64,000 bases of DNA, taken from NCBI GenBank assembly GCA_947623745.1, contig CANQHN010000007.1, positions 1-64,000 on the forward strand, read 5' to 3'. Positions 1 through 64,000 of this stretch are shown here, one piece after another. A model generated the notes under the pieces. The model was not told where the DNA came from. It saw only the letters and a list, made by a program, of their open reading frames with translations, and ran no database searches. Within the stretch, counting starts at the first letter, position 1, and every line of letters begins with the position of its first letter. This DNA comes from an uncultured Oscillospiraceae bacterium. GTDB lineage: Bacteria; Bacillota; Clostridia; Oscillospirales; Oscillospiraceae. The translations under genes were made by a program, and so were the position numbers.

Positions 1-665
1 GCCACGGTGAGCACGCCGCCGTCGAACTTGGTGATGGCCTTGCCGCCGCTGGTGATGGAGAAGTCATACACGGGGGCAGAGCCCACGGCGGTCTTCTGCG
101 CAGCGCTCAGAGCGGAGGCGACCACGGGGCCGACAGAGATGGTGGCGTTGGAGCCGGCCTGCTTGGCCAGGGCGGCGATGGCGTCGGCATCCAGGGCGAT
201 GTCAGCCACGCCGGAGGTGATCTGCAGGGATGCGTCAGCGTTGGCGCCCAGCTTCTTCAGGGAAGCGGCGGGCAGGCTGAGCTTCATGCTCTCGGCGTTA
301 TCGGGGGTCTCGACCTCCAGCTCCACGATGGGATCGGTTCCGGTCTTTTCCGCGGTGGCCAGGACGTCGGTGACGGCCTTGTCCATGTTGGCGGAGGTGA
401 CGGTGGCGCTGGCGGTGGTGCCGCTCATGGAGGGCTTGACCTCCACGGTGACAACAGTCTCGCCGCCGCTGGTGGACGGAGCGGAGACAGCGGGGGTGGT
501 AGTGGTGTGGCTGCTGCCGCTGCTAGAATCGTCACTAGTGTGATAATCGGTGCCGTAGTCACCATTAGTGGCCGCCGACGCCCCCATAGCGATCCCAGGG
601 ATCATCCCCACGATCATGCACAGAACCAGCAGCTTAGCCAGAAATTTCTTGGTACTGGATTTCAT
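1..665 (-). CDS. Secreted surface protein, N-terminal part (cut by window edge)
   Basis: Open from ATG at 665 to the window edge (221 codons), preceded by a GAAAGGAG ribosome site. Residues 1-32 form a signal peptide: Lys-rich start, hydrophobic core, Ala-Ser-Ala-Ala end. A Ser/Thr-rich low-complexity linker follows (about residues 33-65), then a domain of alternating hydrophobic and small residues rich in Thr, Ala, Ser and Val. This pattern resembles exported, repetitive cell-surface proteins of Oscillospiraceae that often end in SLH anchoring repeats. The C-terminus is outside the window, so SLH domains are an inference. It is probably cell-wall associated. Transcription runs in the same direction as the polysaccharide operon but across a 600-nt gap. 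Confidence 0.7.
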   Translation of the reverse strand, partial: MKSSTKKFLAKLLVLCMIVGMIPGIAMGASAATNGDYGTDYHTSDDSSSGSSHTTTTPAVSAPSTSGGETVVTVEVKPSMSGTTASATVTSANMDKAVTDVLATAEKTGTDPIVELEVETPDNAESMKLSLPAASLKKLGANADASLQITSGVADIALDADAIAALAKQAGSNATISVGPVVASALSAAQKTAVGSAPVYDFSITSGGKAITKFDGGVLTV

Positions 666-689
666 GATAGGTATTGTTCTCCTTTCAAC

Positions 690-806
690 TTACATGTGTT
701 GCCCGCCGGGGCGTCCCATGGGGGGACTCCTCACCAGTTCCCTTTGACGGGACCCACCGTCCCGGCGAACGGCCGTTCTCGTCGGAATCGCTGCTTTGTT
801 TGTCAT
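690..806 (-). CDS. Possible 38-aa leader peptide ORF
   Basis: A short ATG ORF sits just upstream of the surface protein gene. It has a strong ribosome site (GAAAGGAGGTG, about 6 nt before the ATG) and ends 24 nt before the next start. The product is basic (many Arg and Pro) and matches nothing I recognise. A CGGGAC/GTCCCG stem with a CCACC loop lies inside it (about 748-764). It may be a regulatory leader peptide or a chance ORF; only the ribosome site supports it. Confidence 0.25.
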   Translation of the reverse strand: MTNKAAIPTRTAVRRDGGSRQRELVRSPPMGRPGGQHM

Positions 807-1267
807 GGTTTTCACCTCCTTTCACTGCCGGATTTGTGACAGGGATCCAGGCAGTCAGTCTGACTCCCTCTCCATCTTGTCCGCAGACAAGGCAGTTCAA
901 GCCTTTCAGCCCATAGCTCCAACCAATAGTCAAGGCAGGTGGAGGAGGAATCTCACCCTGCCCATACTCCATTGGGAAAGCAAGTGGACGGTAGGCACAT
1001 GGTCTTCAAGGGGAATAGCTTGGAGACAATCATGGCCCAGAGGAAAGTTGATCTGCCCGTCTTTTGGACATCCACGCCGGTGCAGAGTTATATAGGACTT
1101 GCCTGTAATACTCCGTTGGCGCGGCCCATGCGGTGATGGCATCCACATGGGTCTCCCCTCACCTGTTGCCTGGCTGCTCCATGGTGGGGGTATATGTTTC
1201 AACAGCCTGCACTTCACCAGCGCATAGCCGCAGAAACATCACATAAAACAATGGGATTAGAATAATC
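807..1267. other. Intergenic stretch with no recognisable gene
   Basis: About 460 nt between the surface protein leader and the end of the polysaccharide operon. Reading frames here are short, have no ribosome sites and resemble no family. No clear intrinsic terminator for the operon ending at 1268 was found, so termination there is unexplained. Confidence 0.5.
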
Positions 1268-3283
1268 TTAGTCTACCCAGTGAATCACATTCTGCTTCTT
1301 TGCCAGCAGTTTCCCTGGTTCCTTTGGCCAACCCAAGGCGAGGGTAGCCCAGACGATATGCCGGGCCGGAACACCATACTCGTCCAGCAGGGCGCGGATC
1401 TCTGGCTCGTCGCTGATGGTATACAGGGCATTGATCCACACCGAACCTAAGCCTAGGGAGTGAGCCGCCAGCATCATGTTCTCCGCAGCGCAGGAACTGT
1501 CTTGAATACCATTCCGATTCCTGCGGTCGTTTGAAACCAAGATAACTGCCTGGGGGTTGTTGAAACCATAGAAATGGACATTTTTCTCTTTCGCCACTTT
1601 TTCTGTAACAGATTTCAGCTGTTCGATCTTCTCTGAGCCTTGCAACACCGTGAACTGCCAAGTCTGCATATTGTGGCCGCTGGGGGCGTGGATGCCAGTC
1701 TGCAAGATCGTTTCCAGATATGCCCTGGGAACGGGCTTGTCCGTAAAATCTCGGATGCTCCGCCGTTCCATCAGACAACGAATCACCTCATTAGTCTGGG
1801 ACTGGTCATTTGTAACATAATACTTTCGGTTCAGTTTTCCGTTGTAAGTCTTTTCTATTCTGGGGACCTGTTCGTAGTATTGTGGAACTTTATAACGTTC
1901 CAGCCTTGATAACAGGAAACTGCGCAACCCTTTACGGTCAAATTCAGCACCATCTCGCAATACAACCAACAATTTCAGGGCCTTTCCTGCTATCTGGTCA
2001 TCGATGCCAATACAAATACAGTCCTCAATACCATCGTATCCCAGAGCCGCCGATTCCACTTCTGTGGGCGCTACCTTTAGGCCCCCCACATTGATGACGT
2101 CACCCTTTCGTCCGAAAACATAAACAAATCCATCTTTATCTATGTAGCCGATATCACTTGTATATACAATGCCGTTTATCAAAACATCAGCTGTATCTTC
2201 TGGGTCATTGACATACCCTTTCATATTTACATCACCGATACAAGCCAGTAATCCCAAGCAATCTTTTGAGGATTCGATCTCTCGTTTTTCCTCATCCACA
2301 ACGATGATCTTTGAATTCGGCATAGCTTTTCCAACACAACCAGCCATACCCCGATACCTATTGTAGTCATACATACAGACAGACGCAGCTTCAGAAGATC
2401 CGTAGTTATTATAAAGTCTCGTATTTGGCAGCAGAGAACAAAGTTTGTTCTTATCAGGCTCAGGCAGCGGAGCGGTAGCTGATTCAATAAAATCTATTCT
2501 TTCGGAGTATTCCCCTATCTTATCTTGTGTTGTTTGGAATATGGTCCGAATCGCCGCCGGTGGCAAACAGCAGGCAACCCGCCCATGCGGATAGTCAAGC
2601 GCTGTAAAAAAATTCCGCATGTTCATCATACCGTTGAGTATATATACTGTGCTTCCATTCACAAGTGACGTATAAACCTTTCTGATTGCATTCGCATGAT
2701 TCAGCGGCCCAGGTACAATCATTACTGTATCCTTTTGATACTGGCACCCAAAAATTAAATTTTCAGCCGTCGCAGTCAATGCTTTATGGGATAGCTCCAC
2801 TCCTTTTGACTGGCCCGTCGTGCCTGTTGTAAAGAGAATGTCAGCTGAGTCATTCTCCGTTGGAAATGAGTAGGTATCGCAATCACTTAGATTCTCCCTT
2901 GCCGCTTCTATAATGTTGTTGCGTTTTAGAACGATATAATCCGCGCCTTGACTCGGGTACAAATCATCAACAATAACTCGAGCAGATAATTTTTTTACTA
3001 CTTCCAATATGCTTTCAGATGGTGTGTTCCGTTCCTGTGGTGCAATTATACCTCCCGCGAGGTGGACGGCGAGGTACAAAACTACAAAGTCCAGTTTCTG
3101 ACTTGCCTTTGCGACAACAATATTGCCCTTTTTGACTCCCGCTTTTTTCAGGCAATTGCAGTATCCCCGGACCAGCTCAAATAATTCCCTGTATGTCGTT
3201 TCTTGGGAATCAGCAATGACTGCTACTTTTTCCGGTGTAGTCGCTGCGTATTCTGAAACATACTTCACGACAGACTTTCTCAT
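1268..3283 (-). CDS. Adenylate-forming ligase fused to FMN nitroreductase
   Basis: A 671-aa two-domain protein. Residues 1-490 are an ANL-superfamily acid-activating enzyme. Visible motifs are the P-loop TTGTTGQSKG (about 152-161), YNNYGSSE (about 296-303), the ribose-binding Asp in YTSDIG, the GRKGD hinge (about 391) and the A10 lysine in GKLNRK (about 483). The hinge-region motifs look more like acyl-CoA ligases than DltA. Residues 505-665 are a nitroreductase-fold domain with RRSIRDF, APSGHNMQTW and LGLGSVW, the usual FMN-binding features. The carrier-protein gene lies directly upstream, with MBOAT and SGNH genes before it. I infer that it activates a carboxylic acid, loads the carrier and oxidises or reduces the acyl group. 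ATG 3283 is preferred over TTG 3298 because GGGAGA lies 6 nt before it. The substrate is unknown. Confidence 0.85.
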   Translation of the reverse strand: MRKSVVKYVSEYAATTPEKVAVIADSQETTYRELFELVRGYCNCLKKAGVKKGNIVVAKASQKLDFVVLYLAVHLAGGIIAPQERNTPSESILEVVKKLSARVIVDDLYPSQGADYIVLKRNNIIEAARENLSDCDTYSFPTENDSADILFTTGTTGQSKGVELSHKALTATAENLIFGCQYQKDTVMIVPGPLNHANAIRKVYTSLVNGSTVYILNGMMNMRNFFTALDYPHGRVACCLPPAAIRTIFQTTQDKIGEYSERIDFIESATAPLPEPDKNKLCSLLPNTRLYNNYGSSEAASVCMYDYNRYRGMAGCVGKAMPNSKIIVVDEEKREIESSKDCLGLLACIGDVNMKGYVNDPEDTADVLINGIVYTSDIGYIDKDGFVYVFGRKGDVINVGGLKVAPTEVESAALGYDGIEDCICIGIDDQIAGKALKLLVVLRDGAEFDRKGLRSFLLSRLERYKVPQYYEQVPRIEKTYNGKLNRKYYVTNDQSQTNEVIRCLMERRSIRDFTDKPVPRAYLETILQTGIHAPSGHNMQTWQFTVLQGSEKIEQLKSVTEKVAKEKNVHFYGFNNPQAVILVSNDRRNRNGIQDSSCAAENMMLAAHSLGLGSVWINALYTISDEPEIRALLDEYGVPARHIVWATLALGWPKEPGKLLAKKQNVIHWVD

Positions 3284-3306
3284 TCTGTTCTCTCCCAACG
3301 CCGTAG

Positions 3307-3534
3307 CTACCGGCTCAACCTCTCTACCATGGCTGCCATGGCTGCGACAGAGTTAAAGTTCTCCTCAATAATCTCCTCATAAGGGATCACGATGCCAAAC
3401 TCCATGGTCAGAGCCGCAATAATGGTGGTCAGAGTCAGGGAATCCAGGATCCCGTCGTTCACCAGCTCCTCTGAGGCAAAGAAATCGACTTCCGGGCACT
3501 CTTCCTGGAGCACCTTCAAAACCTTCTCTTCCAT
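3307..3534 (-). CDS. Acyl/peptidyl carrier protein (DltC-like)
   Basis: A 75-aa acidic helical protein of carrier-protein length. The phosphopantetheine attachment motif is DSLT, with Ser32 as the modified residue. It follows the MBOAT gene by about 20 nt and precedes the adenylation-nitroreductase gene. It should carry the activated acyl group as a thioester from the adenylating enzyme to the MBOAT transferase, as DltC does for D-alanine. Holo-form conversion would need a phosphopantetheinyl transferase encoded elsewhere. Whether the cargo is D-alanine or another acid cannot be read from the sequence. Confidence 0.85.
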   Translation of the reverse strand: MEEKVLKVLQEECPEVDFFASEELVNDGILDSLTLTTIIAALTMEFGIVIPYEEIIEENFNSVAAMAAMVERLSR

Positions 3535-3556
3535 AAGGGTACCTCCGATATGTTAT

Positions 3557-5089
3557 TTAGAAATTCATGTAGACAAACGATGCAGCGTCATACCCTGGCC
3601 CATACATTCCAAAAATCAGAATAGAGAAGAATGCAATGTAATAAATTGCCCAACGGAAAACGATGTTGCATCCGGCAATGCGGTCCCGGACACTGCCCTT
3701 CTCCTGGAGCATACTGGCTGTCCATAGAATGAAGATACACAGTACACCGAGGATAAAGTTGGGTCTGTCCAGCCCCAACGTGTAGAGAGAACCGTCCACC
3801 AGAACGGCAGGCTGAAAGTCAAACAACAGCTTTTGAAAGATTTTGCCCGATACGGCCAAATCCCCAGGGACGGTCAAGATACGGCCCACGGTGAACAGCA
3901 GGAAAGTGCGAACCATCTGGAATACTTTCCAGCTTCCAACCTCCGTGTTGATGTGCAGAAGCCGGTTCAATTTTTTAATTTCCGGCGCAAAAACATTGGA
4001 GCAGATAATCATCGCACCCCAGTAGAGACCCCAGACCACGTAATTCCAGCCAGTGCTGTGCCAAAGGCCAGTCAAGATCCATACTATTGCCAGCGGCACG
4101 ACTGTCATCACAGACTTACCTACCCGCGGTCCAAACTTCTGCCGAAGCTTTTTGCTCACTCCAATTAGCGTTGGAGAGACCGCCAGGGGCATATACACGT
4201 AGTCCTTGAACCAAGTCCCCAGGGTGATGTGCCACCGCCGCCAGAACTCTGCCGCCGACCTGGAGAAGAAGGGATGGTTAAAGTTGGCCTCCAGCTTCAG
4301 CCCGAGGATCTGTGAAAAACCGCCGGCGATATCCATACAGCCGGAAAAGTCGCAATAGAGCTGGACGGTGGCAAAGCAGGCCGCCACGAGGAAGTGGGAC
4401 CCAGCGTAGGCATCTGGTGTGCCGAATACGGTGTTTACTACCACTGCCAGTCGGTCTGCGATGACCATCTTCTTGAAGTAGCCCCAGATCATGAGCTGGA
4501 GGCCATAGCAGAACTCTCTATAGTCAAACTTGTGGAACTCCCGGAGCTGCGGAGCTAGGTACTTGTGCCGGGATATGGGTCCCTGTAAAATCTTTGGGAA
4601 ATAGATGGTGAATAACAGTAACCGAAAATAGCTGTGCTCCGCCTGATCTTTCCGCCAGTATACGTCAGCTAAGTAAGAAATCAGCGAAAAGGTATAGTAG
4701 GAAACCCCAAGCGCCACTATGATTTCAATGGAGGATAGCTGCTGGAACTCCAGCAGCTGGGTCATAGTCTCTATGACCCAAGAACCGATCTTGGCATAGA
4801 GTAGAAGGGCAATGAGTATACCCACTGATAGCAGGAGGACCGGCTTACAGCGCTTTTTAGCCGTGGTAGCGTCGGCCTCCTTCTGATAAACATTTGATAT
4901 CCACGCTCCCGTTGCCCAAGTGATCCAAGTGGCCAGAAGAATGAAAATAATTTTCCTCCAACCGTAGGTCAGATAGAATATCACGCTGGCGGCCAGGACG
5001 ACTAGCCACTGAATTTTCTTGGGGAGAAGATAGTAGGCCAATATAACAATAGCAGCAAAGAGAAAGAAGCGAAATTCTGTAAAGCTCAT
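3557..5089 (-). CDS. MBOAT membrane-bound O-acyltransferase (DltB/AlgI family)
   Basis: A 510-aa polytopic membrane protein with about ten hydrophobic segments. It carries the MBOAT signatures WRRWHITLG (about 283-291) and the invariant histidine in GLWHS (His344). DltB/AlgI proteins move acyl groups from carrier or donor to cell-surface polymers. Its ATG overlaps the stop of the SGNH gene (ATGA), and it is followed by the carrier protein, the same functional grouping as dltBCD or algIJF. It probably O-acylates the polysaccharide made by this locus. The acyl group is likely supplied by the adenylation-nitroreductase enzyme. Confidence 0.92.
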   Translation of the reverse strand: MSFTEFRFFLFAAIVILAYYLLPKKIQWLVVLAASVIFYLTYGWRKIIFILLATWITWATGAWISNVYQKEADATTAKKRCKPVLLLSVGILIALLLYAKIGSWVIETMTQLLEFQQLSSIEIIVALGVSYYTFSLISYLADVYWRKDQAEHSYFRLLLFTIYFPKILQGPISRHKYLAPQLREFHKFDYREFCYGLQLMIWGYFKKMVIADRLAVVVNTVFGTPDAYAGSHFLVAACFATVQLYCDFSGCMDIAGGFSQILGLKLEANFNHPFFSRSAAEFWRRWHITLGTWFKDYVYMPLAVSPTLIGVSKKLRQKFGPRVGKSVMTVVPLAIVWILTGLWHSTGWNYVVWGLYWGAMIICSNVFAPEIKKLNRLLHINTEVGSWKVFQMVRTFLLFTVGRILTVPGDLAVSGKIFQKLLFDFQPAVLVDGSLYTLGLDRPNFILGVLCIFILWTASMLQEKGSVRDRIAGCNIVFRWAIYYIAFFSILIFGMYGPGYDAASFVYMNF

Positions 5090-6723
5090 GCCGCGTCCTC
5101 CCCAAAACAGACTTTGGACTCGTAGGCGCGGAGGTAAGCATTTATACTACTCCAGTTGCGAGAAGCAGAGTTTGATGTCAGGCTGGTATCAAAGCAAACA
5201 CTGTCAATCACCAGTCCGTTTTCATTGTCATAGACAACAATACTGAGGCCTCTGCCTCCAAGCGCATAGTTTTTACCATTCAAGGTAATTGCGCAATAGG
5301 ATGAAACATTCCAACCGGCACTGCTCATACTGACTGGGACTCCATTGACTTCTGCCACATGGTCTATCCTGCGACCGGAAACAGCCTCATACTCTACATT
5401 ACCTCGATTGATGAATGCCATGTATGCGTCTCTAAAATTGCCATTCCTAATCAGAGACAGACCTAAACTTTCAAACCGGTCATATATCTCCGCTTTCATC
5501 CCTGCGGTATACTCGTCGCTGGCAGCGATGAACACAGACCATTGTTTACTGTTATCAGAAAGTCTGTCTAGATACTTTGCCAAATCCATCTCTGATTGTA
5601 ACATAGCCACCTCTCTCACTTTGTCGTACAGCGTGGCATAAGCGTCGTATTGTGGGTTGCTCTGCTGGCGGACAGAACAATGGTCCAGCAAATAGGTCCC
5701 CAATACATCTGCGACTTTCTCAGCGCCTCTGATATTAAGATGACCACCTGCATCGTGAGTATCCGTAACCCAATTGATTCCGATATCTGTATCGTACTGC
5801 AAATCGTAAAATGCGATATCATAGGACTGCGCCAACTTATGTACCTCATCTGACTGGCTCTTCATCCATGCACCCCCGTATTGTGGGTATACAAGTTTTG
5901 GAATCTGGGCCAAAACCAGTTCCGCTTTGTTCTCGTCGCACAGCTCCTTGATTTTTAGAAAGCTCTGCATTGCGTAATCCGTGATTTGAGGTGGGACATA
6001 TGTCTTTTTGATTGTTTCAGCTTTGGTTTCATCCCCGGTCCGCTCTGTAATGTATGAATCCTGTTGTAATATGTCAGAGACACCGTTTATTTCCTCTATG
6101 GTCGCGTATGTGTTTGCAGCGGCGATGCCGTTAACCCACTCGCCCAGCGAATAATACTCCCCACCGTAGTTCAAATCAAAGTCCTCTTTTGCCAATTTAT
6201 TCCATCTTGTGTGATATTTGGCGATTGGGAACAACGCTGGAATCCATCCGTTGCTATACGGAACTGTATCGTAATCTCTCACCATGTCAAATTTAAATTC
6301 ACTAAGCCGGTAGTTATCCAAAATGTGCCACCATCTTATGGTATTTTTATCTACCGTTGGTACATCAAAAAGATACCCCGCCTGTAAGACGACAACAGTT
6401 GGCTTTTGTTTTGTAAAGGCATCTTTCAATAACCAATATGCAGCTTCTATAGGCTGGCCGCTTGTTGCAAGGCTATATCCACAGATTCCAGTTTTTTCAT
6501 ACAAACGTATCGGCGATACCCCGTATTCCGTTCCACTTGGGCCGATAAAAATCACATCAACAGTTCCTGGTTCAATCCTTCTTATACCATCAATAATCCT
6601 GTCGGCATTTTCTCGTTTTTGAGATGCAGCCGGGATAAAGATATCCTGGAGCAGTGAAAAAATCGTGATTCCAATCAGCAAAAAAACAACTGGCTTTATA
6701 AATGCCGTGGCTTTATTCTTCAT
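5086..6723 (-). CDS. SGNH-like acyl transfer protein (DltD/AlgX type)
   Basis: 545 aa with an N-terminal membrane anchor (about residues 10-30) followed by a large extracytoplasmic domain. IGPSGTEYGVSP (nucleophile candidate Ser63) corresponds to the GSSE-type block of DltD/AlgX SGNH proteins, and a DAGGHLN motif further on offers the Asp/His pair. The last 100 residues look like a separate beta-rich segment. Start ATG 6723 is chosen because GGAGG lies 6 nt upstream; a longer frame to 6744 has no ribosome site. It is coupled to the MBOAT gene by a 4-nt overlap. Probable role: the extracellular partner that takes the acyl group from the MBOAT and places it on the glycan. Confidence 0.78.
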   Translation of the reverse strand: MKNKATAFIKPVVFLLIGITIFSLLQDIFIPAASQKRENADRIIDGIRRIEPGTVDVIFIGPSGTEYGVSPIRLYEKTGICGYSLATSGQPIEAAYWLLKDAFTKQKPTVVVLQAGYLFDVPTVDKNTIRWWHILDNYRLSEFKFDMVRDYDTVPYSNGWIPALFPIAKYHTRWNKLAKEDFDLNYGGEYYSLGEWVNGIAAANTYATIEEINGVSDILQQDSYITERTGDETKAETIKKTYVPPQITDYAMQSFLKIKELCDENKAELVLAQIPKLVYPQYGGAWMKSQSDEVHKLAQSYDIAFYDLQYDTDIGINWVTDTHDAGGHLNIRGAEKVADVLGTYLLDHCSVRQQSNPQYDAYATLYDKVREVAMLQSEMDLAKYLDRLSDNSKQWSVFIAASDEYTAGMKAEIYDRFESLGLSLIRNGNFRDAYMAFINRGNVEYEAVSGRRIDHVAEVNGVPVSMSSAGWNVSSYCAITLNGKNYALGGRGLSIVVYDNENGLVIDSVCFDTSLTSNSASRNWSSINAYLRAYESKVCFGEDAA

Positions 6724-6746
6724 GCTAAACCTCCATATCCCCAATA

Positions 6747-7757
6747 TCAGTTAGAGGCATGATGTTTCCTATTATTTTGTAACAGGCTCTTCACATACTC
6801 CTTAATCCCCAACCCATCCAGCAAACGAATCAATGTTTTCCTCGCGTATGTCACTGTCATGAAAAACAGTGCTTGCATCCGGGAAAAAAACCATAGTGCT
6901 GATGGGCCCTTCCTACAGTAATGCTCATATAGCGCTCTCCATTGCCAATGACCGACCAGCGTATGCTTCTCCAAATAGCGGTTGGGATCATACTTCGGAA
7001 AGGATAGGTCCAACTGTCTCTTGTAATCTAGCACCACGAAGCATTCCGCGAAAGCCTGCTCTGTCTGCTCCGCCAGAGAACGATTCCAGTCATAGTAGCA
7101 GTTGCAGGTTACCTCCTGGCGTATACGCAAAAAGCTGAGGAAAATATGCTGCTCCGGGGTATAGCGGCTAATATAATTAATAAAAAGGGAGGACTGTTTT
7201 TCGTGAGTCTTAAACCAGACACTCTCTTCCTTTGTCATGAGTTTTATATTGCCGTAATATGCCCGCACATCTTCTGTACGTCCAAATACCAACCAGTCGG
7301 AGGGATGAAAACACGTCCTGAATACTCGCGGGTTCCTGGTGTAATAACTACAAATCAGCAGCCGGTTCCGAAAGTATTGTGATGGAATTGCATCATATTT
7401 CCCGAAGTAGGACAAAAATCCTGCATCACGGAACAGGAGATCTGTACGGGTTTTCAAAATGTAGTGGCGATCCGCGGCTTTCAATCCCGCCTGGGTACTA
7501 ACAAGCTGTCGGTTCACGTTATTCAATGTCCCTACGACTTCATCCACTACTACAGTACCAGGATCAGGCGAACAAATCACCTTATCCACGTCCAGTTCGG
7601 AGACATCGCTACCTGTCCAGGTGGATAAAATCAACTGTGCCCCTGGAAATGCAGCTCGAAGGGACCGTAAACACTGGTCTGTAATTCCTGGAGAGATAGC
7701 TCCCTGACACACAATAGAAATCTCCCTGGGGGAAACAATTGTATCAATTTTCATCAT
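6747..7757 (-). CDS. WavE-family glycosyltransferase-like protein
   Basis: 336 aa of the WavE type, a family linked to lipopolysaccharide and capsule synthesis with a GT-A-like fold. Visible family blocks are SIVCQGAISPGIT near residue 14, LILSTWTGS near 42, DKVICSPDPG near 58, NNVNRQLVSTQAGL near 79 and a LKTRTDLL block. A basic C-terminal tail may touch the membrane. Its start overlaps the stop of the triple WavE gene (ATGA), so the two are co-translated. It probably adds one sugar, or a phospho-sugar, in repeat-unit assembly. Donor and acceptor are unknown. Confidence 0.8.
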   Translation of the reverse strand: MMKIDTIVSPREISIVCQGAISPGITDQCLRSLRAAFPGAQLILSTWTGSDVSELDVDKVICSPDPGTVVVDEVVGTLNNVNRQLVSTQAGLKAADRHYILKTRTDLLFRDAGFLSYFGKYDAIPSQYFRNRLLICSYYTRNPRVFRTCFHPSDWLVFGRTEDVRAYYGNIKLMTKEESVWFKTHEKQSSLFINYISRYTPEQHIFLSFLRIRQEVTCNCYYDWNRSLAEQTEQAFAECFVVLDYKRQLDLSFPKYDPNRYLEKHTLVGHWQWRALYEHYCRKGPSALWFFSRMQALFFMTVTYARKTLIRLLDGLGIKEYVKSLLQNNRKHHASN

Positions 7758-10700
7758 TTCTTAAAATCCACTTTATCTTCGTCCTCTCGAGGAAAGAGCT
7801 GTTTCTTAAGCTGCTCCAGCTCTCTCTCCTGCTTTCCCTGCGCCTTTATCAGTTCATTGACCTGATAAGACAGATAATTGAATCGGTCATACTCCGCTGC
7901 CTCAAACATCATCAATCGGTCACGTGTCCCCGCGCCAACACGATAGGCAGGCAGAATAAGGCGCATGATACGTTTAATTCCTTTCCTGAAAGTGTGGATG
8001 CAACTCACAATTGCTTTTTTTGTAATGGACATAATTGTCCACACAACCGATTTCTTCGGGGTAGGGGGCACCGTGTATTGCTCCTTCAGATAGGCCAGGC
8101 ACGTCTCATTTCCCGGTTCGATATTGTAGAGATAGAGTTCGAGCAGACGATTGAAGGTCAGGCCAACTGGATAGTTCTCATCGCGGAATTTGAACGCGAT
8201 TCCCAGCTGTTGGTTGCTGCCAATCAGGATATTCGACGCATAGACCTTCTCTGCCTCAAATGTCAAACGCTCCGAGGAATAATCACAATAATATTCGGGA
8301 AGCTGGATATTGATTCTGCTCTTACGGAGCGCATTCAGGAAAAAATACTGCTCAGCAAGATATCGATGATTGAATCTCTCAGGGTTTTCCCATTCTGAAT
8401 CTGGATGCTCGGTAAAATAGATAAAGGACTCGGCCGGTTCACTGTGTCCGTCCCAGAGCTCTAGCAAATCCTCCGTCAATCCCATCTGGAAACAATCAGA
8501 TAGGCAGTACGGTCTTACAATTGCCCGGGTATCATGCGTAAATGCTCTCAGCACCAATACCCGTTCTGAAAAAAGGCGGTATCTGTTGTCTGATTTATTC
8601 AACTCCTGCGCCCATCTGTTGTAAAAATGGAAACAGTTGTCATTAATCAGATACTGATCTGTTCGCATCCGCACAGCGTACCTGGTGGTCACTCGCTCCA
8701 TACCGGCATGGACACTAATCTGTTGCAAGTTGACACTATTTTTTTTCTTATTGGGATTATCAGCCAAATAGCATGGAGGTTGCTCTCCCAGTGGCTGTTC
8801 CATCAGAACAAGCTCATCATAAAGTCCAGTCAAGGCTTCCACGGGCTCTCCCCGCCAAGTAGAGAGGATGATCCTGGAGTGGGGAAAAAAACGCCGGATA
8901 GAGCTTAAACACCGCTGTCCGTTGAACTCTCCACTTAATTCGATTTTTCCACTCACTACAAAGGTAAGGTCATCTTTCCTTACCGGAGCGATATCCGGAA
9001 AAGAAATCTGATTCCTCAGTCTAGCGTAATTTCCTATAATTGCTGTATAATCCGCAACGTTGTAATACTCCGGAGCAGTTAGATATTTTGTCTTCTGAGC
9101 CTTATCCTCTTCCTGGATTGTACGCGGAGCGGAGGTATCCGGCAGGGTCCTGTATTCCTCGCAAAGTCTGAGCCAGGCGGCAAATGGCACATTGTTTATA
9201 TACCGGCATGGGTTGTCCGTGTTTTTTGCCTTTGGCAGTGTTACCCCGCTTTTAGAACACTCCAAGCACAGCAGGCTACCCGCTAAAAATTCGCGGTATT
9301 TGTCCAGCAATGTGGGAGAGTTATCAAAGGTGTGTTTAAAATAAAGTTGCTCGCGGATATGCGGAGGGCAATATTTCCGCATAAAGGAATAGACGATATA
9401 TTGTTCAGGAATAAACCTACAAATCAGATCAGCGAAACGAGGTTTTTTGTCCTTGTTCTCTGCTCTTTCAAAATAGGGTAATTCTTCCCGGGGATATAGA
9501 GGAATATTGAATAGTCGCTCCAAATCGCTAGTCAATCCCAAATACCACCAGTCTGAGACAGCAAAGGGAAACCTCTCTGCAGTGAGGAATCCCTCTACCA
9601 TGACGCGGCGCGACACAGGCGCGTCTGGGGAAAGGTACTGAGAATAGCGGTTATAGTAGTCTAAAAAGTCGGCGGAAATAAGGAGCATATCGCTGCGTAC
9701 CTTCATACTGTAGCGCCGGGAGGCAGCCTGAACCCCCGCCCTACTGGATACAATCTGTCGGTTGACATTGTGGACGTGTTCGTGGGGGAACCGGCGAATA
9801 AGCCCATTCGGTCCGGGATCGGGACTAAATATGACCTTATCATAATCCAGGCCGTCCACATCTGTGCCCTCCCAAGTGGACAGAATGATCTCCGCACAGG
9901 GAAGGACTTTGCGAATGCTCTCCAGGCATTTTTTTGTAGTGACGGATACCGCGCCCTGCACTATGATTGAGAGCGTCTCGTCTGTCACTGGTTCGTCGAA
10001 ATAGCTTTCAATATAGTTTTGATTGTCCGAACCCGAAAACAGCTTGAAATAGCATGCCTTTACCTTTACATATATGGGCTTCAACAAGGCTCTGGTATCC
10101 GGCGTTAGACGCGGTTTGACTTTTTCAAGCAGGAAATCTCGCACCATGTAAGGAAATCTTCTAAAGATTCCAGCAACTGTTCCAAACAGGCCTTTCCCGC
10201 TTACCTTGAGTATGTACAGCGCATAAAATAGAATATTCCTTTTGCAATACCAATGATAGAGGCATAGCCAATCAAAGTGATTAAAGCAATTGTTTCCTCC
10301 CTGACTGTTTTGATAGACACTATTCTTTGCGCATTTGATACCGATTTGTTCGTTACTCAAAATAATCAAATTAGCTGCGAATGTAATCTCTGTCAAAAAA
10401 ATCGCTCTGCTGGAAGTATCTTCCCTATCTTTGGGTAAGGCGACATCATCATGCAGATGTTTTTTTAGAAAACTAATCCACAAACACTGTTCTGGAGAAA
10501 AGCGCGGAAGTGCGTATTCAAAACGCTCTGGATACTTATTTGCAAAATAAATTCTATCATCATCCGGGATGGGGGGGATATCAAATAAATCTATTAAATC
10601 CTGCGTTAATCCGAAAAAGAAAAAATCGGCTGGGTGCAGTGCGTGCAGATGTGGTAAATGGCGGTAACGGGGGTTTCTGGAATATCGCTCACAACAAATT

Positions 10701-11101
10701 ACTTTCCGCTGAAAAAAAGAGTATTGCTTATCCCTGGCAGGATATTGATTGAACCACTTTAAAAAACCAGTTGATTTCAGCACAAAGTCGGTGCGTAGCT
10801 TTACAGCATAAGGTGTTTTTGCTTGTATGAGTCCCTGAAATGTAGAATGTCTCTGCCGGTCAAAATTGTTTTGCAGAGAACATTCCGTATTAAAGTAGTC
10901 AAAACTGCCTGGGTCCTCATTCAGTAACACTTGGTCATAATCCAGCCCCTCAACATTTGTTTCCTTCCAAGTTGAGAGGATAATTGTCGCACCAGGCAAA
11001 TGCTCTCTAATACTAGCGAGGCACAGAGGGGTGATAAATTTGTCAACTGCGCCCTGCACTACCACTGAAATATCCTTTGTATCTATCCCGCTGATAACCA
11101 C
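7754..11101 (-). CDS. Triple-domain WavE-family glycosyltransferase-like protein
   Basis: 1115 aa holding three consecutive WavE-type units. Unit 1 is about 1-330 (VVVQGAV at 13, IILSTW at 40), unit 2 about 375-660 (IIVQGAV at 379, IILSTW at 405), unit 3 about 710-1015 (FVVSGKI at 714, IILSTW at 744). Units 1 and 2 keep the D-Y-D and DPG blocks. Unit 3 is more divergent, with EQPLGEQP in place of DPG. The last 60 residues are a charged helical, coiled-coil-like tail. Together with the next gene the locus therefore encodes four related units. I infer sequential sugar additions by one polypeptide. Known WavE proteins have a single unit of about 300 aa. Confidence 0.8.
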   Translation of the reverse strand: MVISGIDTKDISVVVQGAVDKFITPLCLASIREHLPGATIILSTWKETNVEGLDYDQVLLNEDPGSFDYFNTECSLQNNFDRQRHSTFQGLIQAKTPYAVKLRTDFVLKSTGFLKWFNQYPARDKQYSFFQRKVICCERYSRNPRYRHLPHLHALHPADFFFFGLTQDLIDLFDIPPIPDDDRIYFANKYPERFEYALPRFSPEQCLWISFLKKHLHDDVALPKDREDTSSRAIFLTEITFAANLIILSNEQIGIKCAKNSVYQNSQGGNNCFNHFDWLCLYHWYCKRNILFYALYILKVSGKGLFGTVAGIFRRFPYMVRDFLLEKVKPRLTPDTRALLKPIYVKVKACYFKLFSGSDNQNYIESYFDEPVTDETLSIIVQGAVSVTTKKCLESIRKVLPCAEIILSTWEGTDVDGLDYDKVIFSPDPGPNGLIRRFPHEHVHNVNRQIVSSRAGVQAASRRYSMKVRSDMLLISADFLDYYNRYSQYLSPDAPVSRRVMVEGFLTAERFPFAVSDWWYLGLTSDLERLFNIPLYPREELPYFERAENKDKKPRFADLICRFIPEQYIVYSFMRKYCPPHIREQLYFKHTFDNSPTLLDKYREFLAGSLLCLECSKSGVTLPKAKNTDNPCRYINNVPFAAWLRLCEEYRTLPDTSAPRTIQEEDKAQKTKYLTAPEYYNVADYTAIIGNYARLRNQISFPDIAPVRKDDLTFVVSGKIELSGEFNGQRCLSSIRRFFPHSRIILSTWRGEPVEALTGLYDELVLMEQPLGEQPPCYLADNPNKKKNSVNLQQISVHAGMERVTTRYAVRMRTDQYLINDNCFHFYNRWAQELNKSDNRYRLFSERVLVLRAFTHDTRAIVRPYCLSDCFQMGLTEDLLELWDGHSEPAESFIYFTEHPDSEWENPERFNHRYLAEQYFFLNALRKSRINIQLPEYYCDYSSERLTFEAEKVYASNILIGSNQQLGIAFKFRDENYPVGLTFNRLLELYLYNIEPGNETCLAYLKEQYTVPPTPKKSVVWTIMSITKKAIVSCIHTFRKGIKRIMRLILPAYRVGAGTRDRLMMFEAAEYDRFNYLSYQVNELIKAQGKQERELEQLKKQLFPREDEDKVDFKK

Positions 11102-11842
11102 TTACTCCACCCCGAATACTTTTTTTGATAATCTCAGCTTCAAAAACTTCTCCAGATCCTCCGGTGTACCCAAGCCGTGCATTTTTGCCCCTACATCCTT
11201 ATAGACCAATTTCATTCCGGCCTCCACCATCTCATTGTAGACTGGGGCCACATAGAACTCACCGTTGACCCGGATATTCTTTGCAATCATTTGGTTGGCA
11301 TATTTTACAAAATCATGTCCATGCCTGTAGTTGTAGATGCCCACTGTAGCCTGGTCGGAGATAACCTTCTTCTCCCGCACTAAGGTGACAAAACCCTCTT
11401 CGTTATACCGGATATAACTCCATTTGGTGCTGGTGCCAGGCATGGTCATAATGAGACCGTCATAGTTACCCATGGTGGTCAAATATTCGTTAATGTCCGT
11501 GTCCACATACTGGTCGCTGTTGGCAATCATCAGGGGAGTATCGTTGTTGATGTACCGCTCCGCCAGAAGAACAGTGCAAGCCGCACCCTCAGTGATATGG
11601 TCCACCGTTACCACCACGCACCCGGGAGCCATGCGTTCCAGTTTGTTTTTGATGTCATACCTCTCCAGATGCTCCTGCTGGCAGATGAAAATAAAGCGGT
11701 GTTCCTGAATGGGACGGATATTTCGAATCACATACTCGATCATGGGATGTCCGTAAATATCAATCAGTGGTTTAGGCAGGGTGTAGCCAGCGTTGACAAA
11801 ACGGCTACCCCGTCCGGCCATCGGCACAACAATATTCAGCAT
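11102..11842 (-). CDS. Sugar-phosphate nucleotidyltransferase
   Basis: 246 aa beginning with the Rossmann-like nucleotidyltransferase signature VVPMAGRGSRF and then LPKPLIDIYGHPMIEYV, the GxGxRF plus PKP pattern of NDP-sugar pyrophosphorylases. SDQYVD fits the metal-binding Asp region. The product should be an activated sugar or polyol (NDP-linked) for the locus glycosyltransferases. The gene overlaps the end of the cupin gene by a few bases and is followed at once by the triple WavE gene. Base specificity cannot be set by eye. Confidence 0.85.
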   Translation of the reverse strand: MLNIVVPMAGRGSRFVNAGYTLPKPLIDIYGHPMIEYVIRNIRPIQEHRFIFICQQEHLERYDIKNKLERMAPGCVVVTVDHITEGAACTVLLAERYINNDTPLMIANSDQYVDTDINEYLTTMGNYDGLIMTMPGTSTKWSYIRYNEEGFVTLVREKKVISDQATVGIYNYRHGHDFVKYANQMIAKNIRVNGEFYVAPVYNEMVEAGMKLVYKDVGAKMHGLGTPEDLEKFLKLRLSKKVFGVE

Positions 11843-12171
11843 TTGGAACCCTCCACAATGTATTTGTCGTTGTTAGCTCCGGGAATTTTGACCACCACGT
11901 TCACCACATCTGTCACAGACTCAAAATCCGTGACGTCTCCCGGCTCCATGACAACGATATCTCCTTCGGTGTATTTGACGCCATTCATCCGGACCTCTCC
12001 GGATAGGATTACTGTAAATTCCGTGGCAATTTTATGATAGTGGGAGCCCTCATAATCACCAGCCTTGTAGCGCTTGACCGCCACCTCAACATCATTGGTT
12101 CTATAAAGTGTCGGCTCGAAATTGCCAATAAACCAACCTTTGACCATCTCTCCTAGGTATGCTGTCCTCAT
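11836..12171 (-). CDS. Cupin-fold protein
   Basis: 111 aa single-domain cupin. The first conserved box is visible as GSHYHKIATEFTVILSGEV (two His plus Glu) and the second is degenerate (PGDVTDFESVTDVVNVVVK). Such small cupins in polysaccharide loci are often sugar isomerases/epimerases or binding proteins. It lies between two nucleotidyltransferases, with a 4-nt overlap upstream (ATGA) and an overlap downstream, so all three are probably made in fixed ratio. GGGAGG precedes the ATG. The precise reaction is not identifiable. Confidence 0.75.
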   Translation of the reverse strand: MRTAYLGEMVKGWFIGNFEPTLYRTNDVEVAVKRYKAGDYEGSHYHKIATEFTVILSGEVRMNGVKYTEGDIVVMEPGDVTDFESVTDVVNVVVKIPGANNDKYIVEGSKC

Positions 12172-12905
12172 AACTGCCTCCCTTTTTGCTCTGCCAGGTA
12201 TGCCTCATAGGCTTTCATACCAGAGGCGTGGCTAAAATTATAATACTGATCTTTCTTGATTCGATACACTCCGATGACCTGCTGCCGTAATATCATTTCG
12301 TTGAAGGCCGGACAGATAAAAAAACTTCCGTTCACGCTAGCGTTCTTGCGAATCATATCTTGGGCAGCTTCAAAGAAAAACCTAGCCTTTCGGTAGTAAT
12401 AGAATCCAGCCACGGCATTCCGGCTGATAGGACGCTTCTCCGCCGCTTCAATCACATGGTCATATTCGTCCAGCTTTACATAGGACCACCTCGGGTGCAC
12501 ATCATCAAAAATTGCCACGCCGCCGTCGTATCCATGGCACCGGAAATCAGCCAAAATCCTCTCTGGGGGAACCAGAAGGATCTGGTCACTGCCAGTAATC
12601 AGCATCGGCTCCTCCATGTCCAACTTATCCACAGCCAGCATACAAGTACAAGCTGCCCCCATAGTCTCACTCTCAGCAACAACTACCTCCACCCCCGGAC
12701 GGAGCAAGCGAGCAATATCATCTAAGTGATATTTATTGGCATCGGCACGTTTGATTACTATAATAAAATGGGTGGTTTTTACAGACTGAAGAGACTCAAA
12801 GACATACTGGAGCACTGTCTTTCGCTCAATCTCCTGAAGGCTTTTTATGTATTCAGTTTCATTTGCAGGTTTGTTGGCCCCTCCGATAGGGATAATGATA
12901 TTCAT
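12168..12905 (-). CDS. Nucleotidyltransferase-fold protein with degenerate signature
   Basis: 245 aa, similar in length and layout to the neighbouring canonical nucleotidyltransferase (shared blocks are EYVIRN-like helices, GAACT, the ITGSDQ metal region, PRWSYVK and NASVNGSFF). The N-terminal signature reads PIGGANKPANETEY instead of GxGxRF...PKP, so the key Arg and Lys are missing. It may bind but not catalyse, or may use an unusual substrate, and could pair with the active copy. Its ATG overlaps the HAD gene stop. A duplication followed by divergence is the simplest origin. Confidence 0.7.
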   Translation of the reverse strand: MNIIIPIGGANKPANETEYIKSLQEIERKTVLQYVFESLQSVKTTHFIIVIKRADANKYHLDDIARLLRPGVEVVVAESETMGAACTCMLAVDKLDMEEPMLITGSDQILLVPPERILADFRCHGYDGGVAIFDDVHPRWSYVKLDEYDHVIEAAEKRPISRNAVAGFYYYRKARFFFEAAQDMIRKNASVNGSFFICPAFNEMILRQQVIGVYRIKKDQYYNFSHASGMKAYEAYLAEQKGRQL

Positions 12906-13549
12906 GCTGTCACCCCGCTCTCTGCCTCAAAACGGCGAATGTGATTCATGATATTTTCATAGTTCACATCGTAAACTGTCTCAACCTTCATTACCCTTGC
13001 TCCCGCAGCTGATGCTGCCTGGATTCCGTTGTGGTTATCCTCTACCACCATGACCTCCTGTGGCATGAGTCCAAGACGGCCGATGGCAGTCAGATAGATT
13101 TCGGGGTCTGGTTTGGCCTTTGTGACATCCTGATTGCTTAGAAAAAAGTCCAGATATGGAAGGAGACTGCTCTTCTCCATCATAAGTTCAACGGAGTTGC
13201 GGATGGAGTTGGATGCCACCGCCAATCTGTAACCCTCCGCCTTTAGACGTGAGAGTGCGTACTCATGGGTAAACAACGGCGCACAGTAGAGATTCACCAT
13301 ATCTATGGTGTACTGTTGTTTCATATCGCTGATAAAGCGGTGCAATCCGACAGGCAATCCCTTCTCGAGGCTGAGCATCTCCAGTTTTTTTACTGTGGGC
13401 AGGCCATCATAGGTCACCAGATGGTCATACCGGCTAATTTCATGGCCAAACAACCGTAAAGCTTTATTCAGCGCCTCATAATGCCAGTCCTTCGCTTCAA
13501 TAAGAACCCCGTCCATGTCAAAAACGACAGCTCTGATTCTTTCTCCCAT
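12902..13549 (-). CDS. HAD-superfamily phosphatase (beta-phosphoglucomutase-like)
   Basis: 215 aa. The catalytic loop is VVFDMDGV (nucleophile Asp11, acid/base Asp13), with a cap domain of about 70 residues, a SNS motif II, Lys in KAKPDPEIY and acidic VVEDNHNG as motif IV. This is the subfamily IA pattern that includes phosphoglycolate phosphatase and beta-phosphoglucomutase. ATG 13549 is preferred, with GGGGTGAG upstream; a longer frame to 13657 would overlap the previous gene without reason. In this operon it most likely removes a phosphate from a sugar or glycerol phosphate intermediate. Confidence 0.85.
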   Translation of the reverse strand: MGERIRAVVFDMDGVLIEAKDWHYEALNKALRLFGHEISRYDHLVTYDGLPTVKKLEMLSLEKGLPVGLHRFISDMKQQYTIDMVNLYCAPLFTHEYALSRLKAEGYRLAVASNSIRNSVELMMEKSSLLPYLDFFLSNQDVTKAKPDPEIYLTAIGRLGLMPQEVMVVEDNHNGIQAASAAGARVMKVETVYDVNYENIMNHIRRFEAESGVTA

Positions 13550-13554
13550 TTCAC

Positions 13555-14193
13555 TCACCCCAACTTGTCCTGGAAAAAATCTGCGGCATCCCCTGGCTTG
13601 TCCGTACAAAGGAGGACATAATCCCAGTTCAAATGAAATGACTTGAGTTTCTCCCAAAAGGGAATATGCTCCCGCTGGTGGAGCTCAGGTGAAACGAGGC
13701 ATACTTTTTTCCCGCTACTGATATGTTCCCTCAGCATATCCTCTGTGATCCAGTCCGTCCTCCAGAAGCCGTCGATCCATACACCAGCAGCGCTGTTATA
13801 CATGACTGGTTCCGGCTCGACTTCACTCTGGCGGGTGAAATACGTGATGCCAACCTCCGCATACTCCACCATTTGCGGTACAGACATATCAAAGGTAAAG
13901 TAATTCGTAATTCCGTATGTTTTTAGCAATACGGCCAACTGTTCTTTTAATCCGTCCGCCTTGATATTAATGGCAAAACAACATCGATTCTGAAACTTGG
14001 AAAGCCATTGAAACACTTCATCCACCTTTTGGCAGCCAGCATCCGCAATGTTGTGAGAAATGACCAGTTCTCCCATATAGTCGCGGATATCTGATTCAAA
14101 ACCAAAACCGCTTTCCATGGCGCGACAAAGCGCGGCCGGACTGTTGCTTAAAATATCTGCCCCCCAATATCCACGATGCGCTAGTATTTTCAT
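13555..14193 (-). CDS. GDPD/PLC-like phosphodiesterase
   Basis: 212 aa with a glycerophosphodiester phosphodiesterase-like start: HRGY (His6), FESDIRD (Glu33, Asp35) and ISHN (His47 where the family has HD). The TIM-barrel-like remainder is short for the family. Start 14193 follows AGGAAGG and clears the ATPase gene stop at 14208. Likely roles are trimming a glycerol-phosphate-type linkage or making glycerol phosphate for a polymer substituent. The partly altered second histidine block means activity should not be assumed. Confidence 0.75.
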   Translation of the reverse strand: MKILAHRGYWGADILSNSPAALCRAMESGFGFESDIRDYMGELVISHNIADAGCQKVDEVFQWLSKFQNRCCFAINIKADGLKEQLAVLLKTYGITNYFTFDMSVPQMVEYAEVGITYFTRQSEVEPEPVMYNSAAGVWIDGFWRTDWITEDMLREHISSGKKVCLVSPELHQREHIPFWEKLKSFHLNWDYVLLCTDKPGDAADFFQDKLG

Positions 14194-14207
14194 ATTCTCT
14201 GCCTTCC

Positions 14208-14936
14208 TCATATCACGTAATGATTGCATACATTTTCTGTGCTACCTGCCATCTGGATGCGTCCACTCTCCAGCCAGATGACCCGGCTGCACATCTCCCG
14301 AATCTGCTCCAGGTTATGGGACACGAACAGCACCGTGGTCCCACCGCCCATCAACTCCATCATCCGAGCACGGCTCTTTGCCTGAAATTCCGTGTCGCCC
14401 ACAGAGAGGATCTCATCTACGATCAAGATCTCAGGCCGTACCATGGCCGCCACGGAAAAGGCTAGTCGGGCCAGCATCCCAGAGGAGTAGTTCCGAATGG
14501 GGACGTCAATAAATGCTCCCAGCTCAGAGAAATCCAGGATCTCCTGGTACTTTTCCTTGAGGTACTCCTCGCTGTAGCCTAGGATCGCTCCATTCAGGAA
14601 AACATTCTCCCGGCCCGTCAAATCGAAATCGAAACCGCTGCCCAATTCCAGCATGGGCACCACATTCCCGTGGACCGCCACTGTGCCCTCCGTTGGCTTC
14701 ATAATGCCGGAAATTACTTTGAGGAGTGTACTCTTACCAGCCCCGTTTCGGCCTATCAGGCCCAGCGTCTCCCCCTTCTCGACTGTAAAGGAAACATGTT
14801 CAAGAGCGGTAAATTCGTTGTATTCCAACTTCCCCCTTAGGGCCGTCGTCACAAATTCTTTCAGCGACATAATACGGTCGTTGTTCATCCGAAACCGCAT
14901 AGTCACATCGTTGACTTCAATCATTGTTTGACTCAT
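14208..14936 (-). CDS. ABC polysaccharide exporter ATP-binding protein (Wzt/TagH-like)
   Basis: 242 aa. Walker A is GRNGAGKST (about 62-70), the signature is NYSSGMLARLAF, Walker B is ILIVDE followed by a switch His in FVSHNLEQI. The family is that of Wzt, TagH and RfbE, which power export of O antigen, teichoic acid or capsule on a lipid carrier. It is short, without the C-terminal glycan-binding domain of long Wzt proteins. It follows the permease gene by 9 nt. Confidence 0.93.
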   Translation of the reverse strand: MSQTMIEVNDVTMRFRMNNDRIMSLKEFVTTALRGKLEYNEFTALEHVSFTVEKGETLGLIGRNGAGKSTLLKVISGIMKPTEGTVAVHGNVVPMLELGSGFDFDLTGRENVFLNGAILGYSEEYLKEKYQEILDFSELGAFIDVPIRNYSSGMLARLAFSVAAMVRPEILIVDEILSVGDTEFQAKSRARMMELMGGGTTVLFVSHNLEQIREMCSRVIWLESGRIQMAGSTENVCNHYVI

Positions 14937-14945
14937 AGCAACCTC

Positions 14946-16403
14946 TTATAGGTACAGAACGAACCGGTCCTGCGTCTTGCGGAACACAAGAGCTCCTACC
15001 AACAGCATAGCCAAGGCGATGACAAAACACTGGAAGTAGATAAAGGGCTCGGGAGACAGCCCGTCCAGGATGCACATACGGGTATTCTTCAGGAAATGGT
15101 ACAGAGGGTTGATTGTCAAAATGAACCTGAACTGCTCAGGCAGAATGCTCTCCGGGTAGAAGATGGGGGTGGCATACATCCACGCCATGCTGAATACGCC
15201 CCACAAGAACTGGGTATCCCGGAAAAAGACCATGGATGCCGACAACAGCAATCCAAGCCCCAGGCTAAATACCACAAGGCAGGCAAGGAAAAACAGTGCC
15301 AGTACTGCGGATTTTTTGAACTGTACCCCTGTGACCAGGGAGACAAGGATCAGCGGAATCAGGGAGATGCTCAAATTGACCACAGAGGACATGACCCGGG
15401 TCAGTGGGTAGATATATTTAGGGACATATACCTTGGTAATCAGGCCGGCGTTGCCCAAGATAGAGGTGAGGGACATCCCGCAGGCTTCAGAGAAAAAGTT
15501 AAAGGACACGATGCCAATAAGCAGGTATACGGCGTAATCGGGAATATCGCTCTTAAAGATGGTGGAGAACACAAAATACTGCACACACATCATCATGAGC
15601 GGGTTGAGGAAGCTCCAGAACACACCCAACACCGAGCGCTTGTACTTCGTTTTAAAATCTCGGGATACCAACTGTCGAATCAGGAATCGGTATTTCTGCA
15701 CCGCGATGAGTGCGTTGACCACATAGCTGTGTTTCCCGCTCTTCCATCGGTGCCACACAAAAGCGATACCCAGGGCCAGGAGAAGGCCAAACCCAGCAGC
15801 AAATTTCCAGTAGTGCAGGCCGGTCCAGATGTAGTCCTCCCCTGAGGCGGAGAAGCAGAGAACACCGTCAGTCGGCGCTCCATTGACCGTGAGAGAAAAA
15901 CCGTCCTCATGGGCGGAGACAGACATCAGCGGCGAGACTGCGCCGCCGGGCAAGCTGTCTGCGTAGATGCGTAACAACAGGGGCACACCATACGCTGTCT
16001 CAATGGGCGTGTCCACAGACATAGTGGTCAGTCCGCCTTCCGAAATCGCTGCCGCGTCGAAGCTCTGGCTCATGACCAGAGAGTTGTCCGCCAAGCTATA
16101 CAGTTCCATTGTCACCGTGCCCGCATTGGGCCGGTAATAGGTCCCCCACTGTACGGAAACTGACTGGAACCGCTGGATATCCGCTTTGAATACCTGCTCC
16201 ACAACTGCACCCTGGGTGAGCTCCACGGTCCCGGCCTCCGCAGCGGGCAGGTCTAAATTGCCGCGGGACTGGCGGAAATGGAGCTGGTCTCCGGCAAGCC
16301 AATAGAACAGGAAAACCAGAACGATATATGCGGCTGCAACAATCACCAACGGTTTCTTTATATCGATGGGGGCCTCGGCCTTTGGCCGGTCATGTTTCCT
16401 CAT
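14946..16403 (-). CDS. ABC polysaccharide exporter permease with N-terminal ectodomain (Wzm/TagG-like)
   Basis: 485 aa, about twice the usual Wzm length. Residues 17-37 form one membrane helix, and about 40-190 a beta-rich domain that should lie outside the cell. A second helix (about 198-217) follows, then a standard ABC-2 permease core starting at LIRQLVSRDFKTKYKRSVLG, with six hydrophobic segments. The core signature is typical of teichoic-acid and O-antigen exporters. The added ectodomain may receive or recognise the exported glycan, a job done in other systems by the Wzt C-terminal domain, which is absent here. It is the first gene of the operon; the ribosome site is weak. Confidence 0.88.
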   Translation of the reverse strand: MRKHDRPKAEAPIDIKKPLVIVAAAYIVLVFLFYWLAGDQLHFRQSRGNLDLPAAEAGTVELTQGAVVEQVFKADIQRFQSVSVQWGTYYRPNAGTVTMELYSLADNSLVMSQSFDAAAISEGGLTTMSVDTPIETAYGVPLLLRIYADSLPGGAVSPLMSVSAHEDGFSLTVNGAPTDGVLCFSASGEDYIWTGLHYWKFAAGFGLLLALGIAFVWHRWKSGKHSYVVNALIAVQKYRFLIRQLVSRDFKTKYKRSVLGVFWSFLNPLMMMCVQYFVFSTIFKSDIPDYAVYLLIGIVSFNFFSEACGMSLTSILGNAGLITKVYVPKYIYPLTRVMSSVVNLSISLIPLILVSLVTGVQFKKSAVLALFFLACLVVFSLGLGLLLSASMVFFRDTQFLWGVFSMAWMYATPIFYPESILPEQFRFILTINPLYHFLKNTRMCILDGLSPEPFIYFQCFVIALAMLLVGALVFRKTQDRFVLYL

Positions 16404-16750
16404 ACGATCCCGCTCTTTCTTCCAACTAACAATTCAAATGATCTGCCGCAGTTTTCTTTCAACGATAGTGTTTTTCGTGGAGGTACCTCCACGAAGGGGC
16501 GGCATGGCCGCCCCTTATTTTACTTTCACACAGCAGCATACGTACGTAGCAAGCAAGTTTCATATTTCCCAACATTCTATATTGCGCTCTGCTTCATCTG
16601 GCATTCCTTATACTTATCGAGCCACACATAACCCGGTTCGCTGTGCACCCGGTGCTACACAAATATCCGCTCTCAAATCTAACGGAATAATACTACTGTT
16701 GCTTTTCTTTATATGGCCGTCTGAATCATCAAAGTAAAAAGCCAAAATTA
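16404..16750 (-). promoter_or_regulatory. Long untranslated leader of the polysaccharide operon
   Basis: About 345 nt from the predicted start of transcription to the permease ATG, without a credible ORF. It contains two adjoining perfect palindromes (16474-16516) and a short GCACC/GGTGC stem near 16644-16654. Long structured leaders of this kind precede polysaccharide operons controlled by processive antitermination (NusG paralogues such as LoaP, or UpxY in Bacteroides). No such regulator gene is in this window, so the mechanism is inference. Confidence 0.45.
16474..16516. repeat. Two abutting perfect palindromes in the operon leader
   Basis: The first, 16474-16495, is a 22-nt perfect palindrome with stem TTCGTGGAGG. 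The second, 16494-16516, is AAGGGGCGGC, a 3-nt spacer, then its complement. They share two bases. On the plus strand the second is followed by TTATTTT and could terminate plus-strand transcripts. On the minus strand it lies inside the operon leader, where it would fold as tandem hairpins. Confidence 0.75.
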
Positions 16751-16756
16751 CAGGTT

Positions 16757-16785
16757 ATTTTATCATGAGTGCGGTCATTTTTCAA
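16757..16785 (-). promoter_or_regulatory. Sigma-A promoter of the polysaccharide operon
   Basis: On the minus strand TTGAAA (16785-16780), a 17-nt spacer, then TAAAAT (16762-16757). This is near-consensus and the only strong promoter seen upstream of the permease. It drives the 13-gene operon down to 1268. Confidence 0.7.
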
Positions 16786-16862
16786 GGGAAAGTCTTGCCT
16801 ATCTGTCGCTTTTCACTGCTGAATTTCAGGTAACAGGGCCTCAATTTGTATATAAAATACAG

Positions 16863-16889
16863 GACTGTTAAAATATGGATTTAACAGTC
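16863..16889. repeat. 10-bp inverted repeat, weak bidirectional terminator or recombination core
   Basis: GACTGTTAAA, a 7-nt spacer and TTTAACAGTC. It lies 120 nt beyond the recombinase stop. T-rich tracts on both sides allow a weak terminator in either direction. The arm and spacer lengths also resemble tyrosine-recombinase core sites, but no second copy was found in the window. Confidence 0.5.
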
Positions 16890-17011
16890 TGCTTTTTCAT
16901 GCCCATTTTGGTGGGAGCACCCAGCAGAAACGTTTCTATCCGAAAATTGTCAAAGGCTTACCACAGCCGCTTTTCATACATCTGTATTATTCCGTTATGA
17001 AACAGTTTTTG

Positions 17012-17875
17012 CTAACAGACCAGCTTGAGCCGCTCCAACTGCTGCGCGTGCTCGGTTCCGGACGACAGCAGATAGATCCGGGTCGTAGCGATGCTGGAGT
17101 GCCCCAGAATGTCCGCCAACTTCACAATATCCCGGTAGACCCTGTAATAGGTCTTGGCAAACAGGTGGCGCAGGTTGTGGGGGAACACCTTGGCTGGCTC
17201 CACGCCTGCCTCCCGGCAGACCGCTTTCATCTCTGACCAGACCTGACATCTGGACAGCCCTTTTCCGCTTCTGGTGAGAAAGATCTCCCCAGAGGCGATT
17301 TTGTTCTTTCCGGCGTATCTTTTCAGCTTCTTCCGCAGCTTCCCGGGCAGAAGGATGGTGCGGATCTTTCCCTTCAGATTTACCACTGCCCGACCACTCT
17401 CCACGGCCTCCACCGAAACATATCGCAACTCCGACACCCGGATCCCTGTGCCGCAGATGGTCTCCATGATCAGGGCCAGGCGCTCCTTCCCCCGTCTGCG
17501 GGCGGTAGCAACCAGGCGCTGGTACTCCTCCCGGGTGAGGTCTTTCTCGGGGTCCCGGAATACGCTGCGCTGGAGCCGGAGGGCCTTGACCCGGCACTCG
17601 TCCCAACCGGCAAACCGAAAGAAGGCGTTGATTGCGGCCAGTTTCGCATTGACCGTTGCCGGGGTGATCTCTCCGCTCTCCTGGAGGGATTCCTTCCACT
17701 CCACTGCCGCTGCCTTGGTCACTGGCGCTCCGTCTGCCCAGTTCAAAAACTCCCGGACGTACCGCGCATATTTCTGAATGGTGCTCTCTCCCCGCTCCTC
17801 ACTGCGCAGATACTCCACAAAGTCCTCCACCGATCCCGGCCCGGCCCTGTGGGCAACCGCTCTCCGCTGTTTCAT
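17012..17875 (-). CDS. Tyrosine recombinase / integrase
   Basis: 287 aa (numbering from ATG 17875). Residues about 10-100 are a SAM-like core-binding domain, and 110-287 the catalytic domain. The active-site set is complete: Arg146 in GTGIRVSEL, Lys near 169, His233 and Arg236 in HNLRH, His259 in LGHSS and nucleophile Tyr268 in RIYL. The length matches XerC/D-type or small site-specific integrases rather than large phage integrases. ATG 17875 has GGGAGG upstream; a TTG further out is unlikely. It sits directly upstream of the polysaccharide promoter, which suggests either mobility of the island or control by DNA inversion. Confidence 0.93.
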   Translation of the reverse strand: MKQRRAVAHRAGPGSVEDFVEYLRSEERGESTIQKYARYVREFLNWADGAPVTKAAAVEWKESLQESGEITPATVNAKLAAINAFFRFAGWDECRVKALRLQRSVFRDPEKDLTREEYQRLVATARRRGKERLALIMETICGTGIRVSELRYVSVEAVESGRAVVNLKGKIRTILLPGKLRKKLKRYAGKNKIASGEIFLTRSGKGLSRCQVWSEMKAVCREAGVEPAKVFPHNLRHLFAKTYYRVYRDIVKLADILGHSSIATTRIYLLSSGTEHAQQLERLKLVC

Positions 17876-17885
17876 AGGAAACCCT

Positions 17886-17927
17886 CCCAAAATAGTAGCA
17901 TGACCACTATTATTCTACCATTTTGGG
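17886..17927. repeat. 13-bp inverted repeat overlapping the recombinase ribosome site
   Basis: CCCAAAATAGTAG (17886-17898) and CTACCATTTTGGG (17915-17927) are complementary at 12 of 13 positions with a 16-nt spacer. The mismatch becomes a G-U pair in RNA. The arm nearest the gene overlaps the GGGAGG ribosome site, so folding of the transcript would hide it. A smaller AATAGT/ACTATT dyad lies inside. Candidate roles are translational autocontrol, a regulator operator or a recombinase binding site. Confidence 0.6.
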
Positions 17928-18103
17928 TCGGTTTTATTTGATTTGGCGCTGTGCGGACGGTCCCTTCTCCCAAACCATCTTGTTGCACTGGGATTAAATC
18001 GCATCTCAATTATAAATTAATATGTTATACACGTCAACACCGTGTTTTACATTATTTCGATTGAAGCTCACTTTGGGTAAACTTAAATTGAGGGGGTGAT
18101 TCC

Positions 18104-18349
18104 ATGGGCAAAGCATTTGACCACTCCGAACGCATTGAAAATCTCTCCTACGCCATCGGGTACTACCGGCGGAAAAAGGGACTCTCCCAGGAGCAGCTCG
18201 CGGAGACCGTTGGGATCAGCCGCCAGCACCTGGCCGCAGTGGAGGCCCCCGGCATGAACCGCGGCCTGTCCCTGGACCTGCTGTTCAACATCGCCGCCGC
18301 GCTGGAGATCGAGCCCTACCTGCTGCTCAAGTTCAAACTGGAGAAATGA
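18104..18349 (+). CDS. Small Xre-family HTH regulator
   Basis: 81 aa with a complete helix-turn-helix of the Cro/C1 type: LSYAIGYYRRKKGLSQEQLA, then VGISRQHLAAVE and a helix ending in LLFNIAAALEIEPYLLL. GAGGGGGTG lies 6 nt before the ATG. It is divergent from the recombinase and may control it. A terminator hairpin follows. The target is not visible in the sequence. Confidence 0.85.
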   Translation: MGKAFDHSERIENLSYAIGYYRRKKGLSQEQLAETVGISRQHLAAVEAPGMNRGLSLDLLFNIAAALEIEPYLLLKFKLEK

Positions 18350-18365
18350 GTCCCGCCATAAAACA

Positions 18366-18400
18366 AAAAGTGGAGCTGTTTGACAGTTCCACTTTTCTCG
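18366..18400 (+). terminator. Intrinsic terminator after the HTH gene
   Basis: AAAAGTGGA (18366-18374) pairs with TCCACTTTT (18388-18396), with inner CTG/CAG pairs and a TTTGA loop. The U-tract is part of the stem. Confidence 0.7.
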
Positions 18401-18424
18401 TCTGGGTGATGCCTGCGGTTTGCG

Positions 18425-18452
18425 TTGCAAACCCGCTCCGATTTGGTATAAT
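18425..18452 (+). promoter_or_regulatory. Promoter of the ATC-hydrolase-like gene
   Basis: TTGCAA, a 16-nt spacer and a perfect TATAAT (18447-18452), about 85 nt before the ATG at 18539. Confidence 0.65.
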
Positions 18453-18538
18453 GATTCTCAGAAGGACAGAGTGATTGGCCCCAGCTAAAAAGTTTTACCA
18501 TCGTACCAATCGTATATATAAAAGAAGGGTGAACCTCT

Positions 18539-19051
18539 ATGAGCATCATTAAAAATGAACCCAAGGTCAAGAATCCCCTGATCGTTGGCATCCGGGAGCA
18601 GCTGGAACACCGCGCCCTGTGGATGTACCTCCTGACGGACGAGGCTGCCAAGCACGGCCTCCCCCGGGAGGAGTACGCCCCCGACGCTATCCGCCGGTGC
18701 GGCATCTACCAGGGGAACCTGCTGAAAGAAAAGGGCGGCATTGGCAATTCCCTGAAAGGTCTGAAAAAGGCGCTGTTCGGCTATTTTGCCCAGAAGGTGT
18801 TCGAGATGAATATCCTCCGCTGTGACGACGACCACCTGGACATCGACTTTCACTACTGCCCGTTGGTGAAGGCTTGGCAGAAGCAGGGGTGCAGCGACGA
18901 GGAGATCGCCATTCTCTGCGACCACGCTATGTGCGGCGACCGGGGCATCGGCTCCTGCTTTGGCGCGGAGCTGGACCTGCCCCAGACCATCGCCAAGGGC
19001 GGTGAAACCTGCCAGTTGCGATACATACGGCGGGTGCCCTCGGGCAAGTGA
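18539..19051 (+). CDS. L-2-amino-thiazoline-4-carboxylate hydrolase-family protein
   Basis: 170 aa, matching the ATC hydrolase-like family common in anaerobic Firmicutes. The diagnostic part is the C-terminal half, CDHAMCGD followed by LPQTIAKGGETCQLRY. Cysteines at three places in this half may bind metal or act in catalysis. The namesake enzyme opens L-2-amino-thiazoline-4-carboxylate on the way to cysteine, but most family members have no proven substrate. The gene is monocistronic, between its own TATAAT promoter and a strong terminator. Confidence 0.8.
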   Translation: MSIIKNEPKVKNPLIVGIREQLEHRALWMYLLTDEAAKHGLPREEYAPDAIRRCGIYQGNLLKEKGGIGNSLKGLKKALFGYFAQKVFEMNILRCDDDHLDIDFHYCPLVKAWQKQGCSDEEIAILCDHAMCGDRGIGSCFGAELDLPQTIAKGGETCQLRYIRRVPSGK

Positions 19052-19226
19052 CCCGGGTCGGCGGAGGAATCCACGTTGCACTACGAAATGCAAAGCATTT
19101 ATTTGCGGTGCGGGCAGTGCTGTGTTCGCTTCAGCATAAGCGGGCATAGGGATTTGCCATGCCGTATCAACGGGACCTTGGTATTGCACCTTCCCCCCTG
19201 ACAAAGCAAGTCTAGGAAAATAAAAA

Positions 19227-19265
19227 CGGCCGCCCGGGCACTTGTATGCCGGGCGGCCGCTTTTT
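19227..19265. terminator. Strong bidirectional terminator
   Basis: CGGCCGCCCGG and CCGGGCGGCCG arms with a short loop and one bulge. TTTTT follows on the plus strand and an A-run precedes it, so it can stop both the plus-strand gene and the converging minus-strand remnant. Confidence 0.85.
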
Positions 19266-19274
19266 AAATAGATG

Positions 19275-19889
19275 CTACCACTTCTCCTCCAGAAGAAAAT
19301 CCGCCAGATGGACGATTTTGATGCCGTTTTCCACCCCGGCGTCCATACTGTTCAGGGTCACCACATATTTGGGGTAGTGGTCCCGGATCTCCATGAGGTT
19401 GCCTATTTCCCGGTCAGAATCGTCCGGAAGCTGGACGCAGACCTGCACGTAGATCCGCTCCTCCCGCCGGGTGGCTACAAAATCTATCTCCTTCGTCTCA
19501 TTCTTACCGATGAACACGTCATATCCCCGGCGCTTCAGCTCCAGGAATACGATGTTTTCCAGTGCTCCGTCCAGCATCCTGCGGTCATAACTCAACAGGC
19601 AGTATTTCAGCGACACGTCAGCCAGATAGTATTTCTCCTGCGTTTTCAGGATGCTTCTGCCCTGGAGATCATACCGCTGGCAGGGATAGATGATAAACGC
19701 CTGTTCCAGCCAGCGCAGGTAGTTGTAAATGGACTCCACTGACACCGTCCGATGTTCATTTTTCAGAAATTTGGTGATGGAGTTGGCGGAGAAGGTCTTG
19801 CCCATATTCTCAATGAGGCAGCGCACCACCCGGTCAAACAGGTTCTGCCCGTTGATGCTGCGGCGGTTCACGAGGCTCCGGGACATCAC
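19275..19889 (-). pseudogene. C-terminal fragment of a DUF4143 AAA-type ATP-binding protein
   Basis: 204 aa matching only the later half of the large AAA_14/DUF4143 ATPases (normally about 400 aa or more). Visible parts are the winged-helix linker, the SLKYCLL region and the nuclease-like core ENIVFLELKRRGYDVFIG with ETKEIDFVA. The N-terminal ATPase with Walker motifs is missing. The frame stays open and family-like for about 15 codons upstream of 19889, then runs into the 41-bp tandem repeats. It is a truncated relic, and the break coincides with those repeats. Confidence 0.8.
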
Positions 19890-19923
19890 TGTGCGGCAGA
19901 TTCCGTTGGCGATTTGATATACC

Positions 19924-20015
19924 GAAAAACTATGGAAATCAAGATAGTTTTTAGGGTCAGGCCAGAAAAACTTCGGAAATTGAAATAGTTTTTTGGTTCA
20001 GACTAGAAAAACTTT
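19924..20015. repeat. 41-bp tandem direct repeat, two copies plus a partial third
   Basis: Unit starts at 19924, 19965 and 20006 are spaced exactly 41 bp apart, each beginning GAAAAACT. Each full unit also contains an internal dyad (AAAAACTAT/ATAGTTTTT in copy 1, AAAAACT/AGTTTTT in copy 2). The copies differ at scattered positions, so they are not recent. They lie at the breakpoint of the DUF4143 fragment. Confidence 0.8.
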
Positions 20016-20151
20016 TTGTGTGGGAGACACGCGGCTGCGCAGTCCTCCGGCCGCCCGCGGCGACTCCGACAGCCGATTTGGCAGGCTCTGCCACAAAACA
20101 GCCCTTGCGGATACACACGGTTAATGGTAATTTCAGGAATTTTTTCCGGCA

Positions 20152-20334
20152 TTATGTACAATCCCAACCGTTTCTTTTTGCCATATCCAGCATCCCGAAA
20201 CAGAATTTCAGCCACCGCTCCAATATTATCTGTGACGGGTCACCCTCACGGATACGCATGGTCCGGCGGATCTCCTTGGGGATGACCACCCGGCCCAAGT
20301 CGTCGATGCGGCGCACGATTCCTGTGGCTTTCAT
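20152..20334 (-). pseudogene. spoVT: Truncated spoVT-like AbrB-domain gene
   Basis: The first 33 residues are a textbook SpoVT/AbrB swapped-hairpin domain: TGIVRRIDDLGRVVIPKEI, then RRTMRIREGDP. After GDP the sequence leaves the family and stops at 60 aa, against about 180 aa for intact SpoVT, so the GAF-like effector domain is gone. A GGAGGGAG ribosome site precedes the ATG at 20334. A 70-codon frame continues downstream (20215-20003, another frame) without recognisable identity. The fragment probably no longer regulates forespore genes, though a lone AbrB domain could still bind DNA. Confidence 0.75.
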
Positions 20335-20436
20335 ATCTTGAACTCCCTCCAGTGGTTTTTATTTGGTGAACATGAACTATTATCCGCATCTTCCCCCGGG
20401 ATATGCGGAATTCTGGCTGGGTTTATTTGGCACGCC

Positions 20437-20466
20437 GCCGGCCTCTCTGGACAGGCCGGCTTTCCT
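20437..20466 (+). terminator. Hairpin terminator upstream of the topoisomerase operon
   Basis: GCCGGCCT (20437-20444) and AGGCCGGC (20453-20460) followed by TTTCCTTTCTT. It insulates the topoisomerase promoter from upstream transcription. Confidence 0.75.
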
Positions 20467-20469
20467 TTC

Positions 20470-20499
20470 TTGACTTTTGGGGGCGGATTGGGGTAAGAT
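20470..20499 (+). promoter_or_regulatory. Promoter of the gyrase-like operon
   Basis: TTGACT (20470-20475), an 18-nt spacer and TAAGAT (20494-20499), about 50 nt before the ATG. Confidence 0.55.
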
Positions 20500-20547
20500 A
20501 TCATTGATTTAATATGTGTACGGCACACAGTATGGTGAGGAACGACT

Positions 20548-22530
20548 ATGGCAAAAAAAGCAAACTACGGCAACGAGTCCATCTCCGCTCTGAAGGGGGC
20601 CGACCGGGTGCGCAAACGCCCCGGGGTCATCTTCGGCTCCGACGGCCTGGAGGGCTGCGAGCACTCGGTATTTGAGATCATGTCCAACTCCATCGACGAG
20701 GCCCGGGAGGGCCACGGCGCCCTGATCGTGGTCACCCGGTTCGAGGACGGCTCCATCCAGGTGGAGGACCAGGGCCGGGGCTGCCCGGTGGATTGGAACG
20801 AGAAGGAACAGAAGTACAACTGGGAGCTGGTGTTCTGTGAGCTGTACGCCGGCGGCAAGTACGACAACGCCTCCGGGGACAACTACGAGTTCTCCCTGGG
20901 CCTGAACGGCCTGGGCTCCTGCGCCACCCAGTACGCCAGCGAGTACATGGACGTCACCGTCTGGCGGGAGGGCAAAAAGTTCTCCCTCCACTTTGAGAAG
21001 GGGGAGAACATCGGCGGGCTGAGATCCGAGCCCACCGACCGGGGCAAAAAGACCGGCACCACCATCCGCTGGAAGCCCGACCTGGAGGTGTTCACCGACA
21101 TCGACATCCCCACGGACTACTTCCTGGACGTGATGAAGCGCCAGGCGGTGGTCAACGCCGGGGTGCTCTTCCGGTTCCGCAATCAGACGGGGAACAAGTT
21201 CGAGACCACCGAGTTCCAGTACGAGAACGGCATCGTGGACTATGTCTCCGAGCTGGCCGGGGAGGAGGCCCTCACCGCCCCCGTGTTCTGGCAGACGGAG
21301 CGGAGGGGCCGGGACCGGGCCGACAAGCCGGAGTACAAGGTGAAGCTGTCCGTGTCCTTCTGCTTCTCCAACAAGGTGCAGGTGGTGGAGCACTACCACA
21401 ACTCCTCCTGGCTGGAGCACGGCGGCTCCCCGGAGAAGGCGGTGCGCTCGGCCTTCGTCTCCGCCCTGGACAGCTACCTGAAGGGGCAGAACAAGTACAC
21501 AAAGAACGAGAGCAAGATCACCTACCCCGACATCCAGGACGCCCTGGTGCTGGTCAGCAGCAACTTCTCCACCCAGACCTCCTATGAGAACCAGACCAAG
21601 AAGGCCATCAACAACAGGTTCGTCCAGGAGGCCATGACCGAGTTCCTCCGCTCCCAGATGGAGGTCTACTTCATCGAGAACCCCCAGGACGCCCAGAAGA
21701 TCGCCGAACAGGTACTCATCAACAAGCGCAGCCGGGAGAGCGCGGAGAAGGCCCGGCTGAACCTGAAAAAGAAGCTCACCGGTTCCATGGACCTGTCCAA
21801 CCGGGTGCAGAAGTTCGTCCCCTGCCGCACCCGGGACGCGGCCAGGAGCGAGCTGTATATCGTAGAGGGCGACTCCGCTCTGGGCAGCGTCAAGCTGGCC
21901 CGGGACGCGGAGTTCCAGGCCATCATGCCCGTCCGGGGCAAAATTCTGAACTGCCTCAAGGCCGATTACGCCCGCATCTTCAAAAGCGACATCATCACCG
22001 ACCTGCTCCGGGTGCTGGGCTGCGGGGTGGAGGTGAAGGACAAGCGGGCCAAGGACCTGGCCGACTTCGACCTGGACGCCCTGCGGTGGAACAAGATCGT
22101 CATCTGCACCGACGCCGACGTGGACGGGTTCCAGATCCGCACCCTCATCCTGACCATGCTCTACCGCCTGACCCCCACGCTCATCCAGAAGGGCTACGTC
22201 TACATCGCCGAGTCCCCCCTGTACGAGATCACCTGCAAGGAAAAGACCTGGTTCGCCTACTCCGACAAGGAGAAAAACGACGTGGTGGCCTCCCTCCAGG
22301 GCAAAAAGTACGACGTGCAGCGCTCCAAGGGCCTGGGCGAGAATGAGCCGGACATGATGTGGCTGACCACCATGAACCCGGAAAGCCGGCGGCTCATCAA
22401 GGTCATGCCCGAGGATGTGGAGCGCACCGCCTACATCTTCGACCTGCTGCTGGGGGACGACCTGTCCGGGCGGAAAAATCACATCGCGGACAACGGATAC
22501 AAGTACCTGGACCTGGCGGACATCTCTTAG
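20548..22530 (+). CDS. Gyrase-B-like type IIA topoisomerase subunit (paralogue)
   Basis: 660 aa. GHKL ATPase elements are FEIMSNSIDEA and EDQGRGCP plus a glycine-rich GLNGLGS lid. A transducer region with Lys follows. The Toprim domain shows YIVEGDSALGS and CTDADVDGF, and the KGLGE motif lies near the end. The protein hydrolyses ATP to drive strand passage by its partner, encoded just downstream. The order B, small membrane protein, A is unlike gyrB-gyrA at oriC. It looks like the second, divergent GyrBA/ParEC-type pair found in many Clostridia. Ribosome site GAGGAACG. The minus strand is also open over its length, a GC-rich codon artefact. Confidence 0.9.
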   Translation: MAKKANYGNESISALKGADRVRKRPGVIFGSDGLEGCEHSVFEIMSNSIDEAREGHGALIVVTRFEDGSIQVEDQGRGCPVDWNEKEQKYNWELVFCELYAGGKYDNASGDNYEFSLGLNGLGSCATQYASEYMDVTVWREGKKFSLHFEKGENIGGLRSEPTDRGKKTGTTIRWKPDLEVFTDIDIPTDYFLDVMKRQAVVNAGVLFRFRNQTGNKFETTEFQYENGIVDYVSELAGEEALTAPVFWQTERRGRDRADKPEYKVKLSVSFCFSNKVQVVEHYHNSSWLEHGGSPEKAVRSAFVSALDSYLKGQNKYTKNESKITYPDIQDALVLVSSNFSTQTSYENQTKKAINNRFVQEAMTEFLRSQMEVYFIENPQDAQKIAEQVLINKRSRESAEKARLNLKKKLTGSMDLSNRVQKFVPCRTRDAARSELYIVEGDSALGSVKLARDAEFQAIMPVRGKILNCLKADYARIFKSDIITDLLRVLGCGVEVKDKRAKDLADFDLDALRWNKIVICTDADVDGFQIRTLILTMLYRLTPTLIQKGYVYIAESPLYEITCKEKTWFAYSDKEKNDVVASLQGKKYDVQRSKGLGENEPDMMWLTTMNPESRRLIKVMPEDVERTAYIFDLLLGDDLSGRKNHIADNGYKYLDLADIS

Positions 22531-22544
22531 AAGGAGCGGATTTT

Positions 22545-22745
22545 ATGTTCTTCCTTTTGAGCCTCCCGCTGGCGGCGCTGATCACCTGGCTGGTCTGGCA
22601 GGCTCTGGGCCGGTCCCGGTTCATGCCGGGGACGCGGGCCCTGCTCACCATCCTGACCGCCATCCTGTCTATGGTGCTGCTCTTTTGGGCCGGAATTTTC
22701 CTGAGCATCCTGCTGTTCCAGGCGGGCGATGTGCCCACTTTGTAA
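22545..22745 (+). CDS. Small two-helix membrane protein between topoisomerase subunits
   Basis: 66 aa with two hydrophobic helices (about residues 2-20 and 35-58) joined by a basic loop, ending in GDVPTL. AAGGAGCG lies 7 nt before the ATG, and the gene fits the gap between the two topoisomerase subunits (15 nt after B, 33 nt before A). I do not recognise the family. Its placement suggests co-expression with the topoisomerase; a functional tie is speculation. Confidence 0.7.
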   Translation: MFFLLSLPLAALITWLVWQALGRSRFMPGTRALLTILTAILSMVLLFWAGIFLSILLFQAGDVPTL

Positions 22746-22778
22746 GCCTCCTATATATCTGATAAGGACGGAACGCCA

Positions 22779-25025
22779 ATGGCAAAGAAGAAAAATCCCG
22801 AGGAAAACAAGCCAAAAGTAAACAACCCCAACGTCATGGGCCTGCGGGCCGAGGTGCTGGAACAGCCCATCACCGAGACGCTGGAGCTCAACTTCATGCC
22901 CTACGCCATGAGCGTCATCATGTCCCGGGCCATCCCGGAGATCGACGGGTTCAAGCCCTCCCACCGCAAGCTGCTGTACACCATGTACCAGATGAAGCTG
23001 CTGGGGGGCGCCCGGACCAAGAGCGCCAACATCGTGGGCCAGACCATGAAGCTCAACCCCCACGGGGACGCCGCCATCTACGACACCATGGTGCGCCTGT
23101 CCCGGGGTTACGGTGCCCTGCTCCACCCCTTCGTGGACTCCAAGGGCAACTTCGGCAAGGTCTACTCCCGGGACATGGCCTGGGCCGCCTCCCGGTACAC
23201 CGAGGCCCGGCTGGACCCCATCTGCGCCGAGTTCTTCCGGGACATCGACCAGGACACGGTGGACTTCGTGGACAACTACGACGGCAAGCTGAAGGAGCCC
23301 ACCCTCCTGCCCACCACCTTCCCCAACGTGCTGGTGGCCGCCAACCAGGGCATCGCCGTGGGCATGGCCTCCAACCTGTGCGGGTTCAACCTGGGGGAGG
23401 TGTGCGACGCCGCCGTCGCCTACCTGAAAAATCCCGACTGCGACCTGATGGGCATTTTGAAGGCCCCGGACCTGCCCACCGGCGGCGAGCTGCTCTACGA
23501 CGAGGCCGCCCTGGCGGAGATCTACGGGACCGGCCGGGGCTCCTTCCGGGTGCGGGCCAAGTGGCGCTACCTCAAATCGGAGAACATCATCGAGGTGTAC
23601 GAGATCCCCTACTCCACCACCGCGGAGGCCATCATGGACAAGGTGGCCGAGCTGGTGAAGGCCGGCAAGGTGAAGGAGATCGCCGACATGCGGGACGAGA
23701 CCGACCTGTCCGGCCTGAAGCTGACCATCGACTTGAAGCGGGGCACTGACCCGGACAAGCTGATGGCCAAGCTGTTCAAGTCCACCCCCCTGATGGACAG
23801 CCAGTCCTGCAACTTCAATATCCTCATCGCCGGGATGCCCCGGGTGATGGGGGTCCGGGAGATCCTCAGCGAGTGGACCGCCTGGCGGATGGAGTCGGTG
23901 CGCCGGCGGGTGTACTACTCCATGAGCAAGAAGAAGGAGAAGCTGCACCTTTTGAAGGGCCTGCGGCGCATCCTGCTGGATATCGACCGGGCCATCAAGA
24001 TCATCCGGGACACGGAGGAGGACGCGGAGGTCATCCCCAACCTGATGATTGGGTTCGGCATCGACCAGATCCAGGCGGAGTACGTGGCGGACATCCGCCT
24101 GCGCAACATCAACAAGGAGTACATTCTCAAGCGCACCCAGGAGGTGGAGGACCTGGAGGCGGAGATTGCCGACCTGGAGGACACGGTCAACTCCCCAAAG
24201 CGCATCCAGAAGATCATCATCGGCGAGCTCACCGACGTGAAAAAGAAGTACGCCGTCCCCCGCCGCACCGACATCGTCTACGACCACGAGATCCAGGCCG
24301 CAGCGGTGGAGGAGGAGAGCGCCCCCGACTACCCGGTGAACCTGTTCCTGTCCCGGGAGGGCTATTTGAAAAAGATCACCCCCCAGTCCCTGCGCATGGC
24401 CAGCGAGCAGAAGTACAAGGAGGGGGACGGCCCCTTCCTCCAGTGGGAGAGCACCAACGCCGCGGAGCTGATGGTGTTCACCGACCGGCAGCAGTGCTAC
24501 AAGGCCCGCCTGTCCGACTTCGACGACACCAAGGCCAGCGTTCTGGGGGACTACCTGCCCACCAAGCTGGGGATGGACCCGGAGGAGCGGGTGCTCTGGG
24601 CCTGCCTGCCGGGGGACTACTCCGGACACCTGCTGTTCTTCTTCGCAAACGGCAAGGTGGCCCGGGTGGAGCTGAGCGCCTACCAGACCCAGACCCGGCG
24701 GAAAAAGCTCACCGGGGCCTACTCCGACAAGTCCCCCCTGGTGACCGCCATGCTGCTGCGGGCGGACCAGGAGCTGGCCATGTTCTCCACGGAGGGGCGG
24801 TGCATGATCTTCCACTCCGCCCTGCTGATCCCCAAAACCACCCGCTCCACCCAGGGGGTCAACGTGATGACCCTCAAGCCCAAATACCGCCTGGAGTCGG
24901 TGCTGCCCCTGGACCAGACCCACATCACCAATCCCGCCCGTTACCGGGCCCGCACCCTGCCCATCGCCGGCGCCCTGCTCAAGCAGGCCGACCGGGGCGA
25001 GGAGCAGATGTCCCTGCTGGAATAA
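22779..25025 (+). CDS. Gyrase-A-like type IIA topoisomerase subunit (paralogue)
   Basis: 748 aa, short of the usual GyrA of over 800. The breakage-reunion domain is plain: SRAIPEIDGFKPSHRKLLY, the QRDR-like HGDAAIYDTMVRLS (about 95-108) and catalytic Tyr140 in AASRYTEARL. A coiled-coil region with a GxGxxQ-like segment follows (about 420-480), then a beta-pinwheel-like C-terminal part. I do not see an intact GyrA box (QRRGGKG), so wrapping-driven supercoiling may be absent and a ParC-like decatenation role is possible. It pairs with the B-type subunit upstream. Confidence 0.9.
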   Translation: MAKKKNPEENKPKVNNPNVMGLRAEVLEQPITETLELNFMPYAMSVIMSRAIPEIDGFKPSHRKLLYTMYQMKLLGGARTKSANIVGQTMKLNPHGDAAIYDTMVRLSRGYGALLHPFVDSKGNFGKVYSRDMAWAASRYTEARLDPICAEFFRDIDQDTVDFVDNYDGKLKEPTLLPTTFPNVLVAANQGIAVGMASNLCGFNLGEVCDAAVAYLKNPDCDLMGILKAPDLPTGGELLYDEAALAEIYGTGRGSFRVRAKWRYLKSENIIEVYEIPYSTTAEAIMDKVAELVKAGKVKEIADMRDETDLSGLKLTIDLKRGTDPDKLMAKLFKSTPLMDSQSCNFNILIAGMPRVMGVREILSEWTAWRMESVRRRVYYSMSKKKEKLHLLKGLRRILLDIDRAIKIIRDTEEDAEVIPNLMIGFGIDQIQAEYVADIRLRNINKEYILKRTQEVEDLEAEIADLEDTVNSPKRIQKIIIGELTDVKKKYAVPRRTDIVYDHEIQAAAVEEESAPDYPVNLFLSREGYLKKITPQSLRMASEQKYKEGDGPFLQWESTNAAELMVFTDRQQCYKARLSDFDDTKASVLGDYLPTKLGMDPEERVLWACLPGDYSGHLLFFFANGKVARVELSAYQTQTRRKKLTGAYSDKSPLVTAMLLRADQELAMFSTEGRCMIFHSALLIPKTTRSTQGVNVMTLKPKYRLESVLPLDQTHITNPARYRARTLPIAGALLKQADRGEEQMSLLE

Positions 25026-25059
25026 GCTTCAGGCGCTCTCACTCTGGAAAGGAGGCCCT

Positions 25060-25932
25060 ATGTCCCCTGCTGCGCGCAAAACGGCCCTCTCCTACCTGTG
25101 GATCACGCTCGGCTCGGCCCTGTTCTGCCTGGGCTTCAACTGGCTGGTCGTCCCCAACGGCATCAGCCTGGGCGGGGTCACCGGCATCGCCCAGGTGCTC
25201 CACGCCCTCATCCCCGCCCTGCCCATCGGCGCTGTGGCCCTGGCGCTGAACCTGCCGCTGTTCCTGCTGGGCTGGCGGTTCCTGGGCGGGAAGGCCCTGG
25301 TCTCCTCCCTGTTCGCCATGCTCCTCACCTCTGTGGGGATCGACCTGCTCTCCAGTGTGTACACGTTCCGCCCTCTGGACGACCCCATGCTGGCCGCCCT
25401 GATCGGCGGGGCCATCGTGGGGCTGTCCCTGGGGATCATCTTCACCCAGGGGGCCACCACCGGGGGCACTGACCTGGCCGCCCGGCTGGTCAAGCTGAAG
25501 CTGGCCTGGCTGCCTCTGGGCAAGGTGCTCATGGGCCTGGACCTGTGCGTCATCCTGGCCTACGCCGTGGCGCTGCGGGAGCTGTACTCCGCCCTCTACG
25601 GCGTCGTCGCCCTGGCGGTGTCCACCTACCTGGCCGATACGGTGCTCTACGGCCTGGACACCTCCAAGGTGGCCTATATCATCACCAGCCGTCCGGACGA
25701 GGTGCTCCGCGCCATCACCCATGGCCTGGACCGGGGGGTCACCATCCTCCGGGGCCAGGGGGGCTGGAGCGGCCAGGACAAGCCGGTGCTGCTGTGCGCC
25801 TTCCGCCAGCGGCAGATCGTGTCCCTCAAGCGGGCCGTCCGGGAGCTGGACCCGGATGCCTTTCTCATCGTGTGCGACGCCCGGGAGGTGCTGGGGGAGG
25901 GGTTCCACAGCCACGGGGCGGATGATATCTAA
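25060..25932 (+). CDS. YitT-family membrane protein (DUF2179)
   Basis: 290 aa: five or six membrane helices in the first 200 residues (including the GGVTGIAQ loop and the QGATTGGTDLAARL block that define YitT), then a cytoplasmic DUF2179 domain (about 205-285) with ITSRPDEVLRAITHGLDRGVT. GGAGG precedes the ATG. Function is not settled for the family. It follows the topoisomerase operon by 34 nt and may share its transcript. Confidence 0.9.
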   Translation: MSPAARKTALSYLWITLGSALFCLGFNWLVVPNGISLGGVTGIAQVLHALIPALPIGAVALALNLPLFLLGWRFLGGKALVSSLFAMLLTSVGIDLLSSVYTFRPLDDPMLAALIGGAIVGLSLGIIFTQGATTGGTDLAARLVKLKLAWLPLGKVLMGLDLCVILAYAVALRELYSALYGVVALAVSTYLADTVLYGLDTSKVAYIITSRPDEVLRAITHGLDRGVTILRGQGGWSGQDKPVLLCAFRQRQIVSLKRAVRELDPDAFLIVCDAREVLGEGFHSHGADDI

Positions 25933-25952
25933 AAAGCAAGGAGGAAAACACC

Positions 25953-26543
25953 ATGGCAGACGTTGCGAAGCTCAGAGCGAACCTGGAGAAGCGGGGCTTT
26001 CTCACCTCGTACTTCGAGACGGCCCGACAGGCCGCGGACTACCTGACCGAGCAGATCAGGGACACCACCGTGGGGTTCGGCGGCTCCGTCACCGCCCAGC
26101 AGATGGGTCTGTACGAGCGCCTGGCCCCCAGCAACAGGGCCCTGTGGCATTGGCAGGGCGGCACACTGGAGCAGGCGGTCCAGGCCGAGGTCTACATCAC
26201 CTCCGCCAACGGCGTGGCGGAGACCGGCGAGATCATCAACATCGACGGCACCGGCAACCGGGTGGCCGCCACTCTGTACGGCCGGAAGAAGGTCTACTTC
26301 GTCATCGGCGTGAACAAGATCGCCCCCGACTACGACGCCGCTCTCTGGCGGGCCCGGAACATCGCCTCCCCCAAAAACGCCCAGCGCATCGGGGCCAAGA
26401 CCCCCTGCGCCGTCAAGGGCGACCGCTGCTACAACTGCGACAGCCCTGAGCGCATCTGCCGCGGCCTGGTGGTGCTGTGGGAGAAGATGAAGGGCGTGGG
26501 CGAGATGGAAGTGGTCATCGTCAACGAGGAGCTGGGCTATTAA
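25953..26543 (+). CDS. LUD-domain protein (LutC-like)
   Basis: 196 aa, one LUD (DUF162) domain. Typical blocks are TTVGFGGSVT, a mid-segment EVYITSANGVAETGEI, NRVAATLYGRKKVYFVIGVNKI and a Cys-containing end with CYNCDSPERIC. LutB/LutC relatives take part in lactate oxidation, but stand-alone short LUD proteins in anaerobes have no fixed role. AAGGAGG precedes the ATG. It starts 20 nt after yitT. Confidence 0.88.
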   Translation: MADVAKLRANLEKRGFLTSYFETARQAADYLTEQIRDTTVGFGGSVTAQQMGLYERLAPSNRALWHWQGGTLEQAVQAEVYITSANGVAETGEIINIDGTGNRVAATLYGRKKVYFVIGVNKIAPDYDAALWRARNIASPKNAQRIGAKTPCAVKGDRCYNCDSPERICRGLVVLWEKMKGVGEMEVVIVNEELGY

Positions 26544-26560
26544 ATTAAGGTGAGAGCGGG

Positions 26561-27685
26561 GTGGTCTTTGTGAAGAAGAGGGGCGCACTGGCCCTGGCAC
26601 TGGCCGTCTGCCTGCTGCTGGAGGGCTGCTCGTCCATGCTGGAGCGGGACTACTCCGTCACCACCGTCCACTCCGCCGCCCCCGCGGTGGACACCGACCA
26701 GCTGGCCATCCGGGTGGAGAGCTACCAGGACCTGGTCAACGCCCTGCTCTACCTCATCGCCCAGAGCCAGGAGGAGGGCACGGTGCGCCTGTACAACTAC
26801 CCCTACGACGTGGAGCAGGGCCTGGCCGACGCCTGCGCCGAGGTGACCCAGGAGGACCCCCTGGGGGCCTACGCGGTACAGCGCATCAGCTATGACGTGA
26901 CTCCCATCGTCTCCTGCTATGAGGCCGCCATCCGCATCTACTACCGCCGCACCCAGGAGCAGACCGCCGCCATCGTCTCCGCCACCGGCGCCAGCGCCAT
27001 CCGGCGGGAGCTGCGCCGGGCCCTGGCCCAGTTCCAGACCGAGGCCGTGCTGCGGGTGAACTACTTTGAGGAGGGGGAGGACTACATCCAGACCCTCATC
27101 CGGGAGGCGTACTGCGCCAACCCGGAGACGGCGGTGGAGCTGCCCCGGGCCACGGTGTATATCTACCCCGAGGGCGGGCAGCAGCACATCCTGGAGATCC
27201 TCCTGCGCTACCGCTCCACCTCCGAGGCGCTGGAGCAGAAACAGGAGGCGCTCTCCGACGCCGCCCTGGAGCTGTCCGACCAGCTGTGGGGCACAGAGGG
27301 GGACGAGGGTCTGCTGGAGATCCGCCGCAGTCTCTTGGAGCGGGTGGAGTACGACCCGGGCGGGGAGTCCACCGCCTACCACGCCCTGGTGGAGGGCAGC
27401 GCAGACAGCCTGGGTCTGGCCCTGGCCATGTCCCTGCTGTGCCAGAACCTGGACTTCTCCTGCACCGTGGTGGAGGGCACCCTGGATGGGGAGGCCCACG
27501 CCTGGAACATCGTCTCCACCCAGGACGGCGGCCACCGGCATCTGGACCTGTCCCGGCCCGACCCGGCGGACAGCCCGGACACCTCTCCCTTCCTGACCGA
27601 CCGGGACCTGTACCAGGCCGGCTACCGCTGGGACATGGCCTCCGTCCCCCAGTGCGGCGAACAGCCCGAGACGGCCCAGGAGTAG
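26561..27685 (+). CDS. Lipoprotein with transglutaminase-like C-terminal region
   Basis: 374 aa from a GTG start (AAGGTGAG 8 nt upstream). The N-terminus is a lipoprotein signal peptide with lipobox LLEGCS. The middle has helical segments. The C-terminal 110 residues carry GSADSLGLALAMSLLCQNLDF and then DGEAHAWNIVS, the Ser-for-Cys and His positions of a transglutaminase-like fold, followed by HLDLSRPDP. With Ser in place of the catalytic Cys it may be a binding rather than a catalytic domain. It is probably on the outer face of the membrane. Confidence 0.65.
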   Translation: MVFVKKRGALALALAVCLLLEGCSSMLERDYSVTTVHSAAPAVDTDQLAIRVESYQDLVNALLYLIAQSQEEGTVRLYNYPYDVEQGLADACAEVTQEDPLGAYAVQRISYDVTPIVSCYEAAIRIYYRRTQEQTAAIVSATGASAIRRELRRALAQFQTEAVLRVNYFEEGEDYIQTLIREAYCANPETAVELPRATVYIYPEGGQQHILEILLRYRSTSEALEQKQEALSDAALELSDQLWGTEGDEGLLEIRRSLLERVEYDPGGESTAYHALVEGSADSLGLALAMSLLCQNLDFSCTVVEGTLDGEAHAWNIVSTQDGGHRHLDLSRPDPADSPDTSPFLTDRDLYQAGYRWDMASVPQCGEQPETAQE

Positions 27686-27721
27686 CGGCGCAAGTTTTTT
27701 TCAAGTTTTTGAAATCGACAC

Positions 27722-27749
27722 TTGACAGAAGCAAAATCTGTGTTATAAT
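27722..27749 (+). promoter_or_regulatory. Consensus promoter of tRNA-Gly
   Basis: A perfect TTGACA (27722-27727), a 16-nt spacer and a perfect TATAAT (27744-27749), 13 nt before the tRNA. Confidence 0.85.
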
Positions 27750-27762
27750 AGCTCCTGTCGTT

Positions 27763-27838
27763 GCGAGTGTAGCTCATCTGGTAGAGCGCCACCTTGCCAA
27801 GGTGGAGGTAGCGAGTTCGAGCCTCGTCACTCGCTCCA
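27763..27838 (+). tRNA. tRNA-Gly (anticodon GCC), CCA encoded
   Basis: A full cloverleaf: acceptor GCGAGTG/CACTCGC, D-arm with AGCTC...GAGC, anticodon stem CCACC/GGTGG around the TTGCCAA loop, T-loop GTTCGAGCC, discriminator T and a genomic CCA end. Anticodon GCC reads GGC and GGU. Confidence 0.97.
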
Positions 27839-27839
27839 C

Positions 27840-27877
27840 GTCGGAGCAAGCTCTATATCGCTTGCTCCGACTTTTTT
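27840..27877 (+). terminator. Terminator of tRNA-Gly
   Basis: A perfect 12-bp stem GTCGGAGCAAGC with an 8-nt loop, followed by six T. Confidence 0.92.
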
Positions 27878-27962
27878 CTAAAAGTCAGAGCGCGCTCATC
27901 CCGCCGCTCCGCCTTTCCAAATCTTAGAAGCACAAATCCTGTCATTACGCTCTAATCAAACG

Positions 27963-27991
27963 AAAGGCATCTGCATTTTGCAGATGCCTTT
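27963..27991. terminator. Second perfect hairpin downstream of tRNA-Gly
   Basis: AAAGGCATCTGC and GCAGATGCCTTT with a 5-nt loop and a short T-run after it on the plus strand. No gene ends here, so it is a back-up terminator or the end of an unannotated small RNA. Confidence 0.6.
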
Positions 27992-28063
27992 CTCTGTTTT
28001 ACCGCGGACCCCTCCCGACGGCGCGGAACGTACCGCGGCAGCGGCCGGTCCGTCAGCTGTAAA

Positions 28064-28097
28064 AAAACAGGCCGCGGCGTGCGCCGCGGCCTGTTTT
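28064..28097 (-). terminator. Terminator of the V-ATPase operon
   Basis: AAAACAGGCCGCGGC and its complement with a 4-nt loop; on the minus strand a run of seven T follows. It lies 6 nt after the subunit D stop. Confidence 0.9.
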
Positions 28098-28103
28098 CTG
28101 CTG

Positions 28104-28790
28104 TTAACCGAAGTTTTCCAGGGCCTGCTGGTCCTGCTCGCGCCGGTCCTCCAGGGCCTCCTTGAGGATGAGGTCCTTGACCTTCATCAGGCGGATGGTG
28201 TTGGCGCGCTCGTTCTCGTCCAGCTTCATGGTGATGTACTTGATATTGGCCTGCATCTCGGGGATCTTGACGTACTCCAGGGCGTTGACGCGCCGGCGGG
28301 TCTTTTCGATCTCCTCAGCCAGCAGCTGGCTGGTCTTTTCGATCTCGGCCAGGTGGAGCATGTCCTTGAACACCTGCTCCAGGGCGGCCACAGCGTCGTC
28401 CAGCTCACCGGAGGTGGCGGCGAAGCCGTAGGGGTAGATCTCCCCCGGGTCCTCGCTCTTGGTCCTGAACTGGTACTGGGGGACATCCACGGACATGATG
28501 TTCTGGAAGGTCATATCCAGCTCCACGCTCTGCTTAGGGTACAGGAGGGACTGCTCCAGCATCTCCGGGGACATGAGGGCGGCGGCCACGGTGAAGGAGC
28601 TGTGGGCCTTCATCAGACCCTCCTCCACGCGCCGTCTGACCTCCCGGTTCTCCCGCACCACGTCCATGAACTGCTTCATCAGCTCATCCCGCTTGTCCTT
28701 GAGGAGCTTGTGGCCCCGCTGGGCGGTACGCAGCCGGCCCTTGAGCCGGGTCAGCTCCATACGGGTGGGGTTTATCGTTGTGGAAGGCAT
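28104..28790 (-). CDS. ntpD: V-type ATP synthase subunit D
   Basis: 228 aa, the central rotor stalk of the V/A-type ATPase. The N-terminus TRLKGRLRTAQRGHKLLKDKRDELMKQ is the family hallmark, and both ends form long antiparallel helices around a small middle domain. The hydrophobic bulge seen in related D subunits lies near 115-130. It is the last gene of the operon, 12 nt after subunit B, with AAGGGGGG before its ATG. Confidence 0.95.
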   Translation of the reverse strand: MPSTTINPTRMELTRLKGRLRTAQRGHKLLKDKRDELMKQFMDVVRENREVRRRVEEGLMKAHSSFTVAAALMSPEMLEQSLLYPKQSVELDMTFQNIMSVDVPQYQFRTKSEDPGEIYPYGFAATSGELDDAVAALEQVFKDMLHLAEIEKTSQLLAEEIEKTRRRVNALEYVKIPEMQANIKYITMKLDENERANTIRLMKVKDLILKEALEDRREQDQQALENFG

Positions 28791-28802
28791 TCAGATCCCC
28801 CC

Positions 28803-30179
28803 TTAATCCTTCTTGGGCAGATACTTGTCGATCAGTTCCGGCTTGATCCGTTTCAGCTCGCCTCTGGGCAGGATGGACAGCAGCTTCCAGCCCAGGTCCA
28901 GGGTCTCCTGGATGGAGCGGTTCTCCTCGTAGCCCTGGGCCACGTAGAGGCGCTCGAACTCGTCGGCGAACTTGGCGTAGAGCAGGTCCGTGGGGCTCAG
29001 GGCGGCCTCGCCCAGGATGGACATGAGCTCCTTGTTCTCCTTGCCGGTGGCGTAGGCGGCGAACAGCTGGTTCATGGTGCCGGCGTGGTCCTCGCGGGTC
29101 TTGCCGGCGCCGGTGCCCTTGTCCTTCAGACGGGACAGGGAGGGCAGCACGTCCACGGGCGGGTTGATGCCCTTGCGGTACAGCTCGCGGGACAGGATGA
29201 TCTGGCCCTCGGTGATGTAGCCGGTCAGGTCGGGGATGGGGTGGGTCTTGTCGTCCTCGGGCATGGTGAGGATGGGGATCATGGTGATGGAGCCCTTTTT
29301 GCCGATCTGGCGGCCGGCGCGCTCGTACATGGTGGCCAGGTCGGTGTACAGGTAGCCGGGGTAGCCGCGGCGGCCCGGGACCTCCTTCTTGGCGGCGGAG
29401 ATCTCACGCAGGGCCTCGGCGTAGTTGGTGATGTCGGTCAGGATGACCAGCACGTGCATATCCTTCTCGAAGGCCAGGTACTCCGCGGCGGTCAGGGCCA
29501 TACGGGGGGTGGCGATACGCTCCACGGCGGGGTCGTTGGCCAGGTTGGTGAACAGGACCGTGCGGTCGATGGCGCCGGTGCGCTTGAACTCACTGACGAA
29601 GAACTCCGACTCCTCGAAGGTGATACCGATGGCGGCGAACACCACGGCGAAGTTGGAGGCGCCGTCCAGCACCTTGGCCTGGCGGGCGATCTGGGCGGCC
29701 AGGTTGGCGTGGGGCAGGCCGGAGCCGGAGAAGATGGGCAGCTTCTGACCGCGGACCAGGGTGTTCAGGCCGTCAATGGTGGAGATGCCCGTCTGGATGA
29801 ACTCGTTGGGGTAGTCGCGGCCGGCGGGGTTCATGGGCAGGCCGTTGATGTCCCGGTGCTCCTCGGCCAGGATGGCAGGGCCGCCGTCGATGGGCTCGCC
29901 CATGCCGTTGAACACGCGGCCCAGCATGTCGTCGGAGACGGCCAGCTGCTGGGGGTGGCCCAGGAAGCGGATCTTGGAGTCGGCCAGGTTGATGCCGGCG
30001 GAGGACTCGAACAGCTGGACCACGGCGGAGTCGCCGTTGACCTCCAGCACCTTGCAGCGGCGCACGGTGCCGTCGGTCAGCTCGATCTCGCCCAGCTCGT
30101 CAAAGGTGACGCCCTTGACCTTCCGGACCACCATCAGGGGGCCGGAGATCTCTTCAATGGTTTTATATTCCCGGATCAA
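28803..30179 (-). CDS. ntpB: V-type ATP synthase subunit B
   Basis: 458 aa regulatory nucleotide-binding subunit of the V1 head. It has the family regions [39 protein letters not shown] (P-loop position replaced by SGSG, as normal in B), [10 protein letters not shown] and the Arg-finger region. The start is a TTG at 30179 that overlaps the TGA stop of subunit A (TTGA). A long upstream open frame is out of context and not used. The length matches the family. Confidence 0.95.
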
Positions 30180-31951
30180 AGCGCTTCCTCTCCCTTCTCC
30201 GCAATGGCGTTGATCTGCTGCTCCATCTCGTCGGCCAGCTTGGCGTACTCCGCCACGTACTGGTCGGCGGGCACGCTCTTGGCGCGGCCGATGCCCTCGC
30301 GGGCGGGGATCTCGAACAGCTCGGTCAGGGAGCCGCCCTTCTCGGAGGCGGCGCGGCACTGGATGTCGTAGCTGTGGATGAGGGCCAGCATCCTGCCCTG
30401 CCGGTCGTACTCGGAGAAGGAGTCGATGTCCACAAAGGAGTTCTGCTGCAGGAAGTCCTCGCGGACCATTTTGGCGACCTCCAGGGTGATCTGATCCTTG
30501 GGGGACAGGGAGTCCTTGCCAACCAGCTGGACGATCTCGTTCAGGCTGGCCTCCTCCTGGAGAACGGCCATGGCCCACTCCCGATTCTGGAGGAACTCCT
30601 TGCCCAGGTGCTCGTCATACCAGGGCTTGAGGGAGTCCAGATACAGGGAGTAGGAGTTGAGCCAGTTGATGGCGGGGAAGTGGCGGCGGTAGGCCAGAGA
30701 GGCGTCCAGGGCCCAGAACACCTTGACGATGCGCATGGTGGCCTGGGACACGGGCTCGGACAGATCACCGCCCGGAGGGGACACGGCGCCCACGGCGGTC
30801 AGGGAGCCGCGGCGCTCCTCGTCGGAGCCCAGGCAGGACACGGAGCCGGCCCGCTCGTAGAACTGGGCCAGACGGGAGGACAGGTAGGCGGGGTAGCCCT
30901 CCTCGCCGGGCATCTCCTCCAGACGGCCGGACATCTCGCGCAGGGCCTCGGCCCAGCGGGAGGTGGAGTCGGCGATGACGGCCACGGCGTAGCCCATGTC
31001 GCGGAAGTACTCGGCGATGGTGATGCCGGTATAGATGGACGCCTCACGGGCGGCCACGGGCATATCGGAGGTGTTGGCGATGAGCACGGTGCGCTTCATC
31101 AGGGTCTCGCCGGTGCGGGGGTCGATCAGCTCGGGGAACTCCCGGAGCACGTCGGTCATCTCGTTGCCGCGCTCGCCGCAGCCGATGTACACCACCAGGT
31201 CCACGTCGGACCACTTGGCCAGGGCGTGCTGCATGACGGTCTTGCCGGAGCCGAAGGGGCCGGGGATGGCGGCGGTGCCGCCCTTGGCCACAGGGAAGAA
31301 GGTGTCCACGATCCGCTGGCCGGAGGACAGGGGGATGACCGGGGGATACTTATGCTTGTAGGGGCGGCCCACACGCACGGGCCACTTCTGCATCATGGGC
31401 AGCTCCACCTTGGAGCCGTCCTCCTGCTCCAGGACGCACACCGTCTCGGTGACAGTGAAGGAGCCGGACTCAATGGAGGCGATGGTGCCCTTCATGCGGG
31501 GCGGGATCATGATCTTGTGGAGGATGGAGGTGGTCTCCTGGACGGTGCCGATGATGTCGCCGCCCACCACCTTGTCGCCGGGCTTGACGGTGGGCGTGAA
31601 GTCCCACTTCTTCTCCCGGTCCAGGGCGGGCACCTCCACGCCGCGGGGCAGGTTGTTGCCGTGGACCTTCTTGATGATCTCCTCCAGCGGGCGCTGGATG
31701 CCGTCGTAGATGTTCTCAATGAGGCCCGGGCCCAGCTCCACCGACAGGGGGGAGCCGGTGGTGACCACCTCGGCGCCGGGGCCGAGGCCGGAGGTCTCCT
31801 CGTAGACCTGGATGGAGGCGGAGTCGCCCGTCATGGTGAGGATCTCACCGATCAGGCGCTGCTCGCCTACGCGGACCACGTCGGCCATGTTGGCCTCCTT
31901 CAGTCCGGTCGCCACCACCAGAGGGCCGGAAACCTTGACGATTTTACCCAT
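30176..31951 (-). CDS. ntpA: V-type ATP synthase subunit A (catalytic)
   Basis: 591 aa catalytic subunit. Walker A GPFGSGKT is at 231-238, the catalytic Glu region is [12 protein letters not shown], and the [14 protein letters not shown] block follows. The non-homologous insert typical of A subunits lies at about 110-200. Ribosome site AGAAGG. A 176-nt gap separates it from subunit F, unlike the tight packing elsewhere in the operon. Confidence 0.96.
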
Positions 31952-32042
31952 AGGCTGTTACCTTCTTTCGAGGTGAATTTTGAAACAAGGGGGTTGTGAT
32001 TCACGCTTCGCCTGCTCGCGACGCGCGGCTTCCCTTCGTCTC

Positions 32043-32087
32043 GGGACACAAACATCCGGGCCTGCGGCCCTCCTTGGTTTGTATCCC
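32043..32087 (-). repeat. Large hairpin in the gap between V-ATPase subunits F and A
   Basis: GGGACACAAAC (32043-32053) pairs with GTTTGTATCCC (32077-32087) at 10 of 11 positions, and an inner GGGCC/GGCCC stem caps it. The surrounding 176 nt has no ORF of note. It may be an intercistronic repeat (RNA-stability or attenuation element) inserted into the operon. Confidence 0.6.
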
Positions 32088-32127
32088 TCGCTCCGGTCCA
32101 TCCGCGCTGCTCACAACGGCTCAGCGC

Positions 32128-32436
32128 TTAGAGGATATCCGCTCCGACCGCGCGCTCCACGGCGGTCTTTACGTTGGCCATGCCGATGCCCAGAGAGCCC
32201 TCCTTGCCCGGGATCAGGATGATGGCCGGGGTGAGGGAGTCCTTGTAGCGGGCGATCTCGGCGCCCATCTGGGCGGCCAGCTGCTCGGTCAGATAGATGA
32301 TGGCACAGTTGTCGTGGGCCAGGTCGTGCAGGGCGCGGCGGGCCTGCTCCACGTTCTCCGCGGCGTGGACCTCCAGCCCCAGGGCCTTGAAGCCCAGCAC
32401 GCTGTCCTGATCCCCGATGACGGCGATCTTATACAT
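32128..32436 (-). CDS. ntpG: V-type ATP synthase subunit F
   Basis: 102 aa with the F-subunit start YKIAVIGDQDSVLGFKALG, then a CheY-like alternating fold with YLTEQLA and the conserved ILIPG turn. It attaches to subunit D in the rotor and modulates activity. The ATG at 32436 lies 14 nt after subunit C. In Enterococcus-style naming this subunit is NtpG; in archaeal naming, AtpF. Confidence 0.93.
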   Translation of the reverse strand: MYKIAVIGDQDSVLGFKALGLEVHAAENVEQARRALHDLAHDNCAIIYLTEQLAAQMGAEIARYKDSLTPAIILIPGKEGSLGIGMANVKTAVERAVGADIL

Positions 32437-32450
32437 CAGTGGCCACCTCC

Positions 32451-33449
32451 TCAGACGTAGGCCGCGCGCAGGCGGCTGCGGATGGTGTCGGCGTCCAGGC
32501 CGGCCATGCGGCCGGACATGATGGTGCGGGCCGCGGTGAGCTCGGCCTCCTTGGCGTACAGGTAGCCGATGACGGTCTGCTCCCCGAAGGGGACCCGCCG
32601 GGCGGCGGACAGGTAGGCGGTCAGCGCGTCGTCGCACATGGCCTCGAACCGAGTCAGCGCCCCGGAGCCGGGCTGGGACAGCTGGGAGCCCAGCGCGGCG
32701 GCCTGGGCCAGGTCTCCGGCCTGGAACAGGTCCTTCAGGTTCTCCCCCTTGGCCGCGGCGACGGCCTTCTCGGACACGCTGCCGCCGGGGATCATCACCC
32801 GGCCCACGAACTCGCTGTCCTTGTTCAGCCGGGCGCAGCGCACGGCGGCGCGCAGGTTGGCCACGTCGATGCACAGCCGCACATAGCCCTGGAGGAAGGC
32901 GCTGCCGCTGTCCTGGGCCAGCTTGACCATCTCGGCGTAGTTGGCCTTATCCAGGATGAAGTCGGCCAGCTGGGGGTCGCCGGTGGTGGCCAGGGTGTCC
33001 TTGGCCTGGGCGACAGCGGCCCGGAAGAGCTCCGAGCAGAAGCGCAGGTCGTCCTGGTTCCAGCCCTCCAGCAGCGCGGCCGGGGCGTACCGCCCGCCGG
33101 CCAGGAGCAGCCGCTCCGGGTCAGCGTTCATGGCCTGGGACTTGAGGAGCACCTTGGCGTTGTGGTAGTCGTATTTCAGCTGGAATACCTCTACCAGGTT
33201 CTTGTCCGGCGCGGCGGAGCCGATGTCCTGGAACACGGCGCAGCGGGCCTGGGCCAGGATGCCCTCCAGCCCCTTGGAACCGGCGGCGTTCAAATCGCCG
33301 TAGCCGCACTCCTCCAGCACCTTCAGCGCGTCCGCGTCGTCCTTGGCGTCGATCATCCGCTCCATCCGCTCCCGGGTCAGCATCCGGGTCTCCATGGCGT
33401 GGATGCGGGTGGAGATGACCAGATAGTCAGTATCTTTTCGGTGGGACAA
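32451..33449 (-). CDS. ntpC: V-type ATP synthase subunit C (d-like)
   Basis: 332 aa, all-helical, beginning DTDYLVISTRIHAMETRML and carrying the ANLRAAVRCARLNKD block of V-type C/d subunits. It is the socket linking the central stalk to the membrane ring. About 60 nt separate it from subunit E. Confidence 0.93.
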   Translation of the reverse strand: MSHRKDTDYLVISTRIHAMETRMLTRERMERMIDAKDDADALKVLEECGYGDLNAAGSKGLEGILAQARCAVFQDIGSAAPDKNLVEVFQLKYDYHNAKVLLKSQAMNADPERLLLAGGRYAPAALLEGWNQDDLRFCSELFRAAVAQAKDTLATTGDPQLADFILDKANYAEMVKLAQDSGSAFLQGYVRLCIDVANLRAAVRCARLNKDSEFVGRVMIPGGSVSEKAVAAAKGENLKDLFQAGDLAQAAALGSQLSQPGSGALTRFEAMCDDALTAYLSAARRVPFGEQTVIGYLYAKEAELTAARTIMSGRMAGLDADTIRSRLRAAYV

Positions 33450-33509
33450 GGTATCCCTCCTTACTGTTTGGAATTTGGCGTTCCGCCGGCCCTTACCGGG
33501 CGGCGGCAG

Positions 33510-34196
33510 TTAGTCGAACAGGAGCTGGGCGACCTGTTTCTCCACCTTTTCCCGCTGCAGGCGCACCAGGGTCTCGAAGGTGCAGTTGATCTCCACGTCG
33601 CCGTCCACCATGATGAAGCCGCCCTTGATATTGCGGGTCTCTTCGCTCAGAGTGAGCAGGCCGGTGCCGGTGATCTGGGCGGCGGCGTTGTTGACCACCT
33701 TACCCAGGAAGGCGCCCACCTTGGAGTCGGACATGGAGGCGGGCAGCTCGGGGGCCACCTGCTTGACCATCGCGTCGTTGGCGGCCACCACCACCTGCTT
33801 GCCCACGCGGGCCCGGTCCTTCAGGGAGAAGATGAGCTTCTCCTTCCCGGTGGAGGAGGCCTTTACGGCCAGATTGGCCAGCAGGGCGATGTAGTCCGCG
33901 TCAGGCAGGGAGCACAGCTGCTCCAGCGCCTTGTCGAAGGCCTCGCCCAGCACCTCCTGCTTGGCAGCCAGGGTGAGCTTGCGGGTCTCCATCTGGGCGG
34001 CGGACTGCAGCCGCTCCAGGCGCTCGTCGGCGGCCTTGCGGCCCCGGGCCAGGATGTCGGCGCTCTCCCTGTCGGCCTGGGCCTGGGCCTCGGCGGCGAT
34101 GGCGCCGCACTGAGCCTGGGTCTGGGCCTGGAGCTGGGCGATCTCCTGCTCGGCGTCCGCCTGGATGCGGGCCGTGATCTTTTCGATTCCGTTCAT
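33510..34196 (-). CDS. ntpE: V-type ATP synthase subunit E
   Basis: 228 aa. The long N-terminal helix is rich in Ala, Gln and Glu (to about residue 100), followed by a globular C-terminal domain with GGFIMVDGDVEINCTFETL and a helical end. It is the peripheral stalk with the G/H-type subunit. GGGGGAG precedes the ATG. Confidence 0.93.
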   Translation of the reverse strand: MNGIEKITARIQADAEQEIAQLQAQTQAQCGAIAAEAQAQADRESADILARGRKAADERLERLQSAAQMETRKLTLAAKQEVLGEAFDKALEQLCSLPDADYIALLANLAVKASSTGKEKLIFSLKDRARVGKQVVVAANDAMVKQVAPELPASMSDSKVGAFLGKVVNNAAAQITGTGLLTLSEETRNIKGGFIMVDGDVEINCTFETLVRLQREKVEKQVAQLLFD

Positions 34197-34220
34197 ACTG
34201 AACTCCCCCTTAACTTGGGA

Positions 34221-36650
<2,430 letters not shown>

Positions 36651-36651
<1 letters not shown>

Positions 36652-36965
36652 TAGCCGTTCACAACCTTTTCCACGATCAGTGCGCAGGCCTGATCCAGAC
36701 GTGCCCGTGCCTTGTCCTTCAGGGCCTGGCAGTCCTGCTCGGCCTGGGCCAGGATGCCCTCAGACAGCTTTGCGGCTTTGGCGTCCGCGTCCTGCATCAT
36801 CTGCCGGACCTGGCTCTCCGCCTGCTGCCGGGCATCCTCCACAAGTTTTTTGCCCGCCTTCTGGGCCTGGGCCACCTGCTGCTTCCCATCCGCCGCCGCT
36901 GCCTCGCGGCGCTTCTGGGCGCTCTGCTCCGTCTCGGTCACTTTCTTCAGGGCCTCGATCTCCAC
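36651..36965 (-). CDS. V-type ATP synthase peripheral stalk subunit (G/H-like)
   Basis: 104 aa, almost entirely one charged, Ala/Gln-rich helix, the profile of the NtpF/AhaH-type partner of subunit E. The start is GTG at 36965, with GGTGAG 6 nt upstream. It is the first gene of the operon, in the usual position before subunit I. Confidence 0.88.
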
Positions 36966-37099
36966 ACTTTCTCACCGCCTTCCTAATTTTCAAGGGAACT
37001 GCCCCCACCCGGGCGCCCGTTTTGCGTCGCTCTCAGGCACCTGTTCTGAAAGGTTTTGCGCGTTTTTTCCCTTTCGGCCAAGTGACGGCACTATAATTT

Positions 37100-37128
37100 A
37101 TTGTAGAGTATTTTTCATGAAAATGCAA
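37100..37128 (-). promoter_or_regulatory. Promoter of the V-ATPase operon
   Basis: On the minus strand TTGCAT (37128-37123), a 17-nt spacer and TACAAT (37105-37100), about 135 nt before the first GTG. Confidence 0.7.
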
Positions 37129-37181
37129 GAGTCATTTCATATTTCCCTCACCCCCTTTTTCGCCCCGCCGGGCGCAAAAAA

Positions 37182-37206
37182 CCGCCGGGGGCAGCGCCCC
37201 CGGCGG
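37182..37206 (-). terminator. Terminator of the DUF4015-like gene
   Basis: CCGCCGGGGGC and its complement around a 3-nt loop; on the minus strand it is followed by TTTTTT. Confidence 0.88.
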
Positions 37207-37219
37207 GCTCGTTCCCGAT

Positions 37220-38368
37220 TCAGTTTGTCAGGACCTGGTGGCTGGCCCGGCCCTCGTCCAGGGCGGACACGGTCTCGGCCAGGCGGCCGGCGGCGCCGGT
37301 CATCCCCGCCTGCTCCATGCTCTGCACCAGCGCGTCGGTCCTGCCGCCCCCCTCCAGCCACACCCGGCCGGTCAGGGGGAGGATCTGCCCCAGGTTGCGC
37401 CCGCTGCTGGCGCTGCCCCCGGTGAGCAGGGAGGCGGTGGTGCTGACGGACAGCTTCACCTGGTACTCCTCCAGGGCGGCCATGGCGTCCTGAAGGAACT
37501 GGGTGATGGAGGGCTCCATGGCGGCCTGGTCGTACTTGTCGCCCCGCTGGATGTAGCTCAAATCCCCCTGGTCCCCGGTGGGGAAGCCCCAGTTGTCCAG
37601 GATGATCTCATCAAAGCCCAGCTGGGCCAGCTCGGTCATAATGCCGGTGAGGTACTCCCGCACACTGGAGCTGGCCGGGGAGACCCAGCGCATCCCCTCG
37701 CTGTCCTGCCAGCGGCGGCCGGAGTCGGTCTCGATGGCGTAGGCGGCGTTCTCCCCTAGGGCGTGGTCCCGGAAGCAGGAGATGCGGGCGATCAGGTACA
37801 GGTCGCTCCCGCCCAGGGCACGGAGCTTGTCGTCGATGCCCTCCCGGGCGGAGCCGGAGCGGGCCGCCAGCGCCAGGGCCTGTCGGGAAACGTACCCCAG
37901 CTGTCCCTGGTCGGTTTTCATATTCAAAATGATGGCGTTGGCCCCCTGGTCCCTGGCCTTCTGCTCCGCCGTGCCGTCGGACACGTCGTCCAGGGTCAGC
38001 CAGACGGCCCGCAGCCACTCGGGCTGGGGGGTGGGGGCGGGCACGGTGGGCTCCTCAGGCAGGATGGGGCCGGTGACCGCCGGGACGGAGGGCTGCTGGC
38101 TGGTATCCACGTAGACCGACACGTCGGGCAGGTCTGCGCTGCTGTCCCCGCTCTCCCGGTGGAAGGGCAGGGTGATCTTGGGCAGATTCAGGCGCAGGCC
38201 GTCGTCGGTATAGACGAAAAACCGCTGGCCCAGCCACATCCCCAGCCCCACCAGCAGCACCAGCACCAGCAGGACCGCGGCCACCAGCTTCAGCTTCTCG
38301 TTGGCGGTGGAGCGCCCCTTGTACCGCGCGCCGTAGTAGACCCGGCGTCTTCTCCTGTCTCTTATCAT
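37220..38368 (-). CDS. Secreted DUF4015-like putative glycoside hydrolase
   Basis: 382 aa. A short basic cytoplasmic start, one membrane helix (about residues 27-50), a Pro/Thr-rich linker to about 130, then a TIM-barrel-like domain. That domain has AVWLTLDD, ANAIILNMKTDQGQLGY and GFDEIILDNWGFP, the pattern of DUF4015 and other putative glycoside hydrolases. It is anchored outside the membrane. ATG 38368 is preferred (GGAG upstream) over an earlier in-frame codon. Substrate unknown; wall glycans are plausible. Confidence 0.75.
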   Translation of the reverse strand: MIRDRRRRRVYYGARYKGRSTANEKLKLVAAVLLVLVLLVGLGMWLGQRFFVYTDDGLRLNLPKITLPFHRESGDSSADLPDVSVYVDTSQQPSVPAVTGPILPEEPTVPAPTPQPEWLRAVWLTLDDVSDGTAEQKARDQGANAIILNMKTDQGQLGYVSRQALALAARSGSAREGIDDKLRALGGSDLYLIARISCFRDHALGENAAYAIETDSGRRWQDSEGMRWVSPASSSVREYLTGIMTELAQLGFDEIILDNWGFPTGDQGDLSYIQRGDKYDQAAMEPSITQFLQDAMAALEEYQVKLSVSTTASLLTGGSASSGRNLGQILPLTGRVWLEGGGRTDALVQSMEQAGMTGAAGRLAETVSALDEGRASHQVLTN

Positions 38369-38479
38369 ACCATATCTCCATTGCCCGCAGGCGCAAAGCA
38401 TTTTACCAAGGTATCATATTATTATACCGTCCGCCCCGCCCGGGTGCAATCCCAATTTTGTGAACTTTTTGCGCCGTCC

Positions 38480-39217
38480 TCAGATCACCAGCCCGCCGTT
38501 GGGCTGGAGCACCTGCCCGGTGAGGAAGGCGGCGTCCTCCCCCGCCAGGAACAGCACGCACCGGGCGGCCTCCTCCGGCGTGCCGATGCGGCACAGGGGG
38601 GTCTCGTCCGCCAGGGCGTCCAGATTGGCCCGGGACAGGTGGGCGTTCATGTCGGTGCCGATGACCCCCGGGGCCACACAGTTGACCCGGATGTTGGACG
38701 GGCCCAATTCTTTAGCCAGGGCTTTGGTCAGGCCGATGACCCCCGCCTTGGCGGCGGAGTAGGCCGCCTCGCAGGAGCCGCCGGTGACCCCCCACATGGA
38801 GGACACAGTGACGATGCTGCCCCGCTTGCGGCGCACCATGCCGGGCACAGCGGCCCGGACGGTGTAGAACACCCCGTCCAGGTCCACCCCCAGCACATAC
38901 CGCCACTGCTCGTCGGTGGTGTCGGTGAGCAGCTGCTGGGGCAGGGCCACGCCGGCGCTGCACACCAGGCAGTCCAGGCGGCCGAACTCCTCCTCCGCCC
39001 GGCCCACCAGGGCTGCGGCCTGGGCAGGGTCTGCCACGTCCGCCCGGATGGGGACGGCTCTCCCGCCCAGCCCCTCCAGCTCCCGGACCAGGGCCAGGGC
39101 GGCGCTCTCACTGCTGTTGTAGTTCACCGCCACATCCCAGCCCGCCTGGGCAAAGAGCCGGGCGCAGGCGGCCCCGATGCCCCGGGACGCGCCGGTGATG
39201 AGTACGCTGGGGGCCAC
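38480..39217 (-). CDS. Short-chain dehydrogenase/reductase (FabG-like)
   Basis: 245 aa classical SDR. The NAD(P) site is TGASRGIGA (about 8-16), the NSAG-like motif is CSAGVA, and the catalytic set is Ser in TVSSMWG plus Tyr and Lys in AAYSAAKAG. The closest common relatives are 3-oxoacyl-ACP reductases. Start GTG 39217 has GGGAGGGG upstream. It is the last gene of an apparent AzlC-AzlD-PheA-SDR operon, so a role in amino or oxo acid metabolism, rather than fatty acid synthesis, is possible. Confidence 0.9.
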   Translation of the reverse strand: MAPSVLITGASRGIGAACARLFAQAGWDVAVNYNSSESAALALVRELEGLGGRAVPIRADVADPAQAAALVGRAEEEFGRLDCLVCSAGVALPQQLLTDTTDEQWRYVLGVDLDGVFYTVRAAVPGMVRRKRGSIVTVSSMWGVTGGSCEAAYSAAKAGVIGLTKALAKELGPSNIRVNCVAPGVIGTDMNAHLSRANLDALADETPLCRIGTPEEAARCVLFLAGEDAAFLTGQVLQPNGGLVI

Positions 39218-39243
39218 ACGCGCCCCTCCCTTCTAAAGCCTTC

Positions 39244-40398
39244 TTACAGGTTCGATTTAAAATTGCCCAGCACCCGCAGCTGGGAGCAGATCTGGGACAG
39301 CTCCAGGATGGCCGCGTCCATGCCGGGGGCCAGCAGGCTGCCGGTGAACTCCACGAAGAACAGGTACTCCCAGCTGTGGCCCGGCATGGGCCGGGACTCC
39401 AGCTTCACCAGGTTCAGCCCGTGGACGGCGAAGATGGTCAGCACCTCGTTCAGGCTGCCCACCTCGTGGGGCAGGCTGAGCACCGCGCTGATCTTGTCCG
39501 CGCCGGGGCGCAGCTCCGGCTTGGGGGAGACCACCACAAAACGGGTGGTATTATTCCCGTTGTAGTTTACGCCCTGTACCAAGATATCCAGGCCGTACAG
39601 CTCCGCCGCCCGGCTGGAGCAGATGGCCGCCTTGGTGATGTCCCCCGTCCCGGCCACATACTTGCCGCTGCCGGCGGTGTCCTCCAGGGCCACCTGGACC
39701 CAGTCGGGGTGCTGTTTCAGGAACCTGTCGCTCTGGAACAGGCCCTGCTCGTGGGAGTAGACGTGGGTGATGGTGTCCAGCGTAGCCCCGTGGGGGGCCA
39801 TAAGGCAGTGCTCCACCTTCACGGTGGTCTCCCCCACCACGAAGTGCTCGTACTCCCCCAGCAGCTCGTATACCTGCCGGATGGCGCCGGTGGAGCTGTT
39901 CTCGATGGGCACCACGCCGTAGTCCGCCCGGCCCTGGGCCACCGCCTGGAACACGTCCTCAAACTGTTTCAGGCCCGTACAGGCGCAGTCCGGGCCGAAG
40001 AAGTCCAGGCAGGCCATCTCGCTGTAAGCCCCCGGCTCCCCCTGGTAGACCACCTTCGGCGCCTCCACCGGCTCCCGGAGCCGCTCCAGGGCGGCCCGGT
40101 AGCGGAGAAAGCCGTCCCCGGGGGCGGAGCCCTTCGCCTGGAGCCGCTGCTCCCGGCGGCTCAGGGCCAGGATGCTCTCAAACAGCTTAGCCACCGCCAG
40201 CTTGCGCCCCTCGTCCCCGGTCAGGCCGGAGGCCTCCCGGATGATCTGCATCTCCCGCCGCTGGTCCAGCGCGGGCAGGCCGGCCTGCCGCTTCAGTCCG
40301 CCGATCTCCCCGGCCAAGTCCAGCCGGCGCAGGAACAGCTCCGCCAGCTCCCGGTCGATCCGGTCGATCTGGCCGCGCAGGTCCTCGATAGTTTCCAT
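39244..40398 (-). CDS. pheA: Bifunctional chorismate mutase / prephenate dehydratase (P-protein)
   Basis: 384 aa. Residues 1-90 are an AroQ-type chorismate mutase (LRGQIDRIDRELAELFLRR). About 110-290 is prephenate dehydratase (YQGEPGAYSEMA, PIENSSTGAIRQVY, and NNTTRFVVV with the catalytic Thr). The end is an ACT domain (ESRPMPGHSWEYLFF) for phenylalanine feedback. It makes phenylpyruvate, the direct precursor of phenylalanine. Ribosome site AAGGAGAG. Confidence 0.95.
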   Translation of the reverse strand: METIEDLRGQIDRIDRELAELFLRRLDLAGEIGGLKRQAGLPALDQRREMQIIREASGLTGDEGRKLAVAKLFESILALSRREQRLQAKGSAPGDGFLRYRAALERLREPVEAPKVVYQGEPGAYSEMACLDFFGPDCACTGLKQFEDVFQAVAQGRADYGVVPIENSSTGAIRQVYELLGEYEHFVVGETTVKVEHCLMAPHGATLDTITHVYSHEQGLFQSDRFLKQHPDWVQVALEDTAGSGKYVAGTGDITKAAICSSRAAELYGLDILVQGVNYNGNNTTRFVVVSPKPELRPGADKISAVLSLPHEVGSLNEVLTIFAVHGLNLVKLESRPMPGHSWEYLFFVEFTGSLLAPGMDAAILELSQICSQLRVLGNFKSNL

Positions 40399-40418
40399 AG
40401 CGTTCTGCTCTCCTTATC

Positions 40419-40754
40419 TTATCCAAAAACTGCCTGCACCAACACCATGTACAGCACCGTCCCGCCGAAAATGGACAGCAGGTCGTTGCCCTTCCACAGG
40501 TGCAGGGCCACTACCACCGCGCAGGACACCGCCGCGGGGATCCACCCGGCGGGGCTGGCAAAGCTGACGCCCCGCAGGCAGTAGACGATGAGCATGGCGA
40601 TGATGGCCGGGGGCAGCACCCGCCCCAGGTAGAGCACCACCTTGGGGGGCTCCCCGCCCCGGTCGAACAGCAGGAAGGGGGCCGCCCGGGTCAGGAAGGT
40701 GACGATGGCCATGACGGCGATGGAGGCCAGGGTCTGGCCGGGAGTCAGTCTCAT
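40419..40754 (-). CDS. azlD: AzlD-family branched-chain amino acid export subunit
   Basis: 111 aa with four hydrophobic helices and the family segment VTFLTRAAPFLLF, then VVLYLGRVLPPAIIAMLIVYCL. AzlD is the small partner of AzlC. Its start overlaps the AzlC stop (ATGA). It may export aromatic or branched amino acids, given the pheA gene 20 nt downstream. Confidence 0.9.
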   Translation of the reverse strand: MRLTPGQTLASIAVMAIVTFLTRAAPFLLFDRGGEPPKVVLYLGRVLPPAIIAMLIVYCLRGVSFASPAGWIPAAVSCAVVVALHLWKGNDLLSIFGGTVLYMVLVQAVFG

Positions 40755-41476
40755 TGGGGCACCTCCTGTCCGGTTTTATCCAATCTGGGCCGCAGCAGCA
40801 CCAGGGCGATGACAATGACCCCCAGGGCGGGCAGCAGCATGTCCTCCGCCCCCACCAGCAGCAGGCTGATCAGGGTGGCCGCGCCCCCCAGCAGGGCGGG
40901 CAGGTGGCTGCCCGCGGCGCGCCACTGGCCCACGGCGATGACGAAGAACAGGGCGGTCATGGCGAAGTCCACCCCCGTGGTGTCGAACCCCAGGGCGGAG
41001 CCCAGCAGGGAGCCCAGCACCGAGCCGGCGATCCAGTAGCTCTGGTCCAGCATGGCGATGCAGAAGTAGTAGTCCCGCTCCTCCACCCCCTCGGGGACCT
41101 TGACAGAGCTGAGCAGGGCGTAGGTCTCGTCGGTGAGGGAGAAGATCATATACAGCTTCCGCTTTCCCATCCCCCGGAACTTCTCCAGCATGGACAGGCC
41201 GTAGACCAGGTGGCGGAAGTTGATCATCAGCGTGAGGAAGGCGGCCTGGGGCAGAGAGGCCCCGGTGGCCAGCAGGGAGACGCCCAGGTACTGCCCGGAG
41301 CCGGCGTACATGGTCAGGCTCATCAAAAAGGCCCAGCCCACCCCCCAGCCCGCGCTCTGGAGCATCAGGCCGAAGGCCATGCCGATGGCCAGATAGCCCA
41401 TCAGCACGGGGATGGTGACGGGGAACGCCGCCGCGAGGGTTCTGCGGTTCAATATGATCCACTCCATTGTGTCCAT
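40751..41476 (-). CDS. azlC: AzlC-family branched-chain amino acid permease
   Basis: 241 aa, eight hydrophobic segments and the AzlC blocks IGMAFGLML, TMYAGSGQYLGVSLLA and LINFRHLVYGLSM. With AzlD it exports branched-chain or related amino acids. GGAAGG lies 8 nt before the ATG. First gene of the operon. Confidence 0.92.
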   Translation of the reverse strand: MDTMEWIILNRRTLAAAFPVTIPVLMGYLAIGMAFGLMLQSAGWGVGWAFLMSLTMYAGSGQYLGVSLLATGASLPQAAFLTLMINFRHLVYGLSMLEKFRGMGKRKLYMIFSLTDETYALLSSVKVPEGVEERDYYFCIAMLDQSYWIAGSVLGSLLGSALGFDTTGVDFAMTALFFVIAVGQWRAAGSHLPALLGGAATLISLLLVGAEDMLLPALGVIVIALVLLRPRLDKTGQEVPQ

Positions 41477-41515
41477 TGTGAAGTCCTTCCCGCGCCGCTG
41501 CGGGAGGCGTACTTA

Positions 41516-41544
41516 ATCATACTAGCTTCCGCCGCATTTCGCAA
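41516..41544 (-). promoter_or_regulatory. Promoter of the azlC operon
   Basis: On the minus strand TTGCGA (41544-41539), a 17-nt spacer and TATGAT (41521-41516); it is divergent from the lipid kinase promoter. Confidence 0.65.
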
Positions 41545-41627
41545 GATATCTGGGAAAAAAACTGCCATTGTCCCCCTTTCTATTTGCGAAACTTCGCTTA
41601 GATTGCGCAAAGATTCCCCGCTTCGAC

Positions 41628-41655
41628 TTGATTTTTGCATCCTGTTTCGTATAAT
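41628..41655 (+). promoter_or_regulatory. Promoter of the lipid kinase gene
   Basis: TTGATT (41628-41633), a 16-nt spacer and a perfect TATAAT (41650-41655). An in-frame ATG overlaps the -10 box and so cannot be the start. Confidence 0.7.
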
Positions 41656-41689
41656 GGGCTTTACACCGTTTGGGAGAGGAGGGGCGGAT

Positions 41690-42583
41690 GTGCCCACCCT
41701 GCTTTTCATCTATAACGCGTCCTCGGGCAAGGGGAAGATCCCCGAGGAGCTGGCCTCCCTTGTGGACGTCTTTACCAAGGCCGGGTTCCTGGTCACCACC
41801 TACCCCACCCAGAGCAAGGGGGACGCCACCCGGGCCGCCCGGGCCCTGGGGGGCGGCTTCGACCGGGTGGTGTGCTCCGGCGGCGACGGCACCCTGAGCG
41901 AGACGGTGGCCGGGCTGATGCAGCTCAAGCGCCCGCCGGTGCTGGGCTATATCCCCGCCGGCTCCACCAACGACTGCGCCGCCACCCTCCACATCCCCCT
42001 AGACCCGGCCAAGGCCGCCGTCCTGGCCGCCGGGGAGGGGCACGACCGCCCCTGGGACGTGGGGCACTTCAACGACCGATATTTCGCCTACGTGGCCGCC
42101 TTCGGCGCCTTCACCGAGGTGTCCTACGACACCCCCCAGGAGCTGAAAAAGGCCTTCGGCCACCTGGCCTATGTGCTGGCGGGCATTGCGTCCATCCCCA
42201 CCATCGCCCCCTACCACATCCAGGTGGAGTACGACGGCCGCCAGATGGAGGACGACTTCCTCTACGGCATGGTGTGCAACTCCACCTCCGTGGGCGGGAT
42301 GAAGGCCCTGCCCACCGACCGGGTGGTGCTGGACGACGGGCTGTTCGAGGTCATCCTGGTCAAGCGGCCGGTGAGCGCGGCGGAGATCGGCGCCGGGCTC
42401 CAGGCCCTGCTCAGCCATACCCCGGTGGAGGGGGGCGCGGTGCTCTCCTTCCACGCCTCCAGGCTGAAGTTCACCTGCGACCGGCCCATCCCCTGGACCC
42501 TAGATGGGGAGTACGGCGGGAGCGTAGACGTCAGCCGGGTGGAGAACTGCCGGCAGGCCATCCGGGTGATCCAGGGCGACTGA
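41690..42583 (+). CDS. Diacylglycerol / lipid kinase family protein
   Basis: 297 aa of the YegS/DgkB type. The N-terminal domain has FIYNASSGKG, then VVCSGGDGTLSETVAGL (the GGDGT nucleotide site) and YIPAGSTNDCAATL. The C-terminal beta-sandwich ends with the DGEYGGSVDV motif. It phosphorylates diacylglycerol or a related lipid and recycles lipid by-products of envelope synthesis. Start GTG 41690 is set by GAGAGGAGGGG just upstream and by the promoter at 41628-41655. A much longer open frame upstream is a GC artefact. Confidence 0.93.
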   Translation: MPTLLFIYNASSGKGKIPEELASLVDVFTKAGFLVTTYPTQSKGDATRAARALGGGFDRVVCSGGDGTLSETVAGLMQLKRPPVLGYIPAGSTNDCAATLHIPLDPAKAAVLAAGEGHDRPWDVGHFNDRYFAYVAAFGAFTEVSYDTPQELKKAFGHLAYVLAGIASIPTIAPYHIQVEYDGRQMEDDFLYGMVCNSTSVGGMKALPTDRVVLDDGLFEVILVKRPVSAAEIGAGLQALLSHTPVEGGAVLSFHASRLKFTCDRPIPWTLDGEYGGSVDVSRVENCRQAIRVIQGD

Positions 42584-42615
42584 GCCCGCTTTTCAAAAAG
42601 GATAACATTTTATGG

Positions 42616-42654
42616 AAAATACGGCGCGCGGAGTTGGTCCGCGCGCCGTATTTT
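42616..42654 (+). terminator. Terminator after the lipid kinase
   Basis: A near 17-bp stem AAAATACGGCGCGCGGA with a 5-nt loop, ending in TTTT. Confidence 0.9.
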
Positions 42655-42665
42655 CGCGTTTTTCA

Positions 42666-42694
42666 TTGACACTCGCCCGCCGAACAGGTATCAT
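42666..42694 (+). promoter_or_regulatory. Promoter of the DUF3048 lipoprotein gene
   Basis: A perfect TTGACA (42666-42671), 17 nt, then TATCAT (42689-42694). Confidence 0.75.
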
Positions 42695-42738
42695 AGTACC
42701 ATCGACAAAAACCGATTTTCTTGTGAGGAGGGCATCCC

Positions 42739-43863
42739 ATGGTAACGCTGCAAAAACGGCTGGCCGCGCTGCTCCTGGCCGCGCTCGTGCTCCTTGGCGC
42801 CGCCGGCTGCGGCAAAAAAACCCCGGACGCATCCGGCTCCCGGCCCGACGAGAGCCAGGGAGACGTGTCCGCCATGGCCCCCCTCCCTGAACCGGAGCCG
42901 GAGCCGGAACCCGAGCCCGAGCCGGAGGAGCTGCTCTACGTCAACCCCCTCACCGGGGAGGGCTGGGCCACCGACATTGCCAATAACCGTCCCGTGGCCG
43001 TCATGCTCAACAATCTGAAAAAGGCCCTGCCCCAGGCGGGCGTGGGCCAGGCCGACATCATCTATGAGATTCTGGCCGAGGGGGGCATCACCCGGATGCT
43101 GGCCCTGTTCCAGGACGTGTCCCAGGTGGGGGAGATCGGCACCGTCCGCTCCGCCCGGGACTACTACGTCTCTCTGGCCTGCGGCCACGACGCCATCTAT
43201 CTCCACGCCGGGGGCAGCCCCCAGGCCTACGCCTCCATCAAGAGCTGGGGCGTCACCGCCATGGACTGCGTCAACGGCCCCTACCTGGGCTCCCTGTTCT
43301 GGCGGGACGCCGACCGGCGCAAAAACGCCGGGACGGAGCACAGCGTCATGACCTCCGGGGAGAAGATCACCGAGCTGTTCCCCTCCTACACCTTCCTGCG
43401 CACCCAGCACAAGGAGGGCTGGACCTACCCCCTGTCCTTCTCCGAGACGCCCTCCATCGACGGGGGCACCCAGGCGGACACCATCACCGTCAAGTTCTCC
43501 ACCTATAAGACCGGCGTGTTCCAGTACGACGGCGGGACGGGGCTGTACTACGTCTCCGAGTACGGGGAGCCCTACGTGGACGGCAACACCGGCGAGCAGG
43601 TGGGGGTGCGGAACGTGCTCATCCTCATCACCGACGTGTCCCAGATCAGCGGGGACGAGGCCGGCCGCCTGTCGGTGCGCACCACCGGCTCCGGCCGGGG
43701 GGTGTTCGCCTGCGGCGGGAAGCTGCGGGAGATCACCTGGTCCAAGCCCTCCAACGACAAGCCCATGACCTTCTCCACCCCGGACGGCAGGCCCCTGCAG
43801 CTGGGCATCGGGAAGAGCTACATCAACATCATCGGCGGTTCCTCCTCCTACACGGTGGAATAG
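42739..43863 (+). CDS. DUF3048 (YerB-like) lipoprotein
   Basis: 374 aa. Lipoprotein signal peptide with GAAGCG at the lipobox, then a spacer with a Pro-Glu repeat (about 51-63). Two DUF3048 domains follow: RPVAVMLNNLKKALPQAGVGQADIIYEILAEGG, shown here only by its ends, GEIGTVRSARDYY and, later, the second domain with GVRNVLILITD. Known YerB proteins are exported and bind calcium-like sites; their function is unproven. It has its own promoter and stands 15 nt before the methyltransferase gene. Confidence 0.9.
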   Translation: MVTLQKRLAALLLAALVLLGAAGCGKKTPDASGSRPDESQGDVSAMAPLPEPEPEPEPEPEPEELLYVNPLTGEGWATDIANNRPVAVMLNNLKKALPQAGVGQADIIYEILAEGGITRMLALFQDVSQVGEIGTVRSARDYYVSLACGHDAIYLHAGGSPQAYASIKSWGVTAMDCVNGPYLGSLFWRDADRRKNAGTEHSVMTSGEKITELFPSYTFLRTQHKEGWTYPLSFSETPSIDGGTQADTITVKFSTYKTGVFQYDGGTGLYYVSEYGEPYVDGNTGEQVGVRNVLILITDVSQISGDEAGRLSVRTTGSGRGVFACGGKLREITWSKPSNDKPMTFSTPDGRPLQLGIGKSYINIIGGSSSYTVE

Positions 43864-43877
43864 AATGGAGTGCGGCA

Positions 43878-44336
43878 GTGGAGTTCTATCAGTTTGATAC
43901 CCCCTTCGGCTGGATGGCCGTGGGCGGGGAGGGGGACGTCCTCACCCGGCTGTGGCTGCCCAACCAGGCCGTTCCCCGCATCGCCTCCCACCCCACTCCC
44001 CTGCTACTCCGGGCGGAGGAGCAGCTCTCGGCGTATTTCTCCGGCGCCCGCCGGGCGTTCGACCTGCCCCTGGCCCCGGAGGGCACCCCCTTCCAGAGAA
44101 AGGTCTGGGCGGCCCTGCGCCAAATCCCCTGGGGGGAGACGCGCACCTACCGGGACATCGCCGCCGCCGTGGGCTGCCCCAGGGGCTTCCGGGCGGTGGG
44201 GATGGCCAACCACCGCAACCCCCTGCCCATCTTCGTCCCCTGCCACCGGGTGGTGGGCAGCGACGGCTCCCTCACCGGCTACGCCGGGGGGCTGGAGCTC
44301 AAGCGGGCCCTGCTGGCCCTGGAGGGGCTGGCCTGA
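43878..44336 (+). CDS. ogt: Methylated-DNA-protein cysteine methyltransferase
   Basis: 152 aa. The active-site motif is PCHRV with the acceptor Cys, preceded by FRAVGMANHRNPLPIF, and the helix-turn-helix has the Arg finger in PRGFRAVG. It repairs O6-methylguanine by irreversible transfer to itself. The start is GTG 43878, with GGAG about 10 nt upstream. It probably shares the transcript of the DUF3048 gene. Confidence 0.94.
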   Translation: MEFYQFDTPFGWMAVGGEGDVLTRLWLPNQAVPRIASHPTPLLLRAEEQLSAYFSGARRAFDLPLAPEGTPFQRKVWAALRQIPWGETRTYRDIAAAVGCPRGFRAVGMANHRNPLPIFVPCHRVVGSDGSLTGYAGGLELKRALLALEGLA

Positions 44337-44381
44337 CGGTGGAAAGATACCCTCCACGGAAGAAAATTTTTGCAGTATCTC

Positions 44382-44410
44382 TTGCAAAGATTCCGTGAAA
44401 ATACTATAAT
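44382..44410 (+). promoter_or_regulatory. Promoter of mgtE
   Basis: TTGCAA (44382-44387), a 17-nt spacer and a perfect TATAAT (44405-44410), giving a leader of about 265 nt. Confidence 0.8.
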
Positions 44411-44416
44411 AAGGGC

Positions 44417-44641
44417 GGTCTTTTTGAAGGCGTGCCCCCAAAAGTCAAATCAGGAAAGGATGTGGGATCCCGAATGGACGGCCGAAGTCGACAATGGGAC
44501 GGAAATCAGCGCTGTCACGAACCGCTGGGGCCGTGGATTCCCACAGGGCCCTGTTTTGGCGTCCGGCTCCCTGGATAGGGGGGCCTCTGCGCCCATGCGT
44601 TCGTAACAGCCACAGCGGCCGGACGGCCCTGTGGCTTTTTT
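44417..44641 (+). promoter_or_regulatory. Riboswitch-like leader controlling mgtE
   Basis: A closing helix P1 is GTGGGA (44462-44467) with TCCCAC (44539-44544); inside it lies ACGGCC (44478-44483) with GGCCGT (44529-44534). Within are a GTC/GAC stem and a CAGCG/CGCTG stem. CCACAGGGCC (44541-44550) overlaps the 3' arm of P1 and is a perfect complement of GGCCCTGTGG (44625-44634) in the terminator. P1 and the antiterminator therefore exclude each other: ligand-stabilised P1 frees the terminator, giving an OFF switch. Mg2+ is the obvious ligand because of the gene, but the sequence does not match the M-box consensus that I know, so the class is open. Confidence 0.7.
44608..44641 (+). terminator. 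Attenuator terminator in the mgtE leader
   Basis: AGCCACAG (44608-44615) and CTGTGGCT (44629-44636), extended by GGCC/GGCC with one bulge, then six T. It lies 43 nt before the mgtE ATG. Confidence 0.9.
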
Positions 44642-44683
44642 CTGTCCCGCTTTCTCGAATCAGAGGAGAGGGGAGAGACGATC

Positions 44684-46033
44684 ATGCATGAAAACTATGA
44701 GCTCGACCAGCTGGTAGAGCTGGTGGAGCAGAAGCAGTTCCGCCGCCTGCGGGAGCTGCTGTCCGAGATGAACGAGGTGGATATCGCCGAGTTCCTGGAC
44801 GAACTGGACGTGGAGCGGGCCACCCTGGTCTTTCGCCTGCTGCCCAAGGAGCTGGCGGCGGAGGTGTTCGCCTACCTGGAGAACACCGACAACCAGGAGA
44901 AGCTCATCGGCGCGCTGAGCGACAAAGAGCTGCGGGAGGTGCTGGACGAGCTGTACCTGGACGACACGGTGGACCTGATTGAGGACATGCCCGCCAACGT
45001 GGTGTCCCGTATCCTGAGCAACACCGACGCCTCCACCCGCAGCCAGATCAACCAGCTGCTCAACTACCCCAAGGACTCCGCCGGCTCCCTGATGACCACG
45101 GAGTTCGTGTACCTGCACCCGGACGACACGGTGCAGGAGTCCTTTGCCCGCATCCGGCAGGTGGGCCTGGACAAGGAGACGGTCTACACCTGCTACGTCA
45201 CCGAGCACCGCATCCTGGTTGGGGTGGTGACGGTGAAGCGTCTGCTGCTGTCCGCCTACGAGACCCGCATCCGGGACATCATGGAGGACAACATCCTCTC
45301 GGTGAACACCCACGAGGACAAGGAGGACGTGGCCCAGCTGTTCAGCCGCTACGACCTGACCGCCATCCCTGTGGTGGACAACGACAACCGGCTGGTGGGC
45401 ATCATCACCGTGGACGACGCCATCGACGTCATGGAGGACGAGGCCACCGAGGATATCGAGAAGATGGCCGCCATCCTGCCCACCGACAAGTCCTACTTCC
45501 AGACCGGCGTGTTCGAGACCTGGCAGCACCGCATCCCCTGGCTGCTGCTGCTGATGATCTCCGCCACCTTCACCGGCACCATCCTGGGCTTCTTCGAGGA
45601 GGCTCTGGCCGCCAACGCCGCCCTGACCCTGTTCATCCCCATGCTCATGGACACCGGCGGCAACTCCGGCTCCCAGTCCTCCGTCACCATCATCCGCGCC
45701 ATGTCCCTGGGGGACATCGAGTTCTCCGACTGGTTCCGGGTCATCTGGAAGGAGCTGCGGGTGGCCTTCCTGTGCGCCACCACCCTGTCGGCGGTGGTCT
45801 TTGCCAAGGTCATCGTCATCGACCGGAAGAGCACCACCGTGGCGCTGGTGGTCTCCCTCACCATCCTGGGCACCATCATCATCGCCAAGCTGGTGGGCTG
45901 CACCCTGCCCATGCTGGCCAAGCGGCTGGGGTTCGACCCGGCGGTGATGGCCTCCCCCTTCATCACCACCGTGGTGGACGCCCTGTCCCTGCTCATCTAC
46001 TTCGCCGTCGCCACCCGGATCCTGCATCTTTGA
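44684..46033 (+). CDS. mgtE: Magnesium transporter MgtE
   Basis: 449 aa. The N-terminal superhelical domain (about 1-130) has the DIAEFLDEL repeats. Two CBS domains (about 135-255) follow, with YLHPDDTVQESFARIRQ and LTAIPVVDNDNRLVGIITVDDAIDV, then a linking plug helix and five membrane helices with FIPMLMDTGGNSGSQSS. The cytosolic domains sense Mg2+ and gate the dimeric channel. The gene is preceded by its leader switch and followed by a strong terminator. Confidence 0.97.
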   Translation: MHENYELDQLVELVEQKQFRRLRELLSEMNEVDIAEFLDELDVERATLVFRLLPKELAAEVFAYLENTDNQEKLIGALSDKELREVLDELYLDDTVDLIEDMPANVVSRILSNTDASTRSQINQLLNYPKDSAGSLMTTEFVYLHPDDTVQESFARIRQVGLDKETVYTCYVTEHRILVGVVTVKRLLLSAYETRIRDIMEDNILSVNTHEDKEDVAQLFSRYDLTAIPVVDNDNRLVGIITVDDAIDVMEDEATEDIEKMAAILPTDKSYFQTGVFETWQHRIPWLLLLMISATFTGTILGFFEEALAANAALTLFIPMLMDTGGNSGSQSSVTIIRAMSLGDIEFSDWFRVIWKELRVAFLCATTLSAVVFAKVIVIDRKSTTVALVVSLTILGTIIIAKLVGCTLPMLAKRLGFDPAVMASPFITTVVDALSLLIYFAVATRILHL

Positions 46034-46035
46034 TG

Positions 46036-46072
46036 AAAGCCCCGCCGCACACTGCGCGGCGGGGCTTTTCTG
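46036..46072 (+). terminator. Terminator of mgtE
   Basis: AAAGCCCCGCCGC and GCGGCGGGGCTTT with a 7-nt loop and a T-tract. Confidence 0.92.
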
Positions 46073-46165
46073 CGCGCAAATTTTTCCACGTGATTTTTCC
46101 CGCCCCGCGGGCACACTTGCCCTGTATGCAGTTGAACAGTTCTGCGGGGAAAGGCGGGGCGGGAA

Positions 46166-46909
46166 GTGCGGTGGAAAAAAAGAGCTCTGGCGCTGATGCT
46201 GGTTCTGGCCTGCCTGCTGCCCAGGCGGGAGTCCGTCCCCGCCGGGGGCCGGGCAACCGTGGAGATCGGGGAAACGCCGCCCACGGTGGCCATCACCTTC
46301 GACGACGGCCCCAAGGCCTCCACCACAGCCCGTCTGCTGGACGAGCTGGCTCTGCGGGAGGTGCCGGCCACCTTCTTTCTTGTGGGCAGGGAGATCGCCG
46401 ACAACGAGGAGCTGGTCCGCCGCATGGCCCGGGAGGGGCACCAGATCGGGGTCCACTCCTACGCCCACATCCGCCTCACCGGCCTGTCCCGCTCCGATTT
46501 CGACGCCGACGTGGGCCGGGAGCGCGCCCAGCTCTCCAGTCTGCTGGGGGAGGGTGAGTTCTGGCTGCGCCCCCCCTACGGCTGGGCAGACTCCACGGTG
46601 CAGGCCCGGGCCGGCGCCCCCATCGTCATGTGGTCCGTGGACACGGAGGACTGGAAATACCGGGACGCCGGGCACATCGCCGGCGCCGTGCTGGGGCAGG
46701 TGCAGGACGGGGACATCATCCTCTTCCACGACATCTATGACAGCTCCGTGGACGGGGCTATCCAGGTGGTGGACGCCCTGCTGGCCCGGGGGTACTGCTT
46801 CGCCACTGTGGAGCAGCTGCTCGCCCTGAAGGGCATCCGGGCGGAAAACGGCACCGTCTACCGCTCCGCCCGGCCGGAGGGGATATTCAAAACGTGGGAC
46901 TTCCAATAA
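46166..46909 (+). CDS. Secreted polysaccharide deacetylase
   Basis: 247 aa. An N-terminal hydrophobic signal follows the basic start. The NodB-homology domain has TFDDGPK (catalytic Asp and metal Asp), HSYAH (metal His pair), RPPYG, WSVDTEDW and ILFHDIY, the full motif set of CE4 enzymes. It removes acetyl groups from peptidoglycan or a related glycan outside the cell. The start is GTG 46166; there is no better ATG in frame. Confidence 0.93.
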   Translation: MRWKKRALALMLVLACLLPRRESVPAGGRATVEIGETPPTVAITFDDGPKASTTARLLDELALREVPATFFLVGREIADNEELVRRMAREGHQIGVHSYAHIRLTGLSRSDFDADVGRERAQLSSLLGEGEFWLRPPYGWADSTVQARAGAPIVMWSVDTEDWKYRDAGHIAGAVLGQVQDGDIILFHDIYDSSVDGAIQVVDALLARGYCFATVEQLLALKGIRAENGTVYRSARPEGIFKTWDFQ

Positions 46910-46911
46910 AA

Positions 46912-46940
46912 ACCGGCCGCCCATCGGACGGCCGGTCTGT
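46912..46940. terminator. Hairpin between converging genes
   Basis: ACCGGCCG (46912-46919) and CGGCCGGT (46929-46936). It has an A-run before and little T after, so it acts mainly for the minus strand gene at 46950. Confidence 0.6.
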
Positions 46941-46949
46941 CGTATCTGG

Positions 46950-48146
46950 TCAGCGGACCAGCAGCTTTTTCATGCCCTCCTCCAGACCCTCCACGGTCAG
47001 GGGGTACATGGGGAACACCTGTCCGATGGCGTCGTAGGTGCGGGACCAGTACTCGCCCCAGGTGGGGCGGTCGCCGGGGTTGAGCCATATCGCGTGGGCG
47101 TAGCGCTCCCGCAGGAGCGTCAGCCACTCCATCCCGGAGCGCCGGGCGCTCTGCCCGCCGGCCGTCCAGTAGTTGAAGGCGGTGGACAGCTCGTGAGGGG
47201 ACATCTGGGCGTCGCCCACGAAGATGACCTTGTAGTCGCTGGGGATGTTGGACAGCACCCACTCGGTGGACACCGTGTTCACCGGCTTCAAGGTCGGGTC
47301 GGTGTACAGCCGGGAGTAGACGCAGTTGTGGAAGTAGTACACCTTCAAATCCTTGAAGTGGCCTGTCTTGCTCACCGCCTGGAACAGGGCGGAGCACAGG
47401 GTGCTGTAATACTCCATGGAGCCGCCGGAGTCCATGAGCAGCAGCACCTTCACGGTGTTCTGCCGGGGTCTCTTGTAGCGCACCTTCAAGGTGCCGCCGT
47501 TGTTGCAGGTGTCCTTGATGGTGTTGTCCACATCGAACTCGGTGGCGGGCAGGTCCACCAGGCCGGAGAACTGCCGCAGATGCCGCAGGGCCACCTGGAA
47601 CTGCCGGGTGTCCAGGGTGTTGTCGTTGCGGAAGTCCCGGAACCGGCGCTCCCCGGCCACCCGGAAGGCCCGCTTGCCGCCCCCCTCGCCGCCCACCCGG
47701 ATGCCGTTGGGGGACATGCCGGAGTTGCCAAAGACGGACATGCCGTGGGTTCCCACCCAGTAGTTGCCGCAGTTGTGCTGCTCCCGCTGCTCGTTCATCC
47801 GCTCGGCGAACATCTGCTCGATCTCCGTCTCGCTGAGCAGCTCGTTGAGCTCGGCCTGCTGCTCGTCGAAAGCGCCCTGGAGGGCGTCCGGCCGGTCCAG
47901 CCAGTCCAGCAACTCCTGGGACACCTCCTGCTCGAACTTCACGTCCTTGAAGTACTCCAGGAAGCAGCGGTCAAAGCGGTCGAAGTCTGCCTCCGACTTC
48001 ACCAGCAGCGCGCGGCACAGGTGGTAAAACCCGGTGAGGCTGGCCTGGGCCAGACCTTTGTCAATGGCCTCCTGGAGAGCCATCCACTCGGTCATGGACA
48101 CCTTCAGCCCGTACATGCGCAGCAAATACAGAAAATCACTGAACAT
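46950..48146 (-). CDS. VWA-domain protein (CoxE-like)
   Basis: 398 aa. A helical N-terminal domain of about 150 residues, a linker rich in Gly and Arg, then a von Willebrand factor A domain with the MIDAS motif DSGGS and the later FVGDAQMSP. Such proteins act with MoxR ATPases in metal insertion or protein remodelling. It starts 4 nt after the MoxR gene stop, with GGAAGTG overlapping that gene end. The substrate complex is unknown. Confidence 0.9.
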   Translation of the reverse strand: MFSDFLYLLRMYGLKVSMTEWMALQEAIDKGLAQASLTGFYHLCRALLVKSEADFDRFDRCFLEYFKDVKFEQEVSQELLDWLDRPDALQGAFDEQQAELNELLSETEIEQMFAERMNEQREQHNCGNYWVGTHGMSVFGNSGMSPNGIRVGGEGGGKRAFRVAGERRFRDFRNDNTLDTRQFQVALRHLRQFSGLVDLPATEFDVDNTIKDTCNNGGTLKVRYKRPRQNTVKVLLLMDSGGSMEYYSTLCSALFQAVSKTGHFKDLKVYYFHNCVYSRLYTDPTLKPVNTVSTEWVLSNIPSDYKVIFVGDAQMSPHELSTAFNYWTAGGQSARRSGMEWLTLLRERYAHAIWLNPGDRPTWGEYWSRTYDAIGQVFPMYPLTVEGLEEGMKKLLVR

Positions 48147-48149
48147 AGG

Positions 48150-48962
48150 TCACTTCCAATTTTTACGCAGCGCGTCGATGTCCTCGTTCTTTTTCAGGAG
48201 CACCCCCAGGTAGGGCACCTCGGCCACCACCCGGCTGGGGTCGTAGCCGCCGTGCATCAGGGCCTGGAGCCAGTCGATGATCTCGCTGGTGGAGGGCTTC
48301 TTCTTGATCTGGGGCAGGGCGCGGATCTTGTAGAAGGCCTCCAGCACCTGGTCCAGCAGGTGCTGGTCCAGCTCGTCGAAGTGGACCTTCACGATCTCCT
48401 CCATCAAATCCCGGTCGGGGAACTCGATGTAGTGGAACACGCACCGGCGCAGGAAGGCGTCGGGCAGCTCCTTCTCGGCGTTGGAGGTGATGATGACGAT
48501 GGGGCGGTGCTTTGCGGTGACGGTGCGGCCCGTCTCCGGGATGTGGAACTCCATGCGGTCCAGCTCCCACAGCAGGTCGTTGGGGAACTCCAGGTCGGCC
48601 TTGTCGATCTCGTCGATGAGGAGGATGACCTGCTCGTCGGCGGTAAAGGCGTCGCCCAGCTTGCCCAGGTGGACATACTTCTCGATGTCGTCCACGCCCT
48701 CGCCGCCGAACTGGCTGTCGTACAGGCGCTGCACCACGTCGTAGACGTACAGGCCGTCCTGGGCCTTGGTGGTGGACTTGATGTTCCAGATGATCAGCCG
48801 CTTGCCCAGGGACTTGGCGATGGCCTCGGCCAGCACGGTCTTGCCGGTGCCCGGCTCGCCCTTGATGAGCAGGGGTTTCTGGAGCACCATGGCGATGTTC
48901 ACTGCCCGCATCAGCTCCTCGGAGGCCACATAGTCCCGGCTGCCCTTGAATACTTCGCTCAT
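48150..48962 (-). CDS. MoxR-family AAA+ ATPase
   Basis: 270 aa. Walker A is GEPGTGKT, Walker B is VILLIDEIDKAD, sensor 1 lies in IIITSNAEKELPDAFLRRC with the Arg finger, and a winged lid ends the protein. It remodels or activates partners together with the VWA protein encoded just after it. ATG 48962 has GGAAGG upstream. Confidence 0.92.
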   Translation of the reverse strand: MSEVFKGSRDYVASEELMRAVNIAMVLQKPLLIKGEPGTGKTVLAEAIAKSLGKRLIIWNIKSTTKAQDGLYVYDVVQRLYDSQFGGEGVDDIEKYVHLGKLGDAFTADEQVILLIDEIDKADLEFPNDLLWELDRMEFHIPETGRTVTAKHRPIVIITSNAEKELPDAFLRRCVFHYIEFPDRDLMEEIVKVHFDELDQHLLDQVLEAFYKIRALPQIKKKPSTSEIIDWLQALMHGGYDPSRVVAEVPYLGVLLKKNEDIDALRKNWK

Positions 48963-49172
48963 AATAAAAATCCTTCCCGGCCCGTCTGGGCCCATGTTGA
49001 TAAAGTTTGTATTAAATTTTATCTGGTTTTCCCCGCAAATGCAACCCTTTCCCGGGAATTTTACAAAAAATGAACCCGGGCCCTTGCGGAGAGGGCGGCG
49101 GGTGTGCTATCCTTGGGGAGAACGGAAGCCAAAACTGGGCGCGGCCTTTGCCGCGGCGGAGGGAGAGCGGTC

Positions 49173-49340
49173 ATGATCAACTACATCGCCCCGATCCTGC
49201 TGGCGCTGGCGGTGATCGGCATCCCGGTGGCCATCCTGCTGTGCAACGACTACGGGAAGAAGCGGGGCTGCGGCCGGGGCTGCGCCACCTGCGGCAACCG
49301 GGACATCTGCTACCGGGGCCAGAAGAAGCAGAAAAGTTAA
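49173..49340 (+). CDS. FeoB-associated Cys-rich membrane protein
   Basis: 55 aa: one N-terminal membrane helix (about 5-23), then a Cys cluster CGRGCATCGNRDIC, typical of the small P12-like proteins found beside feoB. They are thought to aid ferrous iron uptake or redox chemistry at the membrane. No feoA or feoB lies nearby, so it is an orphan copy. GGAGGGAG precedes the ATG and a terminator follows at once. Confidence 0.82.
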   Translation: MINYIAPILLALAVIGIPVAILLCNDYGKKRGCGRGCATCGNRDICYRGQKKQKS

Positions 49341-49341
49341 A

Positions 49342-49374
49342 AAAACCGTCCTGCCAGCGGCAGGACGGTTTTTT
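49342..49374. terminator. Bidirectional terminator between the Cys-rich peptide and secG
   Basis: AAAACCGTCCTGCC and GGCAGGACGGTTTT with a 3-nt loop. The T-run follows on the plus strand and the mirrored run serves secG on the minus strand. Confidence 0.9.
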
Positions 49375-49387
49375 CCGCTTTCTCTGT

Positions 49388-49618
49388 TTACACCAGGCTG
49401 ATGATGAGGGCCAGCACCATAAAGGCGATGGCGACCCACTTGGTCAGCTTGGCCAGCTTGGCGTCCAGGCTCTTGGCCTTGTTCTTGGACAGGAAGGTGT
49501 CGGCGCCGCCGGCGATGGCGCCGGACAGGCCGGCGCTCTTGCCGGACTGGAGCATCACGATCGCGATCAGGGCTATGTCACACACGACCAGGATAACGGA
49601 CAGGGCGATCTTTAACAT
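49388..49618 (-). CDS. secG: Preprotein translocase subunit SecG
   Basis: 76 aa with two membrane helices and the SecG core MLQSGKSAGLSGAIAGGADTF between them. It assists SecYEG protein export. It has its own promoter (49694-49722) and an AAGGAA-type ribosome site. Confidence 0.95.
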   Translation of the reverse strand: MLKIALSVILVVCDIALIAIVMLQSGKSAGLSGAIAGGADTFLSKNKAKSLDAKLAKLTKWVAIAFMVLALIISLV

Positions 49619-49693
49619 AAAGTCATCGTTCCTTTCAAAGCCCCGCGGGGCGAAAAATCTGATATCGGGCGGACAAGCCCGGATGTAAGTGGT

Positions 49694-49722
49694 ATTTTAA
49701 CACAGCTCTTCGGGGATTGCAA
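49694..49722 (-). promoter_or_regulatory. Promoter of secG
   Basis: On the minus strand TTGCAA (49722-49717), a 17-nt spacer and TAAAAT (49699-49694). Confidence 0.7.
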
Positions 49723-49757
49723 GCACTTTCCGCAAAAACTGCGAAAGTTTTCGCAGG

Positions 49758-50636
49758 TCACACCCCCGTCAGGTCAAACACCGGGGTGTATGCCCGGCTG
49801 GCGCTCCCCTGTTCCTGGCAGAAGCCCTCCAGGCCCAGGTTCCGCATATACTCCTCGGTGGCCCGGGCCTCCCCCCGCCGCAGGGGGCGGTCGATCTCGG
49901 GGAACTCCGCCGCCCGGCCCCAGGGGGTGTACTGGCTCATCAGGGAGAACAGCACCGTCCCCGGCGCGAACTCCGCCGCGACCCAGTCCATCACCCGCTT
50001 GGCCGCCGGGAGCTGGCCGGGCAGCACCAGGTGCCGGACGATGACGCCCCTTTTCAGCAGGCCGTCCTCCCCGAACACGCAGGGGCCGGTCTGCCGCACC
50101 ATCTCCCGGATGGCGGCCGCAGCCACCTCCGGGTAGTCCGGCGCGGCGGAGTAGCGCCGGGCCGGCTCGGCGTCCAGATATTTCAGGTCCGGGAGGTAGA
50201 TGTGGATCTTCCCCTCCAGGGAGCGCAGGGTCTCCACCCGGTCATAGCCGCCGGAGTTCCACACCGCCGGCACGGGCAGGGGGTACCGCTCCAGCAGCTC
50301 CCACACCACGTGGGCGTAGTGGGTGGGGTTGACGAAGTTGATATTGTGGGCCCCCTGGGCGACGAGCTCCCCGCTGATCTCCCCCAGGCGCTCCACTGTG
50401 ACGGCCTTTCCAAAGTCCCGGTGGCTGATCTCCTCGTTCTGGCAGAAGACACAGCCCAGGCTGCACCCGGAGAAAAAGATAGTGCCCGAGCCGTTTTTGC
50501 CAGAGATGGGCGGCTCCTCCCACTGGTGCAGGGCGGCCCGGGCCACCACCGGGGCGGCGGGCATCCGGCAGTAGCCGCTCCCCGCGGTCCAGGTGCGCTG
50601 GGCCCCGCACTTCCGGGGACAAAGGGTACAGATCAC
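49758..50636 (-). CDS. Radical SAM protein (PflA/YfkB-like activase)
   Basis: 292 aa. CTLCPRKC at the start is a Cys pair typical of the PflA-like group AmmeMemoRadiSam/YfkB. The radical SAM cluster motif is FFSGCSLGCVFCQ, and a TIM-barrel with NFVNPTHY and PDLKY follows. GTG 50636 is chosen because relatives start near the Cys pair and GGGGAGG lies just before it. A TTG at 50657 would overlap mutY. The target enzyme is not known. It is coupled to mutY. Confidence 0.85.
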   Translation of the reverse strand: MICTLCPRKCGAQRTWTAGSGYCRMPAAPVVARAALHQWEEPPISGKNGSGTIFFSGCSLGCVFCQNEEISHRDFGKAVTVERLGEISGELVAQGAHNINFVNPTHYAHVVWELLERYPLPVPAVWNSGGYDRVETLRSLEGKIHIYLPDLKYLDAEPARRYSAAPDYPEVAAAAIREMVRQTGPCVFGEDGLLKRGVIVRHLVLPGQLPAAKRVMDWVAAEFAPGTVLFSLMSQYTPWGRAAEFPEIDRPLRRGEARATEEYMRNLGLEGFCQEQGSASRAYTPVFDLTGV

Positions 50637-50649
50637 AGGCCTCCCCCTC

Positions 50650-51699
50650 TCAGTCAAAATAGCCCAGCCGCTCCAGCACCTTGTCCCGGAACGCCTGGAA
50701 CGCGTTCGGCACGGCGTAGTCCCGCTCCAGCTCCTTCCGGCCGGCCCACACCCAGCCCTCGGGGAGAGCGCCGTCCGCCGCCTCCACCGCCAGGCCGGTC
50801 ATGTGCCACTCGATGTGGGTGAAGATATGCTTCCCCGTCCCGGCGGAACAGCTGGCCGCCGGGGTGATCCCCCACCGCTCCAGGGCGCCGGCGGCGGGGG
50901 CCGGCTCGTTGGGGAACTCCCACAGCCCGGCCAGCAGGCCCCGCTTCGGCCGGCGGCGCAGAGCCACCCGGCCCCCGTAAAAAATCAGGAACACGGTGCG
51001 CTCCTCCACCCGCCGCGCCTTTTTCGCCGCCTTCACAGGCAGCTCCCCGGTGCGGTCCTCCCGATAAGCGGCGCAGAACCCCGCCGCCGGGCAGCGGTCG
51101 CACAGGGGCGCGCCGTTGGGAAGGCAGACGGTGGCCCCCAGGTCCATCATGGCCTGGTTGAAGGTCCCCGGCGCGCGGACGGGGATGATCTCCGCCAGGG
51201 CGGCGGTCACCTTCCGCTTCATGGCGGGGGAGGTGATGTCCCCGTCGTCCCCGGCGATCCGGGCCGCCACCCGCAGCGCGTTGCCGTCCACCGCCGGGAT
51301 GCTCTGGCCGAAGGCGATGGAGGCCACCGCCCCCGCGGTGTAGTCCCCCACCCCGGGCAGGGCGCGGATCTCCTCGTAGCGGCTGGGGAACACCCCGCCG
51401 TACCGCTCCACGATCAGCCGGGCGGCTTTTTGCAGGTTCCGGGCCCGGCTGTAATAGCCCAGGCCCTGCCAAAGCTTCATCAGCGCGTCCTCGGGCACGG
51501 CGGCCAGGTCGGCCACGGTGGGCAGCGCGTCCATAAACCGGCGGTAATACCCCAGCACCGCCGCCACCCGGGTCTGCTGGAGCATGATCTCCGACACCCA
51601 CACCTGGTAGGGCGTGGGGTCCTTCCGCCAGGGCAGGTCCCGGGAGTTCTCCCGATACCACTCCAGCAGCGGCACCGCCAGCTGTTCCAGACCGTCCAT
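50650..51699 (-). CDS. mutY: A/G-specific adenine glycosylase MutY
   Basis: 349 aa. The helix-hairpin-helix GPD region reads LPGVGDYTAGAVASIAFG with the catalytic Asp in VDGNALRV. The [4Fe-4S] loop has CDRCPAAGFC, and the C-terminal NUDIX-like domain recognises 8-oxoG. It removes adenine opposite 8-oxoguanine. ATG 51699 is chosen (AGAGGGGGCGG upstream); the upstream in-frame extension has no family match. Confidence 0.95.
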   Translation of the reverse strand: MDGLEQLAVPLLEWYRENSRDLPWRKDPTPYQVWVSEIMLQQTRVAAVLGYYRRFMDALPTVADLAAVPEDALMKLWQGLGYYSRARNLQKAARLIVERYGGVFPSRYEEIRALPGVGDYTAGAVASIAFGQSIPAVDGNALRVAARIAGDDGDITSPAMKRKVTAALAEIIPVRAPGTFNQAMMDLGATVCLPNGAPLCDRCPAAGFCAAYREDRTGELPVKAAKKARRVEERTVFLIFYGGRVALRRRPKRGLLAGLWEFPNEPAPAAGALERWGITPAASCSAGTGKHIFTHIEWHMTGLAVEAADGALPEGWVWAGRKELERDYAVPNAFQAFRDKVLERLGYFD

Positions 51700-51948
51700 C
51701 TCGCCGCCCCCTCTCTGGAGGGCATTATACACGACAGCGGCGGAAAAGGCAACCTGGAACCGGCTTGGCATAAGCAAACAGCTATATGACATATAATCCT
51801 TTTCGGGATAGCAGAGGCGGAGGGAGAATGTTAAAATTTTAACTGGCAGAGGGAGTACCCTGCGGATGTTGGCGGCGTTCGCCGGGCGGCTCACCTGTCC
51901 AGTTTTCATTGTGGTCCGACCATACCTATCCTTCCTTCCATCCTAAAG

Positions 51949-51984
51949 AAAACCGGCGTCCCGAGAGGGACGCCGGTTTTCTTT
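51949..51984 (-). terminator. Terminator after the C_GCAxxG_C_C gene
   Basis: AAAACCGGCGTCCC and its complement with a GAGA loop; U-runs on both sides. It ends the recG-C_GCAxxG transcript on the minus strand. The 250 nt between it and mutY holds no gene. Confidence 0.9.
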
Positions 51985-51998
51985 CCCGGACCGCCGCG

Positions 51999-52385
51999 TT
52001 ATTTCCCGCTCTCCAGCTCGTCCAGGGCCTGGACCATCTCGAACACCAGGCCGTCGCAGTGGGCCTTGCGGGGGATGCCCTGCTCGTGGGAGGTCCGGAG
52101 CAGGGTGGCACAGTCCAGGGCCCCGTGGCCCTGCCGCACCTGCTTCAAAAGGGCGGCGGACTGCTCCTCGCCGTATCCCAGCATCCCCAGCACCATCAGC
52201 GCGCCGGTGACGGCGCCGCAGGTCGAGCCGTGGCGCATCCCGGAGCCGAAGTGGGCGCCTAGGTTTTTCGCCTGCTCCTCGCTCAGACCCATCTCCCGGG
52301 CGAAGGGGATGAGCACCGACTGGGCGCAGTTGTAGTGCACCTGCGTGTCCGCCCGCAGGGCGCGGGCCTTCTCCATGTGATCCAT
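51999..52385 (-). CDS. C_GCAxxG_C_C family redox-type protein
   Basis: 128 aa with the family pattern: NCAQSV, then GSGMRHGSTCGAVTGALMVLG and two later Cys (LDCATLL, AHCDGL). This family of small Cys proteins from anaerobes is often found near redox enzymes; its role is unproven. It lies 34 nt after recG and shares its strand. Confidence 0.88.
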   Translation of the reverse strand: MDHMEKARALRADTQVHYNCAQSVLIPFAREMGLSEEQAKNLGAHFGSGMRHGSTCGAVTGALMVLGMLGYGEEQSAALLKQVRQGHGALDCATLLRTSHEQGIPRKAHCDGLVFEMVQALDELESGK

Positions 52386-52419
52386 ATCAAAAACTCCTTT
52401 CTCTTTTTCGGGCTGTGCT

Positions 52420-54507
52420 CTAGTTGAAAATATCCGGCGTCTCCCGGAACAGCTCCCGCACCCGCTCCCGCACCGGCCGGTTGTCGGGCAGGGCCAGCTC
52501 CGGGTCCTCCTCCAGCAGCCGCTCCGCGGCCTGCTGGGCCTGGGCCAGGGTGCGCATGTCCCCGGCCAGGTCGGCCACGTGGAGCTGGGGCAGGCCGTGC
52601 TGCCGGGAGCCGAAGAAGTCGCCGGGCCCCCGCAGCTTCAGGTCCTCCTCGGAGATCTTGAATCCGTCGGTGGTGGCGGCCAGGGTCTTGAGCCGCTGGA
52701 TGGACACGGGGCTGCGGCTGGCGGTGATGAGCACGCAGTAGGACTGGTGCTCCCCCCGGCCCACCCGGCCCCGGAGCTGGTGGAGCTGGCTCAGGCCGAA
52801 CCGGTCGGCGTTCTCCACGATGATGAGGGCAGCGTTGGGCACGTCCACCCCCACCTCGATGACGGTGGTGGACACCAGCACGTCGGTCTGTCCGGCGGCG
52901 AAGGCGGCCATCACCCGCTCCTTCTCCCCGGGGCGCATTTTCCCGTGGAGGAAATCCACCCGCAGGTCGGGGAACACCTGGGTTTTCAGCTGCCGGGCGT
53001 AGGTCTTTACCGCCTTCAGGTCCATGGCCGGGCCGCCGTCCGGCTCCCGGTCCCCGTCCTCCTCCACGGCGGGGCAGATGATGTAGGCCTGCCGCCCCTC
53101 GCCCACCAGCCGGCGCACGAAGCCGTACATCCGCTGCCGCTTGTCCTCCCCCACCACATAGGTCTCCACAGGGGTGCGGCCGGGGGGCAGCTCGTCGATG
53201 ACCGACACGTCCAGATCGCCGTAGATCATCAGGGCCAGGGTGCGGGGGATGGGGGTGGCCGACATGACCAGCACGTGGGGTGCCCGGTCCGTCCCGCCCC
53301 TGGACTTCCCCGCCAGGGCGGAGCGCTGGGCCACGCCGAAGCGGTGCTGCTCGTCGGTGACCACCAGGGCCAGATTTTGGAACTCCACCCCCTCGGACAG
53401 CAGGGCGTGGGTGCCGATGGCCAGCTTGGCCGTCCCCAGGGCCAGCCGCTCCCGGGCGTCCCGCCGGGCGGCGGCGGACAGGGAGCCGGTGAGCAGCACC
53501 GTCTCCACCCCCGCCTTGGTAAACAGGGGGGCCAGATTGTGGTAGTGCTGCTGGGCCAGCACCTCGGTGGGTGCCATCAGGGCGCTCTGACAGCCGCTGC
53601 CTGCGGCCAGCCACACGGCGTAGGCGGCGGCCGCGGTCTTGCCGGAGCCCACGTCCCCCTGGACCAGCCGGTTCATGGACCGCCCGGAGCACAGGTCGGC
53701 GGCGATCTCCCCCATGGTCCGCCGCTGGGCCCCGGTGAGGGCAAAGGGCAGCAGGGCGGCGAACTCCTCCAACTCCCGGCTCTGGATGGGGAATCCCCCG
53801 CCGGGGGTCTCCCGCCGCTGTTTCAGGCTGGCCAGGCCCACCGCCAGGTAGAACAGCTCCTCAAAGGTCAGCCGCCGCCGGGCCTGCTCCAGCTCCTCCG
53901 GTCCCTCGGGGAAGTGGATGTTCCGATAGGCGAATTCCGCCTGGGCCAGCCCGTGCTCCAGGCGCACGGCCCGGGGCAGGGTCTCGGGCACCAGAGGGGC
54001 GCAGTCCTCTATGGCCCGCCGGGTCAGGGAGGCCATCAGGTGGTTGGAGATGCCCGCCGTCAGGCGGTACACCGGCATGATGCGCCCGGTATCGGCCTGG
54101 CGGCCCGCCCTCTCCACGATGGGGTTGGTCATGGTGCGCCGCCGGCCCTGCTCCTCCAGCGCGCCGTAGAAGATGTACTCCTCCCCGGCGCGGAGGGACC
54201 TGGCCATATAGCCCTGGTTGAAGAAGGTGATGTCCGCCGCGCCGGAGCCGTCCACCGCCCGTAGCTTCACCAGCTCCATCCCCCGGCGCACATAGGACAG
54301 CCGGGGCGGGGCGGCCACGATGGCCTGGACGCACACCTTCTCCCCCAGGGGGGCGGACTGGATGTCCCAGACCCTCCGCCGGTCCTCGTAGTCCCGGGGG
54401 AAGGCGGAGAGCAGGTCCCCGGCGGTGCGGATGCCCAGCTTCTCCAGCTTGGCCGCCCGCGCCGCTCCCACGCCGGGGAACTCCGTGACAGGCGTATCCA
54501 GGGTCAC
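52420..54507 (-). CDS. recG: ATP-dependent DNA helicase RecG
   Basis: 695 aa. The N-terminal wedge/OB domain comes first (GVGAARAAKLEKLGIRT at about 12-28). The helicase core then has LVQGDVGSGKTAAAA (motif I), DEQHRFG (motif II, DEQH), MSATPIPRTLAL (motif III), TTVIEVGVDVPNA and QLRGRVGRG (motif VI). It reverses stalled replication forks. Full length. Confidence 0.97.
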   Translation of the reverse strand: MTLDTPVTEFPGVGAARAAKLEKLGIRTAGDLLSAFPRDYEDRRRVWDIQSAPLGEKVCVQAIVAAPPRLSYVRRGMELVKLRAVDGSGAADITFFNQGYMARSLRAGEEYIFYGALEEQGRRRTMTNPIVERAGRQADTGRIMPVYRLTAGISNHLMASLTRRAIEDCAPLVPETLPRAVRLEHGLAQAEFAYRNIHFPEGPEELEQARRRLTFEELFYLAVGLASLKQRRETPGGGFPIQSRELEEFAALLPFALTGAQRRTMGEIAADLCSGRSMNRLVQGDVGSGKTAAAAYAVWLAAGSGCQSALMAPTEVLAQQHYHNLAPLFTKAGVETVLLTGSLSAAARRDARERLALGTAKLAIGTHALLSEGVEFQNLALVVTDEQHRFGVAQRSALAGKSRGGTDRAPHVLVMSATPIPRTLALMIYGDLDVSVIDELPPGRTPVETYVVGEDKRQRMYGFVRRLVGEGRQAYIICPAVEEDGDREPDGGPAMDLKAVKTYARQLKTQVFPDLRVDFLHGKMRPGEKERVMAAFAAGQTDVLVSTTVIEVGVDVPNAALIIVENADRFGLSQLHQLRGRVGRGEHQSYCVLITASRSPVSIQRLKTLAATTDGFKISEEDLKLRGPGDFFGSRQHGLPQLHVADLAGDMRTLAQAQQAAERLLEEDPELALPDNRPVRERVRELFRETPDIFN

Positions 54508-54600
54508 ATCCGTCCACCTCCCTCTGCCATTTGGTGATTCCGCTCCCTACCTTACCATATCCTGTGAAAAAAAGCAAAGGGAAACGGTCCGTTTCCGGCC

Positions 54601-54629
54601 TTGAACTGTGGGGGGACCTGCTGTATAAT
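54601..54629 (+). promoter_or_regulatory. Promoter of the GNAT gene
   Basis: TTGAAC (54601-54606), a 17-nt spacer and a perfect TATAAT (54624-54629). Confidence 0.75.
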
Positions 54630-54656
54630 GGAAAAAAGCGCTGAGGAGGCGGCGGT

Positions 54657-55109
54657 ATGTCGATTCTGTACCGGAGGCTGACGGAAGGAGACCTCGATAT
54701 CTTCATCCCCATGCGCATCGCCCAGCTGCGGGAGGAGGGCGCGAGGGACGAGATTGATCTGGCCCCGGCGCTGTGGGACTACTACCGGCGGCACCTGGGG
54801 GACGGCACCTTTTTCTCCTGGCTCGCCGCGGACGGCGACACCATCGTCGGCACCAGCGGGATGTCCATTGTGGAAAAACCGCCCTGGTTCGGCTGTCCCA
54901 CCGGAAAGATCGGTCTGCTGTCCAGCATGTTCACCGCCCCGGCATACCGGAGAAGGGGGATCGCCCGGCAGCTGCTGACCCGGGTGGTGGACGAGGCCAG
55001 TGCCCGGGGCTGCGGCGTGGTCCAGATTACCGCCTCCGACCAGGGCGTACTGCTCTACTCCGACTTCGGCTTTGTCAAAAACGGCAATTTTATGCAGTAC
55101 CCGCTGTAG
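54657..55109 (+). CDS. GNAT-family N-acetyltransferase
   Basis: 150 aa. Acetyl-CoA binding is shown by SSMFTAPAYRRRGIARQLL (the Q/RxxGxG/A region) and the end YSDFGFVKNGNFM fits motif B. The substrate is unknown. GAGGAGG is 4-6 nt before the ATG. It has its own promoter and may be co-transcribed with the dehydrogenase gene 45 nt later. Confidence 0.88.
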   Translation: MSILYRRLTEGDLDIFIPMRIAQLREEGARDEIDLAPALWDYYRRHLGDGTFFSWLAADGDTIVGTSGMSIVEKPPWFGCPTGKIGLLSSMFTAPAYRRRGIARQLLTRVVDEASARGCGVVQITASDQGVLLYSDFGFVKNGNFMQYPL

Positions 55110-55153
55110 AACCGCCGCTCGAACGTTCAAAATCATGCTGTAAGGAGGTCCAC

Positions 55154-56095
55154 ATGTCCGACTATATCCTGAACCTGCTCCCTCTCCAGGGGGAGGAGCG
55201 CGCCGCCTTCGAGGCCGCCGCGCCCGACGCCGTCCACGTCTACGCCGGCCGGCGCACCGTCACTTCGGAGCAGCTGGCCCAGGCGACCGTCGTCTTTGGC
55301 TGGCCCCGGCCCGGCGATCTGGTCCGGTGCCGGAATCTCAAGTGGTTCCAGACCATGTGGGCCGGCACGGATGAATATACCGCTCCCGGCATCCTGCCCC
55401 CCGGCGCGGTGCTCACCAGCTCTGCCGGCACCAACGCCCAGTCGGTGGCCGAGCATATGCTGGCCTGTCTGCTGGCCCTGTGCCGCAAGCTGCCCCAGTG
55501 CCGGGACAACCAGCTCAAGGCGAAGTGGATCGACGTGGGCAAAATGAAGACCATCTCCGGTGCCCTGGTGCTGGTGGTGGGCGCGGGCCACGTGGGCAGC
55601 CAGTTTGCCCTGCGCTGCAAGGCCCTGGGGGCCCGCACCGTGGGGCTCAAACGGGATGTGTCCCGCCCGGTGGAGGGCTTCGACCGGCTGGAAACCATGG
55701 ACCAGCTGGACCAGCTGCTCCCCCAGGCCGACGTGGTGGCCCTGTGCCTGCCCCACTCCCCCGCCACCGCCGGGCTGATGAACGCCCGCCGCCTGAACAG
55801 CATGAAGCAGGACTCCATCCTGCTCAGCGCCGGGCGGGGCAGCGTTCTGGACCAGAAGGCCCTGGCCGACGTGCTGAACGTGGGGCTGCTGTGGGGAGCG
55901 GCCCTGGACGTCACCGACCCGGAGCCCCTGCCCGCAAGCTCCCCCCTGTGGTCCATCCACAACCTGCTGCTCACCCCCCACGTGGCCGGCGGGATGCGCC
56001 TGGATATCACCCGGCGCAACTGCGTCCAGTTCGCGCTGGAGAATTTGAAGCGCTATGTGGCCGGACAGCCCCTGGAGAACCTGGTGAAGCTCTGA
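55154..56095 (+). CDS. D-2-hydroxyacid dehydrogenase family protein
   Basis: 313 aa. NAD-binding VVGAGHVGSQFALRC (GxGxxG), then SAGRGSVLDQKALADVL and the catalytic His region in LLTPHVAGG, with Arg in an LSAGRGS segment and Glu in DPEPLP. Substrates in this family are 2-hydroxy/2-oxo acids such as lactate, glycerate or glyoxylate. Start ATG 55154 has AAGGAGG; a longer open frame upstream overlaps the GNAT gene and is not used. Confidence 0.92.
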   Translation: MSDYILNLLPLQGEERAAFEAAAPDAVHVYAGRRTVTSEQLAQATVVFGWPRPGDLVRCRNLKWFQTMWAGTDEYTAPGILPPGAVLTSSAGTNAQSVAEHMLACLLALCRKLPQCRDNQLKAKWIDVGKMKTISGALVLVVGAGHVGSQFALRCKALGARTVGLKRDVSRPVEGFDRLETMDQLDQLLPQADVVALCLPHSPATAGLMNARRLNSMKQDSILLSAGRGSVLDQKALADVLNVGLLWGAALDVTDPEPLPASSPLWSIHNLLLTPHVAGGMRLDITRRNCVQFALENLKRYVAGQPLENLVKL

Positions 56096-56101
56096 AAAAG
56101 T

Positions 56102-56145
56102 AAAAGGAGGCCCAGGCCGTTTCCGGCCTGGGCCTCCTTTTTTAT
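56102..56145. terminator. Bidirectional terminator at the phage module border
   Basis: AAAAGGAGGCCCAGGCCG and CGGCCTGGGCCTCCTTTT with a 4-nt loop, then TTTTT. It serves the dehydrogenase gene and the end of the tail module. Confidence 0.92.
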
Positions 56146-56720
56146 TCGTCCTCCTCGTCCACCAGCGTCTCCAGCTGGGTCCAGGTCAGCGCCCGGTCCT
56201 CGATGTCCTGCCAGCAGGAGATCTTCCGCTCCAGCTGTTCCCAGGTGATGTACCAGTAGACGTACCGGATCACCAGATGGGCCGGGATGATGTCCTCGAT
56301 GATCCGGGAGATCTCCTCAAACTCCGCCGGGATGCCGGGGATGTGGGGGAAAGACACCTCCACCGTCCCCGGGTCGTCCGTCTCGTCCACCCGGGCGACC
56401 ACGCCGCAGCCGGCGATGGTGTCGTTGATGGCCTCCAGCGTAAAGCTGTCCCCGCCGATGCGCAGCAGGGCGGCCAGGGCCAGCCTCATCCGCTTCACGG
56501 AGGGGGCCGCCGGCCGCCGGGCAAGCAGCCCGGCGATCCGCTCCAGGCCCCAGTCCTCCGCCGTGGTCAAATCGTCCTCCCGGTGCAGCAGCTCCAGCCG
56601 GGCGTCCACTCCGTCCAGTGCCTGTCCCTGGGCCTCCAGCTCCCCACCGTTGAAGGGAGCCCACAGGTCGTAGACCCCCAGCGGGGCGAGCAGCCGGCGC
56701 AGGTTGTCCGCGTGGCTCAT
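56142..56720 (-). CDS. Phage tail protein, YmfQ/XkdU-like (DUF2313)
   Basis: 192 aa. The N-terminal pattern NLRRLLAPLGVYDL and a C-terminal half with GIPAEFEEISRIIEDIIPAHLVIRY are typical of YmfQ, which lies at the baseplate just after baseplate J in Mu-like and PBSX-like tails. Its ATG overlaps the stop of the J gene. The expected next step, tail fibre genes, is missing: host-like genes follow after the terminator. Confidence 0.85.
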   Translation of the reverse strand: MSHADNLRRLLAPLGVYDLWAPFNGGELEAQGQALDGVDARLELLHREDDLTTAEDWGLERIAGLLARRPAAPSVKRMRLALAALLRIGGDSFTLEAINDTIAGCGVVARVDETDDPGTVEVSFPHIPGIPAEFEEISRIIEDIIPAHLVIRYVYWYITWEQLERKISCWQDIEDRALTWTQLETLVDEEDE

Positions 56721-57775
56721 TCCATCGCCTCCACGCTCAGCGTCCCCAGCCTGGGCAGCTGGGTTGCGGTAATGGCCACGTCCTGAGCCGGGGCGGTGAT
56801 CTGGTAGTTCTCCACCCCGCCGCAGTGGAAGATCACGTCATTCAGCTGGGCCAGCAGCACGCTTTTGCCCAGCAGCCGGCCGCCGAACCAGTCCGTCAGC
56901 GCCTGGCGCACCCCCTGGCGCACCTGTTCGGCGTCCCTCCCCTGGGACGCGGCCACCTTTACCGACACCGGCACCTCCACCTCCTCCGGGGCCTTCACCT
57001 CCACGTCCACGGCGATCTCCCGCCGGCTCTGGAAGTAGTCCTTCAGCTTCCCCAGCAGTTCCTCGTCCGGCGCCCCGGCCAGGGTGGACACGATCACGTC
57101 CACCGTGCCCTTCCCCCTGGCCCGGGGGATGACGGCGGCCGCCGCCACCTCGTCGAAGGACAGGGCCCCCTGCTGGTAAAAGGCGGCGTTGGCGCCGTTG
57201 GGCAGGCGCAGATAGGTGTCCAGCACCCGGGCGCGCAGGGCCTCGTCGTCCTCCGCGTCCCCGCCGCCGGTAAAGGGCCTGGGATTGCCGCACCCGGCCA
57301 CCCCCACCGGGGCCACCGCCATGGACACGATGCTCCCCGCCGGCACGTTGCCGGCGCTGCCCGGCTCCGCCGCCTGGGCGGGCACGTCCGTCTCCAGCTC
57401 CCCGGCGGCCAGAACGCCGTCCTCGGTGGTCTCGAACCGCCGCAGGTCCGCCGTCATGCACACCGTCCCCGCCGGGATGGTCCTGTCCGTCTCCGCCGCC
57501 ATAGTCACAAAGAAGCGGATCACACCCTGGGAGGGCGTGGCCGCCTTGCGGCTCAGGCCCCGCAGCTGGGCGTGGTGGTCCAGAAACTCCCCCTGGGCCG
57601 TCTGGGGGAAACACTGCCGCTCCACCCACTCCCCCTGGGCGTACAGGCCGTACACCTGGGCCGCCACGGCGTACAGCCGGGCGGACAGGTCGCACCCCTC
57701 CCGCACCCGGGTCCCGGTGCGCTGGCTGTATGCCTCCAGCATCTCCGCGTAGATCTCCTCAACGCTCTTCGTCAT
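56717..57775 (-). CDS. Baseplate J family protein (XkdT-like)
   Basis: 352 aa of the gpJ/gp6 wedge type, with the central FPQTAQGEFLDHHAQLRGL and the domain GCGNPRPFTGGGDAEDDEALRARVL. It builds the baseplate wedge of contractile tails. ATG 57775 is chosen (GGGGGAG upstream), as a longer frame would overlap the gp25-like gene. Confidence 0.92.
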   Translation of the reverse strand: MTKSVEEIYAEMLEAYSQRTGTRVREGCDLSARLYAVAAQVYGLYAQGEWVERQCFPQTAQGEFLDHHAQLRGLSRKAATPSQGVIRFFVTMAAETDRTIPAGTVCMTADLRRFETTEDGVLAAGELETDVPAQAAEPGSAGNVPAGSIVSMAVAPVGVAGCGNPRPFTGGGDAEDDEALRARVLDTYLRLPNGANAAFYQQGALSFDEVAAAAVIPRARGKGTVDVIVSTLAGAPDEELLGKLKDYFQSRREIAVDVEVKAPEEVEVPVSVKVAASQGRDAEQVRQGVRQALTDWFGGRLLGKSVLLAQLNDVIFHCGGVENYQITAPAQDVAITATQLPRLGTLSVEAME

Positions 57776-57789
57776 GCCAGTCTCCCCCT

Positions 57790-58137
57790 TCATACCTTCA
57801 CGCTGACGCTCACCGGCTCGCCCTGCCACTCCAGCTCCGCGGTGATCCAGATACGCCCGTCCCCCTGCTGTTCCAGGGTCACGCCGGTCACCGACACGTC
57901 GGTCTCCGGCTCCAGGGCCTGCACCACATACCGCTGGGCCAGGGCGGGCCGGGCGCCGGGCTTCTCCCGGCCCAGCAGATAGAGCTGGCTGCCCAGCTCA
58001 GGCAGGAAGGGCAGGGCCCCCCGGCGGGCCTGCAGCCGGAACAGCACCCGCTGCAGCACCTCCTGCACGCCAGTCAGCCCCACCAGCCCTCCCAGGCCAT
58101 CGGACACGTAATCCCCGTCTCTCATCAGATATTCCAT
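57790..58137 (-). CDS. gp25/GpW-like baseplate wedge protein (XkdS position)
   Basis: 115 aa. It begins DYVSDGLGGLVGLTGVQEVLQRVLFRL and has the gp25-like LGSQLYLL then a beta-rich end. In contractile tails gp25 joins baseplate to sheath. XkdS of PBSX is in the same place. Similarity is moderate. Confidence 0.7.
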   Translation of the reverse strand: MEYLMRDGDYVSDGLGGLVGLTGVQEVLQRVLFRLQARRGALPFLPELGSQLYLLGREKPGARPALAQRYVVQALEPETDVSVTGVTLEQQGDGRIWITAELEWQGEPVSVSVKV

Positions 58138-58148
58138 CCCGACTTCTC

Positions 58149-58553
58149 CTATCCGTACAGCATCGCGATCACGATGTTCTCGATCAGGGTGATCAGGGAC
58201 ACGCCGTTCACCGTCACGTCCCCCTCCAGAGCCAGCTCGCCGCCGAGGCGCAGCCGCACCGCGGACCTGCCCTCCCCGCTGGACACCGCCACCTCGCCCG
58301 GCTCCATTTCCTCATCCTCATCCTGCCTGAGCCCCACGATGCAGGGCTGTTCCCGCTCGGTCCCGGCCTTGAGCACCAGCACCTGGTCCCCCACGCCGGG
58401 CCGCCAGTGGTAGCCGCCGGGGCTGTACACCTGGGGCCAGCGCCGCTCGCCCTCCATGTATACGCCCCCCGGCTCCTCCGCCAGAGTCACCTCGCCCAGG
58501 TCGGCGGCGCACTCCTCCACGGGGCGCCTCCGGCCCCTGTCCGATGTCCACAT
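58149..58553 (-). CDS. Baseplate spike / gpV-like protein (XkdR position)
   Basis: 134 aa: an OB-fold-like N-terminal part with WRPGVGDQVLVLKAG followed by a beta-helix-like end. It should form part of the membrane-piercing spike. ATG 58553 is used because AAGGAGG lies 10 nt before it; the ATG at 58562 is too close to the ribosome site. Confidence 0.7.
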   Translation of the reverse strand: MWTSDRGRRRPVEECAADLGEVTLAEEPGGVYMEGERRWPQVYSPGGYHWRPGVGDQVLVLKAGTEREQPCIVGLRQDEDEEMEPGEVAVSSGEGRSAVRLRLGGELALEGDVTVNGVSLITLIENIVIAMLYG

Positions 58554-58568
58554 CCCGCACATTCCTCC

Positions 58569-59519
58569 TTAAAGCGCCACATCCGGGTCGGCCAGCTCCA
58601 GAACGGTGCGCGCGCCGTCCTCGTCGCACACCACCCGGACCTCCACCACCCGGTAGCTCCCGTTTTTCTCCCAGCCGCTCCGCCGGAGCCGGAGCAGGTC
58701 CCCCGGCTTTCCGTAGAAAAGGATGGGGATGGTGATCTCCAGCCGCCTGAGCCCCGCGGCGGACTTGTCCAGCTGGAACTGCCCGTCATAGCGCATGGTC
58801 TTGAAGTCGCTGCGCCCCGGCATGGTCATCACCCGCCTGCAGCGCCCGCCCAGCCGGACAAATTCCCCGTTGGACACCCTCTCCACCGCCTTGCGGTACC
58901 GGTCCCGCACCCAAATCTCCGAGAGCACGCCGTAGCGCCGCTCCCGGCTGGTCATGGCGGTCACCGGCGTGGCGTCGGTCACCTCCAGGTTCTCGCTGTC
59001 CGTCCACCCGGCCAGGATTAGCCGCCCCTGGGCGTCGAACCGGGGCGTCACGCCGCCGTGGTAGCGGGCGAAGTCGTAGAGCACCGACCACTCGCTGCTG
59101 CCCACCGCCACGGAGAACCGGCTCACCGCCGGCAGAGCGGCCCGCTGGGCCACCTGGATGCCGAAGGGGGCCACGTGGTCCCGCAGGATGTCCTCCAGCG
59201 TGGCGGTGCCGTAGTCCTGGCCCACGGCCTCGTTGTCCAGCAGCAGCGCCGCCATCCCCCGGCCGGACAGCTCCAGCCGGGCCCCCTTGCCGTCCCACAG
59301 CAGCTCGCACTCGTCCACCACCCCGGTGAACACCGTCCTGCCCTCCTCCACCGCGGTGAACCTGGTCCAGCTCAGGGTGTCCGCCTGCTGGCCCTGGTCC
59401 CAGGGGCAGCACAGCCAAAAGCTGTCGCAGGGCACCCCGGCGGTGTAGGTCAGCTCCCAGGCCAGGGGGACGGGCAGCTGGAACCGCGCCCCGTCGGCCG
59501 CCGTCACATACCCCGTCAC
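58569..59519 (-). CDS. Phage late control / hub protein (XkdQ-like)
   Basis: 316 aa of the hub (gpD/XkdQ) type, with an N-terminal beta-barrel AAGVP-region and the middle GVVDECELLWDGKGARLELSGRG, then a domain resembling gp27-like hubs. The start is a GTG overlapping the previous stop (GTGA), with GAGGTGAG upstream. It connects tube and spike. Confidence 0.82.
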   Translation of the reverse strand: MTGYVTAADGARFQLPVPLAWELTYTAGVPCDSFWLCCPWDQGQQADTLSWTRFTAVEEGRTVFTGVVDECELLWDGKGARLELSGRGMAALLLDNEAVGQDYGTATLEDILRDHVAPFGIQVAQRAALPAVSRFSVAVGSSEWSVLYDFARYHGGVTPRFDAQGRLILAGWTDSENLEVTDATPVTAMTSRERRYGVLSEIWVRDRYRKAVERVSNGEFVRLGGRCRRVMTMPGRSDFKTMRYDGQFQLDKSAAGLRRLEITIPILFYGKPGDLLRLRRSGWEKNGSYRVVEVRVVCDEDGARTVLELADPDVAL

Positions 59520-60094
59520 CCCACTCTCACCTCGTCCCCCGGATGGATGAGATTGGGGTTTTTGATCTGCGGGTTCAGGTCCAGCAGCTCCCGCAGGGTC
59601 AGGCCATACCGGATCGCCAGCCCCCACAGGGTCTCCCCGCCGGCCACCGTGTGGTACTTTGCCTGTCCGGCCGGGCTGTCCCCGCCCGCGGCTGCGCCGC
59701 CGGATGTCCCGGCCCCGATCTGGCCCACCGTGCCGCTGTACGCCCCCGCGTCCTCCCAGAAGGCGAAGGAGTAGCGCACATAGTCCGGCCTGGGCTCCTG
59801 CTCCAGCCGCAGCTCCACAAAGTAGGCGTTGGCCGTCTGCCACAGGGGATGGATCAGCAGCCCCGGCCCCTTGCTGTAAAAGGTGTTGGCCAGCGCGCCG
59901 AACTGGGCGTAGGCCTCCGGCCCCACGAACTCCCCCTCCCCCCGCATCACCCGGCGGGTCCGCCCCAGGTCCTGGAGGTAATAGGTCCCGAAGGGCACCT
60001 TGTTCACCGCCATCTTCCGCTCGTAATCGATGGAGTACACCCTGGGGTTGTAGGGCCAGGTGAACTCCTTATACCGCATTGGCGCCAGTATCAA
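59516..60094 (-). CDS. LysM tail protein (XkdP-like)
   Basis: 192 aa. The N-terminal part is tail-specific. The C-terminal 50 residues are a LysM domain: YHTVAGGETLWGLAIRYG, then LNPQIKNPNLIHPGDEV. XkdP and its relatives sit between the tape measure and the hub gene. The start is TTG 60094, favoured by GGAGGGGGAG; an ATG at 60079 is farther from that site. It overlaps the hub gene start. Confidence 0.85.
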   Translation of the reverse strand: MILAPMRYKEFTWPYNPRVYSIDYERKMAVNKVPFGTYYLQDLGRTRRVMRGEGEFVGPEAYAQFGALANTFYSKGPGLLIHPLWQTANAYFVELRLEQEPRPDYVRYSFAFWEDAGAYSGTVGQIGAGTSGGAAAGGDSPAGQAKYHTVAGGETLWGLAIRYGLTLRELLDLNPQIKNPNLIHPGDEVRVG

Positions 60095-60113
60095 TGGCTC
60101 CCCCTCCTAACGC

Positions 60114-60788
60114 TCAATATAGGGTAAATTCCCCGTCGTACCGCCGGGCGTCCCGCTCAAAGACCCGGTCGATCTGCCTCGCACCCAGCTGGGCCGTGGT
60201 CACAGAGCGCTCGACCGGCAGCGTCCGGCCCTCCTCGCTCTGGACCGGCGGAGACAGCGGGGCCCGCCGGTACAGGGCCGCCTGCTCCGCCCAGGTCACC
60301 CGGCCCAGCAGGACGCCGGGCTGTCCGGCCTCCCCCGCCTGGTCCAAAACCGCCCCCGCCCGCGGCGCAGGGGCGGGCTCCCCCAGTTGGAAAAAAACAG
60401 TTTCTATGCGATCTGCGCCCCCGGCCGCGGTGGTCCCTGCCTGGGGGGCGCCGGTCACCACGTCCGTCCCCTCCGACCGCCCCGGCGCCTGTCCCACCAG
60501 TCCGGCCGCATCCCTGGCCCGCTCCGTCTGTCCGCTCAGCACGTCCGCCCGGTACTCCCCTGCCGGTTCGGCCTCATCCAGGGCGATCTGAGCCATATCT
60601 CCGTCCAGAGCCGCCTGTCCCAGACCGCGCTCCTGCGCCGTCTCCGGTCTCTCCGGTCTGTCCCGCTCCGGGAGCTCGCCGGCGAGGACCGGCCCCGGTA
60701 GTTCCAGCCGCTCCTCCAGCTCCTCTCGGACCTCCCGCTCCTCGTCCGGGCCCGCCAGCTCCAGCAGCTCCTCCAGATAGTCTCTCAA
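60114..60788 (-). CDS. Unrecognised 224-aa protein in the tape-measure position
   Basis: 224 aa, strongly acidic and Ala/Gly/Pro-rich. A charged helical start with heptad-like Leu (LEELLELAGPDEEREV and LEERLEL) is followed by a low-complexity middle and a short globular end. No membrane helix. It occupies the place where a tape measure of many hundreds of residues is expected, between the chaperone pair and the LysM protein. It overlaps the chaperone-T stop (ATGA). I do not recognise it. It may act as a very short ruler or as a replacement structural part. Confidence 0.75.
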   Translation of the reverse strand: MRDYLEELLELAGPDEEREVREELEERLELPGPVLAGELPERDRPERPETAQERGLGQAALDGDMAQIALDEAEPAGEYRADVLSGQTERARDAAGLVGQAPGRSEGTDVVTGAPQAGTTAAGGADRIETVFFQLGEPAPAPRAGAVLDQAGEAGQPGVLLGRVTWAEQAALYRRAPLSPPVQSEEGRTLPVERSVTTAQLGARQIDRVFERDARRYDGEFTLY

Positions 60789-61042
60789 CGCCCGCTCTCC
60801 CCCTTCATGGCCAGGAACCGCTCCATGTCAAAGGAGGCGTTCACCTCGCCGCCAGTCCCCCGCGCCGGCGCGCCGCACACCGGGCACCGGCGCTCCAGCG
60901 CCCGCTCCCGGCACTCCGGGCACATCCGCCCCAGCTCCTCCTCATCGTCCAGCAGCTGGTTGACCAGGCACCACAGGTAGTCCCTGTCCCGCATCTGCCG
61001 GGCGCGCCTCTCCGTGGGCAGCGCCCCGAACTGCTTGAGCAC
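60785..61042 (-). CDS. Tail assembly chaperone T part, expressed by frameshifting
   Basis: The frame is open upstream of its only possible start (GTG 61042) to the slippery run at 61078, and encodes 97 residues after the slip site. It has two zinc-knuckle-like pairs, CPEC and CPVC, and ends 4 nt into the next gene. No ribosome site stands before 61042. The product is therefore expected as a G-T fusion of about 209 aa rather than as a free protein. Confidence 0.75.
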   Translation of the reverse strand: MLKQFGALPTERRARQMRDRDYLWCLVNQLLDDEEELGRMCPECRERALERRCPVCGAPARGTGGEVNASFDMERFLAMKGESGR

Positions 61043-61074
61043 CCGCCAGCGCAGCCGCTCGGCCTGGTCGGAGC

Positions 61075-61413
61075 TCAGTTTTTTTTTACGTTCTCCAGCT
61101 CCGTCTCACTCAGGGACAGGGCGGGGTTCTCCCTGCGGTCGAACTCCCGCCACCGGGCGCTGAGCGAAACGATCTCCGCCACCGTCAGCCCGGCCAGCAC
61201 CGCCCGGCCGCTGTCGAACATGGGCCTGTCCCCGCTCATCAGGGCCCGGGAGAGCAGGCAGGCGTTGGAGCACAGCGCCCGCTCCCGCTCATCGCAGGCC
61301 AGCTCCCCCGCCTCCCGGCGGGCCTGCAAGATCTCCAGCGCGGACAGCAGCCGCAGCTGCATCCCGTTATCCAGCTCCAGGGTGTCCGCCCCGGCCAAAA
61401 TGGACCCCTCCAC
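61075..61413 (-). CDS. Tail assembly chaperone G part (XkdN-like)
   Basis: 112 aa, helical, with XkdN-like features. The start is a GTG 3 nt after the tube gene. The last codons are GTA AAA AAA AAC TGA, so it ends on a slippery sequence. G-type chaperones bind the tape measure protein and recruit tube subunits. The ratio of G to G-T is set by the frameshift. Confidence 0.8.
   Translation of the reverse strand: MEGSILAGADTLELDNGMQLRLLSALEILQARREAGELACDERERALCSNACLLSRALMSGDRPMFDSGRAVLAGLTVAEIVSLSARWREFDRRENPALSLSETELENVKKN
61078..61087 (-). promoter_or_regulatory. Programmed -1 frameshift site (A9C)
   Basis: On the minus strand nine A and a C directly before the TGA at 61075-61077. The zero frame reads AAA AAA AAC TGA. 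A shift of one base back at A-AAA-AAC continues as CTG AGC TCC into the frame of the 60785-61042 gene. Geometry, position and the pair of frames match the conserved G/GT shift of tailed phages. Confidence 0.85.
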
Positions 61414-61416
61414 GGC

Positions 61417-61806
61417 TCACACCCCCGTCTCGATGCGGCGGCTGGCCACGATGGTGACCTTCTCCATCACCATGTCGCCCAGGGTGCCCACCTCACTGAT
61501 GCTGCTCCACTGGCAGTCGGCGTAGATGATCTTCCGGTCCGGCTTGCAGATCACCAGGGAGAACCCGGACAGCTTATAGAAGTCCAGCCCGTCCCGGATG
61601 GCCTCGTCGGTGGCGTACAGCCGGCTCAGCTCCAGCACGTGGCTGGTCTGGCCGGGCATGGTGGCCACAGGCTCCGCCTCGCCGAATGCCTCCACCACCT
61701 TGCTGGTCTTGGTGGCCTTGGCGGTGTAGCTCTGCACCACGGCCACCTTGGTCCCGTTGATCTCCAGGTAGATGTCGCTGCTGGTAGGAAATCCCGCGAT
61801 ACTCAT
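61417..61806 (-). CDS. Phage tail tube protein (XkdM-like)
   Basis: 129 aa beta-rich protein of tube length. Typical segments are GFPTSSDIYLEINGTKVAVV at the start, EPVATMPGQTSHVLELSRLYATDEAI in the middle and VEKVTIVASRRIE-type end. It forms the inner tube of the contractile tail. GGGAGG precedes its ATG. Confidence 0.9.
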   Translation of the reverse strand: MSIAGFPTSSDIYLEINGTKVAVVQSYTAKATKTSKVVEAFGEAEPVATMPGQTSHVLELSRLYATDEAIRDGLDFYKLSGFSLVICKPDRKIIYADCQWSSISEVGTLGDMVMEKVTIVASRRIETGV

Positions 61807-61821
61807 GCTCTATCCCTCCCG

Positions 61822-62880
61822 TCAAATGGAGATGTGGGCGCTCAGCCAGATCTGGTTGAGGCCGTGGGCCACCGTGAAAGTGAAATCCACCAGACACACC
61901 GTGGGGTTGGCGCTGTCGGCGGTCACCGTCACGTTGTCATACCCAGTGATGACCTCCCGGCTGATCTTGTTCTCCAGCTCCAGGATCACCTGGGAGCGGA
62001 TGCTGCCCCGGGTTTGCTCGGTGTTCTTGCTGCGCTGGAAGCGGCTCTTCAGCGCAGAGCGGATGGTGGGGATCACGTCGTCCACGATCAGGATCGTGGA
62101 CAGCTCCCGCCAGGTCCTGTCCGCCTCACCCTCGGTGGTGGTCCGGGTGGTGATGCCCCGCACCACCGACACCTGGCCCCCCACCCGCTCCACGGGGGTC
62201 ACGCCCCCCTGGATCAGCGCGTCCAGGGTGTTGTCGTCGTAGCGCTGCTCCAGGCCGCTCAGGCCGGCGAGCACCGCGCCCCCCAGAGGCAGAGCGGGGT
62301 CAGTCTCCGCGGCGATGGCCCCGGCTACCGCCGCCGCCACCGTCAGGCCGGACATGGCGCTGCCCTCGCCGTCAGCGCCGCCGGGCCCCACCAGCACCAC
62401 GCGCTCGCTGTTGATGGCCTTGGCCCGCTGGATCAGGTCCTGGGACGCCTCGTTTTTCGTCCCGGCCACCACGGCGATGCGCTCCATCCTGGTCTGGGAG
62501 GCCTGGACCACCGCGTCCCGCAGGGCCTGCTGCACCGTCTGGTCGGTGCTGTCGCAGATCATCACCTGGATGTCCTCCAGGGCGCCCATCTGCTCAAAGG
62601 CGTCCTGATAGCCCTCGCCGTCGGCGATGGGCAGGGCCACCACCTTGCCCGCGCCGTTGCGCAGAGCCAGGCGGATCAGGTCGGTCATGCTCTCGCCGGT
62701 GCCGGCGCCGAAGGCGCTCACCGCCTGGTCCACGCTGGTCACGGTCACTGGCGTCCCGGCCGTGGCCTGGGTGTTCACCGCCACCAGGCCCACCGTCTTA
62801 CGCCCGTCGCTCCCGCTGATCACCGAGGACGCGTCGTAGCTGGAATACACTCCCGGCCGCTCATGGCTCGTCATACTCAC
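61822..62880 (-). CDS. Contractile tail sheath protein (XkdK-like)
   Basis: 352 aa. RPGVYSSYDASSVI at the start and GRKTVGLVAVNTQATAGTPVTV are typical sheath beginnings, and the C-terminal half (LSTILIVDDVIPTIRSALKSRF and NPTVCLVDFTF) matches the conserved sheath core. It makes the contracting outer layer of the tail. The start is GTG 62880 overlapping the previous stop (GTGA), with GAGGAGG upstream. Confidence 0.92.
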   Translation of the reverse strand: MSMTSHERPGVYSSYDASSVISGSDGRKTVGLVAVNTQATAGTPVTVTSVDQAVSAFGAGTGESMTDLIRLALRNGAGKVVALPIADGEGYQDAFEQMGALEDIQVMICDSTDQTVQQALRDAVVQASQTRMERIAVVAGTKNEASQDLIQRAKAINSERVVLVGPGGADGEGSAMSGLTVAAAVAGAIAAETDPALPLGGAVLAGLSGLEQRYDDNTLDALIQGGVTPVERVGGQVSVVRGITTRTTTEGEADRTWRELSTILIVDDVIPTIRSALKSRFQRSKNTEQTRGSIRSQVILELENKISREVITGYDNVTVTADSANPTVCLVDFTFTVAHGLNQIWLSAHISI

Positions 62881-63380
62881 TGTCTGATTCCTCCTCGAAT
62901 CTCAAAGTCCAAAAATGCGCCGCCCGGCTCGGTCACCGCGCAGAGGCAGGCGGTGCACTCCGCCTGCGCCGGCCTGCGCAGCAGCCGCTCCCGGTCGTCG
63001 TACACCGTCTCGCCGCAGCTGAACTCCGTCAGAGTCAGCCCCTCCGGGGCCCCGTCCTGAAGGGCCGCCGCCAGCGCGTCGAAGGTTCTCTGCACGGCCC
63101 CCTCGCCGGTCTGGGCGGCGGCGTACAGGTCCAGGCCAAAGGTGAGTTTGACCTTCCGGCCGTACAGTTCCTCCCACTGCCCGGAGTCCCGGTTGAACCT
63201 CTCCCCCAGGTAGTCCTGGAACCCCGACGGCCCGGCCTGGCACCTGCGCAGGGACACCAGCACCACCGGCTCCGCCTCCGCCCTGCGCTCCCCCTCGGGC
63301 CACGCGGTCAGGGCGTTGACGCCCCGCTCCTTCAAAAAGGCGCACATCCGCTCCCGGATCAGCTCCAGTCCTCCGCTCAT
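62877..63380 (-). CDS. Phage tail terminator/connector-like protein (XkdJ/YqbJ position)
   Basis: 167 aa with a helix-strand mixture and EPVVLVSLRRCQAG, then a beta-rich half with GRKVKLTFGLDLYAA. Its place, directly before the sheath gene, fits the tail completion proteins of PBSX-like phages. ATG 63380 is used (AAGGAG) and overlaps the previous stop (ATGA). The family call is tentative. Confidence 0.55.
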   Translation of the reverse strand: MSGGLELIRERMCAFLKERGVNALTAWPEGERRAEAEPVVLVSLRRCQAGPSGFQDYLGERFNRDSGQWEELYGRKVKLTFGLDLYAAAQTGEGAVQRTFDALAAALQDGAPEGLTLTEFSCGETVYDDRERLLRRPAQAECTACLCAVTEPGGAFLDFEIRGGIRQ

Positions 63381-63709
63381 ACGTTCTCCTTGTCCGCCGG
63401 GAGCAGCACCGCCCACCAGTGGGACACACTCTGCCCCACATAGAAAACCTGGGCGGACAGCACCTCGAACTCCCTGTCCAGCCAGACCACCCGGTCTGTC
63501 CCCGCCTTCAGCTCCACCTGGGGCTCCCCCAGATACAAAAACCGGTCCTCCCTGCGCAGGCCCAGGGGGGTTGGCATATGCTGCCGCCCCTCCGGCCGGG
63601 TGACGATGGGCTGCACAAAGGCCCGGGCGGGGATACGCTCCCCCGCCCGGACCACCTCCACCGTCTGGCCGTACCGCCGCATCAGATCCAGCACCGTCTG
63701 CTCCATCAT
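63377..63709 (-). CDS. Phage head-tail joining-like protein
   Basis: 110 aa, beta-rich, with LYLGEPQVELKAGTDRVVWLDREFEVLSAQVFYVG. Size and position match the small connector proteins of the XkdH to XkdJ interval. Its start overlaps the previous stop (ATGA). Confidence 0.55.
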   Translation of the reverse strand: MMEQTVLDLMRRYGQTVEVVRAGERIPARAFVQPIVTRPEGRQHMPTPLGLRREDRFLYLGEPQVELKAGTDRVVWLDREFEVLSAQVFYVGQSVSHWWAVLLPADKENV

Positions 63710-64000
63710 CCCGGCACCCCCCGGAAGGCGAAGCCCTCCTCCGCGCAGTAGGGCGCCATCAGCCGCAGGGCCTGCTCCCGCAGCTGGGCGCTGTGGGAGC
63801 TCCCGCCGCCGGTCCTCACCGTCAGCTCCCCGGCGGTGAAGGACTCCACCTGGCCGGCGCCGCCGCTGTCATACAGCGCACCGAGCACCAGCCAGGCCGC
63901 CGCCACCGGGAAGGCCCCGCCGCAGTCCTGGGCGGTCAACCCGGGCCTGAGCCGGCCCTCCAGCTCCGCCTGCACCGCCTGGCACAGCTTCTCCAGCAGC
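63706..64000 (-). CDS. Phage connector-like protein, cut at the window edge
   Basis: Open to the right edge, with at least 97 residues inside. The C-terminal part includes GGAFPVAAAWLVLGALYDSGG and ends GFAFRGVPG. A GTG at 63975 is a possible start but the frame continues beyond, so the true start lies outside. Position suggests an XkdH/YqbG-type head-tail adaptor. Confidence 0.5.
   Translation of the reverse strand, partial: LLEKLCQAVQAELEGRLRPGLTAQDCGGAFPVAAAWLVLGALYDSGGAGQVESFTAGELTVRTGGGSSHSAQLREQALRLMAPYCAEEGFAFRGVPG

Follow-up and report, generated by a model that had tools for sequence, protein, structure and literature searches.

Four adjacent genes in the window, which is the whole 64,000-nucleotide stretch of contig CANQHN010000007.1 that we analysed, on balance encode a Dlt-like surface acylation system that would work with a different acid and include an additional redox reaction. 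In this model, for which we infer the substrate class, the loading, the redox editing with its direction, and the glycan acceptor, the adenylation (A) domain of a fusion protein would adenylate a carboxylic acid without an alpha-amine and load it onto a carrier of 75 amino acids. The fused FMN domain would then alter the carrier-bound acyl group by redox chemistry. The MBOAT would accept the carrier's acyl group and pass it through the membrane to the tyrosine in its C-terminal FVYMNF peptide, and the SGNH protein would transfer it onto a glycan delivered by the neighbouring ABC exporter. We read the cassette as a new form of MBOAT-SGNH surface acylation fed by a carrier, distinct from Dlt proper.

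Gene content and genomic context

The cassette forms the end of a polysaccharide and ABC-exporter gene run on the minus strand. Its first member by position is a 676-amino-acid fusion (A-NR; 1268..3298), in which a class I adenylation domain (residues ~1-498; 1808..3283) is followed by an FMN nitroreductase-family (NR) domain (residues ~503-676; 1271..1801). Next to it lie a DltC-like carrier protein (CP; 3307..3534), with the phosphopantetheine serine in DSL, and an MBOAT acyltransferase with a DltB-like core (3557..5089), carrying a WH motif and a C-terminal acyl-shuttle hexapeptide of the FxYxxF type. The fourth gene encodes an SGNH-fold acyltransferase candidate (5086..6744) with an ILEI-family domain toward its C-terminus. 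The Dlt-like set of four proposed in the preliminary description is present in full.

The other genes of the run, all on the minus strand, encode a WavE-family protein (6747..7757), a protein with three WavE-family stretches (7754..11101), a group of sugar/nucleotide proteins (11102..14229) and an ABC exporter (14208..16403). The sugar/nucleotide group comprises two nucleotidyltransferase-like genes, a cupin, a HAD and a GDPD-like gene; the HAD was assigned by Pfam and the rest by eye, the GDPD-like gene having no Pfam match. The exporter ATPase was recognised by eye, while its permease is ABC2_membrane, Wzm/KpsM-like below the cut-off. At this locus, the proposed neighbourhood of an exported glycan is supported. 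Relatives of the 11102..14229 genes were also found upstream of the fusion in locus L012.

The operon probably sits downstream of an invertible promoter. The probable invertible segment (16680..16997, no strand) is bounded by perfect inverted repeats of 14 nt and contains a promoter-like site at 16785-16757 (minus), and a tyrosine recombinase gene (Phage_integrase; 17012..17890, minus) adjoins it. This likely switch at the start of the operon lay outside what the earlier reader could see.

Recurrence of the fusion and apparent exchange of its adenylation domain

We found 11 A-NR loci. A gene-neighbourhood search for the fusion beside MBOAT genes had been proposed in the preliminary description, and the pairing is recurrent, with an MBOAT adjoining the fusion in 7/11 loci. 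The whole A-NR/carrier/MBOAT/SGNH set occurs in six of the 11 (the window, L014 and L048-L051), the SGNH of L049 being a DHHW/AlgX-type protein. Chance or an assembly artefact was ruled out, as fusions of similar length recur. The suggested link to a glycan exporter was observed at the window locus; the sugar genes recur in L012, with no MBOAT in view, and no polysaccharide locus was seen around the L048-L051 cassettes when their ORFs were read by eye.

At E <= 1e-60, the NR domain was recovered from 1/394 genomes of the order and 1/391 of the class, both being the window itself; this threshold is too strict for NR, as the fusion L042, which belongs to the order, was recovered only via its A domain. 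In the family of G839, NR was present in 4/215 genomes at E <= 1e-55. Relatives of the A domain, with its own genome counted each time, were found in 2/200, 5/391 and 6/384 genomes, the latter two surveys scoring only three candidates per genome. Viral contigs yielded 13 and 40 pattern-matching stretches, none coding for a relative. Among plasmids, 11 records matched at E <= 1e-30, none spanning 80% of the query; no fusion was confirmed in either group. Neither the fusion nor the cassette was found described in the literature searched (titles and abstract starts of open-licence papers).

Comparison of the window with L014 revealed that NR, CP and MBOAT are 76%, 83% and 64% identical, whereas the A domains share 30%; NR identity to the other eight fusions compared is 49-60%. 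Because NR, CP and MBOAT are this close to L014 while A is not, NR travels together with the carrier and the MBOAT. The histories of A and of NR-CP-MBOAT are discordant by sequence comparison, and an AU test rejected all NR-fused A domains as one clade (p = 5e-5). These comparisons make the window A domain look like a replacement, placed ahead of a constant NR-carrier-MBOAT core. Its GC3 of 0.41 is not decisive for a swap on its own, since low values are also seen in the SGNH gene (0.46) and in the WavE genes (0.49-0.51). This replacement was likewise beyond the view of the earlier reader.

The nitroreductase domain and its possible roles

The fusion was said to carry a complete nitroreductase domain, and it does: NR matches positions 2-167 of the 167 in PF00881 and is predicted to bind FMN. 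The nitroreductase motifs are conserved in the fusions (6 alignment rows).

NRPS oxidases such as BmdC with BmdB pair a nitroreductase-fold flavoenzyme with adenylation and carrier domains. The cassette resembles them in pairing NR with A and a carrier, and one A-NR fusion, L042, is located in an NRPS/PKS cluster. In contrast, no cyclisation domain lies beside the window fusion, and NR lacks a SagB-type match: searching the window's genome with the model TIGR03605 gave no match at E <= 0.001, and the model was not among the E <= 0.01 matches of four NR sequences. With weak matches to BluB, NfsA-type and FbiB models, the NRPS precedent invoked earlier is weaker than implied, and L042 is the point in its favour.

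The pairing also recalls OxzB and TyzB/TyzC, for which we know of no MBOAT or glycan. As far as the consulted part of the source goes, adenylation is paired in them with an enzyme of the nitroreductase superfamily, either within one protein, as in the ThiF-nitroreductase fusion OxzB, or through co-encoded enzymes (PMC10404671). Unlike the window ligase, their adenylating part belongs to the ThiF superfamily and not to ANL, and they convert N-acyl amino acids to oxazolones. In the same excerpt, TyzC, of the nitroreductase superfamily, catalyses O2-dependent desaturation of N-acyl-Tyr, and the available portion of another paper says that AlbA desaturates dipeptide side chains (PMC2922099). NR could accordingly be an oxidase that desaturates the carrier-bound acyl group in the manner of TyzC or AlbA, leaving an unsaturated ester on the glycan, and its profile does match albonoursin synthase (8uc3, E 2.4e-13). 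We consider this possible though unlikely: TyzC needs oxygen, while the named relatives of the host, among them Lachnospiraceae and Oscillospiraceae records, suggest an anaerobe of the gut, and the genome has no SagB-type match. Since the host is presumed to be an anaerobe, ene-reduction of a C=C bond would be favoured over oxygen-dependent desaturation.

It also seems unlikely that NR does not act on the acyl chain at all but mediates dimerisation or docking, or reduces the free acid, a flavin or a quinone, so that the cassette would perform plain acylation. Eight relatives (L009, L010, L017, L024, L027, L039, L040 and L041) do have A/CP/MBOAT sets without NR. However, the nitroreductase motifs are kept across the fusions, one pair (L012 versus L015) shows purifying selection on NR (dN 0.021, dS 0.10), and the fusion persists through the swap of its A domain.

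Proposed substrate, carrier and route to the surface

The preliminary description held the ligase to be closer to acyl-CoA ligases than to DltA. That it is not DltA is borne out by the DltA model TIGR01734: the window A domain scores 120 bits (cut-off 560), and no match over this cut-off exists anywhere in the assembly (97.9% complete). The window A domain has the P-loop (TTGTTG) and the A4 motif PLNH (PLxH) of class I ANL acyl/aryl ligases. Across 22 aligned A domains (L015, whose A part is missing, was left out), the A10 lysine, Lys488, is K in 21, the remaining row being incomplete there. Ala202 aligns to the amine-binding Asp of the FDxS motif of LgrA; this Asp is absent in 22/22 A domains, the position being A, S or V. 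Because it is missing throughout, we propose a non-amino carboxylic acid as substrate, and activation of an acid without an alpha-amine is the best reading of these sequences.

The pocket residue Arg206, for which we presume residue equivalents in PheA and 4CL, is R in 19 of the 22, K in one, T in one and D in one. MatB, MenE and VinN, which we take to be diacid enzymes, are among the five best fold matches of the fusion, in a comparison that covers the A domain, whose matches filled the list; DltA structures are also near in fold. Na-coupled or TRAP-type importers adjoin 5/12 NR-less loci, a set restricted to close A relatives (the own-genome ligase L007, at 26-29%, and plasmid matches were left out). 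L008 and L009 have sodium:solute symporters near A, the L039 operon includes a CitMHS/Na_sulph_symp carrier, and L025 and L041 have DctM genes. The acid is perhaps a small one with a second polar or anionic end, as in a diacid.

The window carrier exceeds the PP-binding cut-off and matches the DltC model at 28 bits (cut-off 68); the phosphopantetheine serine is retained in 13/13 carriers of one set and 8/8 of another. The MBOAT scores 147 bits with the DltB model, against a cut-off of 375, and combines its FVYMNF end with a conserved WH histidine, as MBOAT-SGNH systems do. An FxYxxF C-terminus is present in 15/15 cassette MBOATs (8 in one set, 7 in another). The SGNH candidate has the fold of such a partner, with PatB among its fold matches.

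The section consulted of a paper on these systems describes the FxYxxF acyl-shuttle peptide in PatA and DltX and the feeding of DltB by a carrier; non-Dlt MBOAT-SGNH pathways are presented there as having no comparable carrier and using acyl-CoA instead (PMC12148441). Like PatA/PatB and further MBOAT-SGNH pairs of the AlgI/AlgJ type, the cassette has an MBOAT with C-terminal FxYxxF and an SGNH partner; it differs from those acyl-CoA users in having a carrier and a ligase. With Dlt (DltA-DltC-DltB-DltX-DltD) it shares an adenylating enzyme, a dedicated carrier whose thioester is the likely acyl donor, a DltB-like MBOAT and an SGNH-fold partner; in contrast to Dlt, its ligase carries a fused NR and the acceptor is probably an ABC-exported glycan. 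That the cassette is a standard dlt operon for D-alanylation whose DltA has diverged, despite the same kinds of genes, the DltB-model match and the nearby DltA folds, is highly improbable given the missing amine-binding Asp and the presence of a shuttle tyrosine on the MBOAT itself, and this reading was rejected on the DltA model score.

Beyond the Dlt-like redox acylation favoured here, we tentatively propose a conserved envelope-acylation class, in which a fused flavoenzyme would chemically alter the acyl group while it sits on the carrier, ahead of its passage across the membrane, giving a redox-edited diacid-type ester on a phase-variable capsule, with A-domain exchange changing the substituent. 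If so, bacteria would put acyl groups other than acetate and D-alanine on their surface by a carrier-fed MBOAT-SGNH route, and chemistry on the carrier could precede export, coupling natural-product-style tailoring to an MBOAT-SGNH exporter. Such a family, recurrent and fed by a carrier, with a ligase other than DltA, a redox domain fused to it and A domains open to exchange, would contrast with the Dlt-only view of the carrier in the part of PMC12148441 consulted.

The same genome encodes a stand-alone NR near another MBOAT, C5. This was considered as a split cassette and dropped, as a search of that 18-kb region at E <= 1e-3 recovered neither A nor the carrier. The stand-alone NR is 42% identical to the window NR (BLAST), and the C5 MBOAT, which ends in FLYFRF, is 31% identical to the window MBOAT over residues 4-376 (tblastn).

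The A-NR fusion and its cassette recur

The fusion of adenylation (A) and nitroreductase-family (NR) domains, A-NR, is not a one-off. A scan of genome contigs revealed eight loci with related domains (L008-L015): L011, L012 and L013 carry full fusions, L014 a fusion with a frame break and L015 a partial one; in L008, L009 and L010 the A domain is present and NR is absent. A further fusion, L042, was recovered by a profile search of genomes of the order, and four more loci, L048-L051, were found in 4 of 215 genomes of another family, bringing the A-NR loci to 11, window included. The preliminary description had proposed searching for the fusion beside MBOAT genes, and this search revealed that the pairing recurs: the complete A-NR/carrier/MBOAT/SGNH set is present in six of the 11 loci (the window, L014 and L048-L051). 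Pfam places the SGNH member of L049 in the DHHW/AlgX type; its counterparts in L048, L050 and L051, which had no match in the Pfam search, were named by tblastn to the window's SGNH protein. In L014 (6972-8507 and 9992-12015), an in-frame stop interrupts the MBOAT gene and the A and NR parts are separated by a frame break, and this cassette may be decaying or misassembled in its assembled genome.

Contig ends truncate L013 and L015. L011 encodes SGNH, MBOAT and A-NR, with no carrier in the visible stretch, and its contig stops within the SGNH gene. L012 contains the carrier together with genes related to the sugar genes of the window (GDPD-like, 59%; HAD, 60%; cupin, 67%; nucleotidyltransferases, 72 and 35%); no MBOAT was found in the 10 kb upstream, and the contig ends about 1 kb downstream. 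Judged by titles and the starts of abstracts, none of the papers listed by our searches of an open-licence library reports the fusion or the cassette.

The 677-aa fusion of L042, in a genome of the same order, lies between the KS-PP and A-PP proteins of an NRPS/PKS cluster (L042:5838-19158 and L043) comprising a phosphopantetheinyl transferase, a thioesterase, KS-PP, A-NR, A-PP, TE-C-A-PP and another A. The last A is followed by a PP protein, an ABC transporter and a second ABC-like ORF, the latter recognized by eye; the last two are the ABC-exporter ORFs downstream.

Comparison with Dlt and the predicted acylation pathway

An earlier claim was that the cassette follows Dlt-like logic with a ligase other than DltA. 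This held when tested, as the window ligase fails the DltA model and lacks the amine-binding Asp; in addition, the MBOAT scores under the DltB cut-off. Thus, the sequence places the cassette as Dlt-like in its working but not Dlt. All tested features of MBOAT-SGNH acyltransferases are present in it, whereas its NR domain had no match to the SagB-type oxidase model. We file it as a form of MBOAT-SGNH acylation that is fed by a carrier, uses a ligase other than DltA and has a nitroreductase domain fused to that ligase, new as a variant. The lifestyle of the host was deduced from its kin.

The A4 motif of the window A domain, PLNHA, is of the acyl/aryl ligase type. The amine-binding Asp position, aligned to FDxS of LgrA, is occupied by Ala202 (all 22 A domains have A, S or V there), and the Arg206 position, which we take to be the site of PheA Trp239 (PheA numbering), is R in 19 of 22, with one K, one T and one D. 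Importer genes adjoin five of the 12 relatives lacking NR: sodium:solute symporters beside the A/carrier genes of L008 and L009, a CitMHS/Na_sulph_symp carrier gene that separates the carrier-protein gene from A in L039, and DctM beside the A/carrier genes of L025 and L041, a family common enough in such genomes (0-6 matches per genome, 11 genomes). Our best guess from these sequences is that the A domain would use a small diacid-like acid. LysR-type regulators also occur near A/carrier genes (L025:3882-6357, L041:11457-13897 and L040:7471-8373), with DctM in two of the three, and this combination may be a sign of acid-responsive control.

Gene order and the conserved carrier Ser (13 of 13 in one set, 8 of 8 in a second) suggest that A would load an acyl group onto the carrier. 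There, NR could edit it by redox in either direction. The nitroreductase superfamily includes reducers, such as the FbiB C-terminal type and the enone reductase CLA-ER, and entries for both were among the matches of our NR searches. Another member, TyzC, desaturates, according to PMC10404671. For the transfer step, the MBOAT would act via the tyrosine of a C-terminal FxYxxF motif, present in all 15 cassette MBOATs examined. PMC12148441 describes this tyrosine as auto-acetylated in PatA and locates the same motif on DltX in Dlt. The presence of this shuttle peptide in all 15 cassette MBOATs slightly lowers the already very small probability that the locus is an ordinary D-alanylation operon with a divergent DltA.

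In the bacterial SGNH acyltransferase candidate encoded at window 5086-6744, residues 377-445, on the C-terminal side, form a domain of the ILEI family (PF15711, 40 bits against a cut-off of 27).

Origin of the A domain and relatives lacking NR

The window NR, carrier and MBOAT are nearest to those of L014 (76, 83 and 64% identity, the last computed on two pieces joined across the in-frame stop). In contrast, the window A domain shares only 30% identity with its L014 counterpart and 63, 60 and 54% with the A domains of L008, L009 and L010. A tree built from 22 A domains unites the nine NR-fused ones other than the window's in a single, fully supported group, and the window A falls within the group lacking NR. 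Forcing the ten NR-fused domains together was rejected (AU p = 5.1e-5 with 22 rows; 3.1e-8 with 13). Joining the window carrier to those of L008, L009 and L010 was also rejected (p = 9e-5), for a group picked after the A identities were known and including L008, one very long branch. The A part has a GC3 of 0.41, compared with 0.64 in NR, 0.71 in the carrier and 0.64 in the MBOAT; since GC3 is also low in the SGNH (0.46) and WavE genes (0.49-0.51), it is only consistent with a swap. From these sequence comparisons, a pre-existing A-NR/carrier/MBOAT operon probably had its A domain exchanged for another at the domain boundary. NR would therefore go with the carrier and MBOAT, and not with one particular A domain.

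A carrier lies within a few kb of A in all 12 loci lacking NR (that of L008 being of another type, 20% identical). Eight have an MBOAT (L009, L010, L017, L024, L027, L039, L040 and L041), and in the other four (L008, L025, L026 and L038) a hexapeptide-repeat transferase takes its place. This distribution suggests that A and the carrier form a general module for acyl supply, with MBOAT-SGNH as one outlet and NR as an added unit. In the polysaccharide-like loci L008, L012 and L038, genes for an FrhB-like 4Fe-4S protein and a hexapeptide transferase (with an SDR too in L008 and L012) immediately precede the carrier/ligase pair or the A-NR fusion.

A putative invertible promoter

Upstream of the operon, a 318-nt segment (16680-16997) is bounded on both sides by the arms of a perfect inverted repeat of 14 nt (16680-16693 and 16984-16997); the 14-mer has exactly two copies in the 3.05-Mb assembly, both at this segment. 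Within the segment is a promoter-like site directed at the capsule operon, in itself weak evidence, as the scan found 30 such sites against 24.6 expected by chance. Because the repeats bracket this site and a tyrosine recombinase gene (Phage_integrase, 17012-17890) adjoins the segment, the sequence suggests that the operon is probably phase-variable. Window 7754-11101 encodes a protein of 1115 aa in which the WavE family is represented by three stretches, next to a single-stretch relative.
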